The notes beneath the pieces are model-generated. The model was not told the DNA's origin and searched no databases. It worked only from the letters and a program-made list of their open reading frames with translations. A stretch of DNA of 64,000 nt from Gautieria morchelliformis (taxonomy: Eukaryota; Basidiomycota; Agaricomycetes; Gomphales; Gomphaceae), in the NCBI GenBank assembly GCA_015179125.1, contig WHVA01000356.1, forward strand, positions 1 through 64,000, read 5' to 3'. This document shows positions 1-64,000 of this stretch, one piece after another. A program made the translations under genes and the position numbers. The first letter of the stretch is position 1. Each line of letters begins with the position of its first letter.

Positions 1-289
1 GGAAGCAAATCCGATGCGCACCTTAGGTACTGCAAACGGGTGTAAATGTACTGGACATGTGTTTTGACATTTTTCAAAAATTAGATAATCCTGACTTTGC
101 TAAAATTAATGACAGCAGCTGCTTAAATATGGCTTGCTTTACTATTTTATTTATGTCTGTATATGTCACAAAATAGATATTGATGCATGTCCCTGAGTTT
201 GCGAAAAGTTAATGATAAGTAACAGCCTCTGCTTGCTTCACTTTGAAGCCCTTGGGGATATGCTACACATGCCATTGGGACATGCTGTG

Positions 290-725
290 CATGCTATACT
301 TGAGGGGCATGCTACACACACTATGCATGGGGACACGCATGTTATGCATGGAGACACATATGTCATGCGTGGAGACATGCATGTTATGCATGGAGACACG
401 CATGTTATGCCTGGGGACAAGCATGCTATGCATGGAGACACGCATGTTATGCATGGGGACAAGCATGCTATGCATGGGGGTGTGCACACTATATGTGGGG
501 ACACACTATGCTTGGGGGACATGGTACAAACAAGGGACACACTACAGGGGAAAACATTACAAACAAGGGACATTCTACACATGCTATACTTGGGGGACAC
601 GCTACAAACAAAGGACATGCTATGCACACTATACTTGGGGGACATGTTATGCATTGGGGACACACTTTGCACACTATACTTGAGGGAGATGTACACACAC
701 TACATGTAGGGACATGCTACACATA
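290..725 (+). repeat. Class ii Helitron minisatellite, first part
   Basis: Imperfect tandem units of 21 bp (type GGGGACACGCATGTTATGCAT) grading into 17-18 bp units (type GGGGACACACTATGCTT). Related arrays lie in Helitrons A, F, H and I. Stop codons are rare in several frames on both strands, so long Met/His/Cys/Thr-rich reading frames appear; these are a by-product of the repeat and are not annotated as genes. Confidence 0.85.
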
Positions 726-730
726 TGGAC

Positions 731-1166
731 TGTTGGGTGCATTTATGCTCCTGCACCAAAATCAAGCATAATATATTCGATTTATTGTATGGTGTTTCAA
801 TCTCTTCTCACATTGTTCTTGTACCATGCATCCATTTCTCTGATTGTTTCGAAATTTTCCAGTCACTCTCTACCTCTCCATTCCATTTTGTTATTTCTAT
901 TTTCACAAGTGACTGCACCCAGCGGAGTCTGAAATGACTTCGACGCGCGAGCTCTTGGGCGCTAAAGAGCCGGGTAGTAGTACATGCACAGTGAGACAGA
1001 TTTCCCCCTCTCTCAGTGACAACTAAATTCACTGAGAGAGGCAAGTAAATTAGTCTAGTGTTCTTTCGATTTATTGACCTAGAAATCCTCTGTAGTGAAT
1101 TAATTTCTAGTCTATTCTTTTGAGCAACAAGTCCATACCTACTGCCTATAATTCCTGTCTACTACA
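731..1166. repeat. Solo LTR (436 bp) with 5-bp target duplication
   Basis: Begins TGTTGGGTGC and ends CTACTACA, so it has TGT/ACA termini. Flanked by tggac at 726-730 and 1167-1171. The homologous minisatellite in Helitron H (near 49280) has one uninterrupted tggac, giving an empty site. It includes an imperfect inverted repeat around CTCAGTGA and TCACTGAG. A related sequence lies inside the Ty3/Gypsy leader at about 11945-12447. No internal region remains. Confidence 0.75.
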
Positions 1167-1495
1167 TGGACACGCTATGCATGGGGGACACACATGCTAT
1201 AATATAGGGACACACTATGTTTGGGGACATGCTACAAACCAGGGACATGCTATGCATGTGGGACACGCTATGCACACTGTACTTGGGGACATGCTATATG
1301 TGGGGACACACTACATGTGGAGACACACTATGCATGGAGGACATGCTACGCACACTATACTTGGGGACATGTTATGTGTGGGGTCATGTTACAAACCAGG
1401 GACACAATAAGCATGCTATATTTGAGGGACACACTATGCATGGAGGACATGCTATGCACACTAGACTTGGGCACATGCAGACATGTGTAGAGACA
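1167..1495 (+). repeat. Class ii Helitron minisatellite, second part
   Basis: Continuation of the array after the solo LTR: 17-18 bp units such as GGGGACACACTACATGT with longer variants containing GCACACTATACTT. Matches 49285-49575 of Helitron H closely. Confidence 0.8.
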
Positions 1496-1589
1496 TTACT
1501 ATCTTGATGTCTTACTTATAGCTACTTTCAATTGCAATGAGATGTGTTTTACTTATCCCAAGTTTGATTTACCCAAGGCCTTTGACCTT

Positions 1590-1657
1590 GCTGATGCATA
1601 TGACCTTACTGAGGTGTTTGACCTACACCCCCACGCGAAGTGCGGGTATCCACCTAG
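1590..1657 (+). other. Helitron 3' terminus (internal copy)
   Basis: Subterminal TTTGACCTT/ATGACCTTAC iterations, then an imperfect GC-rich hairpin (CCCACGCGAAGTGCGGG), then TATCCAC and the terminal CTAG at 1654-1657. The next base is A, not the usual T, and the following sequence AGGTAAGG belongs to the class ii block, so this end looks bypassed or recombined rather than newly inserted. Confidence 0.8.
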
Positions 1658-2106
1658 AGGTAAGGGTTCAAGAATTGAGTTAGATTGAATATCAGAAATT
1701 GAATTGGAAGGCAGAGGTCAGAGAGACAGAGGCCTTGCAAGTACTTGCTGTGCTAAGGACAGGAAACAGTGCAAAGGGAGTCACATATCAAAGTCAATTA
1801 TCTGATTGCAGAACAGAGGCATACATGACTTGGTTTTATACAAAGAGCTGAGACAACATGTCGGAAGGTAGAGGTAAGCAATTCCGGTGTGAGCAAAAGT
1901 AACTAGGATAAATGGTGTCAGGAACTAATACACTTACTTAGAGCTACTTTCAATCAATAAGATGAGTTTTACTTATCTGAATCAAATTTTCTTATCCGAA
2001 TGTGTTTGACTTATCCCAAGTTTGATTTACCCAAGGCGTTTGACCTTGCAGTGTTCGACTGGTTCGCGACCATACACGAGTGGTCCGTGCATGACCTTTC
2101 GCTTGG

Positions 2107-2113
2107 TATAAAG
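2107..2113 (+). promoter_or_regulatory. TATA box of class i Helitron
   Basis: TATAAAG in CGCTTGGTATAAAGAGAG, conserved at the same place in Helitrons B and G. It lies just upstream of the CT-rich leader. Confidence 0.55.
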
Positions 2114-2279
2114 AGAGTGATGCTGCAGAACCGCACTCCCCACTGGTGTCCTCCTGTGTTCTGGCTGTGGTGGGTTTACTACTGCTTTGGCTGGGGTCTT
2201 GGTGTCTTTCTGTGTGTCTCTGGGTGTCTTTCTGTGTGTCCCTGGGCTTCTTTGGCTGTGAGTTGACACCAGCTTCTGC

Positions 2280-2786
2280 TTCATGTCCTGTATATTTTTT
2301 GATATTTTTTTCGCAAATAGCTATCAATACACTAACTTGCTAACCTTAATAATAGCCAACTTAAATATCCTGTACATTTTTTTGATATTTTTTCGCAAAT
2401 AGACATCAATAAATCTAACTTGCTAACCTCAATAACAGCCAACTTAAACACCCCGTACATTTTTTTGACATTTTTTCGCAAATGGATATCAATAACTTAT
2501 TCTGACTTTGCTCAAGTTAATAACAACTTCTGTTTTAATATAGTGTGTTTTTTTTTATCTTTTTTTGAAAAATAAATATAGATATCAATGAATTATCCTG
2601 ACTTTGCTAGAATTAATACCAGCTTCAGGTTAAATGTACTATATATTTTTGACATTTTTTCAAAAGGTAGATATCAATAAATTATCCAGGCTTTGCTAAA
2701 ATTAATGACAACAGCTGCTTAAATGTGGTTTCTTTTGCTATTTTATTTATGTCTATATATGTCACAAAATAGATACTGATACATGT
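2280..2786 (+). repeat. AT-rich 80-95 bp imperfect tandem repeats
   Basis: About six degenerate units, each with a T-rich run, GACATTTTTTCGCAAATAG, ATATCAATAAATTATCCTG, CTTTGCTAAAATTAAT and ACAACAGCTGCTTAAAT. The same tract sits between leader and minisatellite in the other non-autonomous Helitrons here. No coding potential seen. Confidence 0.75.
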
Positions 2787-3315
2787 CCCTGATATGTGTG
2801 AGGACATGTTACGTGTGAGGACACGCTACCTGTGGGGACACATTACATGTGAGGACATGCTACCTGTGAGGACACGTTACGTGTGAGGACACGCTACCTG
2901 TGAGGACATGTTACGTGCGAGGACACACTACCTGTGAGGACACGTTATGTGTGGGGACACGCTACCTGTGAGGACATGTTACGTGTGGGGACACGCTACC
3001 TGTGAGGACACGTTATGTGTGGGGACATGCTACCTGTGAGAACACGTTATGTGTGAAGACACATTACATGTGAGGACACGTGACCTGTGGGACATGTTAT
3101 GTGTGGGGAGTTATGTGTGGGGACACACTACCTGTGAGGACACGTTATGTGTGAGGACACGCTACCTGTGGGGACATGTTACGTGTGAGGACACATTACG
3201 TGTGGGGACACGCTACCGGTGGGGACACGTTACGTGTGAGGGCACACTACCTGTGGGGACACGCTACCTGTGAGGACACGTTACGTGTGAGGACACATTA
3301 TGTGTGAGGACATGC
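2787..3315 (+). repeat. 17-bp minisatellite of class i Helitron
   Basis: About 30 units alternating between GAGGACACGCTACCTGT and GAGGACACGTTACGTGT, so a 34-bp higher-order period is visible. Paralogous arrays: 27406-28437 (minus) and 46241-46975. Confidence 0.9.
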
Positions 3316-3651
3316 TATCCAACTGCACTTTGGGTCTTCCCCCATTTCTGATCTTGGTATTGTTTCTGGTTCTGTGAGAGTATCACCGGAGGATCAGCTG
3401 GCATATCCATATAACCACATTGTCAAAATTCATGATCCCCAAGATCATTATTGGATGTATTTCACAATGCACAAGCTTTGAAACCTCTGGATTATGACAA
3501 TTGGTGCAATCTTATAATCTCTGATGATTCAGTCAAGACCATTACCACTTTCATGTCTAGAGTTGCTGAGAAGGCCATCCCAGAGGTCAAGAGGGAGGTC
3601 TGCATGTTCAGCTGTTCTAGGGGGGCATACATGATTCATGATGATATATGA
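3316..3651 (+). pseudogene. Remnant coding segment carried by class i Helitrons (copy in D)
   Basis: Product not recognised. Starts QLHFGSSPIS and continues through SPEDQLAY, then, in another frame, LKPLDYDN and SDDSVKTITTF to GAYMIHDD and a stop. Three copies exist here (3316-3651; 23893-24235 minus; 46976-47312). Each is shifted at different points: near KIQDP copy G stays open where D and B shift by one base, and G shifts further downstream. The ancestor therefore probably had an open frame of about 110 codons, either captured from the host or specific to these Helitrons. It lies directly between minisatellite and 3' subterminal repeats in all three. Confidence 0.5.
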
Positions 3652-3689
3652 ACAGGGATATAATTTGCATGATGCTTTTTATTTGCCAC

Positions 3690-3790
3690 AATGCACTTGA
3701 CCTTACTGATTCACTTGACCTTACTGATGCATTTGACCTTACTGAGGTGTTTGACCTACACCCCCGCGCGAAGCGTGGGTATCCATCTAG
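3690..3790 (+). other. Helitron D 3' terminus with subterminal iterations
   Basis: Four copies of a 16-18 bp motif (ACTTGACCTTACTGAT or TTTGACCTTACTGA), then hairpin CCCGCGCGAAGCGTGGG, ATCCAT and CTAG (3787-3790). Helitron E begins at the next base. The iterations may be Rep-recognition repeats; this is inferred from position only. Confidence 0.8.
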
Positions 3791-3920
3791 TCTATAGTAT
3801 AAAGTTGCTGGGGGGGCGGTTGTGGGGGTTTTATGTAATAATGTTATCTAATTTGCTGAGTTTGAACGTGAGCGGCGCAGCCATGAGCAACCAAGCAGTG
3901 TTCCTGGTCATGTGACCAGT

Positions 3921-4156
3921 TGTGACGATTTTAGAGTCGGAGCTCGAAGTGAACGCGACAGACTGAGGAAATGGAGTTCTTAGGAGGGAGGAACTCGATA
4001 TAACCAGTCTTTGTCAACGATAGATATGGGGTACTAGGAGTCTCAAGTATTTACAGGATAATTGGCATCAACTTATATATGTCTTTCTCGTTCTATATTT
4101 GGCTCGGTCGGGGTCTGTAAGGTGTCGGCGTTAGTAAGCTCACCCGGTTCCTTACA
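3921..4156 (-). repeat. 3' LTR of Ty3/Gypsy element
   Basis: 236 bp, TGTGACGATT to CCTTACA on the plus strand, 97.5% identical to 12689-12924. Confidence 0.95.
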
Positions 4157-4229
4157 TTCGCCCTCTTTCGCTACAAGGTAGTGAACATCAAATTCCCTGT
4201 GTGCAAACGTTGTGAGTTACTAACCAGAT

Positions 4230-6665
4230 ATTCCTAATCCGCAGTTTCCTGCATGTCATCAGCCGCGCCGCTGGTGGCTAGTCCTGCCACGCCGTTGATC
4301 AATTCCTGCACTACAAGTTCGAAGGCTTGTTGGTCAGCCGTGGTCAGAGTTGTGGATTGGACGGCAGGTGACTGACCAGGCTCCTGAGAGCTCGTGCTCG
4401 CGATCGGCTGGGTCGGGGTAGGAGGGACGGCTGTGGAGGGGGACGTAGCGGGGGCGGCTGTGGGCTGACTAGGACCCGCACCCGTCCTCTGCACCTTCCG
4501 TGGAGGTCCCCCCGTTGCTGGAGGGGGGCCGTTGGAGGCCCCCCTTCCCCTGCCTTTCCCTCGTCGTCCCCCTCTGTAGGCCCTTTGGCCGTGGTCGAAT
4601 GCCGCACTGTAAGTGGCCACGGCTTTATCATTTATTTGCTGAAACAGGTTGTAGGAGGCAAATCGCTCCATGAAAGATTCATCCGGCATATCATACCTCC
4701 TGTGCTGCCTAGGCGGTACGTAGTACAGCGAGTAGGATTCGGCGTGGCAAGTGGGGGGTATCTGTATTGCACGGAACGGTGGGACCGTGTCTGGGGAGCT
4801 GGCGCACCGTAGTAGCTTGGCGGGTATGTGTGCGCGGCGGCTACTGACGCTGAACGGCTGGCGTGTGGTGTTGCAGGGGCGAGGTTCGTTTCCGCGTACT
4901 GGGACACAGAAACTAAGTTACTGAATACCTCAGATATTTCAGAGATTGTGTCGTCATTGGCATCACGGGGGTGCTTGTTTGCTACATAGAACGACTGGGC
5001 CACCAGCCAAGTGTCGTAGCCTTGTGGCGCAGGCCCAGGATCAGGCCCGCCCGCATGTTGGTATAGCGTGAAGCCATTGTGCCATAGTTGGTAGGCAGCG
5101 GGCGTGAGGGGAGCATTGTCAGCCGTGTTGTCGGTGGTCATAGGGGTGAGTTTTACACAAATTTTTACCAGTGTCTTAACCCCTGTTTTATATGTTTTCT
5201 CAGACCCACCAATCGGTACTAACAATGTGATCGCGTTGTTGCCGATCGGAGATGTTGCTCTCTCCATGTCCGGTAGGTCTATCAATTGTTCGATATCCGG
5301 CAGAGGCTGACCGGACCCCTTTGGCAATTCTTTTACAGAGGTAACGTCCTGTCCTTCGAGGTAGGTGTCGATTGCGGCGAGGTGCTTGGCAGACGGGTAA
5401 GGGAGCCAAGTCCTGTCCCCGCTCTGCCATAGCACCTGGAACCACACATTTTCACCAGAGCTGCAGTGAGTGTCGATTCGCCGCACATGCCATTCTAATG
5501 GTGCATCCCCCAGATCAGTTACCTGTGTAACTGCGCGTCCGGGGAACCGGCGGTCATTGTTCGCCATATGGATTCGTAGCAGGTTGGCATGAAATACTGG
5601 GTGTATACCTTGTGCTAATAGCTCATCCGGTAACGCAAGTTTATATGTTGTGCCAGTTACAACTTCTTTTGTTACTCTGTAGGGACCGATGAACTTGGGC
5701 GACAACTTTCGTGCTCTCCCTTTAGGCAGGCTGAGATTTGCTGTTGATAGGTATACCAGATGCTCAACTTTAAAAGGAGCGGGTCGTCGTTTTCTGTTTG
5801 CCAGGTGTGTTTGCTTTACTCGTTGGGTGAGTATTGAGTCATGTGCCGCAATCAGGGCATCCTTTAGCCTTTGTGCGAAGCGTCTTACTCCCGGAACTTG
5901 CTCCTGATTGGAGTTCCATATCATGGGCCTCGGTAAGCTTCCATAGTTTAGGAAGAATGGTGTGAAACCCGTTGTGTCAGAGCGTGCGCTGTTGAAAGCG
6001 AATTCGACAGCCGGCAGCTTCTGTACCCAGTCCTTTTGGTCAGCCGCCACTGCTATGCACAGCATCTGGGTTATCGTCCTGTTTGCGCGCTCAGTAGCCC
6101 CATCGGTCTGTGGATGGTAGGCCGTCGAAGTTCTCAGCTCGACCCCTATCAGTGAGTGCAGGGATTCCCAGAATGTGGATGTGAACAGGGAATCTCTATC
6201 GCTGATAATGACTTCAGGCACACCGTGCAGCTTGTAAATTGTGTCGAATACAAGTTCAGCGATTTCCTTGGCCCCGTACGTCTGTCTGGAAGGGGTAAGG
6301 TGCACCATTGACAATAGGTGGTCTATGATCACGCATATCATATCAAAATCTCCGTTTCGGTTACTCGACGTCGGCAGGGGACCTACGAAGTCAATTCCGA
6401 TCTGCTGCCAACGACGGGCAGGCACTGTGAGTGGTTTCAGGTTCCCGTATACCTTCTGATTTCTAGGTTTTGCCACGGCACAGGTGTGGCAGCTTTCACA
6501 GAAGTCTTTTACGTCCGTAAAGATACCAGGCCACCACACGTGATCCCTTAAGTAGTAGAACGTCTTGCATCCTCCCAGGTGTGCTAGCAGTGAGTGGGCG
6601 TGGCCGATGATCGTTTCCCTAATCCCTTTGCCCCTGTGCGTTCCGTTAGGTACGCAAAGTCTCAT
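4230..6665 (-). pseudogene. Ty3/Gypsy integrase and chromodomain region
   Basis: Part of the broken element at 3921-12924. In transcription order: zinc-binding HHCC region near 6.45-6.6 kb (HAHSLLAHLGG, CESCHTCAVAK), DDE core (DFVGPLP, ISDRDSLFTS, HPQTDGATERANRT) at about 6.1-6.4 kb, a chromodomain-like segment near 5.35-5.5 kb (WFQVLWQSGDRTWLPYPSA), and a low-complexity Pro/Ala/Thr-rich tail reaching about 4.23 kb. Chromodomain integrases of this group are known to steer insertion toward heterochromatin. Confidence 0.85.
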
Positions 6666-6775
6666 GTCCCCTCATATTCTTACGTATAGCAAGTCGTCTT
6701 GCTTCAGGAAGTTGTCATGGTGATGTAAGTTTTCCATGATACCTTGGAAAAATACATCCCGACTATAGTATTCCT

Positions 6776-8360
6776 TTAGGAAACCGGGGAACTGGAAAGA
6801 CGGGTTGAACATCGATATGAGTTCCCCAAAGCTGGGGGGGAATAATATTGTTGGGAGTTGTCCTGTTCAGGACTGTTATCCTCTAGGTTGGTGCCTTCTT
6901 CAGCGGACGCTGGGTAAGTCTGTTTTGCCTCATGGCGGGCCCTCCGCTTACGTCCTGCAGTCCTTATCTTTGCGGACCCCTCATTGGTCCTTTCAGTTCG
7001 CGGACCTCTCGCGGTGGCATTATCGTCATACCTTAATGGTATTTTTATTGTGCGACCTCTCCGAGTTGTCTTTGGAGTGCCTTCAGTGACATCAGTGGCG
7101 TTTAGGTGCATTTCGAGGGATGCATCGGCCTCGTGGCCTGTTCTCAAAGGGCAGAGGCCTCTCGATATTGTTTGCATGACTGCCGGTACGTCTTCCTCTT
7201 GTATGTATTCTGAGGCAGCTCTTACTATCCCATCAGGTTCGGCGTTATACATCCTGGACAGCGTGTCTGCAACTACGTTTGTTTCTCCTGGGATATAATT
7301 TATTTCAAAGTCAAAATCACTGAGGACATCTATCCACCGATGTTGTCTGGCGGACAGATTTCTTTGATTCAGGATGTGTTCGAGTGGCTTGTGGTCCGTG
7401 AAGATACGGAACCGCACACCTTGTAGTAGGTGTCTGAATCTTTTCAGTGATTCTATTATGGCTAACAGCTCTCTTTCATGTACCGTGTAGTTTTGCTGGG
7501 CCGGATTGAATTTTGCCGACCAGAAAGCTACAGGCGTCGAAGTGTGTGGATCCTTCTCCTGTGATACGACACCTCCTGCTCCCCCGAGGCTCGCGTCGCA
7601 TACGAGATTAATGGGCGGGGCGGAGCTTCCGTAGTCCAGGGCGACTCTGTGTGAGTCGCTGTGTTCCTGCACTATTCTTTTCACGTCCTCAAAAGCCCGG
7701 TGCTCCGTAGGGCCCCATCGCCATGTTGCCGTCGATCCCGTTCTTTCTGTTAGGACCCCATGGGGGTCCGAATCCCTTTGCCGTTCGGTGCGATGTAACT
7801 TACAGTCCCTATGAACGCCGCTAACTGGTCTCTTCCAGAAGGCGTGTTCCAGTTGATTATCTTGTCGACTTTTTCAGGGTCGATAACTAGTCCACGACTG
7901 TTTATTATGTGACCTAAAATTTTTAATTCTTTAGCAAAGAACTGAAGCTTATCTGGGGTTGATAAGTATAATTTCTCTTTGCGTAGAATGTTGATTATTA
8001 GTTTGCAATGTTCGACATGTTCTTCTATACTGTTCGAGTATACTATTATATCATCCAGATAAACATCCATAAAAATGCCGATGTAAGGCCCGAATATATG
8101 GTTCATTAGCGCCTGATAAGTAGCAGGGCCGTTGCAGTCGCCTTGCTGCATTACTAAGCTCTCCATCGTACCATTGGGCGTGTTGAAGGTTGTGTGGTGT
8201 ACGTCCCTGTCTACTACACGAATTTGCTCGTAAGCATCCCTTCCATCAATTAGTGTCCGAAAGGGGTGTCTTAGGACATTCGTGAGTATTGATTCCATAT
8301 TCGGGAGAGGGCTCACAAGTTTTCTTGTATTCTTATTCTGCTCTCTTTTGTCAAGCATGG
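6776..8360 (-). pseudogene. Ty3/Gypsy reverse transcriptase and RNase H region
   Basis: Part of the same broken element. RT palm motif YLDDIIVYS near 8.03-8.06 kb with upstream GRDAYEQIRV; connection and RNase H with FTDHKPLEHIL near 7.4 kb and DALSRMYN-like end near 7.25 kb. Order RT, RNase H, integrase is diagnostic of Ty3/Gypsy. Confidence 0.85.
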
Positions 8361-8699
8361 TTCTGGTATCCTATGGTTGATGTCCCTAAATGGTGGGAGA
8401 GGAGTCTGTCCTGCGGGTTTGCATATGTCGCTTGCATATGGTCTTAGCTCTGTTCGTAGGTTTTCTAGGCCATTTTCTACAACGTCCGCAGCCATTGAGC
8501 TGATCTGCGCTACTTCAGGACCAGAGATATCTTCCAACATTGGGGATACCACCGATACCCTTGACGGGTTGAAACCTATTATTACTTTGTGCTGGAACAG
8601 AAAAGGTGTGCCAAGTATGACATCATAATTTTCTAGGTTAATGACATCAAACCTTCTCTGTTCTTTTATGTCGTTATACGCAAAATCAACGGTCATTGA

Positions 8700-11600
8700 A
8701 CAGGTTATCATTGTTCTGGACCCTGAGGCTGCCAACTGACACAGTAGGGGCTATGCTAGGTGATCTGCTGTGAGCTTTAGTTGATCCACTAGCATCGTCG
8801 ATATGAAGTCAGTGAGGGAGCCTGAGTCCAGCAATGCTCGTATGTCCTTTCCATTAATCTTTGCTGTCACCACTATTGCCTTCGGTATTAACCGTTTGAA
8901 ATCCTTAGGCTTGCTAGTGTTGCGCTCCATCTTCTGCGTAGCTTGTGGGGCCTTCGTCAATTTTCCTCTCGCCTTTACAGATCTAGTATCAGTACCTGGA
9001 ACCATAGACGCATTTTTCAGAGCCGAGGTGCATTCCTCGTCCTCGTCTTCATCTTCTGGACCATCTTCGTCCCAGGTGAGTGTGGGCATCTCATCCTCTG
9101 GGTCATCCTCGGGAGGGACTAGCCCGTTCAATAAGCATGACATAGGTGAGCAGTTTTCATCTTTGTCCTTGTCCAAGAAATCATATTCATGACCGCTGTT
9201 AGCGGCATTCTCCTCTTCTCGACGTTCGTCGCACCTTCTGTTGTGAGCGATCCTTTCTGCATCTTGGGTTGCTAATTGTTGTTTATTTAGCCTTCTCGGG
9301 TTATTCGTGTGGTCAGACCAAGGTTCGCCGTTCCACTTTGAACCTGTTGCGCTTGTCCGTAATGATCTTCGTGGGTCTACCCACATATTTCCGGAGTATC
9401 TTACCAGGTAAGGAGGAACTTCAGAGCAGCGTCGTATATTCTCATATTCCAGCCAGTTTACACAATCGAAATGGTCGTCAAGTATGCGGGATCCGTTTAT
9501 TACATATTGCATGTTAAACATGCGGTCATTGATTAGCACCGAGTAAGCTGTCACGGGAATTACTGTGTATCTTCCTCGCTTTGATGTGTGTTCCGGCATA
9601 TCACAGTTCGCTAGGGATACTCTCGCTGAAAGCCTATCGGCAATCTCGTCCCAGACGCTTTGTGGCTTATCGAATGCAGGGCCCGTCATTGCCTCATCCT
9701 CGAGCCTATCCACCCTGTTTAGCTGCAGTTCAATATTCTCTCTTGCTAGCTTGTCTAGGTCCTTGATGTCTTGTCTGACCTCAATGGTGGCAGCCTGGAC
9801 ACCCGGGGGGCGATTATCTCTGGTTCAGGGCAGCGTTGATCTCGAGGGGCAATCTCGTGAGAAGTGGCCTTGCTGTTTACAGAGGAAGCAAAGATCCTTT
9901 GCTCGTAGTTCTTCTTTTTGTTCTTCCAAGAGGCGTGGTATAGATTTTGAGCGGCGGTGTCCGGGCCTTGAGGGGGGACGGTCTTTATTTCTTGATGGGG
10001 ACGTTACGCAGTCTCTGGCCCTTACGCTGAACGGCTTATAGTTTACAGGGCTGTTTTTGGTAGGAGATCGCGGCCTCGTGGCCTGGCGTGAGCGTGTGTC
10101 CGGCCGTGGGTAGTCGTCACATTTCTTCGGCGTAATCCTGGCGTCTTCCCTGTTACGCAGTGAGTTTCTGCGTTCCTCGAACTGCCTGAGGTGCTCAGCC
10201 TGTTCAAACCTTTCTGCAGCCTCTTCTAGCGTTACAAGGTCCGTATATTCATCTGACATACCCGCCCTTGTCCATTCCAGCCTTGAGTAGCTGTTTGCAC
10301 CGTTCCAAAGCTGTTGGACTAGGTGGAACTCGGTTATATCAGGTAGCCTAGTCGCTAGGGATCATAAGTGTCGTATGAATTCTCTTACAGTCTTCTTTCC
10401 CTGAGATGCCTCATAAAATTTAGAGCGCATTTGCTGTCTAAATCTCGCAGGGAAACAGAAATCAAATAATTCTTTTCCCAGGGACTCCACTGTGTATGAG
10501 TTTACTTGTGGAGCAACGAAGGTCATGAAGTATTTTGCCGCTTTTCCCTTCATGAATTTCTTCATATGTCTTACGCGGAATCTTCTAGGGAAATTGGTCA
10601 TTTCAAACCAATTGTTGACCTCGAAATTCCATTTCTCGAAAGCATCAAAATCAGTGGAGCCATCGTACGGGTCCGGCTCGGATATTTTCACACTTGAGGC
10701 TTCCTTGATTCGAAGCTTCAACTTTTTCTTGTAAGCCTTTTTCTTACGATTCGACTTATATTTTGCCATTGAGTCGCTTGTAGAGCTCTCATCGGAATCT
10801 TCTGAGTCAATGTTGAGGTCGTTCCGACGATTGGCATTTTTCAAAAGCATCTGTGCTAGGTAACCGTCTTTGGGGATCTGCGCGGTCGCTAGCAGGTAAG
10901 CAGCAAGGGGCATAGTTGCCTTGATATTTCCCCCTGGCTTCATGTGCCGTAGTTGATATACTCCAGGGAGGATAGCCGTTGTTTTTCTCCAATAATCGTC
11001 TCTGGCAGGTAATGGATCACCCTTATCACGACGGTCGTTCAGCGTGTGATGTAAGTTTAACGCGATATGGCTGTCCGTCATGCTCACGTTGTCCGATGAT
11101 TGTTCCTCGAACGTTTCTTTGGGGGTAGATTCCGCCCTCCATTTTTCCTTTTCCTTGGCCGTGAGACGCTTCCGGCTCCTGGGTGTGGTTATGGAGGGCG
11201 CGTCGTCTGCTGCGCTCCGCTTAGACGGTGAGGACGACCGTTGATTTATTTGGGGTAGTCCCGCAACTAGGTCAGCACGCTGTTTTATCATTTCTCGCAA
11301 GGATTTAGAGTCCATGGTATCTAGAATGTCTAACATGAAAGTTCTGTAGACATCCTGTTCGTCGGTATGGATCTTCCGTTCTGCACGACGCCTTGACTTT
11401 CCTCTCGCCGCATCCCTGACCCAGCTCTCAGATATGGTACCAAACGGATCCTCGGAGCCATCATAGTCATACCAGAGGGGCAATGAGGAGCGTCCCATCA
11501 CCTTTCCCCCCTCATCCTCATCTGAATTTTCGTTGGAAAACCAGCCGGGAAAGAACAGTGACTCATTGTTGGCGTTATACTTTGCTGGGGACATGTCTCC

Positions 11601-11940
11601 GCCAGAGTGATTACTGTCGCCCGCGGAGCCGTTCTCAGCTATCAACGTGTCGTCGTTCACACCTGGCAGTGTGTAGGGTGGAGTTCTCTCGGATCCATTG
11701 TCAGCTCCTTCCGCTATGCGGGGGCAACTAAGCGTGCGTCCAACGCCATAGGCGTGAGCACTGCTTGCTGCTCCAGCTTCTACCTCGAGAGGGAGCGAGC
11801 CGTCCTTGACTGAGTCAAGGACCGTTCTAGAGGGGCCCATAGTTGGGACTCCCTCTCTTCTGACATCGTCGGGGACAGGTGAGGAGGACCGACTTACCGA
11901 TGTAAGTGGGCTTATCTTGTAGAAACTCGGTTTGGGCAAG
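8700..11940 (-). pseudogene. Ty3/Gypsy gag and protease region
   Basis: Part of the same broken element. A gag-like segment with a retrotransposon capsid signature (KWNFEVNNWFEM, FMKGKAAKYFM) lies near 10.4-10.7 kb, a CCHC zinc knuckle (CFLCKQQGHFSRDC) near 9.87 kb, and an aspartic protease active site (LLDSGS) near 8.8 kb. The N-terminal part is acidic and serine-rich. Confidence 0.8.
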
Positions 11941-11944
11941 TAGG

Positions 11945-12447
11945 AAGTTATATGCCAGATATGAACGATGGGACTATTTAATATTCTCCTCAGTGATAGT
12001 CAACACTGAGTAATATAAAGGAATGCTACGTATTTAATATTCTACATGTTTTTTCAGTTTCATACTATGAAAGTACACTATTAAACTCACCTCCTCAGTG
12101 ATAGTCAACACTGAGGAGGGGAGGCTGCGCATGGGCTTGTTTCACTTGCATATACGAAGTTCCGGCACTTAAGCGCCCTTTAGGCACTGGTGTGCCGTGC
12201 TAAGCGCCCATAGAACGTAACACGTTAGTGAACAGCCTCAGCTCAAAAAGGAAACTTGTCCACAAGCACCCACAAAGGGTCGGTTGGACAGAACATGAAA
12301 AGGAGTAGTAATACAGCCTCAAAAAAATCAAAGAAAATTGTGAAAGGCATAGAATGAATGTCAGCATAGTTTCAGGTCGAAATCGAAAGAAATAACAACA
12401 GAAATGTTAGGTTTGGAGCCTGGTGCACATATGCACCCAACATATCT
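11945..12447 (-). repeat. LTR-like segment in the Ty3/Gypsy leader
   Basis: On the minus strand it starts TGTTGGGTGCATATGTGC and shares with the solo LTR at 731-1166 the start, a GGGCGCT-type motif, the paired CTCAGTG and CACTGAG, and a GTGTACTTTC-type stretch in the same order. No clear target duplication was found, so it may be an old nested LTR or the source of the 731-1166 family. Confidence 0.4.
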
Positions 12448-12688
12448 CCGTTGTTTTAGGATCGCTCGAAGTGTCTCCGACGTCCCACGGGGTCATCCCG
12501 CCATTCGATGGTACCATGTGATGGTGGGGGGCTTCTGAGTAGCTTTTCCCAGAGCGTGTCACCATGATTCTGTCTTCCAGTAAGTTGTGTTAGAAGAAAA
12601 GAGAAAAAAAATAACTTGGAGTCTGATACTCAACAGCGGGTGATCAGTCCGTGTCAAGTTCGTTGTTGACAATGAGTAGGTTAAAAAA

Positions 12689-12924
12689 TGTGATGATTTT
12701 AGAGTCGGAGCTCGAAGTGAACGCGACAGACTGAGGAAATGGAGTTCTTAGGAGGGAGGAACTCGATATAACCAGTCTTTGTCAACGATAGATATGGGGT
12801 ACTAGGAGTCTCAAGTATTTACAGGATAATTGGCATCAACTTATATATGTCTTTCTCATTCTATATTTGGCTCGGTCGGGGTCTGTAAGGTGTCGGCGTT
12901 AGTAAGCTTGCCCAGTTTCTTACA
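12689..12924 (-). repeat. 5' LTR of Ty3/Gypsy element
   Basis: 236 bp, partner of 3921-4156. Five of six differences fall at CpG-derived positions. The following five bases repeat ccagt. Confidence 0.95.
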
Positions 12925-12929
12925 CCAGT

Positions 12930-13188
12930 TCACGTCCAACGCTACTGCGCGCGCACCCAATCCTCCTGTTGGCATTTCCTCTGCCTCAACTGCTGGCAGC
13001 CTCTGGCTCTCCTGCCCACTGTCTCGGTGCCTGCTGGATCTGTCTGTCTGCTGCTGGATCTCTGTGTCTGCTACTGGATCTCTGTGTCTGCTGCTGGATC
13101 TTTGTGTCTGCTGCTGGCTCTCTGTGTCTGCTACTAGCTCTCTCTGTGTCTGTTAATGGGGCTGTCTGTCTCTCTACAGCTCCCTCAG
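12930..13188 (+). other. CT-rich leader of Helitron E
   Basis: Continues Helitron E after the Ty3/Gypsy element. Contains several tandem CTGCTGGATCTCTGTGT-type units (about 13010-13140), resembling the TGTCTGC repeats of class ii leaders. It ends CTCCCTCAG just before a GTAAAT donor-like site at 13189. No TATA box seen. Confidence 0.5.
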
Positions 13189-14420
13189 GTAAATATTGTT
13201 AATATTTTCGCTTTTTTATCCTCTTTTGACTTCTTTTCAGCCTAGGCTGCTCCTCTCATTGCCTCCCACCTTTCTGTATGGTAATTAATGGCTCTGGTGT
13301 GTTTTTTCCTATCATACCTATCATTTCATCTCTTTTTGACTTCTTTTCAGCTTAGGTTGCTCCTCTCATCGCCTCCCACCTTTCTTGTTAATATTTTCGC
13401 TTTTTTATCCTCTTTTGACTTCTTTTCAGCCTAGGCTGCTCCTCTCATTGCCTCCCACCTTTCTGGATGGTAATTAATGGCTCTGGTGTGTTTTTTCCTA
13501 TCATACCTATCATTTCTTCCAATAATTTTCGCTTTTTTATCCTCTTTTTGTCTTCTTTTCAGCCCCCTCTCTCAATGCCTCCCACCTTGCCTGTCTGATA
13601 TTGCTGCATGTGGTGTGTGTCTTGCTATCATGATTTGATATTTATTAGAATCAGCTGCTCTCCATGGTAAATATTGCTATTTCTTGCTATAATTTTCGCT
13701 TTTTTAATCTCTTTTTGACTTCTTTTCAGCTTATGTTGCTCCTCTCATTGCCTCCCACCTTTCTTGGTCATCACTACTGCCTCCTGTGTGTTCTTTCTTT
13801 ATCATATCTGTCTTTTCTTCTAATAATTTTCGCTTTTTTATCCTTTTTTTGCCATCTTTTCAGCCCATGTTCCTCCCCTCAGTGCCTCCCACCTTGCCTA
13901 TCTGCCATTGCTGCATCTGGTGTGTCTCTTCCTATCATATTTATGTTGCTTTGATATTTATTAGGATCAGCTTCTCTCCCCGGTATTTCTTGCAATAATT
14001 TTGGCTTTTTTAACCTCTTTTTGACTGCTTTTCAGCCTATGTTGCTCCTCTCATTGCCTCCCACCTTTCTTGGCCATCATTACTGCTTCTGGTGTGTTTT
14101 TTTCCTTATCATATCTGTCATTTCTTCCAATAATTTTCGCTTTTTTATTCTCTTTTGGCCTTCTTTTCAGCCCAGGTTCCTCTCAGTGCCTCCCACCTTG
14201 CCTGTCTGCCACTGCTGCATTGGGTGTGTGTCTTTCTATCATATTTATGTTGTGTTGATATTTATTAGGATCAGCTTCTATCTGTGGTGTTTCTTCCTGT
14301 AATTTTCGCTTTTTTGACCTCTTTTTGACTTCTTTTCAGCCCAGGTTGCTCCTCTCATTGCCTCCCACCTTTCCTGCTCATCATTACTGCATCTGGTGTT
14401 TTTTCTGTCATTTCTTGCAA
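13189..14420 (+). repeat. Mini-exon ladder A (tandem splice-site modules)
   Basis: Nine repeats of a module: TTTTCGCTTTTTTA, then TTTTTGACTTCTTTTCAG (branch-point-like TTGAC, pyrimidine tract, CAG), then about 50-57 bp starting CCTAGGTTGCTCCTCTCA and containing TTGCCTCCCACC, then GTGTGTTTTT (donor-like). CAG acceptors end at 13240, 13350, 13429, 13562, 13729, 13863, 14035, 14170 and 14339. Alternate modules contain a second block, TATTTATTAG followed by 18 bp (GATCAGCTTCTCTCCCCG type) and GT. Exon and intron status is inferred from splice consensus only. Confidence 0.6.
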
Positions 14421-14449
14421 TAATTCTCGCTTTTTATCCCTTTTTGTAT

Positions 14450-14655
14450 TTTATTTTATATGTATATACATATATCCTGTATAGTTTAAAAAATTGATAT
14501 CAATAGATTTCTCTGAATTGACTCAAAATTAATGACAACAACCCTGCCTGCAAATATCAGTCTATTTCTCTGTTATCCATTGTACAACCTTCCGACATTT
14601 ATTTATTTTCACTTGCCCCTACAATAATTTCTTTCACTTTTCCACTCTTGCAGAT
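14450..14655 (+). repeat. AT-rich tract of Helitron E
   Basis: One to two degenerate units of the AATTGATATCAATAGATT and CAAAATTAATGACAACA tandem tract, then a pyrimidine run ending CTCTTGCAG at 14654, directly before the minisatellite. Confidence 0.5.
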
Positions 14656-14885
14656 ACACTATAAACAAGTGACATGCTACAAACAAGGGAAATGCTACTT
14701 GGGGGACATGCTATGTATGGGGGGCACACTCTGCATGGGGGGCACACTATGCATGGGGGGCACACTATGCATGGGGGGCACACTATGCATGGGGGGCACA
14801 CTATGCATGGGGGGCACACTATGCATGGGGGCACACTACGCATGGGGACATGCTATGCACACTATACTTGGGAGACATGCTACAC
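14656..14885 (+). repeat. Short minisatellite of Helitron E
   Basis: Seven nearly identical 18-bp units GGGGGGCACACTATGCAT between flanking class ii type units (ACATGCTACAAACAAGGG). Low unit divergence suggests recent local expansion. Confidence 0.85.
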
Positions 14886-15531
14886 TCAGTGTTACGACTG
14901 TTCTGATCAACCATCTCCACCACCTCTGCATATCCTCCTCACCACCTCCGCACCACCTCCGACTCTATTCCGACATCCGCAACTTCAGCAACCCTCTACC
15001 TCGACCCCTTGTTCTTTCAGTACCCCTGGCCACCTCCATATACCGGCCCCCGTACTCGACCCTGAACACAGCAAGATACCATTTCCGTAGTTCCGCTTTC
15101 TTCCGATGCCTATTGTACTTACTCGCCTTGTTCTTTGCCATTGTACTTACCCTACCCTGCACCCCCCTTGTCATCCCATTGTTCCGCATTAGTTACTTGC
15201 CCCGTATGTCTATCCGATTCCCGCACTCTCCAGAATTTGCTTAGTACCATACCATTACCTGTTGCTTCTGCTGTTTGTATAAAAGCCCCCTCATGTATGT
15301 CTCCGTTCTGCAATCAGATAATCAACATTGATACATGATTCCCTTCGCACTGTCTCCTGTTCTTAGCACAGCGAGTTTTGCTAGTCTTGTCTCCCTCAGT
15401 CCTCGAACCTCTGTCCTCCGCCTCTTCCGCCTCTTCCGACCTTTGCCCTCCGACCCTCGACCCTCGACCTTCAGTACTCTGTTCCCAACTTCCGCCTTCT
15501 CCGATATCCGCAAGTCAATTCCGAAATACTT
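14886..15531 (-). repeat. Class ii block, inverted copy in Helitron E
   Basis: Reverse-complement match to 44265-45000 (F) and 50150-50790 (H), where the block lies in Helitron orientation. No gene recognised; the strand is Pro/Ser-rich in translation only because of CCGCACCACC-type repeats. Its continuation is found at 17046-17130. Confidence 0.7.
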
Positions 15532-15824
15532 TCAGCAGGGCTTGAATCAGTCATGTGATCATCAGCTAATGACTGGAGTGGGTATCTGAATGATTTAGAA
15601 CCACAAATTTAGGAATTTGGGCTTACAGATAGTCATCAACTAAGTGGGAACAACCTACAAAGTTGAAGCCAGGCCCCCTGTCCCAATCCATGGCTCAGAC
15701 CTCATCTCAGGCCAAGTCTAAGTATGACTTACATTCTTAACAGCACCACACAAGCATGAACTATATTGATCACACAGCCAAGAAGCTAGTCCCCAGAGAG
15801 TGAAAATATGTTAGTAATACATTC

Positions 15825-15925
15825 CCCACCACCAGGTTGAGCCTGAGCCAAGCCGAGCTGGGTGTTGACAGCCTGGTTCAGGCCAGCCCAAGCCAGGCCC
15901 TGCCCATCACCAGCTACAGTCGAAC
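15825..15925 (+). repeat. GGCC-rich dispersed repeat ending TGCCCATCAC
   Basis: AGCCTGAGCCAAGCC-type GC-rich run ending CCCTGCCCATCACCAGCTA. Similar ends occur at 31445-31527 and 61235-61378. GTGATGGGC on the complementary strand resembles hAT-type termini, but no second end was located. Confidence 0.4.
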
Positions 15926-16123
15926 CTGAAATAACCCATACTCTGCTACATTCTATACTTTTGGCTGTCCACCGAGATGTTTTATAATTAATCTGATCAA
16001 CTCTACCATATACATGATTGGATGGTAGTACATAACCCATGAATTTATTAAAATTTATCTATTTTTGGAAAAAATAACTCTGAAAAGTGCTAAAACTTCA
16101 TGCATGCAAGTGTCTGACCAAAT

Positions 16124-16483
16124 ATGACCCTGCCACCACTTAAAGTGCTGAAAGCTGGCTTTGCTAAGCTTACTGCCAATGTCAAGCTTTGTAAAGATGA
16201 TCTAACCAGTCAACTAAGAAATGAAGAAAAGATCACAGAGGAGGAGGAAGCCTGGCTTGATGGTGATGCCTGGCTTGATGGCGATGCAAACCTTGTTGAT
16301 GAGGAGCACCTTATCGAGTCTTTAGAAAAGGCTTCAAACTACAAGACAGCACTGCAGCAGCTTTCATCAAAACAAAGAGAAGTGGTCAATAGGTTGAAAC
16401 TTGCAGACAATGATGAGAAAGAGAAGCCAAATAGAGATAAGACAAATGGCAGGAAAGACTCAAAGAAGCGCAAGCCTGTGTAG
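16124..16483 (+). CDS. N-terminal ORF of Pogo-type transposon fragment
   Basis: 119 codons with ATG start, lysine/glutamate-rich, including a short duplicated AWLDGDAWLDGDA stretch and a basic C-terminus ending KKRKPV. It resembles the charged N-terminal extensions seen before CENP-B-type HTH domains in basidiomycete Pogo-like transposases. The HTH region follows within 150 bp on the same strand but is not continuous with this frame, so this is probably the front part of a decayed transposase. Confidence 0.45.
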   Translation: MTLPPLKVLKAGFAKLTANVKLCKDDLTSQLRNEEKITEEEEAWLDGDAWLDGDANLVDEEHLIESLEKASNYKTALQQLSSKQREVVNRLKLADNDEKEKPNRDKTNGRKDSKKRKPV

Positions 16484-16520
16484 CCTCTATTCTTGATCAA
16501 AGAGACTCCAGATACTCAGC

Positions 16521-17045
16521 TTGTTGGCAGGATGTGAGCTGCAGCATAAGGAATCAAAAGCTTTGGTATTCACCCAGAAAGAAAATGCAACCTTGGAACA
16601 AAGAATCGAGATTCTCAATTGGCACCATGCCAGTATTGAGAAGAACCAGACAAAATCTGCGAGGCACTGGGACACCATCTATCCAAATCTATGCCTCAAA
16701 CAGCCTGTTATTTCTTCCTGGCTCAAAATGAGAAAAAATGACGTGATGAGTGGGAAACAAGTGGGAGTTGTAGACTCAAAAGGAAAAGGCACACTGAACA
16801 TCTGCAGGCTAATGGTATGCTTGAGTTATGGACACTCAAGGCAATGCAAGACAGAGTCCATGTCACAGGAGCTGTTTTGAGACACAAATGGACACACTTT
16901 GTAGATCTTATTGGGATACCTGAGAACGAGAGGATTAATCTGAGCGAGGGTTGACTGGCCAGTTTCAAGAAATCTTGTGGATTGAAACAGTACAGCTTCC
17001 ATGGTGAGGTAGCCTCTGCAAAACCAAATGATATTGAAAAGGAAC
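16521..17045 (+). pseudogene. Pogo-type (Tc1/mariner superfamily) transposase fragment, HTH-CENP-B region
   Basis: Translation shows a psq/CENP-B-like helix-turn-helix (LEQRIEILNWHHAS, IYPNLCLKQPVISSWLK), then in another frame a second CENPB domain (HLQANGMLELWTLKAM, HKWTHFVDLIGIPENER, GLKQYSFHGEVASA). There is at least one frameshift after SSWLK (about 16730) and one TGA where Trp is expected (about 16950). The DDE_1 catalytic domain is missing: the fragment stops where the Helitron block resumes at 17046. Confidence 0.75.
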
Positions 17046-17310
17046 GACGGTAGTTCATCAGGGGCGCAACACATAAGTTGAAGCCATTGTCCTTTCCAGT
17101 TCTGACCTCTGGGAATTCTGATACGTAACACTCAGAGAACACATGCCATACATTGGGACATGCTACACATGATTGGCACACAGACACAGGAGAAATGTGA
17201 CCTACCCAGATGTGTTACTTAGAGCTACTTTCAATTGTGACAAGATGTGTTTTACCCAAGTTTCATTTACCCAACGTATTTGACCTAACCCTTGGGCAAA
17301 GCATGGGTTG
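17046..17310 (+). other. Decayed 3' part of Helitron E
   Basis: The rest of the inverted block (17046-17130), a few minisatellite-like words (ACATGCTACACATG), then TGTTACTTAGAGCTACTTTCAA, TTTCATTTACCCAACGT and TTTGACCTAACCC. This matches the subterminal tract of other copies, but hairpin and CTAG are eroded. Confidence 0.6.
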
Positions 17311-17430
17311 GCAGTGGTCCCAGCACATCCAGGCTTATCCCACAGGTCCCTGGCAGTCCCAGGTCATCCAGGCTCATCCCACAGGTCCCCGGCAGTCCCT
17401 ACCCAGTGCTGTGCCACATCCAGGCATATC
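17311..17430 (+). repeat. About 39-bp tandem repeat, three units
   Basis: Units of the type CATCCAGGCTTATCCCACAG followed by GTCCCTGGCAGTCCC. Unrelated to the Helitron minisatellites; no function seen. Confidence 0.6.
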
Positions 17431-17674
17431 CTGATGTGCAGCACAGGGGCATAGTAGGAGTAGACTTGCAATATGCAGTATTTTCCCATGGACAGTTTTA
17501 TGTTGCACTAATTGGAACAAGTCCATGTTCTTTAATATTGTATACAAAGAGGTATTGCTAAAGCCTGATTAAATATGTAGTGTCATTCCACAAAATAATT
17601 CTTTAATACTATTAACTACCCCTGTGCGATGTTAGCCTTAACTAACCCGGTGCGGAGCACGGGTCGATTGGCTA
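17431..17674 (+). mobile_element. Helitron 3' remnant with helicase C-terminus
   Basis: Translation contains GVDLQYAVFSHGQFYVAL and a VYKEVL-like end, corresponding to the last 60 or so residues of the helicase in Helitron J (GLDLRYPVFGHGQLYVGV). It is followed by a hairpin (CCCGGTGCGGAGCACGGG), TCGATTGG and CTAG at 17671-17674. The terminus differs from the other Helitrons here, so it is a different family and heavily decayed. Confidence 0.7.
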
Positions 17675-17779
17675 GTATCCATGTATTTTACAACAGGTTG
17701 TACATGTTTGCAACAGCCGGCGTCTGACTCCTATCCACAATTCGGCGAGGCTGGAACCACTGCCTTTACCACTACCACC
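17675..17779 (+). other. Residual 5' flank of PEX11
   Basis: 105 bp between the Helitron remnant's CTAG and the PEX11 start codon, with CCACTACCACC just before the ATG. No TATA box. If a Helitron landed here, most of the original promoter has been displaced upstream or lost. Confidence 0.4.
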
Positions 17780-17840
17780 ATGTCCTCTATAGCGTCTCAG
17801 GTTATCCTCCATCCCATCGTATCACAGTCTCTCAAGTTAT

Positions 17841-18007
17841 TGTTGCTCGTGCGAGGTCATGTGACACAGTCGACCAATATAGTAGTCTGAGTTCGAAGGG
17901 AAACCCTATCACTTTTCCCTTCAAACTCAGGTACGTACTGTTAGATACTCACTGAGCAGATAGTAATCCTATCACTTTTCCCTTCGAACTCAGTCCTGCA
18001 CGCAACA
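17841..18007 (+). repeat. 5' LTR of Copia element
   Basis: TGTTGCTCGT to CGCAACA, 167 bp, with TGTTG/CAACA ends. Contains an inverted pair CTGAGTTCGAAGGGAAA and TTTCCCTTCRAACTCAG able to form a hairpin, plus a second direct copy of the downstream arm. Confidence 0.95.
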
Positions 18008-18025
18008 GGTTATGGGCCCCGTGCT

Positions 18026-18540
18026 ATGATCAAAGAAAAAAATCTCAGTATGCCCAAATCGGAAACTGAAGGTCGCACGAAAAGTGTGAAACTTATGGGC
18101 ACAAATTACGATACCTGGGCAACTGAAATGCAGGAGAAACTCGTGACAGTAGACGCATGGCAAATAGTCACCGAAGACCTCGAAAGGCCGATGGATGCAA
18201 GAGAAGCCGAGAAATGGCTCCTGAAGAGGGAGGAGGCCGCTGGCATCATACTCGAATCCCTCGCTCCGACCCAATACGCCCACGTCAAGAACATCATGGA
18301 AAATCCCATTGAAATGTGGAAAAAGCTAAAGAGTAGCAACCTCAATCGAAACACTGTCGCCACAGGAAACGAAAACCTGAAGCGACAAGCGTCCCTCACG
18401 TCACCACCAGCAGCACCACCCACGTCCAGAGAAAAATGGAATACTACATACAGCATGCACAGTATGCAGAAGACAAGGCTACTCAGCGGAAAAATGCCGG
18501 CTCGCTCACCCGTGCCTCAAACCAACACGAAGAGATGAGG
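18026..18540 (+). pseudogene. Copia gag region
   Basis: Part of the broken element. Shows the Copia-type gag start KLMGTNYDTWATEMQEKL and a helical segment (WLLKREEAAGIILESLAP). The C-terminal zinc knuckle is not clearly seen. Confidence 0.7.
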
Positions 18541-18659
18541 AAACACGATTGCCGAGGAAGCAGAATGCCAAGCGAGTGAAAGAGAGCATGTCAGGTGGTA
18601 CCACAGAGGAGCTTGCCAGAAATGTGAATCTACGACCCTTGCGCTCATCACCAACCAGC

Positions 18660-19800
18660 GGAGACGCCGACCTGTGTTGGAACATGGACACAGGGGCCAC
18701 TAGCCACATGACCCCTCACCGTCATTGGCTACGGAATTATGAGCACTACAGAGTACCCATCCGGCTGGCAATGAATGAAATAGTGTACTCAGCCAGGTGA
18801 GGACAGGTACTATTTTCTCCCATCATTGATGGGAAAGTGGCACAAAGTATCTTGTTCTCGCAAGTTCTACATGTACCTGCGCTACATCACAACCTACTCG
18901 CGGTCCTCCACCTTACCACACACCATAACTTCACCACATATCATTCATCCAGGATAACAAACTGCGCTTCTGCGCCACAGTACGGAACGGGACAGGCTTC
19001 TTAACTGGGAACACAATCCCAAATCAAGAACTGGCTCTTACCACCTCTTCACCCATTGTAGACCGACCATTATTGCACAGGCGACTAGCACACATCGGAC
19101 AGGCGCGGCTGGAGAAGCTTTTAGAGAGTGGCATGGTCGACGGAATACACTTAAATTCAGATGCGACCATTCCCCATATCTGCGAACTGTGTATTGCTGC
19201 GAAGCAACACCGCAACCCATTTCCAAAGAGGAGTGATAGCCGAGCATCCAACCCGCTCGATCTCGTTGTCTCAGACGTACACGGGCCTCTCCCAGTCCAC
19301 ACACCATCAGGATACCGATACAGGATCACTTTCACAGACGATTGCACAAGGTACAGGACTGTTTATCTCCTGAAGACAAAGGATGAGGCATTCGATGCCT
19401 ACTGAGCCTTTGAAGCACTAGCGTAAAACCAGTTAAACTTGAGAGTGAAGCGTTTCAGAGACGAGACCAGCATTTCCAGCACCAAGGTATACTTCACGAA
19501 CGTACTACGAAGGGCACACCACAGCAAAACAGGATCTCAGAATGGACGAATAGAACCCTCATTGAAGGGACAGTCGCACTACTACAGCAAGCCCATCTAC
19601 CAGCGTCAATGTGGGGAGAAGCCCTGAAAATATTGGTTCGGATCGTCAATGCCACTCCAACCTGTGCACTTGTAGACAAAACCCCATATGAGGCCTGGTT
19701 TGGCTACAAACCAAACCTCGGGATGCTACGTACTTTTGGATTCACTGCCTATGTCCACATGCAAAAGGATGAGAGAACAGGACTGCAACCCAGATCTCGC
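18660..19800 (+). pseudogene. Copia protease and integrase region
   Basis: Part of the broken element. Protease active site MDTGATSHMT near 18.69 kb; GAG-pre-integrase motif LLHRRLAHIG near 19.07 kb with CELCIAAKQHR; integrase core start DLVVSDVHGPLPVHTPSG near 19.27 kb; and the conserved downstream PYEAWFGYKPNLGMLRTFG near 19.7 kb. Confidence 0.75.
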
Positions 19801-20379
19801 AAATGCATTTACCTTGGTTTTGAGGACGGTTATAAGGGTTGGCGCTGCTTGGACCCTATCACAAAATGTATCCTCATATCTCGAGACATCATCTTTGATG
19901 AATCCGAATTCCCAGGCCTCACCATGACTAGAAATGCCATTGAATCATCTCTACCACCCACTTTACCTCCCGACCAGATTGCAGCTCCACCAGAAAGACA
20001 GCCAGACCAAGATGCTGAACTCCCTGTGAATCCCGACCCACAGGCTGAACCCGACCGCCAGCTGCTCCAAATCCTCCTCCAGCCATCCCTGACCCACCAG
20101 CTGACCCTGACCCTCCAGCTGACCCTGACCCACCAGCCGACCCTGTCACACCACCCCACCACTCCAGTAGGACAACCGCCCGCATCGATTACCATCACCT
20201 CCACGACCCCTTCCTCCAACCTCGACCCCCTCCCAATCATGACGAGCCAAGCCCTGAGGGGGGTGCAGCAGCCAATGCTTCAGTCATTCAGGCCCTAGAA
20301 TTCATCTATGATGGATCAGACACCACTGATACAAACATGATTTCACCGTGCGTTATCAGAGCGGCACTGAATGCAACAA

Positions 20380-21795
20380 TAAAAGATGACCGCGTACCTA
20401 AAACATTCACCGAAGCAATGCGACGCTCCGATGCGCCAATGTGGAAGAACTCAACAGATGCAGAAATCCAAGCCCTCCTGGACAATGGGACGTGGGAACT
20501 GGTAAAACTACCACCTGGAGAGAAAGCCATTGGCTCTTGGTGGGTCTTCCGAATCAAGCTCCATTCAGACGGCTCTCTAGATAAATACAAGAGCCATCTG
20601 GTAGCAAAGGGATATACTCAACGACCAGGGATGACTACAATGAAGTCTTCGCTCCTACCACACGATGGGCAGCCCTGCGCACAATATTAGCTCAGGGAAT
20701 GCTTCAGGGAGCACACATCGAATCTGTAGACATATCGAATGCTTACCTGAATGGAGTACTTGACGATGACGCAAAATATATATGCAGCAACCGGAGGGCT
20801 ATCATCAAGGGGGATCAGACTGGGTATGCAGACTGAAGAGAGGATTGTACAGACTAAAGCAGAGTGGAAGATTGTGGTACGAATGACTTGGGACTGCGTT
20901 GGAGAGCATGGGATTCAAGCGGCTCCAATCTGCACCAAGCATCTATATCTGGATGAGCGATACCACCAAGGTCATCATACCCGTTTTCGGCGATGATTTA
21001 ACCCTAGTATCGGACTCGAAGCCGGAACTGGACCAGGTCAAAAGCAAACTAAGTGAAATCTTCAAATTGAAGGATCTGGGCCTGACAACATTGCTACTAG
21101 GCGTAGAAGTGGAGTATGATCACGCACAGAAAACATTAAGGCTCTCACAAAATCAGTATATTCAAGAACTCCTTGATCAGTTCGAGATGTCGGATTGCTG
21201 ACCCGTATTCACACCTATGGCCCCAGGTCAGAATTTGAGCTCTGCCATGGGACCATCAACACCGGAAGAGATGGAGGAAATGAAGCATGTGCCCTACCTA
21301 AATGCGGTTAGAGTGCTGAATTACTTAGCTATCGCAACCCGTCCGGATATCGCTTATGCTGTCGGATGCCTCGCACGATTTAACTCAAACCCAGGCCCAA
21401 CGCACTGGACGGCAGTAAAACATCTCTTGGGCTACCTAAAAGGGACAATCGACCTAGCACTCACATACACGCCCGATCTATCAGCCAGGTCATTCCAAAC
21501 ATGGACTGACGCTGACCACGGAGGAAACCCAGACAACGGTCGGTCGACCTCCGGATTCCTCACAAAGATCGGAACCGGAGCCATTAGCTGGGCCAGCAAA
21601 TTGCAGAATATCGTTACCTTGTCCACAACCAAGGCTGAATTCGTTGCATCGGTCCTAGCAGGAACCGAGATCGTCTGGTTACGGAGCCTATTAGATGAGC
21701 TTAATGCAAAAGTCGAAGGACCGTCTCACCTATTCATTGACAACCAGTCTGCTCTCTCTGTTGCCAAAAATCCGAACATCATGGATGCATGAAAC
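20380..21795 (+). pseudogene. Copia reverse transcriptase and RNase H region
   Basis: Part of the broken element. RT start signature (TFTEAMRRSDAPMWKNSTDAE, WWVFRIKLHSDGSL) near 20.4-20.6 kb, a degenerate palm region near 21.0 kb, LLGVEVEYD near 21.1 kb, YLNAVRVLNYLAIATRPDI near 21.3 kb, and RNase H with SWASKLQNIVTLSTTKAEF near 21.6 kb. Confidence 0.75.
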
Positions 21796-21972
21796 ACCTG
21801 GATATCCGGTACTTCTGGCTGCAATAGAAAGTCGCTCATAAAGTCATTCAGATCAGCTACATACCACGAATAATATGCCAGCGGATCTGCTGACCAAAGC
21901 GCTGCCTCGCGAGTCAGTAGAACAGCATAGACGAGCCATGGGACTCTTCTGAGGTTGACCGCGTCAGGGGTG

Positions 21973-22140
21973 TGTTGCTCGTGCAAGGTCACGTGACACA
22001 GTCAACCAATATAGTAGTCTGAGTTCGAAGGGAAACCCTATCACTTTTCCCTTCGAACTCAGGTACGTACTGTTAGATACTCACTGAGCAGATAGTAATC
22101 CTATCACTTTCCCTTCAAACTCAGTCCTCTGCACACAACA
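21973..22140 (+). repeat. 3' LTR of Copia element
   Basis: 168 bp partner of 17841-18007. All six substitutions between the two are C/T or G/A at CpG sites; there are two small length differences. Confidence 0.95.
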
Positions 22141-23163
22141 GTTATGGGCCACTACTGCTGGCCGTGACAAGGTAAATACTAGATGTGTCGACTCTCGAAT
22201 GTCCTTCTGAAATGAGTATGCTGCTGTCCGAAACCCCTTCGGAAGATGTACCGCGCCGTCCAATACTTTGCTAGGTTCCTCGCTTGGTATCTGATCCGTC
22301 GAGGAAATACTGTCCAAGGCACACGCTGGAACAATCTTAAATCCAGTCTCACCAGCGGGAGAAAATGTCTGCATTCAAACTAGGTTACCCACTCGATTTG
22401 CTTACCTACGTGGCGCATGTAGTAATGCACTTGTTCAAGCCCCTTGAGAACCTCCAGGCAGCGTTGCGCGCTGTACAGTCCTCGACCAACGTCCTCGAAC
22501 AAATTACCACTATTGGACGGCATTTGGCGTACTTGGATACTTGTCTTATGACATGATAGTCTGGGTAAGTCGTGTCACATCAATCCCACCTGTGCACATT
22601 TCTAACCGCTGATATCCGCCTCACGCTTGAGCTAGCGATCAAAGTCAACAAGACTTCTCTTCATTTTTGGCTTGTTGGGATCTTGTTCAGCATTACGAAT
22701 GGTGTTTTCAAGGTACTACACTATACACATTCTACGTGCATTCTCCCCCTGACTTGGATGTGTTAAGGCTGGACGTCTTGCAAACGAAGCCGGTGTCTTG
22801 CGCTCTCCTTCCAGCGAAAAGAATTCTCTTGCAGATGATGCTGCAAAGCAGGCACGTCTCGCTGCCATTGCAACGTGAGTTCTTTGGGTGGCCTGCCCAT
22901 CGAATCGCTCGAAATCCAATGACATTTATCTTTTGCAGCCAAAGTGGCTCCATGCACCACCAGCTTTTCATTGACACTCTCGATGTCTCGCTGCCAGCAT
23001 TGGCCCTTGGCCTCGTAGATCTTAATGATGGCATTGTCGGCATTCTCGGGTTCATGCTCTCGCCTTATAAGTATTATGGACCTACAAATCATGCTCATTT
23101 GCTATCAGATTCATCTCATCTGTCATGGCACTCGGTACCCATTGGAACAGCATCTCCAAGTGA

Positions 23164-23395
23164 TACCTGAAGTATATGTATGTTGTATCAGTTGTAGACG
23201 TTTATGGCTCAAGTGGTAGACTAGAGACAGTGCATGTTCTTCAACCAGCTACCCTGCTTAGTCATTCTCTCACCTGCCACCAACCTGATTTGTCAGCAGG
23301 GATCAACAACCCTGCTTAGTCAGATTGTGCACACATTGGACAAGCGGTGTATATTGAAACACACTCATTCCTGAGTGCTTCATCATCCACCCTAT
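23164..23395. other. PEX11 3' flank, unrecognised
   Basis: Contains a short duplication of AACCCTGCTTAGTCA (near 23255 and 23310) and a TGGCTCAAGTGG stretch near 23202. No gene seen. Confidence 0.3.
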
Positions 23396-23399
23396 CCCT

Positions 23400-23757
23400 T
23401 TAATCTGACATAAATCTCAAGACATTTAAACTCTATGCTGACAGATACAGCCTCAAGGGGAGAGTCAGCTGTGGTGGTGTTGTATCTTAACAGGACACAA
23501 CCCAGATCCCTACAGTACCACTGACACCAGGCACACAGTTTATGAAGCCAAGCTGGTAGGCTTTATACCGGCTGCAACAATAATACAGGAACACAATTTT
23601 ATCAAGGACACAGCCATAGCAGTCGATAATCAAGCAGCAGTTAAAGCACTCAGCAACTTCAGAAGCACCCTGGGTCATTACCTAACAGACCACTTCCTCA
23701 CACAGATGTCCAAGATTGCTAAGAAACACTGAAACACACCATTGAAATTATACTGGA
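23400..23757 (+). mobile_element. LINE (Tad-like) fragment, RNase H domain
   Basis: Translation in two frames gives ESAVVVLYLNRTQ then HTVYEAKLVGFIPAA, AIAVDNQAAVKAL and a WT end, typical of the RNase H domain of fungal Tad-type non-LTR elements. An in-frame TGA follows KIAKKH near 23730. The coding sequence stops exactly at the terminus of Helitron B, just before the PGHKG motif that opens the LINE piece at 42371. Confidence 0.7.
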
Positions 23758-23865
23758 CTAGGTGGGTACCTGCGCTTCGCGCGGGGGTGTAGGTCAAGCG
23801 CCTTGGTAAGGTCAAATGCATCAGTAAGGTCAAGTGAATCAGTAAGGTCAAGTGCATTGGGGTAA
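23758..23865 (-). other. Helitron B 3' terminus with subterminal iterations
   Basis: Minus strand: repeated CACTTGACCTTACTGAT and GCATTTGACCTTACC units, hairpin CCCGCGCGAAGCGCAGG, TACCCAC and CTAG, followed by T as expected for Helitron insertion. Confidence 0.85.
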
Positions 23866-23892
23866 ATAGGATCATGCAAAATATATCCCTGA

Positions 23893-24235
23893 TCATATAG
23901 TATCATGAATCATGTATGCACCCATGGAACAGCCGAACATGCAGAGCTCTCTCTTGACCTCTGGGATGGGCCTCCCAGCGACTCTAGACATGAAAGTGGT
24001 AATAGTCTTGACTGAATCATCAGAGATTATAAGATTGCGCCTATTGTCATAATCCACAGGTTTCAAAGCTTGTGCATTGTGAAATAGATCCAATAGTGAT
24101 CTTGGGGATCCTGAATTTTTACAATATGGTTATATCGATATGCCAGCTGATCCTCCGGTGACACTCTCACAGAACCAGAAACAATACCAAAATCAGAAAT
24201 GGGGGAAGACCCAAAGTGCAGTTGGATAGCATATC
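23893..24235 (-). pseudogene. Remnant coding segment carried by class i Helitrons (copy in B)
   Basis: Best preserved second half: LFHNAQALKPVDYDN, SDDSVKTITTFMSRVAG, ELCMFGCSMGAYMIHDTI then stop. The first half (SPEDQLAYRY) is in another frame. Function not recognised; homologues at 3316-3651 and 46976-47312. Confidence 0.5.
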
Positions 24236-24299
24236 CTCACACGTAACGTGTCCTCACAGGTAGCGTGTCCCGAGTGGGCCTGGACCGCGCAGTATATCA

Positions 24300-24800
24300 A
24301 TCGTAACAGCATGCCTTAGAAGCAACTCGCCTTGTGTTAGAGTGCCCATCGGCGCCCCGGGCTGTCCCGCCCTTGCCCTGGACGACGCCGCCTCCACCCC
24401 ACCCTTCGACACCTTCGCGTGGCCCCCCGCGTGCCTCGCCACCGTGCACCGCATCCTCGCGCTCGTGCCCCGCCTCGCCCTTGTCAACGTGCCCCCCACG
24501 CACTGGCCCGCCCTCACAACGCGCCTCCCGCCACGCCTCAGCACGCTCACCGTCGGCCCCACGTGCGCCTCCTCCGTGTCAGCGTCAGGCCGCACGCCGC
24601 GCACTCTGCTGCGTTGATGCCGTCCTCCCCAGCGCGGAGCTCGCGTGCGCCGCCGTTGAGCCGGTGATCGCTAACTGCGCGCTGCACATGGTCTGCAGCG
24701 TGAAGAAGAGGGACATCCCCACGCAGGAGAGGAGGAAGAGGCGGCGGCGCCCGGTGCAGTCGCAGAGGAACGACCGCCCAGGCGGGTGTCGCGGGAATTA
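24300..24800 (+). other. GC-rich, CpG-rich block, possible host gene fragment
   Basis: About 500 bp far richer in G+C than its surroundings and dense in CpG. One plus-strand frame reads PPACLATVHRILALVPRLAL and VNVPPTHWPALTTRLPPRL, loosely like leucine-rich F-box-type proteins of basidiomycetes, but the minus strand is open too and no start, splice sites or domain can be fixed. The dense CpG contrasts with CpG decay in the neighbouring elements. Confidence 0.3.
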
Positions 24801-25336
24801 AGGGGTCGGCATGGAAGACCATATGATGTATTAGACAATTCTTCAGGATGATTGTATCCTTGCGAATGATGATCTTGGTGATCATAATGCGGGCAAACAG
24901 GTATAGGTGAAATCTAAGATTATAATATGATTGCTGGCAATGCATGTCACATCGTAAAGAATGCGCACCTTAGCTTTGGGCCAGGAATTGCCAATAGACC
25001 TAAGCTGGCCCAAACGCTCTGACTGGCGCAGGGGGCCTTCCATTATTTTGCACAGGACTTGTTATTTTACTTGAAAAAAAGATAGAAACAAGCCTGCGAC
25101 AAGCACTCCAGAGAGCACAATGCAACAAAGCACAGATCCAGTCAGCATCATGAATGTAGATTCAAAGAAGGAAAACTTATCCCCACTGTGTCTGCAGGTG
25201 CGCTAAGATATAATGTCAGAGTAGAAGGAACAAGCGAGCGTGAAGTACATTACTCACACGTAAAAATGAGTCGGCGTTATCCGACCCGATTCGACTTGCT
25301 GTAGCCGCTGCAACAACGGGGAATGGTAAGAACAAA

Positions 25337-26959
25337 ATGAAGCCTTCTAAGTCTGGTAGAGATAATATGGTCAATGAATCATCGGAAAGAACATTACCTG
25401 GTCAGTATGTTATAATAATGGAATTTCATCAAGAACTGACAAAACGATCTGCCAGCTGATGAAACCGGCACTTCTCGACCGAAGCATCAGGCAGCAAAAA
25501 AGGTCCAATTTGCTGACATGATGGAACCGGCCTCAGATCAAGAAGAGTTTCGACCGGAAACCGTATCTGAGGCCGAGTCCAACGAGCTACCGGACAGCTC
25601 AGAATCTGAGGAGCCAGTAGATGTCGTTCACAAACAGGTAAAGGATGAGCCTAGTATGTATTTTAATATTTTTATTATATATATGCTCATGCTTTATCTA
25701 GACATTGTCTTGCGTGTTCCGGATTGTACCGAACCGGAAGGATTTATTGAACGTGTCAAAATCCCAGCTAGTGCGCACTTCAATGACGTGGAGGAGCGTG
25801 TTTTCAAAGCCATTGGGTGCTACAAAAATGTGAAAAAAATGCCCCAGCTAGCTTACCGCCTCAAAGGAGTGTGTGACAAGCATCTCTCGAAGCTTGCCAA
25901 GGAAGATGACTGGGCCACTCTCAAGGATGATGTGAACAGTGCTCAGGTAAAGAAGAAAAAGGGTGATGCGAGTGGGGTAGAAGTAGAGATCGTCCTGGAT
26001 GAAGATGTAAGTGTGCATATGGATCGTCATGGCAGCTGTATCTGATATTGTAGTATTTTAGTACATGGCATCACTTCGGCACGCACTTTCTGGCAAAAAA
26101 GGAAAAACGGTGGCAAATAATGGTGGCAGGGGCAGAAAGAAGAGAGAAGCTCGGATCCACGATTTGAACACTGATTCTGATGCCAATTCAGGGTCTGACA
26201 TTGAAGAGCGTGGCCAGTTGACAAAATGGGAAAAGGATTACATGGAGGCGTTGAAGGCAGAATATTCTAACTGCGGCAAGAGCACTTGCGTTGCAAAAGT
26301 TTGCAAGCTAACCAAGAATGGAGAGCATGCACATTTGTCCTGGAACCAACTGCAATCCTGGGTGGTGGCCTTGGTATGTACATACACTGTATCCATGCTA
26401 CTCACTGCTAATAATGCACAAATAGGTTTCTGAGATGCATGGTGTCACTCTGAAAACTCCACCAAACAATTCACATTTCCGAGACTTCCATTACCATAAA
26501 GAAGAAAACGCGGTTCCAAAAGAAAAGTCTGAAGAGGTGCTGATGCAGAACATACCCAGTCATGCCCCACTCGGTGTTCAAGGCTCTTTTCCCATCATGC
26601 AGTTTCCTGGCTTCTTCCCACAATATGACTATCGAGCACTTGCTCAAAACATTTATCCCGTCCGTCCCGCCACTCCACCCAACTATCGAAAGAGTGAGCC
26701 CATTCCTACAACACCTGGGAACATTGATTTTCCTAGCATCAATGACTTTCTTGAGGAGGTTCATACCTGGCCCGAAGCCAGAGGCCGAAACATTGATTGC
26801 CTCAAAGAAAGATTTGAAACGAACCAGGTGTATTTTCTAAACGAACTAAAGGACATAGCGGTAGATACTATCATGGCAAACATTGGATTGTCATGGGGTG
26901 ACGCTAACTTTATCACATGGGCTGTCAGGAAAGCTATTAGGAATCTTGTCAGGGAATAG
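25337..26959 (+). CDS. Hypothetical protein, five exons, about 470 aa
   Basis: Not recognised. Exons 25337-25400, 25456-25653, 25702-26006, 26062-26373, 26426-26959; introns of 55, 48, 55 and 52 bp with GTCAGT, GTATGT, GTAAGT and GTATGT donors and AG acceptors, and all phases fit. Without the first exon an ATG at 25518 gives 428 residues. Residues about 45-80 are acidic (EEFRPETVSEAES, DSSESEEPVD). A conserved-looking core follows (VPDCTEPEGFIERVKIP, VEERVFKAIGCYKN), then a basic stretch (GGRGRKKREARIHD) and a C-terminal part with FPQYDYRALAQNIYP and ITWAVRKAIRNLVRE. Cytosolic or nuclear by lack of membrane segments. No stop or frameshift is visible, unlike almost everything around it. It runs opposite to Helitron B. 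Could be a host gene or a transposon passenger gene. Confidence 0.7.
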
Positions 26960-27159
26960 GTGGGAGACCGTCATGGATCATTATGAGGATCAGTAGAACA
27001 CGAGTCATTGCTATAGATTTAGCGCATGCGTTGTTGACGAACATCAGTCTAAATATAATGTTCTTCGTTATATGGAGCTCGAGACATTAAAAAAAAAATT
27101 ATTATTTTTATATTTTTAATCCTACTCAGAACAATATTGTAAAAGCCAACAATAAAATT

Positions 27160-27405
27160 TAAAAATAATTTGAGCTTTTGCCACCAATGCCAACGAAAGG
27201 TTCCTGCCATTCGCGCAGGTCTGCGTTTTGAATGATGTCCATGAGGTTGTTGGTCACGATCGACTGATATAGACGAAGGTATGGTAGAATAGTCGTCTGG
27301 CGTTCGAAATAGGCCTGCGTATTTTGCAAGAGCTCCACTTGCCCCTCCTCTCCTCTTGACCTCTGTCTCTGCTTGTACTCTTTGGGAATGGCCCTGAGTA
27401 TGTCG
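27160..27405 (-). pseudogene. C-terminal exon of an unrecognised gene, truncated
   Basis: 82 open codons on the minus strand ending in TAA: DILRAIPKEYKQRQRSRG, LLQNTQAYFERQTTILPYL, QSIVTNNLMDIIQNADLREW, VGIGGKSSNYF. The amino-acid pattern is protein-like and uninterrupted. The upstream part is missing because the minisatellite begins at 27406, so only the 3' end was brought in. No family assigned. Confidence 0.5.
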
Positions 27406-28437
27406 GTCCCACATGTAACGTGTCCTCACAGGTAGCGTGCCCTCACAGGTAGCATGTCCCCACATGTAACGTGTCCTCACATGTAGCGTGTCCCCACACG
27501 TAACGTGTCCTCACAGGTAGTGTGTCCTCACAGGTAGCATGTCCCCACACGTAATGTGTCCCCACACGTAATGTGTCCCCACAGGTAGCGTGTCCCCACA
27601 GGTAGTGTGTCCTCACAGGTAGCGTGTCCCCACAGGTAGCGTGTCCCCACATGTAACGTGTCGCCACCGGTAGCGTGTCCCCACACGTAACGTGTCGCCA
27701 CCGGTAGCATGTCCCCACACGTAACGTGTCCCCACACATAACATGTCCCACACGTAACGTGTCCTCACAGGTAGCATGTCCCCACATGTAATGTGTCCCC
27801 ACAGGTAGCGTGTCCCCACTGGTAGCGTGTCCCCACACATAACATGTCCCACACGTAACGTGTCCTCACAGGTAGCATGTCCCCACACGTAACGTGTCCT
27901 CACAGGTAGCATGTCCCCACACGTAATGTGTCCCCACAGGTAGCGTGTCCCCACAGGTAGCGTGTCCCCACTGGTAGCGTGTCCTCACACGTAACGTGTC
28001 CCCACACATAACATGTCCCACACGTAACGTGTCCTCACAGGTAGCATGTCCCCACACGTAATGTGTCCCCACAGGTAGCGTGTCCCCACAGGTAGCATGT
28101 CCCCACAGGTAGCGTGTCCCCACACGTAACGTGTCCCCACTGGTAGCATGTCCTCACAGGTAGCATGTCCCCACACGTAATGTGTCCCCACAGGTAGCAT
28201 GTCCCCACAGGTAGCATGTCCCCACAGGTAGTGTGTCCCCACAGGTAGCGTGTCCCCACACGTAACGTGTCACCACTGGTAGCGTGTCCCCACTGTTAGC
28301 GTGTCCTCACAGGTAGCGTGTCCTCACATGTAACTTGTCCTCACAGGTAGCGTGTCCTCACATGTAACTTGTCCTCACAGGTAGCGTGTCCTCACATGTA
28401 ATGTGTCCCCACATGTAGCGTGTCCTCACACATATCA
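27406..28437 (-). repeat. 17-bp minisatellite of Helitron B
   Basis: About 60 units; plus-strand view alternates CACAGGTAGCGTGTCCC and CACACGTAACGTGTCCT types. The longest array in the window. Internal higher-order duplications are visible (ACATAACATGTCCCACACG recurs at about 27735, 27835 and 28010). Confidence 0.9.
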
Positions 28438-28439
28438 GG

Positions 28440-28960
28440 GACATGTATCAGTGTCTATTGTGTGACATATATAGACATAAATAAAATAGCAAAACAAACC
28501 ACATTTAAGCAGCTGTTGTCATTAATTTTAGAAAAGCCTGGATAATTTATTGATATTTACCTTTTAAAAAAATGTCAAAAAATGTACAGTACATGTAACC
28601 TGAAGCTGGTATTAATTTTAGCAAAGTCAGATAATTCATTGATATCTATACTTATTTTTCAACAAAAGATAAAAAAAAACACACTACATTAAAACAGAAG
28701 TTGTTATTAACTTGAGCAAAAAAGTTATTGATATCCATTTGCGAAGAAATGTCAAAAAAATGTAAAGGATATTTAAGTTGGCTGTTGTTGAGGTTAGCAA
28801 GTTGCATCTATTGATGTCTATTTGCGAAGAAATATCGAAAAATGTACAGGATATGTAAGTTGGCTATTGTTAAGGTTAGCAAGTTAGGTTTATTGATAGC
28901 TATTTGCGAAAAAATATCGAAAAAATAAACAGGCCATTCAAGCAGAAGCTGGTGTCAATT
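28440..28960 (-). repeat. AT-rich 80-95 bp tandem repeats of Helitron B
   Basis: Reverse complement of the tract at 2280-2786; units contain CTATTTGCGAAGAAATATCG on the plus strand. Confidence 0.75.
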
Positions 28961-29102
28961 CACAGCCAAAGGCAGAAAAGCCCACAGAAGCCCAGAGCCA
29001 CCCAGAGACACCCAGAGCCAAGCCAAAGCAATAGTAAGCCCACCAGTACAACCAGAACACAGAAAGACACCAGTGGGGAGTGCAGTTCTGCAGCATCGCT
29101 CT

Positions 29103-29109
29103 CTTTATA
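29103..29109 (-). promoter_or_regulatory. TATA box of Helitron B
   Basis: TATAAAG on the minus strand within CGCTTGGTATAAAGAGAG, with GGTCACGTGC about 60 bp upstream, as in G. Confidence 0.6.
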
Positions 29110-29323
29110 CCAAGCGAAGGGTCACGCACAGACCACCCTTGTATGGTCGTGTGAACTGGGCACGTGACCTGGAACGCTGCTGCGCAGCGTCAAGGGTCTG
29201 GGCCAGGGGCCTGGGGCTCACGGCTGCGCCGCTCGCGTCCGATTGGCCAGCTGACCAATGCTGACCTAAAACCTGACATAAGCGATGCCCACAACCACCC
29301 ACCCCCCGCGTTTAACTCTTAGA

Positions 29324-29420
29324 CTAGGTGGATACCCGCGCTTCGCACGGGGGTGCAAGTCAAACGCCTCGGTAAGGTCAAAAGCATTAGCAAAGTCAAA
29401 CACGTTGGGTAAATCAAACT
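29324..29420 (-). other. Helitron A 3' terminus
   Basis: Minus strand: TTTGACTTTGCTAATGC and TTTGACCTTACCGAGGCG units, hairpin CCCGTGCGAAGCGCGGG, TATCCAC, CTAG, immediately followed by TCTAAGAG of Helitron B. Confidence 0.85.
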
Positions 29421-29984
29421 TGGGATAAGTCAAACACATTCAGATAAGTAAAACACATCTTATTGATTAAAAGTAGCTCTAAGTAACACATTGAGGTAGG
29501 TAAAGTTATGACCATGCTGCTTGACCAACTCTGGTACCTCTGCACCTCCTCTGACTCTATCTCAGCTCTTTGTATAAAACCCAGTCATGTGTGCCTCTGT
29601 TCAGCAATCAGATAATTGACTTTGATACATGACTCCCTTTGCACTGTCTCCGGTTCTTAGACCTGCAAGGCCTCTGTCTCTCTGACCTCCGTCTTCCAAC
29701 TTGAGTTCTCATATCCAACTTAACTCAATTCTTGAACCCTTACTACTTCAGTTACAATACTCAACCTCTTCCAACCTCCAATCTCAGATCTCCAAAATAC
29801 TTAGGATGATAGTTGGGGGTGCAACATATAAGTTGAAGCTGCAGTCCTTTTAGATCCAAACCTGACACATAACAGGTAATGACTCTACACATTTCTCCCA
29901 TGTCTCATGTCCCCTACCTCACATGTAGTCTGTCCTTGCCTGTAGTGTCATCACACTTTGTCTGTCTCGCACCTATTGCATCCT

Positions 29985-30530
29985 CACATGTAGCATGTCC
30001 TCACATGTGGCATGTCCCCACACGTAGTGTGTCCCCAAGTATAGTGTGCGTAGTGTGTCTCCACATGTAGCATGTCTCCATATGTAGTGTGTCCCCACAT
30101 GCAGTACAGTGTGCATGGCATGTCCCACATGCATAACATGTCCCTCAAGTATTTTGTGTGTAGCATGTCCCTAAATTATAGCATGTGTGTCCCCCATGCA
30201 TAGCGTGTCCACATGTGTAGCATGTCCCTACATGTAGTGTGTGTAGCATCTCCCTCAAGCATAGTGTGCAAAGTGTGTCCCCACATATAGTGTGCACATC
30301 CCCATGCATAACATGCGTGTCTCCACGCATAACATGGGTGTCCCCAAGCATAGCGTGTGTGTCCCCACGCATAACATGTGTGTCTCTATGCATAACATGA
30401 GTGTCTCCACACCTAGCATGCGTGTCCCCAAGCGTAGCGTGCGTGTCTCCATGCATAACATGTCTCCACGCATAACATGTGTGTCCCCATGCATAGTGTG
30501 TGTAGCATGCCCCTCAACATGCGTAGCATA
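29985..30530 (-). repeat. Class ii minisatellite of Helitron A
   Basis: 21-bp units (CATAACATGTGTGTCTCTATG type on the plus strand) and shorter 17-bp units near 30000-30130. Related to 290-725, 43590-44035, 48740-49575 and 52470-53240. Confidence 0.85.
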
Positions 30531-30559
30531 TCCCCAAGGGCCTCAAAGTGAAGCAAGCA

Positions 30560-31300
30560 GAGGCTGTTACTACTTATTAACTTTTAGCAAACTCAGGGAC
30601 ATGTATCAATGTCTATTTTGTGACATATACAGACATAAATAAAATAGTCAAGGAAACCATATTTAAGCAGCTGCTGTCATTAATTTTAGCAAAGTCAGGA
30701 TTACCTATTTTTGAAAAAATGTCAAGAAAATGTCCAGTACATGTAAGCTGAAGCTGTTATTAATTTTAGCAAAGTTAGGATTATCTATTTTGCGAAAAAT
30801 GTCAAAAAAATGCACTGCACATTTAACCTGGAGCTGTTGTCAATTTCCACAAAGTCAGGATAATTTATTGACATCTATTTGTGAAAAAATGCCAAAAAAG
30901 TACAGTACATTGAAGCAGAAGCTGTTATTAATGCCCAGCCAAAGCCAGAGAAGCCCAGAGACTGACAGAGAAACCCAGAGCCCAGCCAAAGCCATAGTAA
31001 GCCAGCCACCAGTATAGGTAAGCAGCTTTACAGTCAATAAAACAATAACACAAACCACATTTAAAAGCAGAACCTATTGTCATTAATTTGAGAGGAAACT
31101 TATTGATGTCAATTTTCGAAAAAAAACCTGAAAAATATTGGTATTAAAATACATTCTTTTCTGCAGTTATTTAAATCAATTTTCCAAAAAAATCACAAAA
31201 ATATAATGCACATGTGACAATACTATATGATGAAAAACAAAAGGAACCAATAAAATTACCAACACAAATAAAATAAAATACATGGCAATGCATAAAAAAA
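30560..31300 (-). repeat. AT-rich tandem tract of Helitron A
   Basis: Units with AATTTTAGCAAAGTCAGGAT and TTTGCGAAAAATGTC on the plus strand; an intercalated AGCCAAAGCCAGAGAAGCCC stretch near 30950 is the class ii GGCTTTGGCTGG motif. Confidence 0.7.
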
Positions 31301-31444
31301 AAGATATTACCTACCAATAGAAAGCCAGCCAAGCCAATAGATAGCCAGTCAGCCAACACAATAGACAGCCAGCCAGCTAAAGGAGGAGACAGCAGACAGA
31401 GCAGACAGCAGACAGCAGACAGCAGACAGCGGAATCGGCTCAGG

Positions 31445-31527
31445 ATTTTGCAAGCCAAAGCCAGCGCTAACCAGGCCAAAGCCACGGCTTTCAGGCCAAG
31501 CCAGGCCATGCCCATCACTAGTAGCTA
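31445..31527 (+). repeat. GGCC-rich dispersed repeat, left flank of the KDZ element
   Basis: CAGGCCAAAGCCACGGC-type run ending GCCCATCACTAGTAGCTA. The same end, uninterrupted, is at 61360-61378, where it continues into the sequence that here lies at 41197-41280. Confidence 0.5.
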
Positions 31528-31870
31528 GGGCCTTATACCACGAATAATACCGCAAATAATGTTGAACTGAGGAAAACCAAATCCTGGGAAAGCCACCAGG
31601 CTACCGGGTGACCGTGGAACAGTTAATCCCACCAAGCGTGTGGGCACCCATAGGCTCCAGCATCATCAACCCCGCGGGCTCATCACCACGCGTGCGCTGG
31701 AAACACCCGTGCTCGTCGTCATCAACAACAACAACAACAACTCTTCAGTACGGTTTGTTTAATTTTGAAATTCCGCAGGGACCTCTGTACATAGTAACCC
31801 ACTGTATTATGTTACTCTCACCCCCTGGAGCAGGCCCAGAGGCCTGTAAACTTGTGTCGGTGTGCAACTT
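31528..31870 (+). repeat. Left terminal inverted repeat of KDZ element
   Basis: 343 bp starting GGGCCTTATACC. Six mismatches with 40854-41196, all at CpG positions. Includes a CAACAACAACAACAACAACT microsatellite. Confidence 0.95.
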
Positions 31871-32019
31871 TGCTGCCTTTTGCTTCGACTTCTCGCTGTT
31901 TTGTGGTCTTGGGTCTGCTAGAGGCAGGAAATAAAAGGATCTATACATCTGATGTCTAATCCAAATCATAGTGGGATAATGGATGCACTATGTGCTCTTC
32001 ATTCTCTTGTGTGAACCAC

Positions 32020-32957
32020 TCATCGCTCATTCTCCTTGTCACCGTCGTCCCGTGGCCTCGTTTTTGAACCCCTTTTTTTGCCTGCATCTGATCGCTTTTT
32101 ACGCTGCTTTGTTACAATTTCCCCTGATGCCTTTTTTGCATTCGATGATGTGTGATGTTGCGTGAGCTCTTCATCATCCAGTTTGCGCCAATAACACACT
32201 GGGTCTGGGCCTTTCAGTGCAGCTACACAAGTCTCCAGGTCCTTCACCCCAAGCACATACGGGTCAAACTCCTTGACCGGCCAGCCTACAAGCTCAACTC
32301 TCCATGTGTCCACGATCTTGCTTTCATAGCGTTTCCATTCCATGTCCAGCGAGTACTCACCAGTAATCTCACCTGTATGTTAATCAGCCAAAAGCTACAT
32401 GTAATTTATTTCTGCAATACTTACGCAGACCATGTTTCACCAAGACACATACGATCCTCTTCGTCATCGTTTTGCGATCATTATTGTTTTTGGCAATTCC
32501 TGTACCTCAGTAAGCAAATTGTCATTGACTCTAATCAAGTTCACATACCTTTGATGCGGAACAATGCGTATGCCTCCATTTTCAATGCAAAGTCATCTAT
32601 ATCCATCCCAAAAAGAAGCTCAATAAAATCTTGCGATACTGCATCATGATAGTTGAGAGGCAAGTTTGCATGTGATGGGTCGGTTCGTACGGTGATTGAA
32701 AATGACACCATAGCACAACGCTTCTGCAGATTGAGCACCTGTATATGTTCATTTGGTATGTTTTAGTTCAAGGTAGCCATGGGATGTATGGGACTCACCT
32801 CTTCTCCAACACCTTTCGTAGTCACGCGAACATCGTTCAAATGGGCTGCAGGTCGTGAACAGATCCCTTTTTTCTCAGGTAGCCGCTTCTCCTCCAATGC
32901 ATGTACCATTTCATCCATCTCTGCCTCTGGTAATACAAAGTTGTTGCATACCTTCAT
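32020..32957 (-). CDS. KDZ passenger gene 1, hypothetical 260-aa protein
   Basis: Not recognised. Four exons on the minus strand: 32957-32799, 32738-32549, 32505-32425, 32372-32020, with introns of 60, 43, 52 bp (donors GTGAGT, GTATGT, GTAAGT); all phases fit and no stop interrupts. It begins MKVCNNFVLPEAEMDEM, has a middle part with FIELLFGMDIDDFALKMEAY, then a segment ending with VELVGWPVKEFDPYVLG and VCYWRKLDDEEL, and finishes with a strongly basic tail (KQRKKRSDAGKKRGSKTR) suggesting nuclear location or nucleic-acid contact. It lies 150 bp inside the left terminal repeat and is one of few uninterrupted genes in the window, so function may be maintained. Confidence 0.75.
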
Positions 32958-32969
32958 TTAATACAAGGC

Positions 32970-34260
32970 TCCTTGCATGCAACCAAGCATTATACTGTCA
33001 AGATTGGTTTTTAGGCATTAATATCGTGTATTAATGAACACAGCGAATGCCCGAATAACTTGTGCGAATAGGTATGCCGTTCGGCGAATAAGTGAACCGA
33101 TGGGCATTTCATGAAACAAAAGGGGTTGCCCGAACGGGGCTCGCCCTGTCTACAGTCGTAGCGAAACGGTTCGCAGTACTTGACGATGCAACGTGCAAGA
33201 TACTGTGGAAGGGCTGTCTAAGGCGAAGGGACTCCTGAGGAGCCCTTCGCCAACAGTGCAGAGAGTAGTTCGAAGGCTAGGGTAACGAAGATGAAGTATG
33301 AGAACTCACCAGTGATGCCTAAGTCCTTGGCTGGTCGAAGATAGAAATCTTCAAGGAAGGGCTTAAGACGATAATCACAGCGAGGTCAAGTTTGCACAAG
33401 ATGGACGACGTATGATAATTGAACTGGGGAATATACATGCGAATGTAAACTACTTATATCGAATGCTCGTACGGTATCAGCGAATAGGAAAGAGGCCGTC
33501 ACAAGTCAGGGTTGGATAGGGGCGCGCAGTCATGATACAGCATAGATGAAATAAACATACAATAGAATGTCAGGAGAGGGGGAACATGAAACGACGGAGA
33601 GTAAAGGTGGCGAAGGCCCTTCTGGACAAAACCATGTCTTGGGACCCGCATACATGCTTCCCTGCACGGACTCTTGGTCTACTGGGTCGATTCCGCACGA
33701 CCTATGGAAGGGATGCCCTGCGAACACATTTTGACCATACGAACACCCAATGGGGTTGGATTAAGAAGACGATGGGGTTAATGATGAACTATCGTGCCGG
33801 GTGAATGGCATCGATCATATTTGATGGCGTGCCTGCTGGTGAATGATGCGAGCAGCGACTAACCGTTTGGTGAAATGCAAGGAAGGGCGAACAGAGGTGA
33901 CCTAGTGGGGGAGCGGTCGAGGTAGAGGGTGAAGCCGAGCGAACACCGAGGAGGAGTAGCGAAAGGGAAAACGAGGATACCAAGGTGTGGAAAATACACT
34001 GGTCATGGAAATCCAACTATCAGAACACCATCAGGGGAGGGTCGAACAGCGGGGTAGTAGACCCAGTGATGACTTGTCAAGTCAGTCCAAAACCGTTGAT
34101 CGTGCGTTTTATCGGTGTGGCAGTGGTAGCGGGCGCGAATCAGCGAAGATCGGTTGCCGAACATGACAATAGCGATCAGAACGAACACGGAAATGGGGTG
34201 AGAAATGTCAGGACAGAGCACCTGAGTATGGGGAATAAACGCGTCATGATATATACTTGC
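32970..34260. other. Unrecognised stretch within the KDZ element
   Basis: About 1.3 kb with no supported gene. Several CGAATG/GCGAATAGG words recur around 33020-33480. A 72-codon plus-strand ORF (33586-33804) has no visible support. Confidence 0.4.
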
Positions 34261-34261
34261 T

Positions 34262-34560
34262 GATTTTGCGATGCCGCCCATACTTCCCAGTGCGACACGC
34301 TTGAAGGCGCATCCACTCCTCCTTCTTATCATGCTTTAAAGCCAGTTGTCTGATGTATTCATCTTGATTCTTCCAGTATTCCTGGATATCAGCCCATAGC
34401 AAGTTCCTGTTGGCAGCTAGCTTGGCTGCTGCTGCTCATCGGTCGGCACAGTAAAGGTTTAATGCACGCTGTCTTTCCTTAGGCCTAGCAAACTTCTTAC
34501 GCAGCTTCCTGACAAAAAGACCATTGTGCGTGGGGAGTTTGGAACACGAGCAAGGTAGAA
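34262..34560 (-). pseudogene. KDZ passenger gene fragment, unrecognised
   Basis: Minus strand: HNGLFVRKLRKKFARPKERQ, ALNLYCADR, stop, AAAAKLAANRNLLWADIQEY, WKNQDEYIRQLALKHDKKEE. One TGA (about 34437) sits where Arg (CGA) would be expected before AAAAK, consistent with CpG deamination. Highly charged and helical; no family assigned. Confidence 0.45.
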
Positions 34561-34800
34561 GATCAAAGTTGCATGCTGTTCATTGGTCACGTGAGTTTAA
34601 ACATCATATATTGTAAGGACCCGTAGACATGAGCAAGACTTTCCAATCAATACTAGACTACCACTAGTGTATCCAAGTATCCAAGGTATTCAAACTAACT
34701 ATGGGATTCACGGTGCAAAAGTGCTAGGCTGGGGTAAGACGAGGAGGCCTCATTCCTCGGCTCAGTCCTATTGGGAGCAGGTAGCACTGGAAATATGGTT

Positions 34801-35199
34801 CTACCAGCCCTTTATACCGTTAGAGACAGTGACGGTATCTCCACGGGCCAGCCTTAAAGTAAGCACACAATCCCCATCGTTAGGGTCTGGCAACTGCATC
34901 TGTTCCAATAAGTTCCTAAGTTCCTCATCTTCTTGTAGCAAATCATAGCATGGATCGGTGGTAGTGATACTGGAGATTGAACTTGACCGAGAGACTGTAG
35001 AACTGGGTGTCATTGGGGTTGGTGGCTTGCGAAGTGGAGATGGTGTGGTTGTGAACCGAGGTGGAGATGATAGGTTTGTGGACTTTGCCTTAGGTCGTGG
35101 GAGTGATGAGGTAAGTCGCCCTGGTGGATGACGATGGTGTACAGGGGTTTCTGGACAGGCAGCTTGGTCATACAGGCTGGACTTATGAGGGGAGGCCAA
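34801..35199 (-). CDS. Ser/Pro-rich ORF, possible exon of KDZ passenger gene 2
   Basis: 132 codons open on the minus strand with no ATG at its beginning, so an upstream exon is likely. Rich in Ser, Thr and Pro (PRPKAKSTNLSSPPRFTTT), then LLQEDEELRNLLEQMQLPD and a C-terminus VTVSNGIKGW. Low complexity limits confidence. The neighbouring exons at 35436-35880 on the same strand may belong to the same gene or another. Confidence 0.4.
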   Translation of the reverse strand: MASPHKSSLYDQAACPETPVHHRHPPGRLTSSLPRPKAKSTNLSSPPRFTTTPSPLRKPPTPMTPSSTVSRSSSISSITTTDPCYDLLQEDEELRNLLEQMQLPDPNDGDCVLTLRLARGDTVTVSNGIKGW

Positions 35200-35435
35200 A
35201 GAATCTCAGACAGGTATCAAAGAACCTTGGACAGGTATGGTGGGTGGCGCTGATGCACATGAATGAAGCAACGAAGGGGTGCGATGAGCAGAATGCGAGG
35301 CATTGAGGTTTGGGGATGAGGAAACACCATCTCTCGGTCCGACTCGCTGGATTGACATAGGCTATGGAAAGGTGAATTAAGGGATCTATCCATGAATAAA
35401 CATAGCGACATTACCTTAACATTCTTCCATTTCCA

Positions 35436-35880
35436 TCATATAGGCAGCTCAGACACTTGCTCCAAGACAATATCAGCGAGGTCACTCGCAAACTGGTCCA
35501 TCAATGTTTTTAACCGTTCATTGTGCTGAAATGCTGGGGGGACACGATAACTGAGGTTGTGTTGCAGGACTTTTTCTGGTGTGAGGGGTTGGTCGCTTGG
35601 ATTCGATTCCGGCATGAGCTCAAATACCAAGCATGTGACGTCTTCAAACCGTTCCTTGTACACAACCTGGTAAGGAGAGAATTAGCAAACATCTTTGGAT
35701 CCCTGAAGTGAAGCTGAGAACGAGAGCAGGAGAGGGCAGAGACTTACCAGGTCACGGAGCATGGCAGAAGTAATGATACGACTGTTGCGTCGATCACTGT
35801 GGACCGTGATCATTGCTGGGTGATGCTGATATGCCATACAGTCCATTCCATCATTACCCATGCCATGGGCAGCATGGGTA
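35436..35880 (-). pseudogene. KDZ passenger gene 2, 3' exons, broken by a LINE insertion
   Basis: Minus strand: an exon with GNDGMDCMAYQHHPAM and SRIITSAMLRDL (to about 35748), a GTAAGT intron of about 80 bp ending CCAG, then VVYKERFEDVTCLVFELM and LADIVLEQVSELPI with a stop at 35436. Upstream coding sequence is interrupted at about 35880, where the LINE ORF1 fragment starts on the opposite strand. Function not recognised. Confidence 0.5.
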
Positions 35881-36825
35881 GCCAATGCACAGAACCCGAG
35901 CTCGAAAAGCAGAGCTGAGCTCATCGTGGACCCCAGCTCGACCATTAGGTCGAAAGAGGCTGCCCGCGTTTTCCTTGACAGAAACGGATACCTAGCGAAA
36001 GACGATCAGCCCTCGATGGAACAGCTCAGCTATATATTGCTATCCATAGCCCAAAGCATGGGCGTAAAGGCGATACAGGAAGGAGCCAGAGCGGTAGCCA
36101 TGCTTATGTTGGATGACACGGCCAGTAGAGCGGGAGAGATCATAGCCCAGTATGTCGTGAAGAACATATCCCCCATCTCAGACAAAGTTACAGCAGTCCT
36201 GGACAAAGCCAAAGATTCCACAGAATCCGCGAAAGCAACGATGGCAGAGGCCCAGCAGGCGATTGGAGAGGCCGCCAGTGCACAACGGGCTAGGGAAGCG
36301 AGTGGAGGACCCGGGAACCCGGGTACCACATACGCAGCAGCGTTAAGAGGTAGTGTCTCACTATCGCACCCGAACAACCTCGTGAAGGCAAAAGCAAGGG
36401 AATGTCAGATCCTAATAGACAAAGACCCGAGCGCAACGCGGAACACGCTAGCGCAACTCACGGAATGGGAACTTGTCAGCAAGGCAAACGAGGCCATCGC
36501 GCTGCTAGGAGAGCTGAGGGGAGAAACGGAAGTAATGTTCATAGGGGCCAAGATTCTCAACAATAGGGGGATAGTTTTGGACCTCAGCACACCCCTCGGC
36601 GCAAAATGGATCCAAACCCATAGAACAGAATTCGTCGAGAAGTTTAGCGGCACATTGGTGGTGAAGGACAGGGCAGTCTCAGTGATAGTAGAGTATGTGC
36701 CGATAAGCCACGCACCAGACACACTGTTGGAATTCAGGAAAATCGAGCGAGACTCCAAACTCCCTGACGACAGCCTAATCGCCACGAGCGTCGTGTGCAA
36801 TCAGCATCCCTCAGGTCATTGATAG
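35880..36825 (+). mobile_element. LINE (Tad-like) ORF1 fragment
   Basis: About 310 open codons in one frame: AELIVDPSSTIRSKEAARVF, SMEQLSYILLSIAQSMG, a coiled helical part (KVTAVLDKAKDSTESAKATM), TTYAAALRGS, ARECQILIDKD, and FVEKFSGTLVVKDRAVSV. This is the ORF1 (gag-like) pattern of basidiomycete Tad-type non-LTR elements. The zinc knuckles and all of ORF2 are missing. Keeping the 5' part and losing the 3' part is the reverse of usual LINE truncation, so a later deletion is likely. Confidence 0.7.
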
Positions 36826-37439
36826 TTTTGTTTTGCAGGGCGGGTACTGCCAACTCAGGCCAAGGATTCATTGATGGGGTGACCTGCGCACTGTTCATGT
36901 AAGTCTAGGGAGCCCAAGGCAATTTGAATCGTCCCTGGGCTGTGACCAGTAAGTATGGGTGGATGGTGGAGGCCAAGATGCACGCCCAAAACCATGCTGA
37001 GGTAATCATTATGTAAATTTCTCCAGCCCACTGCCAGAGAACATACTAAAATATACTACATTGAAAGGCTTATTCTAAACATTTATATTCTTGAAAAATA
37101 ATGTAAATTACCATCTCTCATTTAATGTAGGCTATTAGTAGTGTCACTCTCATCATATTGCAAGTTAGACATGGCCCGGTTGAATTCCGACTGTTGCTCG
37201 TGCATTGTTACTCAAGTCATTTAGGTTTTCGAGAGCTCATTGAGATCTAATCATGGAGACTGAGTGCAGTTTTTGTCTGTTATATGTAGACCATTATCAC
37301 TCTCATCATATTGTAAGTTAGACATGGCCCGGTTGAATTCCAACTGTTGCTGGCGCATTGTTACTCAGGTCGTTATATTTGGGAAAGATGCTTTTTTACT
37401 CAAGTCATTATATTTTGATCACAGATTTCTTTGGAAAAG
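36826..37439. repeat. Spacer with a roughly 80-bp direct repeat
   Basis: The stretch TCACTCTCATCATATTG, AAGTTAGACATGGCCCGGTT and GAATTCCRACTGTTGCT occurs at about 37143-37210 and again at about 37302-37370. No gene seen. Lies downstream of the transposase stop. Confidence 0.6.
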
Positions 37440-40400
37440 TTAATCATAAAGACTGAGTGCAGTCATTGTGGATTCTAGGGTCTGCAATGCATCCTCATCC
37501 TCGCCTTCTTCATCTCCCTGCTCGAGCTCAACCTCCTGGTCACTTCGCACTGGTTCTTCCACCCTCAGGTGCTGAATCTCCTGACCCTTGCGTACTCCTG
37601 GACCTCTCTTGCCATCAAAGTGTTCATCTGCCTCAAGGGCGGCTAACCGTTGCCTGTGTATACTATTAGTAGCACATAACAGAGAATAGTCCTGGCGCAT
37701 CTGAAATGCTAGTGCAGGTCTGGTAACCTGTAACTGTTCTATGTGATGAAGGATGAGGTTTTCCTCATCCTTCATCCAGGTTTGCAGTCATCAAGCCTCT
37801 ACTAACACCTGGGTGACTTCCTCATGGGATCGGCGCAATTTGAAGTAGGCTGTTGTAGCCTCACGTGCAGTCGCATGTGCCCATGGTTTTTCGGCAATGT
37901 TATGGCAACTTTCCCGGAGGAGATCAAATTGACCAAGGTAGACATGATCAAGAACTGTCTGTACGTCTAAAGGCGGACGTGGTGGCTTCAACATGACTGC
38001 TGCGTAGTTGTACTTCTTGACTGCATTGCGAATGGCTTCTGACCGCGATTTCAGTGCTTGCCAATGTGTTTCCGTAGCTTGTAGCCTACAAAGTATTGAA
38101 TAATAGAATTACAATGAAATGGACAAAATGATCACATACCTGTGCCAGCTTGATGCACCTTACCCAATTCAAACAACCGCCCCACAACTAAACCTTCCAG
38201 CTTGTTGATGGCCTGGCGATATGCACGGCTATCGATCATTGCCTGTGTGGCAATCCATGCCGGTGATCCTTTCTCCCAATGCTCCCCAATCTCCAGTTTG
38301 CTCTCCAAGTCCTGAACAGCTTCCTGAAGTGTCAATAAATTTTCAAGACTGCGAGCCCGTGCCATTTCTAAATGGCGTGAGCTTGCAGAAGCACGTGCAT
38401 ACGCTCCAATGCCCTGCAGATCTGTAATATCGGCACTCTTCCATTGACTAGATGATTGTGTCCATTGTGCACTGAAGAAGAGTGAATACATGCAGAGGGT
38501 GGGATTAGACGACTCACTTAGCAGCCATTAGCTTAACCAGGGTTTCAAGATATTGCATTTTGAGGATATCACCTTCAGGTTTGTGCTTGAGGTTGGACAA
38601 ATACTCCTTTTCGGCTTCACGCCACTCCTCGAATGTTTGAGCTGAGGGGAGTTTCATGGCCTTCATTGAGGCCTCGATGCATGGTGATAATGTGGCGATG
38701 TTGTCCTGAGCCTGTACATAATTGTTGCAGAGAAACTTACTCATTTCAGCGACTTTCTCTTGGTTCCAGGTTTCAAACCATCAATGTATCAGCTGACGCC
38801 GGTGGAAGGCTGAGGTGTGCCAAGTACTGGATGCCAGTGCATTTGATCGAGAAAAAACACGTTCACATGTTTCAAAATCTTCGAGGCCACAGCCCTTGAT
38901 ATATAGTGGATGCCAGTCGAGCTGACACGAACGACAATGAGCATGGCCATGGAAACTCCCCACACAGAACTGAGCGTGATGTTGACGAAGTTTGGGGCCA
39001 ACAAGCTTGCTATTGTTCACTGTAGCTGAGAAGCCACAGCCAATGTTGTATCCAAGCATCAATCCAGGACCAAACGCATCTAATAATTCATTAGTGACAG
39101 CAAGACCATACTTAGCCCTACAAATAACCTCAGCAATAATTATCAAGTTTTAAAGAAACTTACAATTCGCCGCTTTGTACCATATCACACATCACCAATG
39201 CGCAGCCATGACGACACACTGCCACAAATAGTCCTGTTTCATGGAAAATTCCCAAGTGTTTCTTTGTGGAATCATCTGCAAGATTTTCCCAGCGTTCGAT
39301 GCATGGGTTTGGTTGGTCAACCCCATCAATGGGTTGCCCTTCGTCAGCATCAGCTGCAAAGACAGGGCGCATAGCCGGAGAAGGGGCTACTAGGTCTGGC
39401 TGACACTATTATGGCATATCAGAGGCAAATGTTAGTCTTGGATTGTGAGGCTTACCAGGTCAGCTGCTTTAACCTTCTGTTGCTTGACTTCGTGGCGGAA
39501 ATAGTTAACTTGGGCCTCGTTTAAATACATATGGTCCTGGATGTAGCGAGAATCTGGACGTTCTATGTTCTGAGAGCTGTGGATCCCACCATCAGAAGTC
39601 TTTTCACGCTGAGCATGCTCAACTCTCTTCAATGACTCGTTACCATCCATCGCAACAAGCATTGAAAATTCCATCTTGGGTTCCTCCTCAAGGACATACA
39701 TACATGAAGGGCATGTATTTTTAAGATGCCAGTGTGGGTGATCCTGCTGAAGCACCATGTTAATTTGTGCCTTGATTTGCCGGAGAATTCCCAAGTATGC
39801 ATCTAGGGCAGTGGACAGATGATTTCTGAAGGTAGCACGATATGGAACCTGCAAATAGACAGAGTCAGAATCATTTGCAGATTTGATGAGAGAAACCGAA
39901 CCCGATGTAAATCACACAAGGATTTAACAAATGATTGTAGACTTAATTGTGGGCAGCGTGCTGTGAGGACTCGTACTAGTTCAAGAACTTGACAGGAGAA
40001 TGCAAGGGAAGGGTGTAGAGGGGCGGTTCCGATGTATCCATGCCTCACCATGGTCACGATGAATGATTGATCTATGTTGAGTGGAAACTGAATATCACGT
40101 GACCCTGTCCACAAGTGGGTGAAAGAGAACATGGACATATAATATACACGTACCATTGAGTTCTATCACCCTGACATCTGGGTGAAAATTGCTGTTCTCT
40201 GGGACATTAGGAGTGCCGTGGTATCCCCATTCAAGGTAAGCCTCAGTCATCTGAGGGTACATGAGTTCCCAAGCCTTGTTTTGACGTTGAATCCGGTCAT
40301 GACGTGTTCGTCCATCCTCCTGTCTGTGTGACTATAGCTAGGAGATAGGGTCCCAGCTAGCAGGTTGGATGACATACCTATAGACAAAGCCGGTTTTGTA

Positions 40401-40808
40401 TCTCTTGGATGTCGCTTACCATGCCACCATAGAGCTCTGTCAAATCATCACCTGTGTCAGAAGTCCAGTCATTCCCCATGTCGTTGTCGCCCATTGACCC
40501 TAGAGCCAGATCATTGCCTATCTCAATCTCAAGTATAGTACTAGGTCCACCAAGCTCATGTAGAGCTTCAACTTCGAGTGGAGTAGATTCTTGGGTATAA
40601 TACAGCTGGTTATTAATGTGTAAGACAGAACATAGATGAACTTACTCCCGATCAGAGCTCCCCGACGCAGCTTCAATCGAGCTTTATTTGCTGCAATCTG
40701 GCGAGGGCCATGAGTCACAGAAAGGAGTGGGCTATGCGTATTTCCATGTTGACCGCCGTAGAGAGTTGTCACTTTGCGTGAGGTAGCTTTGACTTTTGGT
40801 CGTGGCAT
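37440..40808 (-). pseudogene. KDZ transposase, multi-exon, with three in-frame TGA codons
   Basis: Minus strand, ATG at 40808 (MPRPKVKATSRKV), stop at 37440. Exon-like blocks separated by short introns carry family motifs: a CxxC cluster (TCPSCMYVLEEEP) followed by SMLVAMDGNESLKRV near 39.6-39.7 kb; FHETGLFVAVCRHG and DMVQSGEL near 39.2 kb; NIGCGFSATV, SFHGHAHCRSCQLDWHP, GCGLEDFETCERVFSRSNAL and ASSTWHTSAFHRRQLI near 38.8-39.1 kb; and a long helical C-terminal part (WKSADITDLQGIGAYARA; LALEADEH). These are the KDZ catalytic-region motifs. Interruptions: TGA after RRQLIH (about 38782) and two consecutive TGA after TQVLVEA (about 37790); in each case Arg CGA fits the family context. Otherwise nearly complete. 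Confidence 0.85.
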
Positions 40809-40853
40809 GGGCTGAAGAAACGAGGCCGCTGTCACGTGATGGGGCAACGTCGG

Positions 40854-41196
40854 AAGTTGCACGCCGACACAAGTTTACAGGCCTCTGGGCCTGCTCCAGG
40901 GGGTGAGAGTAACATAATACAGTGGGTTACTATGTACAGAGGTCCCTGCGGAATTTCGAAATTAAACAAACCGTACTGAAGAGTTGTTGTTGTTGTTGTC
41001 GACGACGACGAGCACGGGTGTTTCCAGCACACGCGTGGTGATGAGCCCGCGGGGTTGATGATGCTGGAGCCTATGGGTGCCCACACGCTTGGTGGGATTA
41101 ACTGTTCCACGGTCACCCGGTAGCCTGGTGGCTTTCCCAGGATTTGGTTTTCCTCAGTTCAACATTATTTGCGGTATTATTCGCGGTATAAGGCCC
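40854..41196 (-). repeat. Right terminal inverted repeat of KDZ element
   Basis: 343 bp, inverted partner of 31528-31870; the transposase start codon lies 46 bp inside it. Confidence 0.95.
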
Positions 41197-41280
41197 TAGC
41201 TACGAAACATATCCAACTGGAAGGGACATCTGATCCACCAGACCCGTCTATTTGGGTTTGTCATGCACGGTACATCAGGT
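41197..41280 (+). repeat. Right half of the composite repeat split by the KDZ element
   Basis: TAGCTACGAAACATATCC through CACGGTACATCAGG is nearly identical to 61373-61456. In the latter it directly follows the GGCC-rich repeat end, giving the pre-insertion arrangement. Confidence 0.8.
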
Positions 41281-41824
41281 GAGAATACAAGTCACCTAGC
41301 TACCGAGAGACCATTGCAAAGATAACAAAACATCGGCCCTAAGCCTGGGTGCGGGCATGTCCTGTAACACAGCAGAAAGAGTTCTTGGTATGCCTTGCCA
41401 GCTATGAAAGAGACCATGTGGTAGAAAGGGATGAACAGAAATAGAAAGGGTGCGGCAATGCAGAGGGCTGGCAAAGTGTGTCATGGTCTGGGGATATGGG
41501 TGGACAAGCAGTGTGGGTGGGCAGGGGGAGCTGGGAGCAGGGGAGCACAGGCACACAGTGTGGAGGTCTTGCAGGCAGGCATATGTGAGCGGTCAAGTGG
41601 GATGGCAAGGGTGCGGACTGGGGCAGTGTGGGGTGCAACTGGGTCATCGGGTGGGTGGCTGATGCATGGTATATGATCAGCTTGTCAGTCTCTGCAGAGC
41701 CTGTTGGGGCAAATGTTGTTAGTTGGTTGATGTCATATGAAGGGTGTGAAATCTGTGTCAAATGGAGGGGCCAGTAACAGGATGCAGGTCAGGAAGGGGG
41801 GTGAAGAGGTGGTTTGGGATGAAA
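41281..41824 (-). other. Probable LINE 3' untranslated region
   Basis: Directly downstream (minus strand) of the LINE ORF2 stop. No gene supported. Translated reading frames here are Pro/His-rich and low complexity. Confidence 0.4.
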
Positions 41825-42371
41825 TCACTTGGTGGCATCGACATAATCCAGCATATAGTTGATGCAGTCGGGGTCAGATAGGAGCTTGGATAGGTCTAAT
41901 GCATCTGATCTTAATGCATTGATAAGGGGCTGTTGCTGCTTGGCATGTGCAAGGCAGGTGAGGAGGAAATGGTGGACAGATTCTTCTTTCTGGTTGCACA
42001 ATGGGCATAATTGGGTTCCTACTAGCCCCATGCTGTACAGGTGCCACTGCAGCTGTGCGTGTCCCATCCTGAGTTGGATTAGTATGCTGGACTGCTACCT
42101 GAGTTGTTCTGCCACTACCTTGCAGTAATTTGTGGAGGCGACCTTGGGGTCGATCATGTGAAACTTGGTGAATCGTAGGGAACTGGTGAATAAGAGCTGA
42201 GCTTCACACGTCAGCTTCTTGTTGTGTGCTGCCTTGAGTGCGGACTTGCTGGATGGCAGCGACAAATGTAATAGCAGGGGAAGGAATGGGCTGGGCTGCT
42301 GCACCCTTCTGCAGCCTCTTAGCCATTTTGTCTGCCGCTTCCTTGCCTATTATTCCCTTGTGACCTGGTAT
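41825..42371 (-). mobile_element. LINE (Tad-like) fragment, ORF2 C-terminus
   Basis: Minus strand: IPGHKGIIGKEAADKMAKR (RNase H end), then MGHAQLQWHLYSMGLVGTQL with a C-terminal zinc motif CPLCNQKEESVHHFLLTC and a stop near 41825. Frame changes in between show decay. The fragment begins abruptly at the 5' terminus of Helitron F, right where the LINE piece at 23757 leaves off. Confidence 0.75.
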
Positions 42372-42627
42372 TCCTATAGGTGAAAGTAGCACGGTGGGAG
42401 GTTGTGGGCGCGCCGACCAATGCTGACCAATGCTTGGTCATCAGTTTGTCAGCGGAGCGCGCGAGCGGCGCAGCCACGAGCCAAGAACCCTGCGCAGCAT
42501 GGTCACGTGACCGTTTGCGATCCAAATTAGGTCAGCCGCGAGCATAGAACGCGCAGCGGTCACGTGACCCGTTCGCGACCAGAGCGCGCATACGCGAGCG
42601 TGGTCCGTGCACGACACGCGCGCGCGG

Positions 42628-42635
42628 TATAAAGG
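42628..42635 (+). promoter_or_regulatory. TATA box of Helitron F
   Basis: TATAAAGG in GCGCGCGCGGTATAAAGGCC. GTCACGTGAC occurs twice upstream (near 42506 and 42560). Confidence 0.6.
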
Positions 42636-42689
42636 CCGAACAGTAAGGAGGTAACGCCAGGAACCTGCCCAACCGCCGATTCCTCTCTC

Positions 42690-42800
42690 TGCTGTCTGCT
42701 CTGGCTGCTGTCTGCTTTGTCTGCTGTCTGCTTTGTCTGCTGTCACCTCCTTTAGCTGGCTGGATGTCTATTGCTTTGGCTGGCTGGCTATCTATTGGTA
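42690..42800 (+). other. Class ii leader with TGTCTGC repeats and donor-like site
   Basis: Tandem CTGTCTGCT and TAGCTGGCTGGCTATCTATTG units ending at GTAGGTAATATC (42797), a good fungal 5' splice-site match. The same leader lies at 47765-47940, 51440-51675, 60905-61020 and, minus, 31320-31435. Confidence 0.5.
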
Positions 42801-43589
42801 GGTAATATCTTTTTGTTAATGCATTGCCATGTATTTTATTTATTTGTGTTGGTAATTTTATTGGTTCCTTTTTTTTTTCATCATATAGTATTGTCACATG
42901 TGCATTATATTTTTGTGATTTTTTTCGAAAATAGATTTAAATAACATCCCAAGACTGCTGAAAAAAAATGTTTTAATACCAATATTTTTCAGGTTTTTTT
43001 TCGAAAATTGACATCAATAAGTTTCCTCTCAAATTAATGACAATAGGTTCTGCTTTTAAATGTGGTTTGTGTTATTGTTTTATTGACTGTAAAGCTGCTT
43101 ACCTATACTGGTGGCTGGCTTACTATGGCTTTGGCTGGCCTCTGGGTTTCTCTGTCAGTCTCTGGGCTTCTCTGGCTTTGGCTGGGCATTAATCACAGCC
43201 TCTGCTTCAATGTACTGTACTTTTTTGACATTTTTTTGGAAATAGATATCAATAAATTATCCTGACTTTGTGAAGATTGACAACAGCTCCAGGTTAAATG
43301 TACAGTGCATTTTTTTGACATTTTTCGAAAAATAGATAATCCTAACTTTGCTAAAATTAATAACAGCTTCGGCTTACATGTACTGGACATTTTCTTGACA
43401 TTTTTTCGCAAAATAGATAATCCTGACTTTGCTAAAAATTAATGACAGCAGCTGCTTAAATATGGTTTCCTTGACTATTTTATTTATGTCTGTATATGTC
43501 ACAAAATAGATATTGATACATGTCCCTGAGTTTGCTAAAAGTTAATAAGTAGTAACAGCCTCTGCTTGCTTCACTTTGGGGCCCTTGGG

Positions 43590-44035
43590 GATATGCTATG
43601 CATGCTATACTTCAGGGGCATGCTACACACACTATGCATGGGGACACGCATGTTATGCGTGGAGACATGCATGTTATGTGTGGAGACATGCACCCTATGC
43701 TTGGGGACATGCATGCTATGTGTGGAGACACTCATGTTATGCATGGAGACACACATGTTATGCGTGGGGACACACACGCTATGCTTGGGGACATGCATGC
43801 TATGCATGGTGACACGCATGTTATGCTTGGAGACACACATTTTATGCATGGGGACATGCACCCTATGCTTGGGGACATGCATGCCACATGTGGGGACACA
43901 CTATCCTTGGGGACAGACAGGCTATGCATGGGGACACACATGCTATGTGTGGAGACACGCATGTTATGCGTGGGGACAAGCATGCTATCCATGGGGACAT
44001 ACACGCTATGCTTGGGGACATGCATGTTATGTGTG
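43590..44035 (+). repeat. Class ii minisatellite of Helitron F
   Basis: About 21 units of 21 bp (GGGGACACACACGCTATGCTT and GGAGACATGCATGTTATGTGT types) with two 17-bp units near 43900. Confidence 0.88.
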
Positions 44036-45230
44036 GTAAGCAATTCCAGTGCAAGCAAAAGTAACTAGGATAAATGGAGTAAGTAACTAATACCGAACAA
44101 GAGGAACTACAAGGGGGTGCCGGGTAGAACTAAGAACAATCAATAGGCAAAAGAACAAGGGGAATGTGGGTCTAATTGATTGTTACATATTGGAATTCCC
44201 AGAGGTCGGAACTGGAAAGGACAACAGCTTCAACTTATGTGTTGCACCCCTGATGAACTACCGTCCTAAGTATTTCGGTATTGACTTGCGGATATCGGAG
44301 AAGGCAGAAGTCAGGAACAGAGTACTGAGAGTCCAGGTTCGAAGGTCGGAGAACAAAGGTCGGAAGAGGCGGAAGAGGCAGAAGAGGCGGAAGAGGCTGA
44401 AGAGGCGGAAGAGGCGGAAGAGGCGGAAGAGGCGGAAGAGGCGGAAGAGGCGGAAGAGGCGGAAGAGGCGGAGGACAGAGGGTCGAGAGCGGAAGGAGAC
44501 AAGACTAGCAAAACTCGCTGTGCTAAGAACAGGAGACAGTGTGAAGGGAATCACATATCGAAGTTGATTATCTGATTGCAGGAATGGAGACATACATGAG
44601 GGGGTTTTATACAAACAGCTGAAGCAACAGGTAATGGTATGGTACTAAGCAAATTCTGGACAGTGCAGGAATCGGATAGACATACGGGGAAAGTAACTAA
44701 TGCGGAACAATGGGATGACAAGGGGGTGTGCAGGGTAGGGTAAGTACAATGCCAAAGAACAAGGCAAGTAAGTACAATAGGCCTCGGAAGAAACGGAATT
44801 ACGGAAATGGTATCTTGCTGTGTTCAGGGTCGAGTATGGGGGGCAGTATCTGGACGTGGCCAGGGGTACTGAAATCACAAGGGTCAAGGTAGAGGGTTGC
44901 GGATGGTGCGGATGTTGTGGAATAGAGTCGGAGGTGATGCGGAGGCGGTGCAGAGGTGGTGCGGAGGATATGCGGATATGGGGGAGATGGTTGAGTGGAA
45001 CAGTCGTAACATTGATAGTGGAACAAATGGATCTCCTGATGCTCCGGACTTGCTATGCTAAGGGTCAAGTAGGGAAGGCCGGTGAATAGAGTCAAAAGGG
45101 GAAGTATGTGAATAGTAAAGAACAAGGGGATCAAAAGGTCAAAGTATGGACATTGCAGAATAGGGCCAGAGGAGGCATGGAGGTACCAGAGTTGGTCAAG
45201 CAGCATGGTCATAACATTACCTACCTTGAT
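44036..45230 (+). repeat. Class ii block of Helitron F
   Basis: About 1.2 kb shared with H (49910-51015) and, shorter or inverted, with C, A, E and I. Not recognised as a gene in any frame. It contains a 9-bp GCGGAAGAG array (44360-44475, about 13 units here, 2-3 units in H and E). Confidence 0.7.
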
Positions 45231-45299
45231 GTGTTACTTAGAGCTACTGTCAATCAATAAGATGCATTTTACTTATCTGAAAGAAAGTTTCTTATCTGA

Positions 45300-45415
45300 A
45301 TGTGTTTGACTTATCCCAAGTTTGATTTACCCAAGGCGTTTGACCTTGCTGATGCGTTTGACCTTACCGAGGCGTTTGACTTGCACCCCCGCGCGAAGCA
45401 CGGGTATCCACCTAG
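45300..45415 (+). other. Helitron F 3' terminus
   Basis: TTTGACTTATCCCAAG, GCGTTTGACCTTGCTGAT and GCGTTTGACCTTACCGAG units, hairpin, CTAG; the next base starts Helitron G. Confidence 0.88.
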
Positions 45416-45599
45416 TCTAAGAGTTAAACGGGGGTGGGTGGGTGGTTGTGGGCTCGCTGACAAATGCTTGGTCATTAGTTTGTCAGCGGAGCGTGCGAGT
45501 GGCGCAGCCGCGAGCTACAAACGCTGCGCAGCAGCGTTCCAGGTCACGTGACTGGTTCGCGACCATACGCGAGTGGTCTGTGCACGACCCTTCGCTTGG

Positions 45600-45606
45600 T
45601 ATAAAG
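45600..45606 (+). promoter_or_regulatory. TATA box of Helitron G
   Basis: TATAAAG in CGCTTGGTATAAAGAGAG, 50 bp downstream of GTCACGTGAC. Confidence 0.6.
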
Positions 45607-46240
45607 AGAGCGATGCTGCAGAACCACACTCCCCACTGGTGTCCTCCTGTGTTCTGGCTGTGGTGGGCTTACTACTGCTTTGGCTGGGGTCTTGGTGTCT
45701 TTCTGTGTGTCTCTGGGTGTCTTTCTGGGTGTCTCTGGGTGTCTTTCTGTGTGTCTCTGGGTGTCTTTCTGTGTGTCTCTGGGTGTCTCTGGGCTTCTTT
45801 GGCTGTGAATTGACACCAGCTTCTGCTTCAATGTCCTGTATATTTTTTGATATTTTTTCGCAAATTGCTATCAATACACCTAACTTGCTAACCTTAATAA
45901 TAGCCAACTTAAATATCCTGTACATTTTTTTGATATTTTTTCGCAAATAGAAATCAATACATCTAACTTCCTAACCTTAATAACAGCCAACTTAAATATC
46001 CTGTACATTTGTTTTGATATTTTTTCGCAAATAGATATCAATAACTTATTCTGACTTTGCTAAAGTTAATAACAACTTCTGTTTTAATGTAGTGTGTTTT
46101 TTTTTTATCTTTTTTCAAAAAATAAATATAGATATCAATGAATTATCCTGACTTTGCTAAAATTAATGACAACAGCTGCTTAAATGTGGTTTCTTTTCCT
46201 ATTTTATATATGTCACAAAATAGATACTGATACATGTCTC

Positions 46241-46975
46241 TGATATGTGTGAGGACACGTTACATGTGAGGACACGCTACCGGTGGGGACACATTACGTG
46301 TGGGGACACGCTACCGGTGGGGACACACTACTGGTGGGGACACGCTACCGGTGGGGACACGCTACCGGTGGGGACACGCTACCTGTGGGGACACGCTACC
46401 TGTGGGGACACGTTACGTGTGAGGACACGCTACCTTTGAGGACACGTTACGTGTGGGGACACGCTACCTGTGAGGACACGTTACGTGCGGGGACACACTA
46501 CCTGTGAGGACACGTTACATGTGGGGACACGTTATGTGTGGGGACACGTTATGTGTTGGGACACGTTATGTGTGGGGACACGCTGCCTGTGAGGACATGC
46601 TACCTGTGAGGACACGTTACGTGTGGGACACGCTGCCTGTGAGGACACACTACCTACCAGTGAGGACACATTACGTGTGAGGACATGCTACCTGTGGGGA
46701 CACATTATGTGTGAGGACACACTACCTGTGAGGACACGTTACGTGTGGGGACACATTATGTGTGAGGACATGCTACCTGTGGGGACACATTACGTGTGGG
46801 GACACGCTACCTGTGAGGACACGTTACGTGTGGGGACACGCTCCCTGTGAGGACACACTACCTGTGAGGACATGCTACCTACCAGTCAGGACACATTACA
46901 TGTGGGGACATGTTACCTGTGGGGACACATTACGTGTGGGGACACACTACCTGTGAGGGCATGTTATGTGTGAGG
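46241..46975 (+). repeat. 17-bp minisatellite of Helitron G
   Basis: About 43 units; a local run of the CTACCGGTGGGGACACG variant (46275-46385) suggests a recent sub-expansion. Confidence 0.9.
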
Positions 46976-47312
46976 ATATGCTATCCAACTGCACTTTGGG
47001 TCTTCCCCCATTTCTGAATTTGGTATTGTTTCTGGTTCTGTGAGAGTGTCACCGGAGGATCAGCTGGCATATCGATATAACCACATTGTCAAAATTCAGG
47101 ACCCAAGATCACTATTGGATCTATCTCACAATGCACGAGCTTTGAAACCTGTGGATTATGACAATAGGCGCAATCTTATAATCTCTGATGATTCAGTCAA
47201 GACCATTACCACTTCATGTCTAGAGTCGCTGGGAGGGCCATCCCAGAGGTCGAGAGAGAGCTCTGCATGTTTGGCTGTTCCATGGGTGCATACATGATTC
47301 ATGATACTATAT
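46976..47312 (+). pseudogene. Remnant coding segment carried by class i Helitrons (copy in G)
   Basis: Open from QLHFGSSPISEFGIVSGS through SPEDQLAYRYNHIVKIQDPR and SLLDLSHNARALKPVDYDN to SDDSVKTITT; one base is then missing relative to D (about 47214) and the frame is lost, although the downstream GCSMGAYMIHDT-like part persists. Of the three copies this one joins the two halves in one frame. Family unknown. Confidence 0.5.
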
Positions 47313-47708
47313 GAACAGGGATATATTTTGCATGATCCTATTTACCCCAATGCACTTGACCTTACTGATGCATTTGACCTTACCGAGGCGTTTGACCTGC
47401 ACCCCCGCGCGAAGCGCGGGTACCCACCTAGTTCCTATAGGTGAAAGTAGCACGGTGGGAGGTTGTGGGCGTGCTGACCAATGCAGACCAATGCTTGGGC
47501 ATCAGTTTGTCAGCGGAGTGTGCGCGAGCGGCGCAGCCGCGAGCCAAGAATGCTGCGCAGCATGGTCACGTGACCGTTTGCGTTCCAAATTAGGTCAGCG
47601 GCGAGCGGCGCAGCTGCGAGCATAGAACGCTGCGCAGCGGTCACATGACCCGTTCGCGACTAGAGCGCGCATACGCGAGCGTGGTCCGTGCACGACACAC
47701 GCGCGTGG

Positions 47709-47715
47709 TATAAAG
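47709..47715 (+). promoter_or_regulatory. TATA box of Helitron H
   Basis: TATAAAG in GCGCGTGGTATAAAGGCC; GGTCACGTGACC about 140 bp upstream. Confidence 0.6.
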
Positions 47716-48739
47716 GCCGAACGGTAAGGAGGGAACGCCAGGAACCTGCCCAACTGGCGATTCCTCTGTCTGCGTCTGCTGTCTGCTGTTTGCTATTTGC
47801 TGTCTGCTGTCCGCTGTCCGCTGTCTGCTGTCTGCTGTCTGCTGTCTGCTCTGTCTGCTGTCTCCTCCTTTAGCTGGCTGGCTGTCTATTGTGTTGGCTG
47901 ACTGGCTATCTATTGGCTTGGCTGGCTTTCTATTGGTAGGTAATATCTTTTTTTTTATGCATTGCCATGTATTTTATTTTATTTGTGTTGGTAATTTTAT
48001 TGGTTCCTTTTTTTTTTCATCATATAGTATTGTCACATGTGCATTATATTTTTGTGATTTTTTTGGAAAATTGATTTAAATAACTGCAGAAAAGAATGTA
48101 TTTTAATACCAATATTTTTCAGGTTTTTTTTCGAAAATTGACATCAATAAGTTTCCTCTCAAATTAATGACAATAGGTTCTGCTTTTAAATGTGGTTTGT
48201 GTTATTGTTTTATTGACTGTAAAGCTGCTTACCTATACTGGTGGCTGGCTTACTATGGCTTTGGCTGGCCTCTGGGTTTCTCTGTCAGTCTCTGGGCTTC
48301 TCTGGCTTTGGATGGACATTAATACCAGCTTCTGCTTCAATGTACTGTACTTTTTTGACATTTTTTCGCAAATAGATATCAATAAATTATCCTGACTTTG
48401 TGACAATTGACAACAGCTCCAGGTTAAATGTACAGTGGAATTTTTTGACATTTTTTGAAAAATAGATAATCCTAACTTTGCTAAAATTAATAACAGCTTC
48501 AGCTTACATGTACTGGACATTTTCTTGACAATTTTTTTCAAAAAATAGGGAATCCTGACTTTGCTAAAAATTAATGACAGCAGCTGCTTAAATATGGTTT
48601 CCTTGACTATTTTATTTATGTCTGTATATGTCACAAAATAGACATTGATACATGTCCCTGAGTTTGCTAAAAGTTAATAAGTAGTAACAGCCTCTGCTTG
48701 CTTCACTTTGAGGCCCTTGGGGATATGCTACGCATGCTA

Positions 48740-49575
48740 TACTTGAGGGGCATGCTACACACATTATGCATGGGGACATGCATGTTATGCATGGAGACAT
48801 GTTATGCATGGAGACACGCACACTATGCTTGGGAACACGCATGCTATGTGTGGAGACACTCATGGTATGCATGGAGACACACATGTTATGCGTGGGGACA
48901 CACACGCTATGCTTGGGGATACGCATGTTGTGCTTGGAGACACGCATGTTATGCGTGGGGACACACACGCTATGCTTGGGGACACCCATGTTATGTGTGG
49001 AGACATGCATGTTATGCATGGGGACAAGCATGCTATGCATGGGGATGTGCACACTATATGTGGGGACACACTATGCTTGGGGGACACGGTACAAACAAGG
49101 GACACACTACAGGGGAAAACACTACAAACAAGGGACATTCTACACATGCCATACTTGGGGGACACACTACAAACAAAGGACATGCTATGCACACTATACT
49201 TGGGGGACATGTTATGCATTGGGGACATACTTTGCACACTATACTTGAGGGAGATGCTACACACACTACATGTAGGGACATGCTACACATGTGGACACGC
49301 TATGCATGGGGGAAACACATGCTATAATTGAGGGACACGCTATGTTTGGGGACATGCTACAAACCAGGGACATGCTATGCATGTGGGACACGCCATGTAC
49401 ATGTGGAGACACACTATGCATGGAGGACATGCTACGCACACTATACTTGGGGACATGTTATGTGTGGAGTCATGTTACAAACCAGGGACACAATAAGCAT
49501 GCTATATTCGAGGCTATGCATGGAGGACATGCTATGCACACTATACTTGGGCACATGCAGACATGTGTAGAGACA
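48740..49575 (+). repeat. Class ii minisatellite of Helitron H
   Basis: 21-bp units to about 49050, then 17-25 bp units with CTACAAACAAGGGACA. Aligns with 290-1495 of Helitron C without the solo LTR. Confidence 0.88.
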
Positions 49576-49629
49576 TTACCTATCTTGATGTGTTACTTAT
49601 AGCTACTTTCAATTGCAATGAGATGTGTT

Positions 49630-49702
49630 TTACTTATCCCAAGTTTGATTTACCCAATGTGTTTGACCTACACCCCCGTGTGAAGCATGGGTATCCACCT
49701 AG
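49630..49702 (+). other. Internal Helitron 3' terminus in H
   Basis: GTTTGATTTACCCAATG, hairpin CCCGTGTGAAGCATGGG (stem weakened by CpG-type changes), TATCCAC, CTAG, then A rather than T. Confidence 0.8.
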
Positions 49703-51015
49703 AGGTAAGGGGTCAAGAATTGAGTTAAGTTGGATATCAGAAATTGAGTTGGAAGGCAGAGGTCAGAGAGACAGAGGCCTTGCAAGTACTTGCTGTGGTA
49801 AGAATAGGAAACAGTGCAAAGGGAGTCACATATCAAAGTCAATTATCTGATTGCAGAACAGAGGCACACATGACTGGGTTTTATACAAAGAGCTGAGACA
49901 ACATGTCAGAAGGTAGAGGTAAGCAATTCCAGTGCAAGCAAAAGTAACTAGGATAAATGGAGTAAGTAACTAATACAGAACAAGAGGAACTACAAGGGGG
50001 TGCCGGGTAGACCTAAGCACAATCAATAGGCAAAAGAACAAGGGGAATGTGGGTCTAATTGATTGTTACGTATTGAAATTCCCAGAGGTCGGAACTTCAA
50101 AGGACAACGGCTTCAACTTATGTGTTGCGCCACTGATGAACTACTGTCCTAAGTATTTCGGGATTGACTTGCTGATATCGGAGAAGGCAGAAGTCGGGAA
50201 CAGAGTACTGAGAGTCGAGGTTCGATGGTCGGAGAACAAAGGTTGGAAGAGGCGGAAGAGGCGGAGGACAGAGGGTCAAGAGCGGAAGGAGACAAGACTA
50301 GCAAAACTCGCTGTGCTAAGAACAGGAGACAGTGCAAAGGGAATCACGTATCGAAGGTGATTATCTGATTGCAGGAACGGAGACATACATGAGGGGGTTT
50401 TATACAAAGAGCTGAAGCAACAGGTAATGGTATGGTACTAAGCAAATTCTGGAGAGTGCAGGAATCAGATAGACATACGGGGCAAGTAACTAATGCAGAA
50501 CAATGGGATGACAAAGGGGGTGCAGGGTAGGGTAAGTACAATGCCAAAGAACAAGGCAAGTAAGTACAATAGGCCTCGGAAGAAACGGAATTACGGAAAT
50601 GGTATCTTTCTGTGTTCAGGGTCGAGTACGGGGGCCGGTATCTGGAGGTGGCCAGGGGTACTGAAATCCCAAGGGTCGAGGTAGAGGGTTGCGGATGGTG
50701 CGGATGTTGTGGAATAGAGTCGGAGGTGGTGCGGAGGCGGTGCAGAGGTGGTGCGGAGGATATGTGGATATGGCGGAGATGGTTGAGCGGAACAGTCGTA
50801 ACATTGATAGTGGAACAAATGGATCTCCTGATGCTCTGGACTTGCTATGCTAAGGGTCAAGTAGGGAAGGCCGGTGAATAGAGTCAAAAGGGGAAGTATG
50901 TGAATAGTAAAGAACAAGGGGATCAAAAGGTCAAAGTATGGACATTGCGGAATAGAGCCAGGGATGCATGGAGGTACCAGAGTTGGTCAAGCAGCATGGT
51001 CATAACATTACCTAC
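49703..51015 (+). repeat. Class ii block of Helitron H
   Basis: Matches 44036-45230 and 1658-1930. No gene seen. Lacks the 9-bp repeat expansion of Helitron F. Confidence 0.7.
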
Positions 51016-51109
51016 CTTGATGTGTTACTTAGAGCTACTGTCAATCAATAAGATGCATTTTACTTATCTGAAAGAAAGTTTCTTATCTGAATGTGTTTGA
51101 CTTATCCCA

Positions 51110-51206
51110 AGTTTGATTTACCCAAGGCGTTTGACCTTGCTGATGCGTTTGACCTTACCGAGGCGTTTGACTTGCACCCCCACGCGAAGCGTGGGTATCC
51201 ACCTAG
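51110..51206 (+). other. Helitron H outer 3' terminus
   Basis: GCGTTTGACCTTGCTGAT and GCGTTTGACCTTACCGAG units, hairpin CCCACGCGAAGCGTGGG and CTAG 51203-51206, followed by T and Helitron I. Confidence 0.88.
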
Positions 51207-51379
51207 TTACACTATATGAAAGCGGCTCGGTGGGAGGTTGTGGGCGCGCTGACAAATAATATTACATAAAAGTTAGGTCAGCGGCGAGCGGCGCAGCCGT
51301 GAGCAATGAATGCTGCGCAGCAGCGTCCGCGGTCAGGTGACCCATTCGCGCGTGGTCCATGCACGACACGCGCGCGCGG

Positions 51380-51388
51380 TATATAAAG
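51380..51388 (+). promoter_or_regulatory. TATA box of Helitron I
   Basis: TATATAAAG in GCGCGCGGTATATAAAGGC. The upstream palindrome is reduced to GGTCAGGTGACC. Confidence 0.6.
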
Positions 51389-52469
51389 GCAGTTCGGTAG
51401 GGTGGAACGCCAGGAATCTGCCCGACTGGCAATTCCTCTCTCTGCTGTCTGCTCTGTTTGCTGTGTGCTCTTTGCTGTGTCTGCTCTCTGCTGTGTCTGC
51501 TCTCTGCTGTGTCTGCGCTGTCTGCTGTCTGCTACGCTCTCTGGTGGGTCCTCCTTTAGCTGGCTGGCTGTCTATTGCTTTGGTTGACTGGCTATCTATT
51601 GCTTTGGTTGGCTGGCTTTCTATTGGTTTGCTTGGCTGGCTATCTATAGGCTTGGCTGGCTTTCTATTGGTAGGTAATATCTCTTTTTTAATGCATTCCC
51701 ATGTATTTTATTTTATTTGTGTTTGTAATTTTATTGGTTCCATTTTTTTTTTCATCATATTGTATTGTCACATGTGCTTTATATTTTTGTGAATTTTTTC
51801 AGAAATAGATTTAAATAAAATCCCAAGACTGTGCTGAAAAAAAGTATTTATATATATATATATTTCAGGTTTTTTTCGAAAATTGACATCAATAAGTTTC
51901 CTCTAAAATTAATGACAATAGATTCTGTTTTAAATGTGGTTTGTTTTATTGTTTTATTTACTGTAAAGCCACTTACCTATACTGGTGGCTGGCTTACTAT
52001 GGCTTTGGCTGGGCTCTGGGTTTCTCTGCCAGTCTCCGGGCTTCTCTGGCTCGGGCTGGGCATTAATAACAGCTTCTGCTTCAATGTACTGTACTTTTTT
52101 GGCAATTTTTTAACAAATAGATGTCAATAAATTATCCTGACTTTGTCAAAATTGACAACAGCTCCAGCTTAAATGTACAGTGCATTTTTTTGACATTTTT
52201 CGAAAAATAGATATCTTGACTCTGCTAAAATTAATAATAACTTCAGCTTAAATGTACTGGACATTTGTTTTGACATTTTTCAAAAAATAGATAATCCAGA
52301 CTTTGCTAAAATTAATGACAGCAGCTGCTTAAATATGGCTTCCTTTACTATTTTATTTATATCCGTATGTCACAAAATAGATATTGATACATGTCCCTGA
52401 GTTTGCTAAAAGTTAATGAAAAGACAGCCTCTGCTTGCTTTGCTTTGAGGCCCTTAGGATATGCTACAC

Positions 52470-53240
52470 ATGCCATTGGGACATGCTACACACACTATGC
52501 ATGGGGACACGCACGCTATGCATGGAGACACATATGTTATGCGTGGAGACATGCATGTTAGGCGTGGAGACATGCATGTTAGGTGTGGAGACATGCATGT
52601 TATGCATAGAGACACACATGTTATGCATGGGGACAAGCATGTTATGCACGGGCACACACACACTATGCTTGGGGACATACTATGCTTGGGGACAGACACA
52701 CTATGCTTGGGGGACGCGGTACAAACATGAGACACACTACGCACACTATGCATGGGGAAAATACTACAAACAAGGGACATTCTACACATGCTATCCTTGG
52801 GGGACATGTTACGCATGGGGGACACACTTTGCACACTATACTTGAGGGAGAGGCGTGTCCACATGATGCATGGGGGACACACATGCTATAATTTAGGGAC
52901 ATGCTACATTTGGGGACATGCTACAAACCAGGGACACACTACACACAAAATACTTGAGGGATATGTTATGCATGTGGGACATGCCACGCACACTGTACTT
53001 GGGGACATGCTGCATGTGGGGACACACTATGCACACTATACTTAGGGACACGTTACAAAAAAGGGACACGCTACACACACTATACTTGAGGGACACACTA
53101 TGCACACTATACTTGGGGACACAGTACATGTGGGGACATGCCATCTGTGAGGACACGCTACATGTGAGGATGCGATATGTGTGAGGACAGATGAAGTGTG
53201 ATGACAACTACAGGTGAGGACATGCTACACGTGAGGTAGG
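52470..53240 (+). repeat. Class ii minisatellite of Helitron I
   Basis: 21-bp units at first (GGAGACATGCATGTTAGGCGT), then 17-25 bp units; near 53110-53230 it shifts to GAGGACACGCTACATGT, resembling the class i 17-bp unit, so the two satellite types are related. Confidence 0.88.
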
Positions 53241-53269
53241 GGACACACAGACATGGGAGAAATGTGTAG

Positions 53270-53945
53270 AGTCATTACCTGTTATGTATCGGGTTTGGCT
53301 CTAAATGGACTGTGGCTTCAACTTATATGTTGCGCCCCCAACTATCATCCTAAGTATTTTGGAGATTGGAGATCGGAAGTTGGAAGAGGTCAAGTATTAT
53401 AACTGAAGAGGTAAGGGTTCAAGAATTAAGTGAAGTTGGATATCAGAAATTTAGTTGGAAGATGGAGGTCAGAGAGACAGAGGCCTTGCAAGTACTTGCT
53501 CTGCTAAGAATAGGAAACAGTGCAAAGGGAGTCACATATTAAAGTTGATTATCTAATTGTAGAACAGAGGCATACGTGACTGGGTTTTATACAAAGAGCT
53601 GAGACAACATGTCAGAAGGTAAAGAGGTAAGCAATTCCAGTGCAAGCGAAAGTCACTAGGATACATGGAGTAAGTAACTAATGTGTGCAGGGTAGAACTA
53701 AGAACAATGGGCAAAAGAACAAAGGGTGTGTAGGTCTAATTGATAGCAAAACAAATGGAACTTCTGAAGATCCAGACTTGCTGTGCTGACAGTTGAGTAC
53801 GGAAGGCTGGTGAATAGAGGCATAGGGGGAAGCATGTGAATAGGAAAGAACAAGGGGATCAAAAGGTCAAAGTGCAGACGTTGCGGAATAGAGTTGGAGG
53901 AGGTGTGGAGGTACTGGAGTTGGTCAACCAGTATGGTCATAACAT
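53270..53945 (+). repeat. Class ii block of Helitron I (short form)
   Basis: Begins GTTATGTATCGGG and contains the uninterrupted CTGAAGAGGTAAGGGTTCAA that in C and H is split by a Helitron terminus. No gene seen. Confidence 0.7.
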
Positions 53946-54395
53946 TACCTATCTTGGAATGTGTTTGACCTATCCCAAGTTTGATTCACCCAATGCGTTT
54001 GACCTTGCTGATGCATTTGACCTTACCGATGTGTTTGACTTGCACCCCCATGCGAAGCGTGGGTATCCACCTAGTCTAAGAGTTAAACGCGGGGGGTGGG
54101 TGGTTGTGGGCGGTGCTTATGTCAGGTTTTAGGTCAGCATTGGTCAGCTGGCCAATCGGACGCGAGCGGCGCAGCCGCGAGCCAAGAACGCTGCGCAGCA
54201 GCACCGGTTCAAGCGCCCAACTGGCCACATCCGGCGACCGGTCGCTGCTTCAGACCGAGCGGTCTGCCGTTCCTCCGCAGGAACGCACAGCTGTGCAGCG
54301 TGCTGGCTCTCTCTCTCTCTCTCTGCCACTGGCTATCTCTCTCCTCTTGCTGGCTTTCTCTGTCTGTGCCTTCCAGGCTCTCATCACTGCACCTG

Positions 54396-55495
54396 GTGGG
54401 TTTTCTTTGCCATTGATTGTTGCTTTTTTATCTTCTTTTTTATCTTCTTTTTTATTGCTAATATTTTCGCTTTTTTATTCATTTTCTGACTGCTTTTCAG
54501 CATAGGTTGCTCCTCTCACTGCCTCCCCATCCTTCCTGGCTCTCATCACTGCCCCTGGTGGGTTTTCCTTGCCATTGATTGTTGCTTTTTTATCTTCTTT
54601 TTTATCTTCTTTTTTATTGCTAATATTTTCGCTTTTTTATTCATTTTCTGACTGCTTTTCAGCATAGGTTGCTCCTCTCACTGCCTCCCCATCCTTCCTG
54701 GCTCTCATCACTGCCCCTGGTGTGTTTTCCTTGCCATTGATTTTCGCTTTTTTATCTTCTTTTTTATTGTTGTTATTTTCGCTTTTTTAGTCATTTTCTG
54801 ACTGCTTTTCAGCATAGGTTGCCCCTCTCACTGCCTCCCCATCCTTCCTGGCTCTCATCACTGCCCCTGGTGTGTTTTCCTTGCCATTGATTTTCGCTTT
54901 TTTATCTTCTTTTTTATTGTTGTTATTTTCGCTTTTTTAGTCATTTTCTGACTGCTTTTCAGCATAGGTTGCCCCTCTCACTGCCTCCCCATCCTTCCTG
55001 GCTCTCATCACTGCCCCTGGTGTGTTTTCCTTGCCATTGATTTTCACTTTTTTATCTTCTTTTTTATTGTTGTTATTTTCGCTTTTTTAATCATTTTCTG
55101 ACTGCTTTTCAACATAGGTTGCTCCTATCACTGCCTCCCCATCTTGCCTGGCTGTTATCACTGCCCCTGGTGCGTGATTTCTTCCATTAATGTTCACTTT
55201 TGGTTATCTTCTTTTTGATTGTTGTGCTTTCTTCGAATATTTTGATCAGTTGCTGACTTCCTTTCAGCCCTGGTTTCTCCTCTCACTGCCTCCCCATCAT
55301 TCCTGGCTCTCATCCCTGCCCCTGGTGGGTTTTCCTTGCCATTGATGTTTGTTTTTGAGGTTAATTTTGTTTCTGTTTCTATGTTAAAGAGAAATCAATA
55401 AATAAATTCTTCTGAGTTTGCCTTGGTCTGTGTGCAATGTAAGTCTGATATTGGCAGCTTTATTGTCTCACTACTCTTATGCCTTCATTTCTCAG
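54396..55495 (+). repeat. Mini-exon ladder B in the leader of Helitron J
   Basis: Tandem modules with period 162, 162, 150, 150, 150 and 155 bp. Each has TTCTGACTGCTTTTCAG (CTGAC branch-like motif and acceptor), a 57-bp exon-like block (CATAGGTTGCTCCTCTCACT to CTGCCCCTG), and a GTGTGTTTTCC or GTGGGTTTTCC donor. Exon-like blocks: 54501-54557, 54663-54719, 54813-54869, 54963-55019, a degenerate one near 55113-55169 (acceptor CAG changed to CAA), and 55268-55324. The 57-bp block is a multiple of three and open in two phases but lacks any ATG, so an untranslated spliced leader fits best. A last typical intron, GTAAGT to TTTCTCAG, lies at 55439-55495. Splicing is inferred. Confidence 0.7.
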
Positions 55496-58400
55496 GGATC
55501 CATCTACTCCAGAGAGAAACCGTCAGCGGGAGCGTGCACAGGCGAGGGAGCAGCGGTTAATGACACCACACACTGATCGGAGAGCGCGTATCAGAGATCG
55601 GGACCAGTCACTCCCTCCACCACCCCCACCTTTTGCCATCCCTCACCCTCCTCCTAGAAGCAATGCAGCTGATCCTTTTCAACAACCTGTTGCTGGGCCA
55701 TCACTTGCTCCAAGGCTTGCGGGGCCATCACGTGCTCCTGATCCCAGTCCTACAGAGCAGGTGGCAGCCCTTCGTGCTCAGTTAGCAGTTATCACACCAT
55801 GGCAGCCCCTGAGAGGACATAGGCCAGACCCTGTACAGCCAGCTCCTGTAGTAGGTTCAGCAGCCATTGCAGACTTGCGTGCTCAGGCAGCTGCATTGCA
55901 GCCTTTGGGAAGGCACAGGCGTGCATCTGTACAACCAGCTCCTCCTCCTCCTGTAGTAGGTTCTGCAGGAGTGGCAGCATTGCGGGCTCAGGCTAATGCA
56001 GTAAGACCAATGCCTCTGCTACTCCCTGCACTTCTGCGGCCTCTTCAGCGACTGCCTGCACCTCCTCAGCCTCCTCAGCCACTCCCTGCACCTCCACAGC
56101 CTCTTCGGCGACTGCCTGCACCTCCTCGGCCTCCTCAGCCACTCCCTGCTCCTCCTCAGCCACTCCCTGCACCTCCACAGCCTCTTCAGCCGCTCCCTGC
56201 ACCTCCTCAGCCTCCTCAGCCACTCCCTGCACCTCGGCAGCGTCCTCAGCGACCTCCTCCTCCTGTTCCACTTGGTCGCTCTAGAATAATTGAGGCAGAT
56301 GTGCAGCGTCATGATCTGGGTCCCATGGTTATTCCCTGCCCTGACTGTGGAGCATTACACTGGATGGCAGAACGCCTGCAGAAATCCTCAAATCGGCGGC
56401 CCAGATTTGGTGATTGCTGTATGGAAGGAAAGGTGCAGCTTCCAGAGCTGCCAGTGCTCCCTCAGCCATTGAGACGGCTCTTAGAGGGCCAGGACCCTGA
56501 GGCCAAACAGTTTCGCAAGAACATCAGGCAGTACAATGCTGCATTTGCATTCACTTCCTTGGGAGCCGAGTTTGATCTAGATTTGCTTCGGGAGGGTCGT
56601 GGTCCATATGTCCTCAAGCTGCAGGGCGAACTGTATCATATTCATGGCTCTCTCATCCCTAACCCTGGGAGGCGGATACAGTATGCCCAACTTTATATAT
56701 ATGATCCAGCATTGGCTTTGGCACAGAGGAACGCGCGTAACCCAGGTCTGTCTCCAACTATCATGGGAGACTTGCAGGAAATGCTCCTCCTATGCAATCC
56801 TCATGTTCCCATATATAGACAAGCGGCTGAGAGGCTCAGAGCTCAGGGACAGAATGGTGAGATCCGGGCTAGGCTCACGTACAGGGAACACAGGGATCCT
56901 AGGAGGTATAATATCCCTACTGCAGATGAGATTGCGGTGGTTCTTCCTGGAGATGGCATCATCCCTGAACATAGGGATGTTATTGTCCAGCTCAAAGGTG
57001 GGCGCTTTCGAAGGGTATCCGATATGAATCCAAACTATGCCTCTCTTCACTATGTCTTGCTCTTTCCCAGGGGAGAGTTGGGGTGGCAACCTGGTATTCG
57101 CTATCGCCAATTACCAGGCGGGCGTGAGCGAAGTGGGCGTGTCACCCAAATTCAGTTCCATTCCTATCGTCTCTTCCAGAGAACAGAAGAACCTACAACA
57201 CTCCTGCGTGCTGGCAAATTATTCCAGCAGTACATTGTAGACTCTTGGGCCGCTGCAGAGCAAAGCAGGCTGTGGTGGATCAGGACAAATCAACACACTC
57301 TCCGTGCTGAGATGTATAACCAGATGATGGATGCCTTTCATCGCAATGACAATGACAGAGATCCAAACAACTTGGGCGCAAGATCCATTCTGCCTGCCAC
57401 ATTTCAGGGGGGGACACGGGACATGCAGCAAAACCTGCAGAACTCTCTGGCCATTTCAAGGAAGCATGGTGTGGCAGATCTCTTTATTACCATGACTGCC
57501 AATCCCAACTGGCAGGAGGTATTGGATGCATTGTTGCCCGGACAATCTCCTCAGGACAGGCCTGACCTGGTGTCGCGGGTGTTCCAGCTCAAAAAGAAAT
57601 ACCTCATTGACTTGATCGTCAAGGAAAAGATTTTTGGGGAGACCGTCGCTCGCGTCCACACCATTGAATTCCAGAAAAGGGGACTCCCACACATGCATAT
57701 TCTTATCTGGTTTGAAAGAGGTTCCAAGATCAGACATCCACATGAGGTGGATTCAATGATTTCAGCAGAGTTCCCTGATCCAGAGACTCATCCTGTCCTC
57801 TACCGGTTGGTCTGTGAGCTGATGACACATGGTCCCTGTGGACAAATGAAACCAAATGCACCCTGCATGGAAAATGGCAAGTGCAAGAAAGGCTTCCCAA
57901 AGCCATTCTGTGAGGAAACCAGTCTGAATGAGGATGGATATCCAAAATATTGTCGTCGCAATGATGGAAGGCTGCACAATGTCAGAGGTGACATGCTGGA
58001 CAACAGATGGGTTGTGCCATACTCTGCTCTGCTCTTGCTCAAATTCTGGTGTCACATCAACCCTGAACTCACCATCAATGTGAGGTGTATCAAGTATATT
58101 CACAAGTATCTCTACAAGGGCCATGATCGGACCACCATGGAGTTTGGTCGCACCCAGGATGAAATTAAGCAGTACCTGGACGCTCGCTATGTCAGTGCTC
58201 ATGAGGCCTGTTGGAGGTTGCTGGAGTGGGAAATCCACACCCAGGTGCCTGCAGTCATGGCACTGCCAGTCCATGAAAAGGACCATCACACAATCATCTT
58301 TGATCCCGACCAGGATGTGGACAACATCCTGGAAAGGGCTGAGGCGAAAAAGACACCGCTCATGGCTTACTTTGAGGCCAATGATATCTACCCTGAAGCA

Positions 58401-58568
58401 CGTGATCTGCTCTATGTGGAGTTTCCTGAGCATTTTACCTGGCACTCACAGGAAAAGGTATGGACACCACGCCAAGGAGGTTATAGCATCGGTCGCCTTC
58501 ACTTTGCAAACCCTAGATCAGGAGAGAGGTTTTTTGTGCGCACTCTCCTCACAGTGGTCAAGGGCTAG
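55479..58568 (+). CDS. Helitron Rep domain protein (N-terminal part of Rep-helicase)
   Basis: 1029 codons from ATG 55479. Residues 1-60 are Arg/Gln-rich; 80-260 are dominated by PQPLPAPPQPL repeats; a Helitron N-terminal zinc motif (IPCPDCGALHW, then FGDCC) lies at about residues 285-320; the replication initiator (HUH) domain follows with LPHMHIL at 736-742 (H738, H740) and the two-tyrosine motif KYIHKYLYKG (Y873, Y877). It nicks and rejoins DNA in rolling-circle transposition. The ORF ends LLTVVKG and the helicase continues one frame over, so the two halves of what is normally one protein are separated by a single-base shift near 58560. If the intron 55439-55495 is removed this ATG is lost and initiation would have to be elsewhere. 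Confidence 0.92.
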   Translation: MPSFLRDPSTPERNRQRERAQAREQRLMTPHTDRRARIRDRDQSLPPPPPPFAIPHPPPRSNAADPFQQPVAGPSLAPRLAGPSRAPDPSPTEQVAALRAQLAVITPWQPLRGHRPDPVQPAPVVGSAAIADLRAQAAALQPLGRHRRASVQPAPPPPVVGSAGVAALRAQANAVRPMPLLLPALLRPLQRLPAPPQPPQPLPAPPQPLRRLPAPPRPPQPLPAPPQPLPAPPQPLQPLPAPPQPPQPLPAPRQRPQRPPPPVPLGRSRIIEADVQRHDLGPMVIPCPDCGALHWMAERLQKSSNRRPRFGDCCMEGKVQLPELPVLPQPLRRLLEGQDPEAKQFRKNIRQYNAAFAFTSLGAEFDLDLLREGRGPYVLKLQGELYHIHGSLIPNPGRRIQYAQLYIYDPALALAQRNARNPGLSPTIMGDLQEMLLLCNPHVPIYRQAAERLRAQGQNGEIRARLTYREHRDPRRYNIPTADEIAVVLPGDGIIPEHRDVIVQLKGGRFRRVSDMNPNYASLHYVLLFPRGELGWQPGIRYRQLPGGRERSGRVTQIQFHSYRLFQRTEEPTTLLRAGKLFQQYIVDSWAAAEQSRLWWIRTNQHTLRAEMYNQMMDAFHRNDNDRDPNNLGARSILPATFQGGTRDMQQNLQNSLAISRKHGVADLFITMTANPNWQEVLDALLPGQSPQDRPDLVSRVFQLKKKYLIDLIVKEKIFGETVARVHTIEFQKRGLPHMHILIWFERGSKIRHPHEVDSMISAEFPDPETHPVLYRLVCELMTHGPCGQMKPNAPCMENGKCKKGFPKPFCEETSLNEDGYPKYCRRNDGRLHNVRGDMLDNRWVVPYSALLLLKFWCHINPELTINVRCIKYIHKYLYKGHDRTTMEFGRTQDEIKQYLDARYVSAHEACWRLLEWEIHTQVPAVMALPVHEKDHHTIIFDPDQDVDNILERAEAKKTPLMAYFEANDIYPEARDLLYVEFPEHFTWHSQEKVWTPRQGGYSIGRLHFANPRSGERFFVRTLLTVVKG

Positions 58569-60438
58569 ATCCTTTGAGGAGCTTAGGTCGGTGGATGGCA
58601 TACAATATGCTACTTACAAGGAGGCCTGTCGTGCAAGGGGACTTCTGGATGATGATCAGGAGTTGAGGTTGTGTCTCCAGGAAGCCAGTGGCATGAAAAC
58701 AGGTGCTCAGCTCAGACATCTCTTTGCCACCATCCTTGGCCATTGCAATCCATCAGGCCCCGGTAGACTGTGGGATGGCTTCAGGGAGCACATATGTGAT
58801 GATCTCAGACATCAGCTCCAAATCAGACATGGTATGCAGGATCCACAGGACGATCAGGTTTATGATTTTGGCCTCTTTCTCTTGGAAAAGATCCTCCAGC
58901 AGGGTGGAATGTCCTTGAGCAGCTTTGATGATATGCCTCGGGTGGCAGGCGAGTGGGAGGCCCTCATTGGAAACAGGTTCATAGCTGAGCAGAGGGACTA
59001 TGACCCTGTTGAAGAGAGACAGATGGCTGATGAGGAGGTTCCCAAGCTGAATGAGGGGCAAAGGTCTGCGCATGACCAGATATTACGGTCAGCACTGACC
59101 AGAGATGCTCATGGGAAACCTGATGGACAAATGTTTTTTGTCACTGGCTCAGGTGGCGCCGGGAAATCATTCACATGGAACACTCTAATCCACTCCTGTA
59201 GAGCGGAGAGCCTCATTGTGATTGCAGTAGCCTCATCTGCAATGGCTGCACTTATCCTCACTAAGGGTACAACCTCTCATAGCATGCTTGGAATTCCCAT
59301 TCCTGTCCATGAGCGCTCTTTCTCCTCCATCAAAAAGAACTCTGACAAGGCTGACATGCTGAGACGGGCCAGTCTCCTCATCTGGGATGAGGCTGCAATG
59401 CAGCATCGCCATGCCATAGAGGCCATTGACAGGACACTGAGGGATTTCCTTGACCAGCCTGACAGACCCTTTGGTGGCATCACAGTCGCCTTTGGAGGTG
59501 ACTTTCAGCAGACTCTCCCAATCGTCCCTAAAGGCTCCAAGGAGGATATCGTGGGAGCTACCCTTCAGAAGTCATATCTGTGGCCAAAGATCAATGTCCT
59601 CCATCTGACAGAGAACATGCGGGTGAGAAATGACCCTGACAGAGCCAGGTTTGCAGAATGGCTGCAGAATGTGGGCCAGGGAAAGGATCTCCCACTAGAT
59701 CATACGTTCTCACTGCCTCCTCACATGGTTTGTGGCCCTGGAATTGAAGATCTGATCCAGGAAATATACCCTGGCATTGGCAATCATGTCCCTGCCCAGG
59801 ACAATTACTTTTTGGAGCGTGCCATCCTCTGTGCCAGAAACACTGAGGTCAATGAGATCAATTCCATGGTGTTTAGGGAGTTTCCAGGTGATGCTCAGGT
59901 CTTGCACTGTGCAAATTCCATTGAAGAGTCCGACGATGCAGATCGGTATCCTGTGGAGTATCTGAATTCCATAGAGATGGGCTGTCTTCCTCCTGCTCGC
60001 TTGCAAGTCAAGCCTGGAGTGCCTCTGATGCTGTTGCGCAATTTGGATCAGAAGCAAGGACTATGCAATGGGACAAGGTTGCGGTTGGTGAGGATAAGCA
60101 TTAGAGTGTTGGAGGTCAGGATCATCTCAGGTCCATGTGCAGGAAATATTGCTTTCATCCCCAGGATCATCATTAAGCCATCAGAGGGAGAGTTGCCATT
60201 TGTGCTGAAAAGGAGGCAGTTTCCAGTGCGTTTGGCATTTGCAATGACTATCAACAAGTCTCAGGGACAGTCTTTGGGTACGGTTGGGCTGGACCTGAGA
60301 TATCCAGTGTTTGGACATGGTCAGTTGTATGTTGGTGTATCAAGAGGGACCAACTGGAACAGAGTGAAGGTCTTGCTTGAGGAGGGTTTGGACACAACCA
60401 ACATTGTATATAAAGATGTATTACTTAGAGCTCTTTGA
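58569..60438 (+). CDS. Helitron PIF1-like helicase (C-terminal part of Rep-helicase)
   Basis: The frame is open from 58123, overlapping the Rep ORF, but homology starts at about 58560 with ARSFEELRSVDGIQYATYKE. Helicase motifs: Walker A TGSGGAGKSFTWNTL near 59.15 kb, Walker B LLIWDEAAMQHRHAIEA near 59.38 kb, FGGDFQQTLPIVPKG near 59.5 kb, NTEVNEINS near 59.85 kb, and the C-terminal FAMTINKSQGQSLGTVGLDL with VYVGVSR-like end near 60.25-60.35 kb. It unwinds DNA during rolling-circle replication. No other interruption was noticed. Separate expression is unlikely; frameshift, recent mutation or sequencing error at the junction are the options. Confidence 0.92.
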
Positions 60439-60587
60439 TTTTGTTATATTCACTTCTCTTGATATGGTTTATGTGTGTTACTTGATTTTACTTGATGCAA
60501 ATTGGTTACTTTTATTTTCCCCAATGCACTTGACCTTACCGATGCGTTTGACCTACACCCCCGCGCGAAGCGCGGGTACCCACCTAG
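60439..60587 (+). other. Helitron J 3' terminus
   Basis: AT-rich stretch after the helicase stop, then CACTTGACCTTACCGAT and GCGTTTGACC, perfect 7-bp stem hairpin CCCGCGC-GAA-GCGCGGG, TACCCAC, CTAG. Only two iterations here, fewer than in non-autonomous copies. Confidence 0.92.
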
Positions 60588-60588
60588 T

Positions 60589-61116
60589 TACACTATATGA
60601 AAGCGCCTCGGTGGGTTGTGGGCGTCGCTTATGTCAGGTTTTAGGTCATCAGTTTGTCAGCGGCACGCGAGCGGCGCAGCCGCGAGTCAAGAACACTGCG
60701 CAGCATGGTCACGTGACCGTTTGCGTTCCAAATTAGGTCAGCGGCGAGCGGCGCAGCCGCGAGCATAGAACGCTGCGCAGCGGTCACGTGAGCCGTTCGC
60801 GACCAGAGCGCGCATACGCGAGCGTGGTCCGTGCACGACACGCGCGCGCGGTATAAAGGCCGAACGGTAAGGAGGGAATGCCAGGAACCTGCCCAACCGG
60901 CGATTCCTCTGTCTGCTGTCTGCTGTCTGCTCTGTCTGTTGTCTCCTCCATTAGCTGGCTGGCTGTCTATTGCTTTAGCTGACTGGCTATCTATTGGCTT
61001 GGCTGGCTTTCTACTGGTAGGTAATATCTTTTTTTTGATGCATTGCCATGTATTTTATTTTATTTGTGTTAGTAATTTTATTGGTTCCTTTTTTTTTCAT
61101 CATATAGTATTGTCAC
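60589..61116 (+). mobile_element. Helitron K, class ii, truncated on the right
   Basis: TACACTATATGAAAGCGCC start, GCGGCGCAGCCGCGAG motifs, two CACGTG palindromes, TATA box, TGTCTGC leader and GTAGGT donor-like site (61019); homology to F, H and I stops at about 61116 after CATCATATAGTATTGTCAC. Last of the head-to-tail series. Confidence 0.85.
60852..60858 (+). promoter_or_regulatory. TATA box of Helitron K
   Basis: TATAAAG in GCGCGCGGTATAAAGGCC with GGTCACGTGACC near 60706 and GTCACGTGAG near 60783. Confidence 0.6.
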
Positions 61117-61234
61117 TGTAACTACACTACATATCATGAAAAACTGTTTATATCCGTGCCAGTATCAGAGCACAGATGTCTTTTTTGGCGATCGAAGATC
61201 CTGGATTTAAGCGCCCGCAGGCCCTGGCTTCCTG

Positions 61235-61460
61235 GCTTGGCTCTGGCCTGTCAAAACCTGAGCCAGGCCCTGGAGCCGGATGTGCCAACGGCTTGGGCCT
61301 GGTTTGGCTCGGCCTATCGGCGGCTCAGCCTGGCTCGGCAGACGGCCTGGGCTGAGCCGTGCCCATCACTACTAGCTACGAAACATATCCAACTGGAAGG
61401 GACATCCGATCCGCCAGACCCGTCTATTTGGGTTTGTCATGCACGGTACATCAGGTGTGT
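61235..61460 (+). repeat. Composite dispersed repeat, uninterrupted copy
   Basis: GGCC-rich half (GAGCCAGGCCCTGGAGCC and similar) ending CCGTGCCCATCACTACTAGC, joined to TACGAAACATATCCAACTGG through CACGGTACATCAGG. In the 31.4-41.3 kb copy the KDZ element splits it at TAGCTA. A nonautonomous transposon is likely but both ends were not defined. Confidence 0.6.
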
Positions 61461-61479
61461 ATTCTGCATGAGCCATAGC

Positions 61480-62277
61480 TCAATTGATATAAATGGAATT
61501 AAATAAAGATAAAATAGGGGTTGTTGAACAAAACAGCGTGGGTGCACTTTCAGTAGATGTGGGTAGAGATTTCATTAGGCTCAGAGTCAGTGTGCTGTCG
61601 GTAGGCACAAGTACAGTCAATGATCCGTTTGGCACGCTTTCATTAGGTGTGGCACACTTTCAGGAGGTGCGACTTTCGGCGGGCAGCGCCTAGGCAGATG
61701 GTTTGATCTGTTTATGTTGGATTTTCATGGAGGGGGATGCAGAGGAAGGGGCAACACCGACTTGGTGTTACGGGGAATTACAAACGGATGGGGCAAGTAT
61801 GTAAACTACTGCATTTGTAAGTCACGGCTCGGTCACTCGGGAAAGCGATGCGTCGATCGGCACCGCTTGCAATCCTAGAAATATCAACTGGTTGAACCCC
61901 ACTTTTGCCCAAGAGCTCCCATCCACCCGCATTGTGTATATTATTGTTCACGTTTGCAAAGTCAAATATCCGTGTCGAATATGGTGAACGACCGACCAGG
62001 CAGGTTAGAGCGTACTTTGAATTGTCAACAGTCTGCGTGTTCAGACAGAAAGTGATGATGACTGAAAGGTATAGAGAGCTCGATACATGAATGAACGGCA
62101 TTGGGGCTTTCATTGAGACATATATAAAGCCAATCTCAGTCTCTTTCATCGACTCATGCGGTCTGTCCGCGCAAGATCATCAGTGGCACTCTGCGTTTAG
62201 GCACGAGACAATCCACCACGATTGAATCACGGTAGAGTGTGCATGGTAGAAAATAATTGCGGTCTGAGTACATCCGA
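61480..62277. other. Intergenic region, nothing recognised
   Basis: Short recurrences of CACTTTCAGTAGATGTGG-, CTTTCATTAGGTGTGG- and CACTTTCAGGAGGTG-like words at 61545-61670. Small ORFs lack support. Presumed 3' flank of the kinase gene. Confidence 0.35.
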
Positions 62278-64000
62278 CTACCAGTCAAAATCGACATTCG
62301 AGTCAATGAATCTAGGTTCCGCCCGATACTCGTCCGGTAGGAGGGTACCTTTCTCTGAGGTGCCATCTACCCAATCAAACATCCCATCATATGACCAGTG
62401 TTCTTTCTCCATTCTTTTTTGGAAAATTTCCTTCAATAGTTGATAGTTCGGCCGCTCTTCAAAGGCTAAGTTGCGACAATGTTCAAAGTATCGGGTAAAC
62501 TCTGGAGGGGACCGCAGAAGAAGATCTGCAAATTCACTCCCAGCTTTCATCTCTCCAATACGAAGTAGTTTTGCCTGCACACTGGGTGCGTAAATTCCTT
62601 GCCATGGGAGACGTCCGTGAAGGAGAAAAAGTAGAACGTTGCCCATCGCTTCAATGTCGTCGCGACGGCCTTGCTCTGCGCAAGACGGACACGCGTGAGT
62701 AAGGAACAAAGCCTCTAAATGTTTGCAACAGACCACGTCCAAAGTGTATGTTGTGACTGGCATAGCGTGGAGTACCCAGTCCAATCCGACCTTCCCTGAA
62801 CGGGATGTGTGTATCGGGGGCAGAGTTCCAAAAGAGCTTGGCCAGCCCTAAATCAAACATGTGAAGAACGTTGCAACGGGTCCCTAAACCCATCGCAAAG
62901 TTTTCTGGCTTGACATCGCGTAGGATAATTCCCCTCGAATGAGCAAACTCTATTCGGTCAAGCTGATTAGAGCATTCCACTCGTCAACACAATTATGTTA
63001 ACGGAAAATACATAAGGACATTACCATCTGTTCAGCAATCATCATAACTGTTTTCAAAGAGAGTTGACCTCTGCATACTCGGCGAAGGTCTTGGAGATTT
63101 GGGCCGAGTCTATCCAACACCATGACATGGGCTCCGCCATCCATGCCGCTCCACCGAAGCGATGGGATTCCATGGTGCCCGTGTAGGTGACGATATACTT
63201 GAGCTTCATAAGGTAAAACACAGATGTCATCTGCCTTGCCTGTTGGCATCTCGTCCTTGATAGCAACCTCGTCCCCGGTGAGTACATGAAATCCACCAGA
63301 AACTACTCCTGATAATGATGGCATCACTAAAGCAGCATACTTAGACGGGAATACAATCGCCCTCACCAAAGCTACCAGATCCAATCGGTTCGGTAGACTG
63401 GTAGAGACCGTTGACACGGAATCGTTGTACTCGACTGAAGGCGGTCTCCGGAGGGGATAAAGGAACACTCTCCAACACCTTACACAGAGGGGACAGCCCG
63501 TCTATGACCACCGTAGGGGCTGCAGTGCTGATGTTGACATTTGATTCTAAGCCTCCTGCTCGTTTAATTAATGCTGTCGGAAACCCTGACGTGTTCGCAG
63601 GCTCTCCAGTTCTGTATGGAGCGGCAGTTACCACAAGTATCTGAGCCGTCTGAATTTCCTCATCAATGCAACGACAATGGCTCAAAAGGTCTGGAAACAA
63701 CTGAGGGTTTGGGCTGTACAAAGGGGTACATGTTGGCGGTGGTTGAACGATGGTGACTTCCACTGGCACGGAACGTTGGAAATATTGAGTGAAGGTATGG
63801 GCATCGAGTGACGAGAAGCCAAGGATCTTATACCCGCGGGCATGAAGTGCAGCGATCGCTGGGAACCCGTCTGGATATAAGTGTGGCTGCAGAAGACATT
63901 GAATACTCTGGTCTAAAGCGCCCTCGCTGATGTTGAACCCCAAACGCATTCCAACGTCTTTGAAGGCGCTCCGAGCAATGTCGACGTAAGCGGCGCCTGG
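62278..64000 (-). CDS. HAD-like/casein kinase 1 fusion protein, 5' part beyond window
   Basis: Minus strand, four visible exons: from beyond 64000 to 63367, 63308-63025, 62962-62734, 62675-62278; introns of 58, 62, 58 bp, all phases fitting. The first exon encodes a haloacid-dehalogenase-like domain (GYKILGFSSLDAHTF, YRTGEPANTSGFPTALIKR), then the kinase glycine loop GSGSFG, VAIKDE lysine, YEAQVYRHLHG, LGPNLQDL, catalytic loop GIILRDVKPENF, DLGLAK, and the CK1-type GTPRYASHNIHFGR, with RRDDIEAMGNVLLFLLHGRLP. It phosphorylates proteins if active. The usual HRD histidine is Leu (LRD) and DFG is DLG, the latter common in CK1. Such HAD-CK1 fusions occur in Agaricomycetes. No stop or frameshift in the visible part, so it is likely a living host gene. 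Confidence 0.85.

Follow-up and report, generated by a model that had tools for sequence, protein, structure and literature searches.

Why would the leader of a transposon carry a tandem array in which every repeat looks like an intron followed by a short exon? The question is raised by a 64,000-nt stretch of Gautieria morchelliformis DNA (hereafter, the window), for which an initial annotation described six modules of this kind upstream of the Rep-helicase (RepHel) gene of a Helitron. Helitrons with internal tandem arrays of variable copy number exist, and we know of none whose internal tandem repeats follow a splice-site logic. Tandem units of exon plus intron within one gene occur in Dscam, where the exons are coding and mutually exclusive, unlike the blocks of the window ladder, which appear to be non-coding and sit in the leader of a transposon.

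Splicing of RepHel transcripts has a precedent, since RNA-seq found introns in the transcripts of the Pleurotus RepHel genes HELPO1.1 and HELPO1.2, according to the part of that report considered here (PMC4289320). Searches of the open-licence literature on Helitrons with introns, leaders or exon arrays found no ladder such as the present one, and those on split start codons found no split start in a Helitron. Precedents exist for Helitrons as such, for introns in RepHel, for tandem repeats within Helitrons and for expression that depends on introns; the searches brought up neither an untranslated exon-intron ladder nor a transposase start codon made by splicing and shared between families.

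Anatomy of the ladder and of the Helitron that carries it

The existence of the ladder was confirmed. Six blocks of 57 nt are interspersed with intron-like units, beginning some 300 nt into a canonical Helitron (Table 1), and Tandem Repeats Finder places the repeat at 54369-55346, with a period of 150 and 6.3 copies. The donor and acceptor coordinates of the initial annotation agree with a motif scan, where the ladder donors begin at the first positions of the six introns of Table 1 and at 55325, and the stretches from CTGAC to the acceptor finish at the last positions of these introns. As had been described, all six blocks measure 57 nt, are open in two phases and contain no ATG. The motifs proved somewhat less regular than claimed. 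A GTGKGT donor in every module holds for six of the seven, the exception being GTGCGTGATT at 55170 (GTGCGT); a CTGAC-CAG acceptor in every module holds for five of the six window introns, the fifth ending in CAA (55110-55112) with a TAG 5 nt downstream; and introns of 93 or 105 bp hold for five of the six that separate successive blocks (105, 105, 93, 93, 93 and 98 nt).

Table 1. Coordinates of the ladder, of its carrier Helitron and of other arrays in the window.
Feature	Position	Strand	Basis or remark
Helitron carrying the ladder	54075-60587	+	5′ TCTAAGAG..., 3′ hairpin CCCCCGCGCGAAGCGCGGG then CTAG; Helitron_like_N and PIF1 domains inside
Pyrimidine-rich end of first leader exon	54300-54395	+	sequence; transcription would start upstream or here
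Predicted intron 1, GTGGGT...CTGAC...CAG, 105 nt	54396-54500	+	donor/acceptor motifs, intron models
57-nt block 1	54501-54557	+	block coordinates
Predicted intron 2, 105 nt	54558-54662	+	donor/acceptor motifs, intron models
57-nt block 2	54663-54719	+	block coordinates
Predicted intron 3, 93 nt	54720-54812	+	donor/acceptor motifs, intron models
57-nt block 3	54813-54869	+	block coordinates
Predicted intron 4, 93 nt	54870-54962	+	donor/acceptor motifs, intron models
57-nt block 4	54963-55019	+	block coordinates
Predicted intron 5, acceptor CAA, next TAG ends at 55117	55020-55112	+	motifs; missed by strict model
57-nt block 5	55113-55169	+	block coordinates
Predicted intron 6, GTGCGT...CTGAC...CAG, 98 nt	55170-55267	+	donor/acceptor motifs, intron models
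57-nt block 6	55268-55324	+	block coordinates
Last ladder donor, GTGGGT	55325-55330	+	motif; CAG/TAG acceptor absent up to 55438
Split start codon, AT 55437-55438 and G 55496	55437-55496	+	unspliced = ATG TAA
57-nt predicted intron GTAAGT...TTTCTCAG splitting the RepHel start codon AT/G	55439-55495	+	27/28 leaders
Rep part of RepHel, DPSTPERNRQ...	55497-58568	+	reading frame and domain match
Helicase part of RepHel, different overlapping frame	58123-60438	+	reading frame and domain match
5′ part of the second Helitron's leader	3791-3924	+	about 9 kb away from its type III ladder, gypsy-type element between
Second, diverged ladder (type III), leader of another Helitron	13031-14446	+	Tandem Repeats Finder, profile, intron models
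80-83 bp arrays	2286-2495, 28726-28924, 45826-46043; 30673-30869, 43251-43461, 48381-48593, 52133-52334

The carrier starts with TC (54075, TCTAAGAG) and ends with CTRR (CTAG at 60587), which the subterminal hairpin CCCCCGCGCGAAGCGCGGG precedes, and it encodes a Rep (HUH) domain (PF14214, E 3e-58) and a PIF1-type helicase (PF05970, E 1.9e-66). Insertion between A and T is seen for the group: a T comes after the CTAG at 60587 and, among 24 listed Helitron 5′ ends, 14 lie directly after the CTAG of another Helitron, the remaining ten being preceded by A (nine) or by T (one). Head-to-tail joints, in which CTAG is followed by TCTAAGAG, occur in the window at 54074/54075, 45415/45416 and 29323/29324 (the last on the minus strand). 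HELPO1 and HELPO2 of Pleurotus ostreatus share the TC 5′ end, the CTRR 3′ end, the subterminal hairpin and the A-T insertion, and their RepHel lies in a single frame of about 1,400 aa, as given in the part of the report considered here (PMC4289320); unlike the present element, they are not described in that part as bearing a ladder or a split start codon, and the words UTR and tandem are absent from the main text. The window RepHel (55479-60438) is split over two overlapping frames of 1029 and 771 aa, so the description of the element as autonomous is doubtful for this copy; other copies have single open RepHel frames of 1,671 aa and more. Proline-rich tandem repeats, whose length differs among copies, occupy the Rep N-terminus at 56013-56250. 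A scan of viral contigs for Rep gave two pattern matches, neither of them confirmed.

Leaders ahead of related RepHel genes

The genome searched is of fungal type and 122 Mb in size. A DNA search gave at least 89 matches (40 of 254 candidates scored), and a Rep search, in which 100 of 1023 candidates were scored, gave at least 100 places with identities of 94-100%. The sample comprised 28 of the 100 listed Rep places (L029-L056), taken as 20 stretches of 7.6-10 kb and eight leaders of 1.55 kb. Including the window, 29 loci were compared. The start region of Rep was seen in 26 of them, in duplicate in two, giving 28 leaders; L041, L051 and L055 yielded none and were excluded from the count. Leaders ahead of related RepHel genes differ in sequence, and several bear ladders of like logic with 3-8 units: seven are of type I, the type of the window (3-6 units), 12 of type IV (4-8 units) and nine of type V (1-2 units). 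Ladders of types II and III were found 3′ of RepHel in L035, L040, L048 and L039, where they belong to the following Helitron of two joined head to tail. Within the window, a type III leader starts at 3791 and is broken at 3925-12923 by a stretch with a gypsy-type element.

The type III ladder (13.2-14.4 kb in the window; also L039) contains 12-nt blocks flanked by GATCAG and GT[AG]NNT, for example CTTCTCTCCATG, which are candidate micro-exons. Other elements of the window carry 80-83 bp arrays of the form GTACAT...GCTAAC...AACAG, with a block of 13-17 nt between. The strict intron model described below failed in the one unit of these arrays tested, and they might be either micro-exon ladders or the product of chance.

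Intron signatures compared with chance

The strict model required, in this order, a GTRNGT donor, YTRAY, a pyrimidine tract and YAG within 45-120 nt. Five of the six introns between window blocks (type I) match it, the fifth failing with its CAA acceptor. Signatures number five on the plus and none on the minus strand of 54075-55560 (3.4 per kb), and four and none over the second array (13031-14500), against 12 and 11 in the remaining 61 kb of the window (0.188 per kb and strand). A type I unit taken by itself fits the model and its opposite strand gives nothing, while dinucleotide shuffles fit it in 2 of 1000 cases for the 162-bp unit, 9 of 1000 for the 150-bp unit and 1 of 1000 for type II. 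When the donor was relaxed, plus and minus counts became 8 and 0 in the window ladder, 14 and 0 in the 13-kb array, 6 and 0 in L048, and 8 and 0 in L039. Ladder types IV and V fall outside the model, because leaders L043, L037 and L047 yield the start-codon intron alone, even with the looser donor. Type IV lacks YTRAY near the acceptor (one unit tested, plus two leaders); the splice signals of type V were assessed by eye, and its inner acceptor reads AACAA in some copies.

Two further lines were considered and dropped. Within type I, 87 of 182 columns never vary and the splice columns do not stand out clearly from the others by lower variability, so their constancy was given up as evidence of splicing. 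The absence of ATG from 32 unique blocks (27 expected by shuffles) makes a weak test, because type I and II introns are likewise depleted and the units are copies of each other.

Comparison between types bears on the unit itself. Twenty-six unique units (of types II and III, with one resembling type IV) were scored against the window consensus. G, T and G of the donor were kept in all (1.0), as was position 6, with 0.96 at position 5 and position 4 changed throughout; the branch-like motif kept T, G and C at 1.0 and A at 0.81; and the acceptor kept C and A at 1.0 and G at 0.62. Type II units that read CAC for CAG regain an AG 5 nt downstream, as CCCAG. Exon columns agreed with the window consensus at a mean of 0.78 and have a conserved core of their own. 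The suggestion that the repeat unit behaves as intron plus exon is therefore borne out at the level of motifs, types II and III retaining the donor, the branch-like motif and the acceptor AG of a putative intron. Homologous repeats lacking both acceptor and donor, regarded by the initial annotation as telling against splicing, were not seen among these loci, but type IV units are without a near branch site.

Spliced copies, in which blocks would be joined, were sought in the genome and gave no match at 0 or 1 mismatch. At 2-3 mismatches there were 446 matches (33 in the control), which among those listed belong mostly to another repeat, and none of 20 returned loci holds a ladder exon by profile. 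From another such search came two matches with 3 mismatches, neither of which has the ATG, and two further ones matched one block at a time, never joined (40 candidates scored in each). Missing spliced copies are uninformative here, because Helitrons move as DNA.

A start codon split by an intron-like stretch

Just ahead of the Rep frame, GTAAGT is present in all 28 leaders and preceded by AT in 27. These 27 share AT/GTAAGT (the slash marks the predicted junction), where GTAAGT opens a stretch of exactly 57 nt ending in TTTCTCAG, and then G GAT CCA/CCT/TCT, so that the predicted spliced start is ATG GAT ..., or M D P S T P E. The leader of L053 reads AAG/GTAAGT for AAT/GTAAGT, a change that would abolish the split start codon (one of 28 leaders). 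Between types I and V, the predicted start-codon intron agrees at 17 of 29 inner positions, at all six donor positions and at 20 of the last 22 nt. The first nine codons of these two types show two synonymous changes and no others. YTRAY is found in it only at a distance, of 33-41 nt.

A genome-wide search for ATGTRAGT followed, after 35 to 65 nt, by AGGGANYCNTCNACNCC gave 407 matches (198 + 209), and its reversed control none (0 + 0). The 31 matches shown with sequence divide into 20 with GTAAGT, of which 18 share one length and two are shorter by 1 and by 2 nt, and 11 with GTGAGT, with matched lengths of 74-82. Such length changes are out of phase, as expected for an intron. An intronless form of the start, sought genome-wide with a slightly longer pattern, gave no match.

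The same arrangement recurs in a second family. In L058, which continues the type II leader, a Rep with 57% identity over 464 aa is encoded, and here too a ladder precedes the Rep gene. Its start region reads AAAAT/GTGAGT...CTGACTGTAATTCAAG/GGAGCCC, with a predicted intron of 63 nt and dissimilar sequence (GTGAGT...CTGAC...AAG, the acceptor being AAG), and the predicted spliced start is M E P S T P E R D R Q. The proteins of the two families align from residue 2, MDPSTPERNRQ vs MEPSTPERDRQ, the initial Met having been inserted by us; their first nine codons (type I vs family 2) differ by four synonymous changes and two that are not. AT/intron/G is thus kept across diverged relatives at the point where protein homology begins, as would be expected of a start codon made by splicing, and we take this split codon to be the strongest sign in these sequences of a leader that would be spliced and untranslated.

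Other translation starts are possible, because the unspliced frame of family 1 has an in-frame ATG inside the start-codon intron and a Met about 22 codons into Rep is common to all types and to family 2. The unspliced frame of the second family has TGA 8 codons upstream and no ATG. For the window type, a YAG was sought between the last ladder donor (55325) and 55438 and none was found, so that the exon ending in AT is left without an evident acceptor on the route from block 6 to AT/G. This exon could arise either with that donor unused or with GAG or AAG serving as acceptor; as a third option, the donor at 55325 could be joined straight to 55496, with translation from the Met about 22 codons in.

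What the ladder may do

The reading that we favour, with a probability of about 0.6, is that the ladder represents an amplified 5′-untranslated exon-intron array of the RepHel transcript, which would boost or gate expression. From the anatomy, the comparison of copies, the two families and the split start pattern observed, we infer that the introns would be removed, that the blocks would form part of a 5′ UTR and that expression would be affected. Each unit would consist of a non-coding exon of about 51-58 nt and an intron of about 50-117 nt, the number of units varying through tandem duplication and loss. Transcription would begin within the CT-rich stretch at 54300-54395 or upstream of it; in the RepHel transcript the exons of the ladder would be joined or skipped, and the array would lead to a last, conserved intron interrupting the start codon. 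Removal of this intron would form the start codon of M(D/E)PSTPER..., and its retention would leave ATG TAA (family 1) or ATG TGA (family 2). RepHel expression would in this way depend on splicing, and rise with it, in a host that may favour intron-bearing transcripts. Several observations weigh against this reading: the CAA acceptor of one window intron, the want of a near branch site in type IV, the AACAA inner acceptor of some type V copies, the last leader exon of the window type with no evident acceptor, the distant YTRAY of the start-codon intron and its AAG acceptor in family 2, the exception L053, and the other possible translation starts.

Basidiomycete genes can rely on introns, and amplified leader introns would be of benefit in a setting such as that of another basidiomycete, Cryptococcus neoformans, where introns raise mRNA levels, their number and position acting cumulatively, and some introns act negatively, as stated in the part of the work considered here (PMC3744415). 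Since this effect adds up with intron number, amplified leader introns could raise or set the transposase dose. The Cryptococcus case, as presented in that part, differs in concerning host genes with ordinary introns and no amplified intron array (PMC3744415).

A related possibility, which we consider unlikely though worth retaining, is that the ladder belongs to a regulatory switch, in which skipping or retention of ladder exons and an ATG-stop formed on retention of the last intron would restrict RepHel to some cell types or stages. The start-codon intron is kept in 27 of 28 leaders and unspliced AT/GTRAGT reads ATG TAA or ATG TGA in both families, as such a switch would have it; but any GTRAGT donor placed at AT yields an ATG-stop, which for this reason need not be selected, and in family 1 the gate could be circumvented by way of the in-frame ATG that the intron contains.

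Slightly lower we place the view that the array is a minisatellite, a leader segment with one real intron amplified by chance, in which splicing would be without consequence and copy number would drift by slippage or unequal exchange. It would account for the spread in unit number among close copies, from 3 to 6 in type I and from 4 to 8 in type IV, for type I splice columns that are not clearly more constant than others and for the loss of the near branch site in type IV units, and tandem repeats do occur in Helitrons elsewhere. It fits poorly with the finding that several leader types, and a second family as well, have ladders of differing sequence in a common position, and with the persistence of donor and acceptor AG across types I-III.

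A role as spliceosome decoy, or in supplying small RNAs that work for or against the element, is very improbable: many splice-like sites lie within a short stretch, but nothing specific points there. Finally, it is hardly credible that the blocks encode a repeated N-terminal extension of RepHel, for although blocks of 57 nt preserve phase in type I and no stop in the six window blocks interrupts the frame that joins Rep at 55496, the usual block length is 57 nt in type I (8 of 9 unique blocks), 51 in type II (6 of 7) and 58 in type IV (13 of 16), lengths that do not keep phase across the group, the sole long upstream ATG frame (54119) meets a TAG in the first ladder block, and homology between the families starts only at the split start. 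The coding exon hinted at by the divisibility of 57 by three was accordingly abandoned.

Returning to the untranslated exon-intron array, a wider claim may be put forward tentatively: several Helitron families in one genome may have made transposase expression conditional on splicing, with a start codon present in the spliced RNA only and with the unit copy number of arrays, rebuilt in different sequence, setting the dose. If this were true, the gain and loss of introns in the form of repeat units would be the means by which a transposon evolves its level of expression. Should the introns be removed as predicted, the hundreds of near-identical genes in this one genome, with their differing numbers of 5′-untranslated introns, would constitute a natural titration series, suited to tests of the cumulative intron effect on fungal expression and of the origin and persistence of tandem intron-exon units, and to a test of whether a transposon can make translation initiation at its own start codon subject to the host spliceosome. 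RepHel starts read from genomic frames (MPAFLRDPSTP...) would in that case be wrong for such elements.
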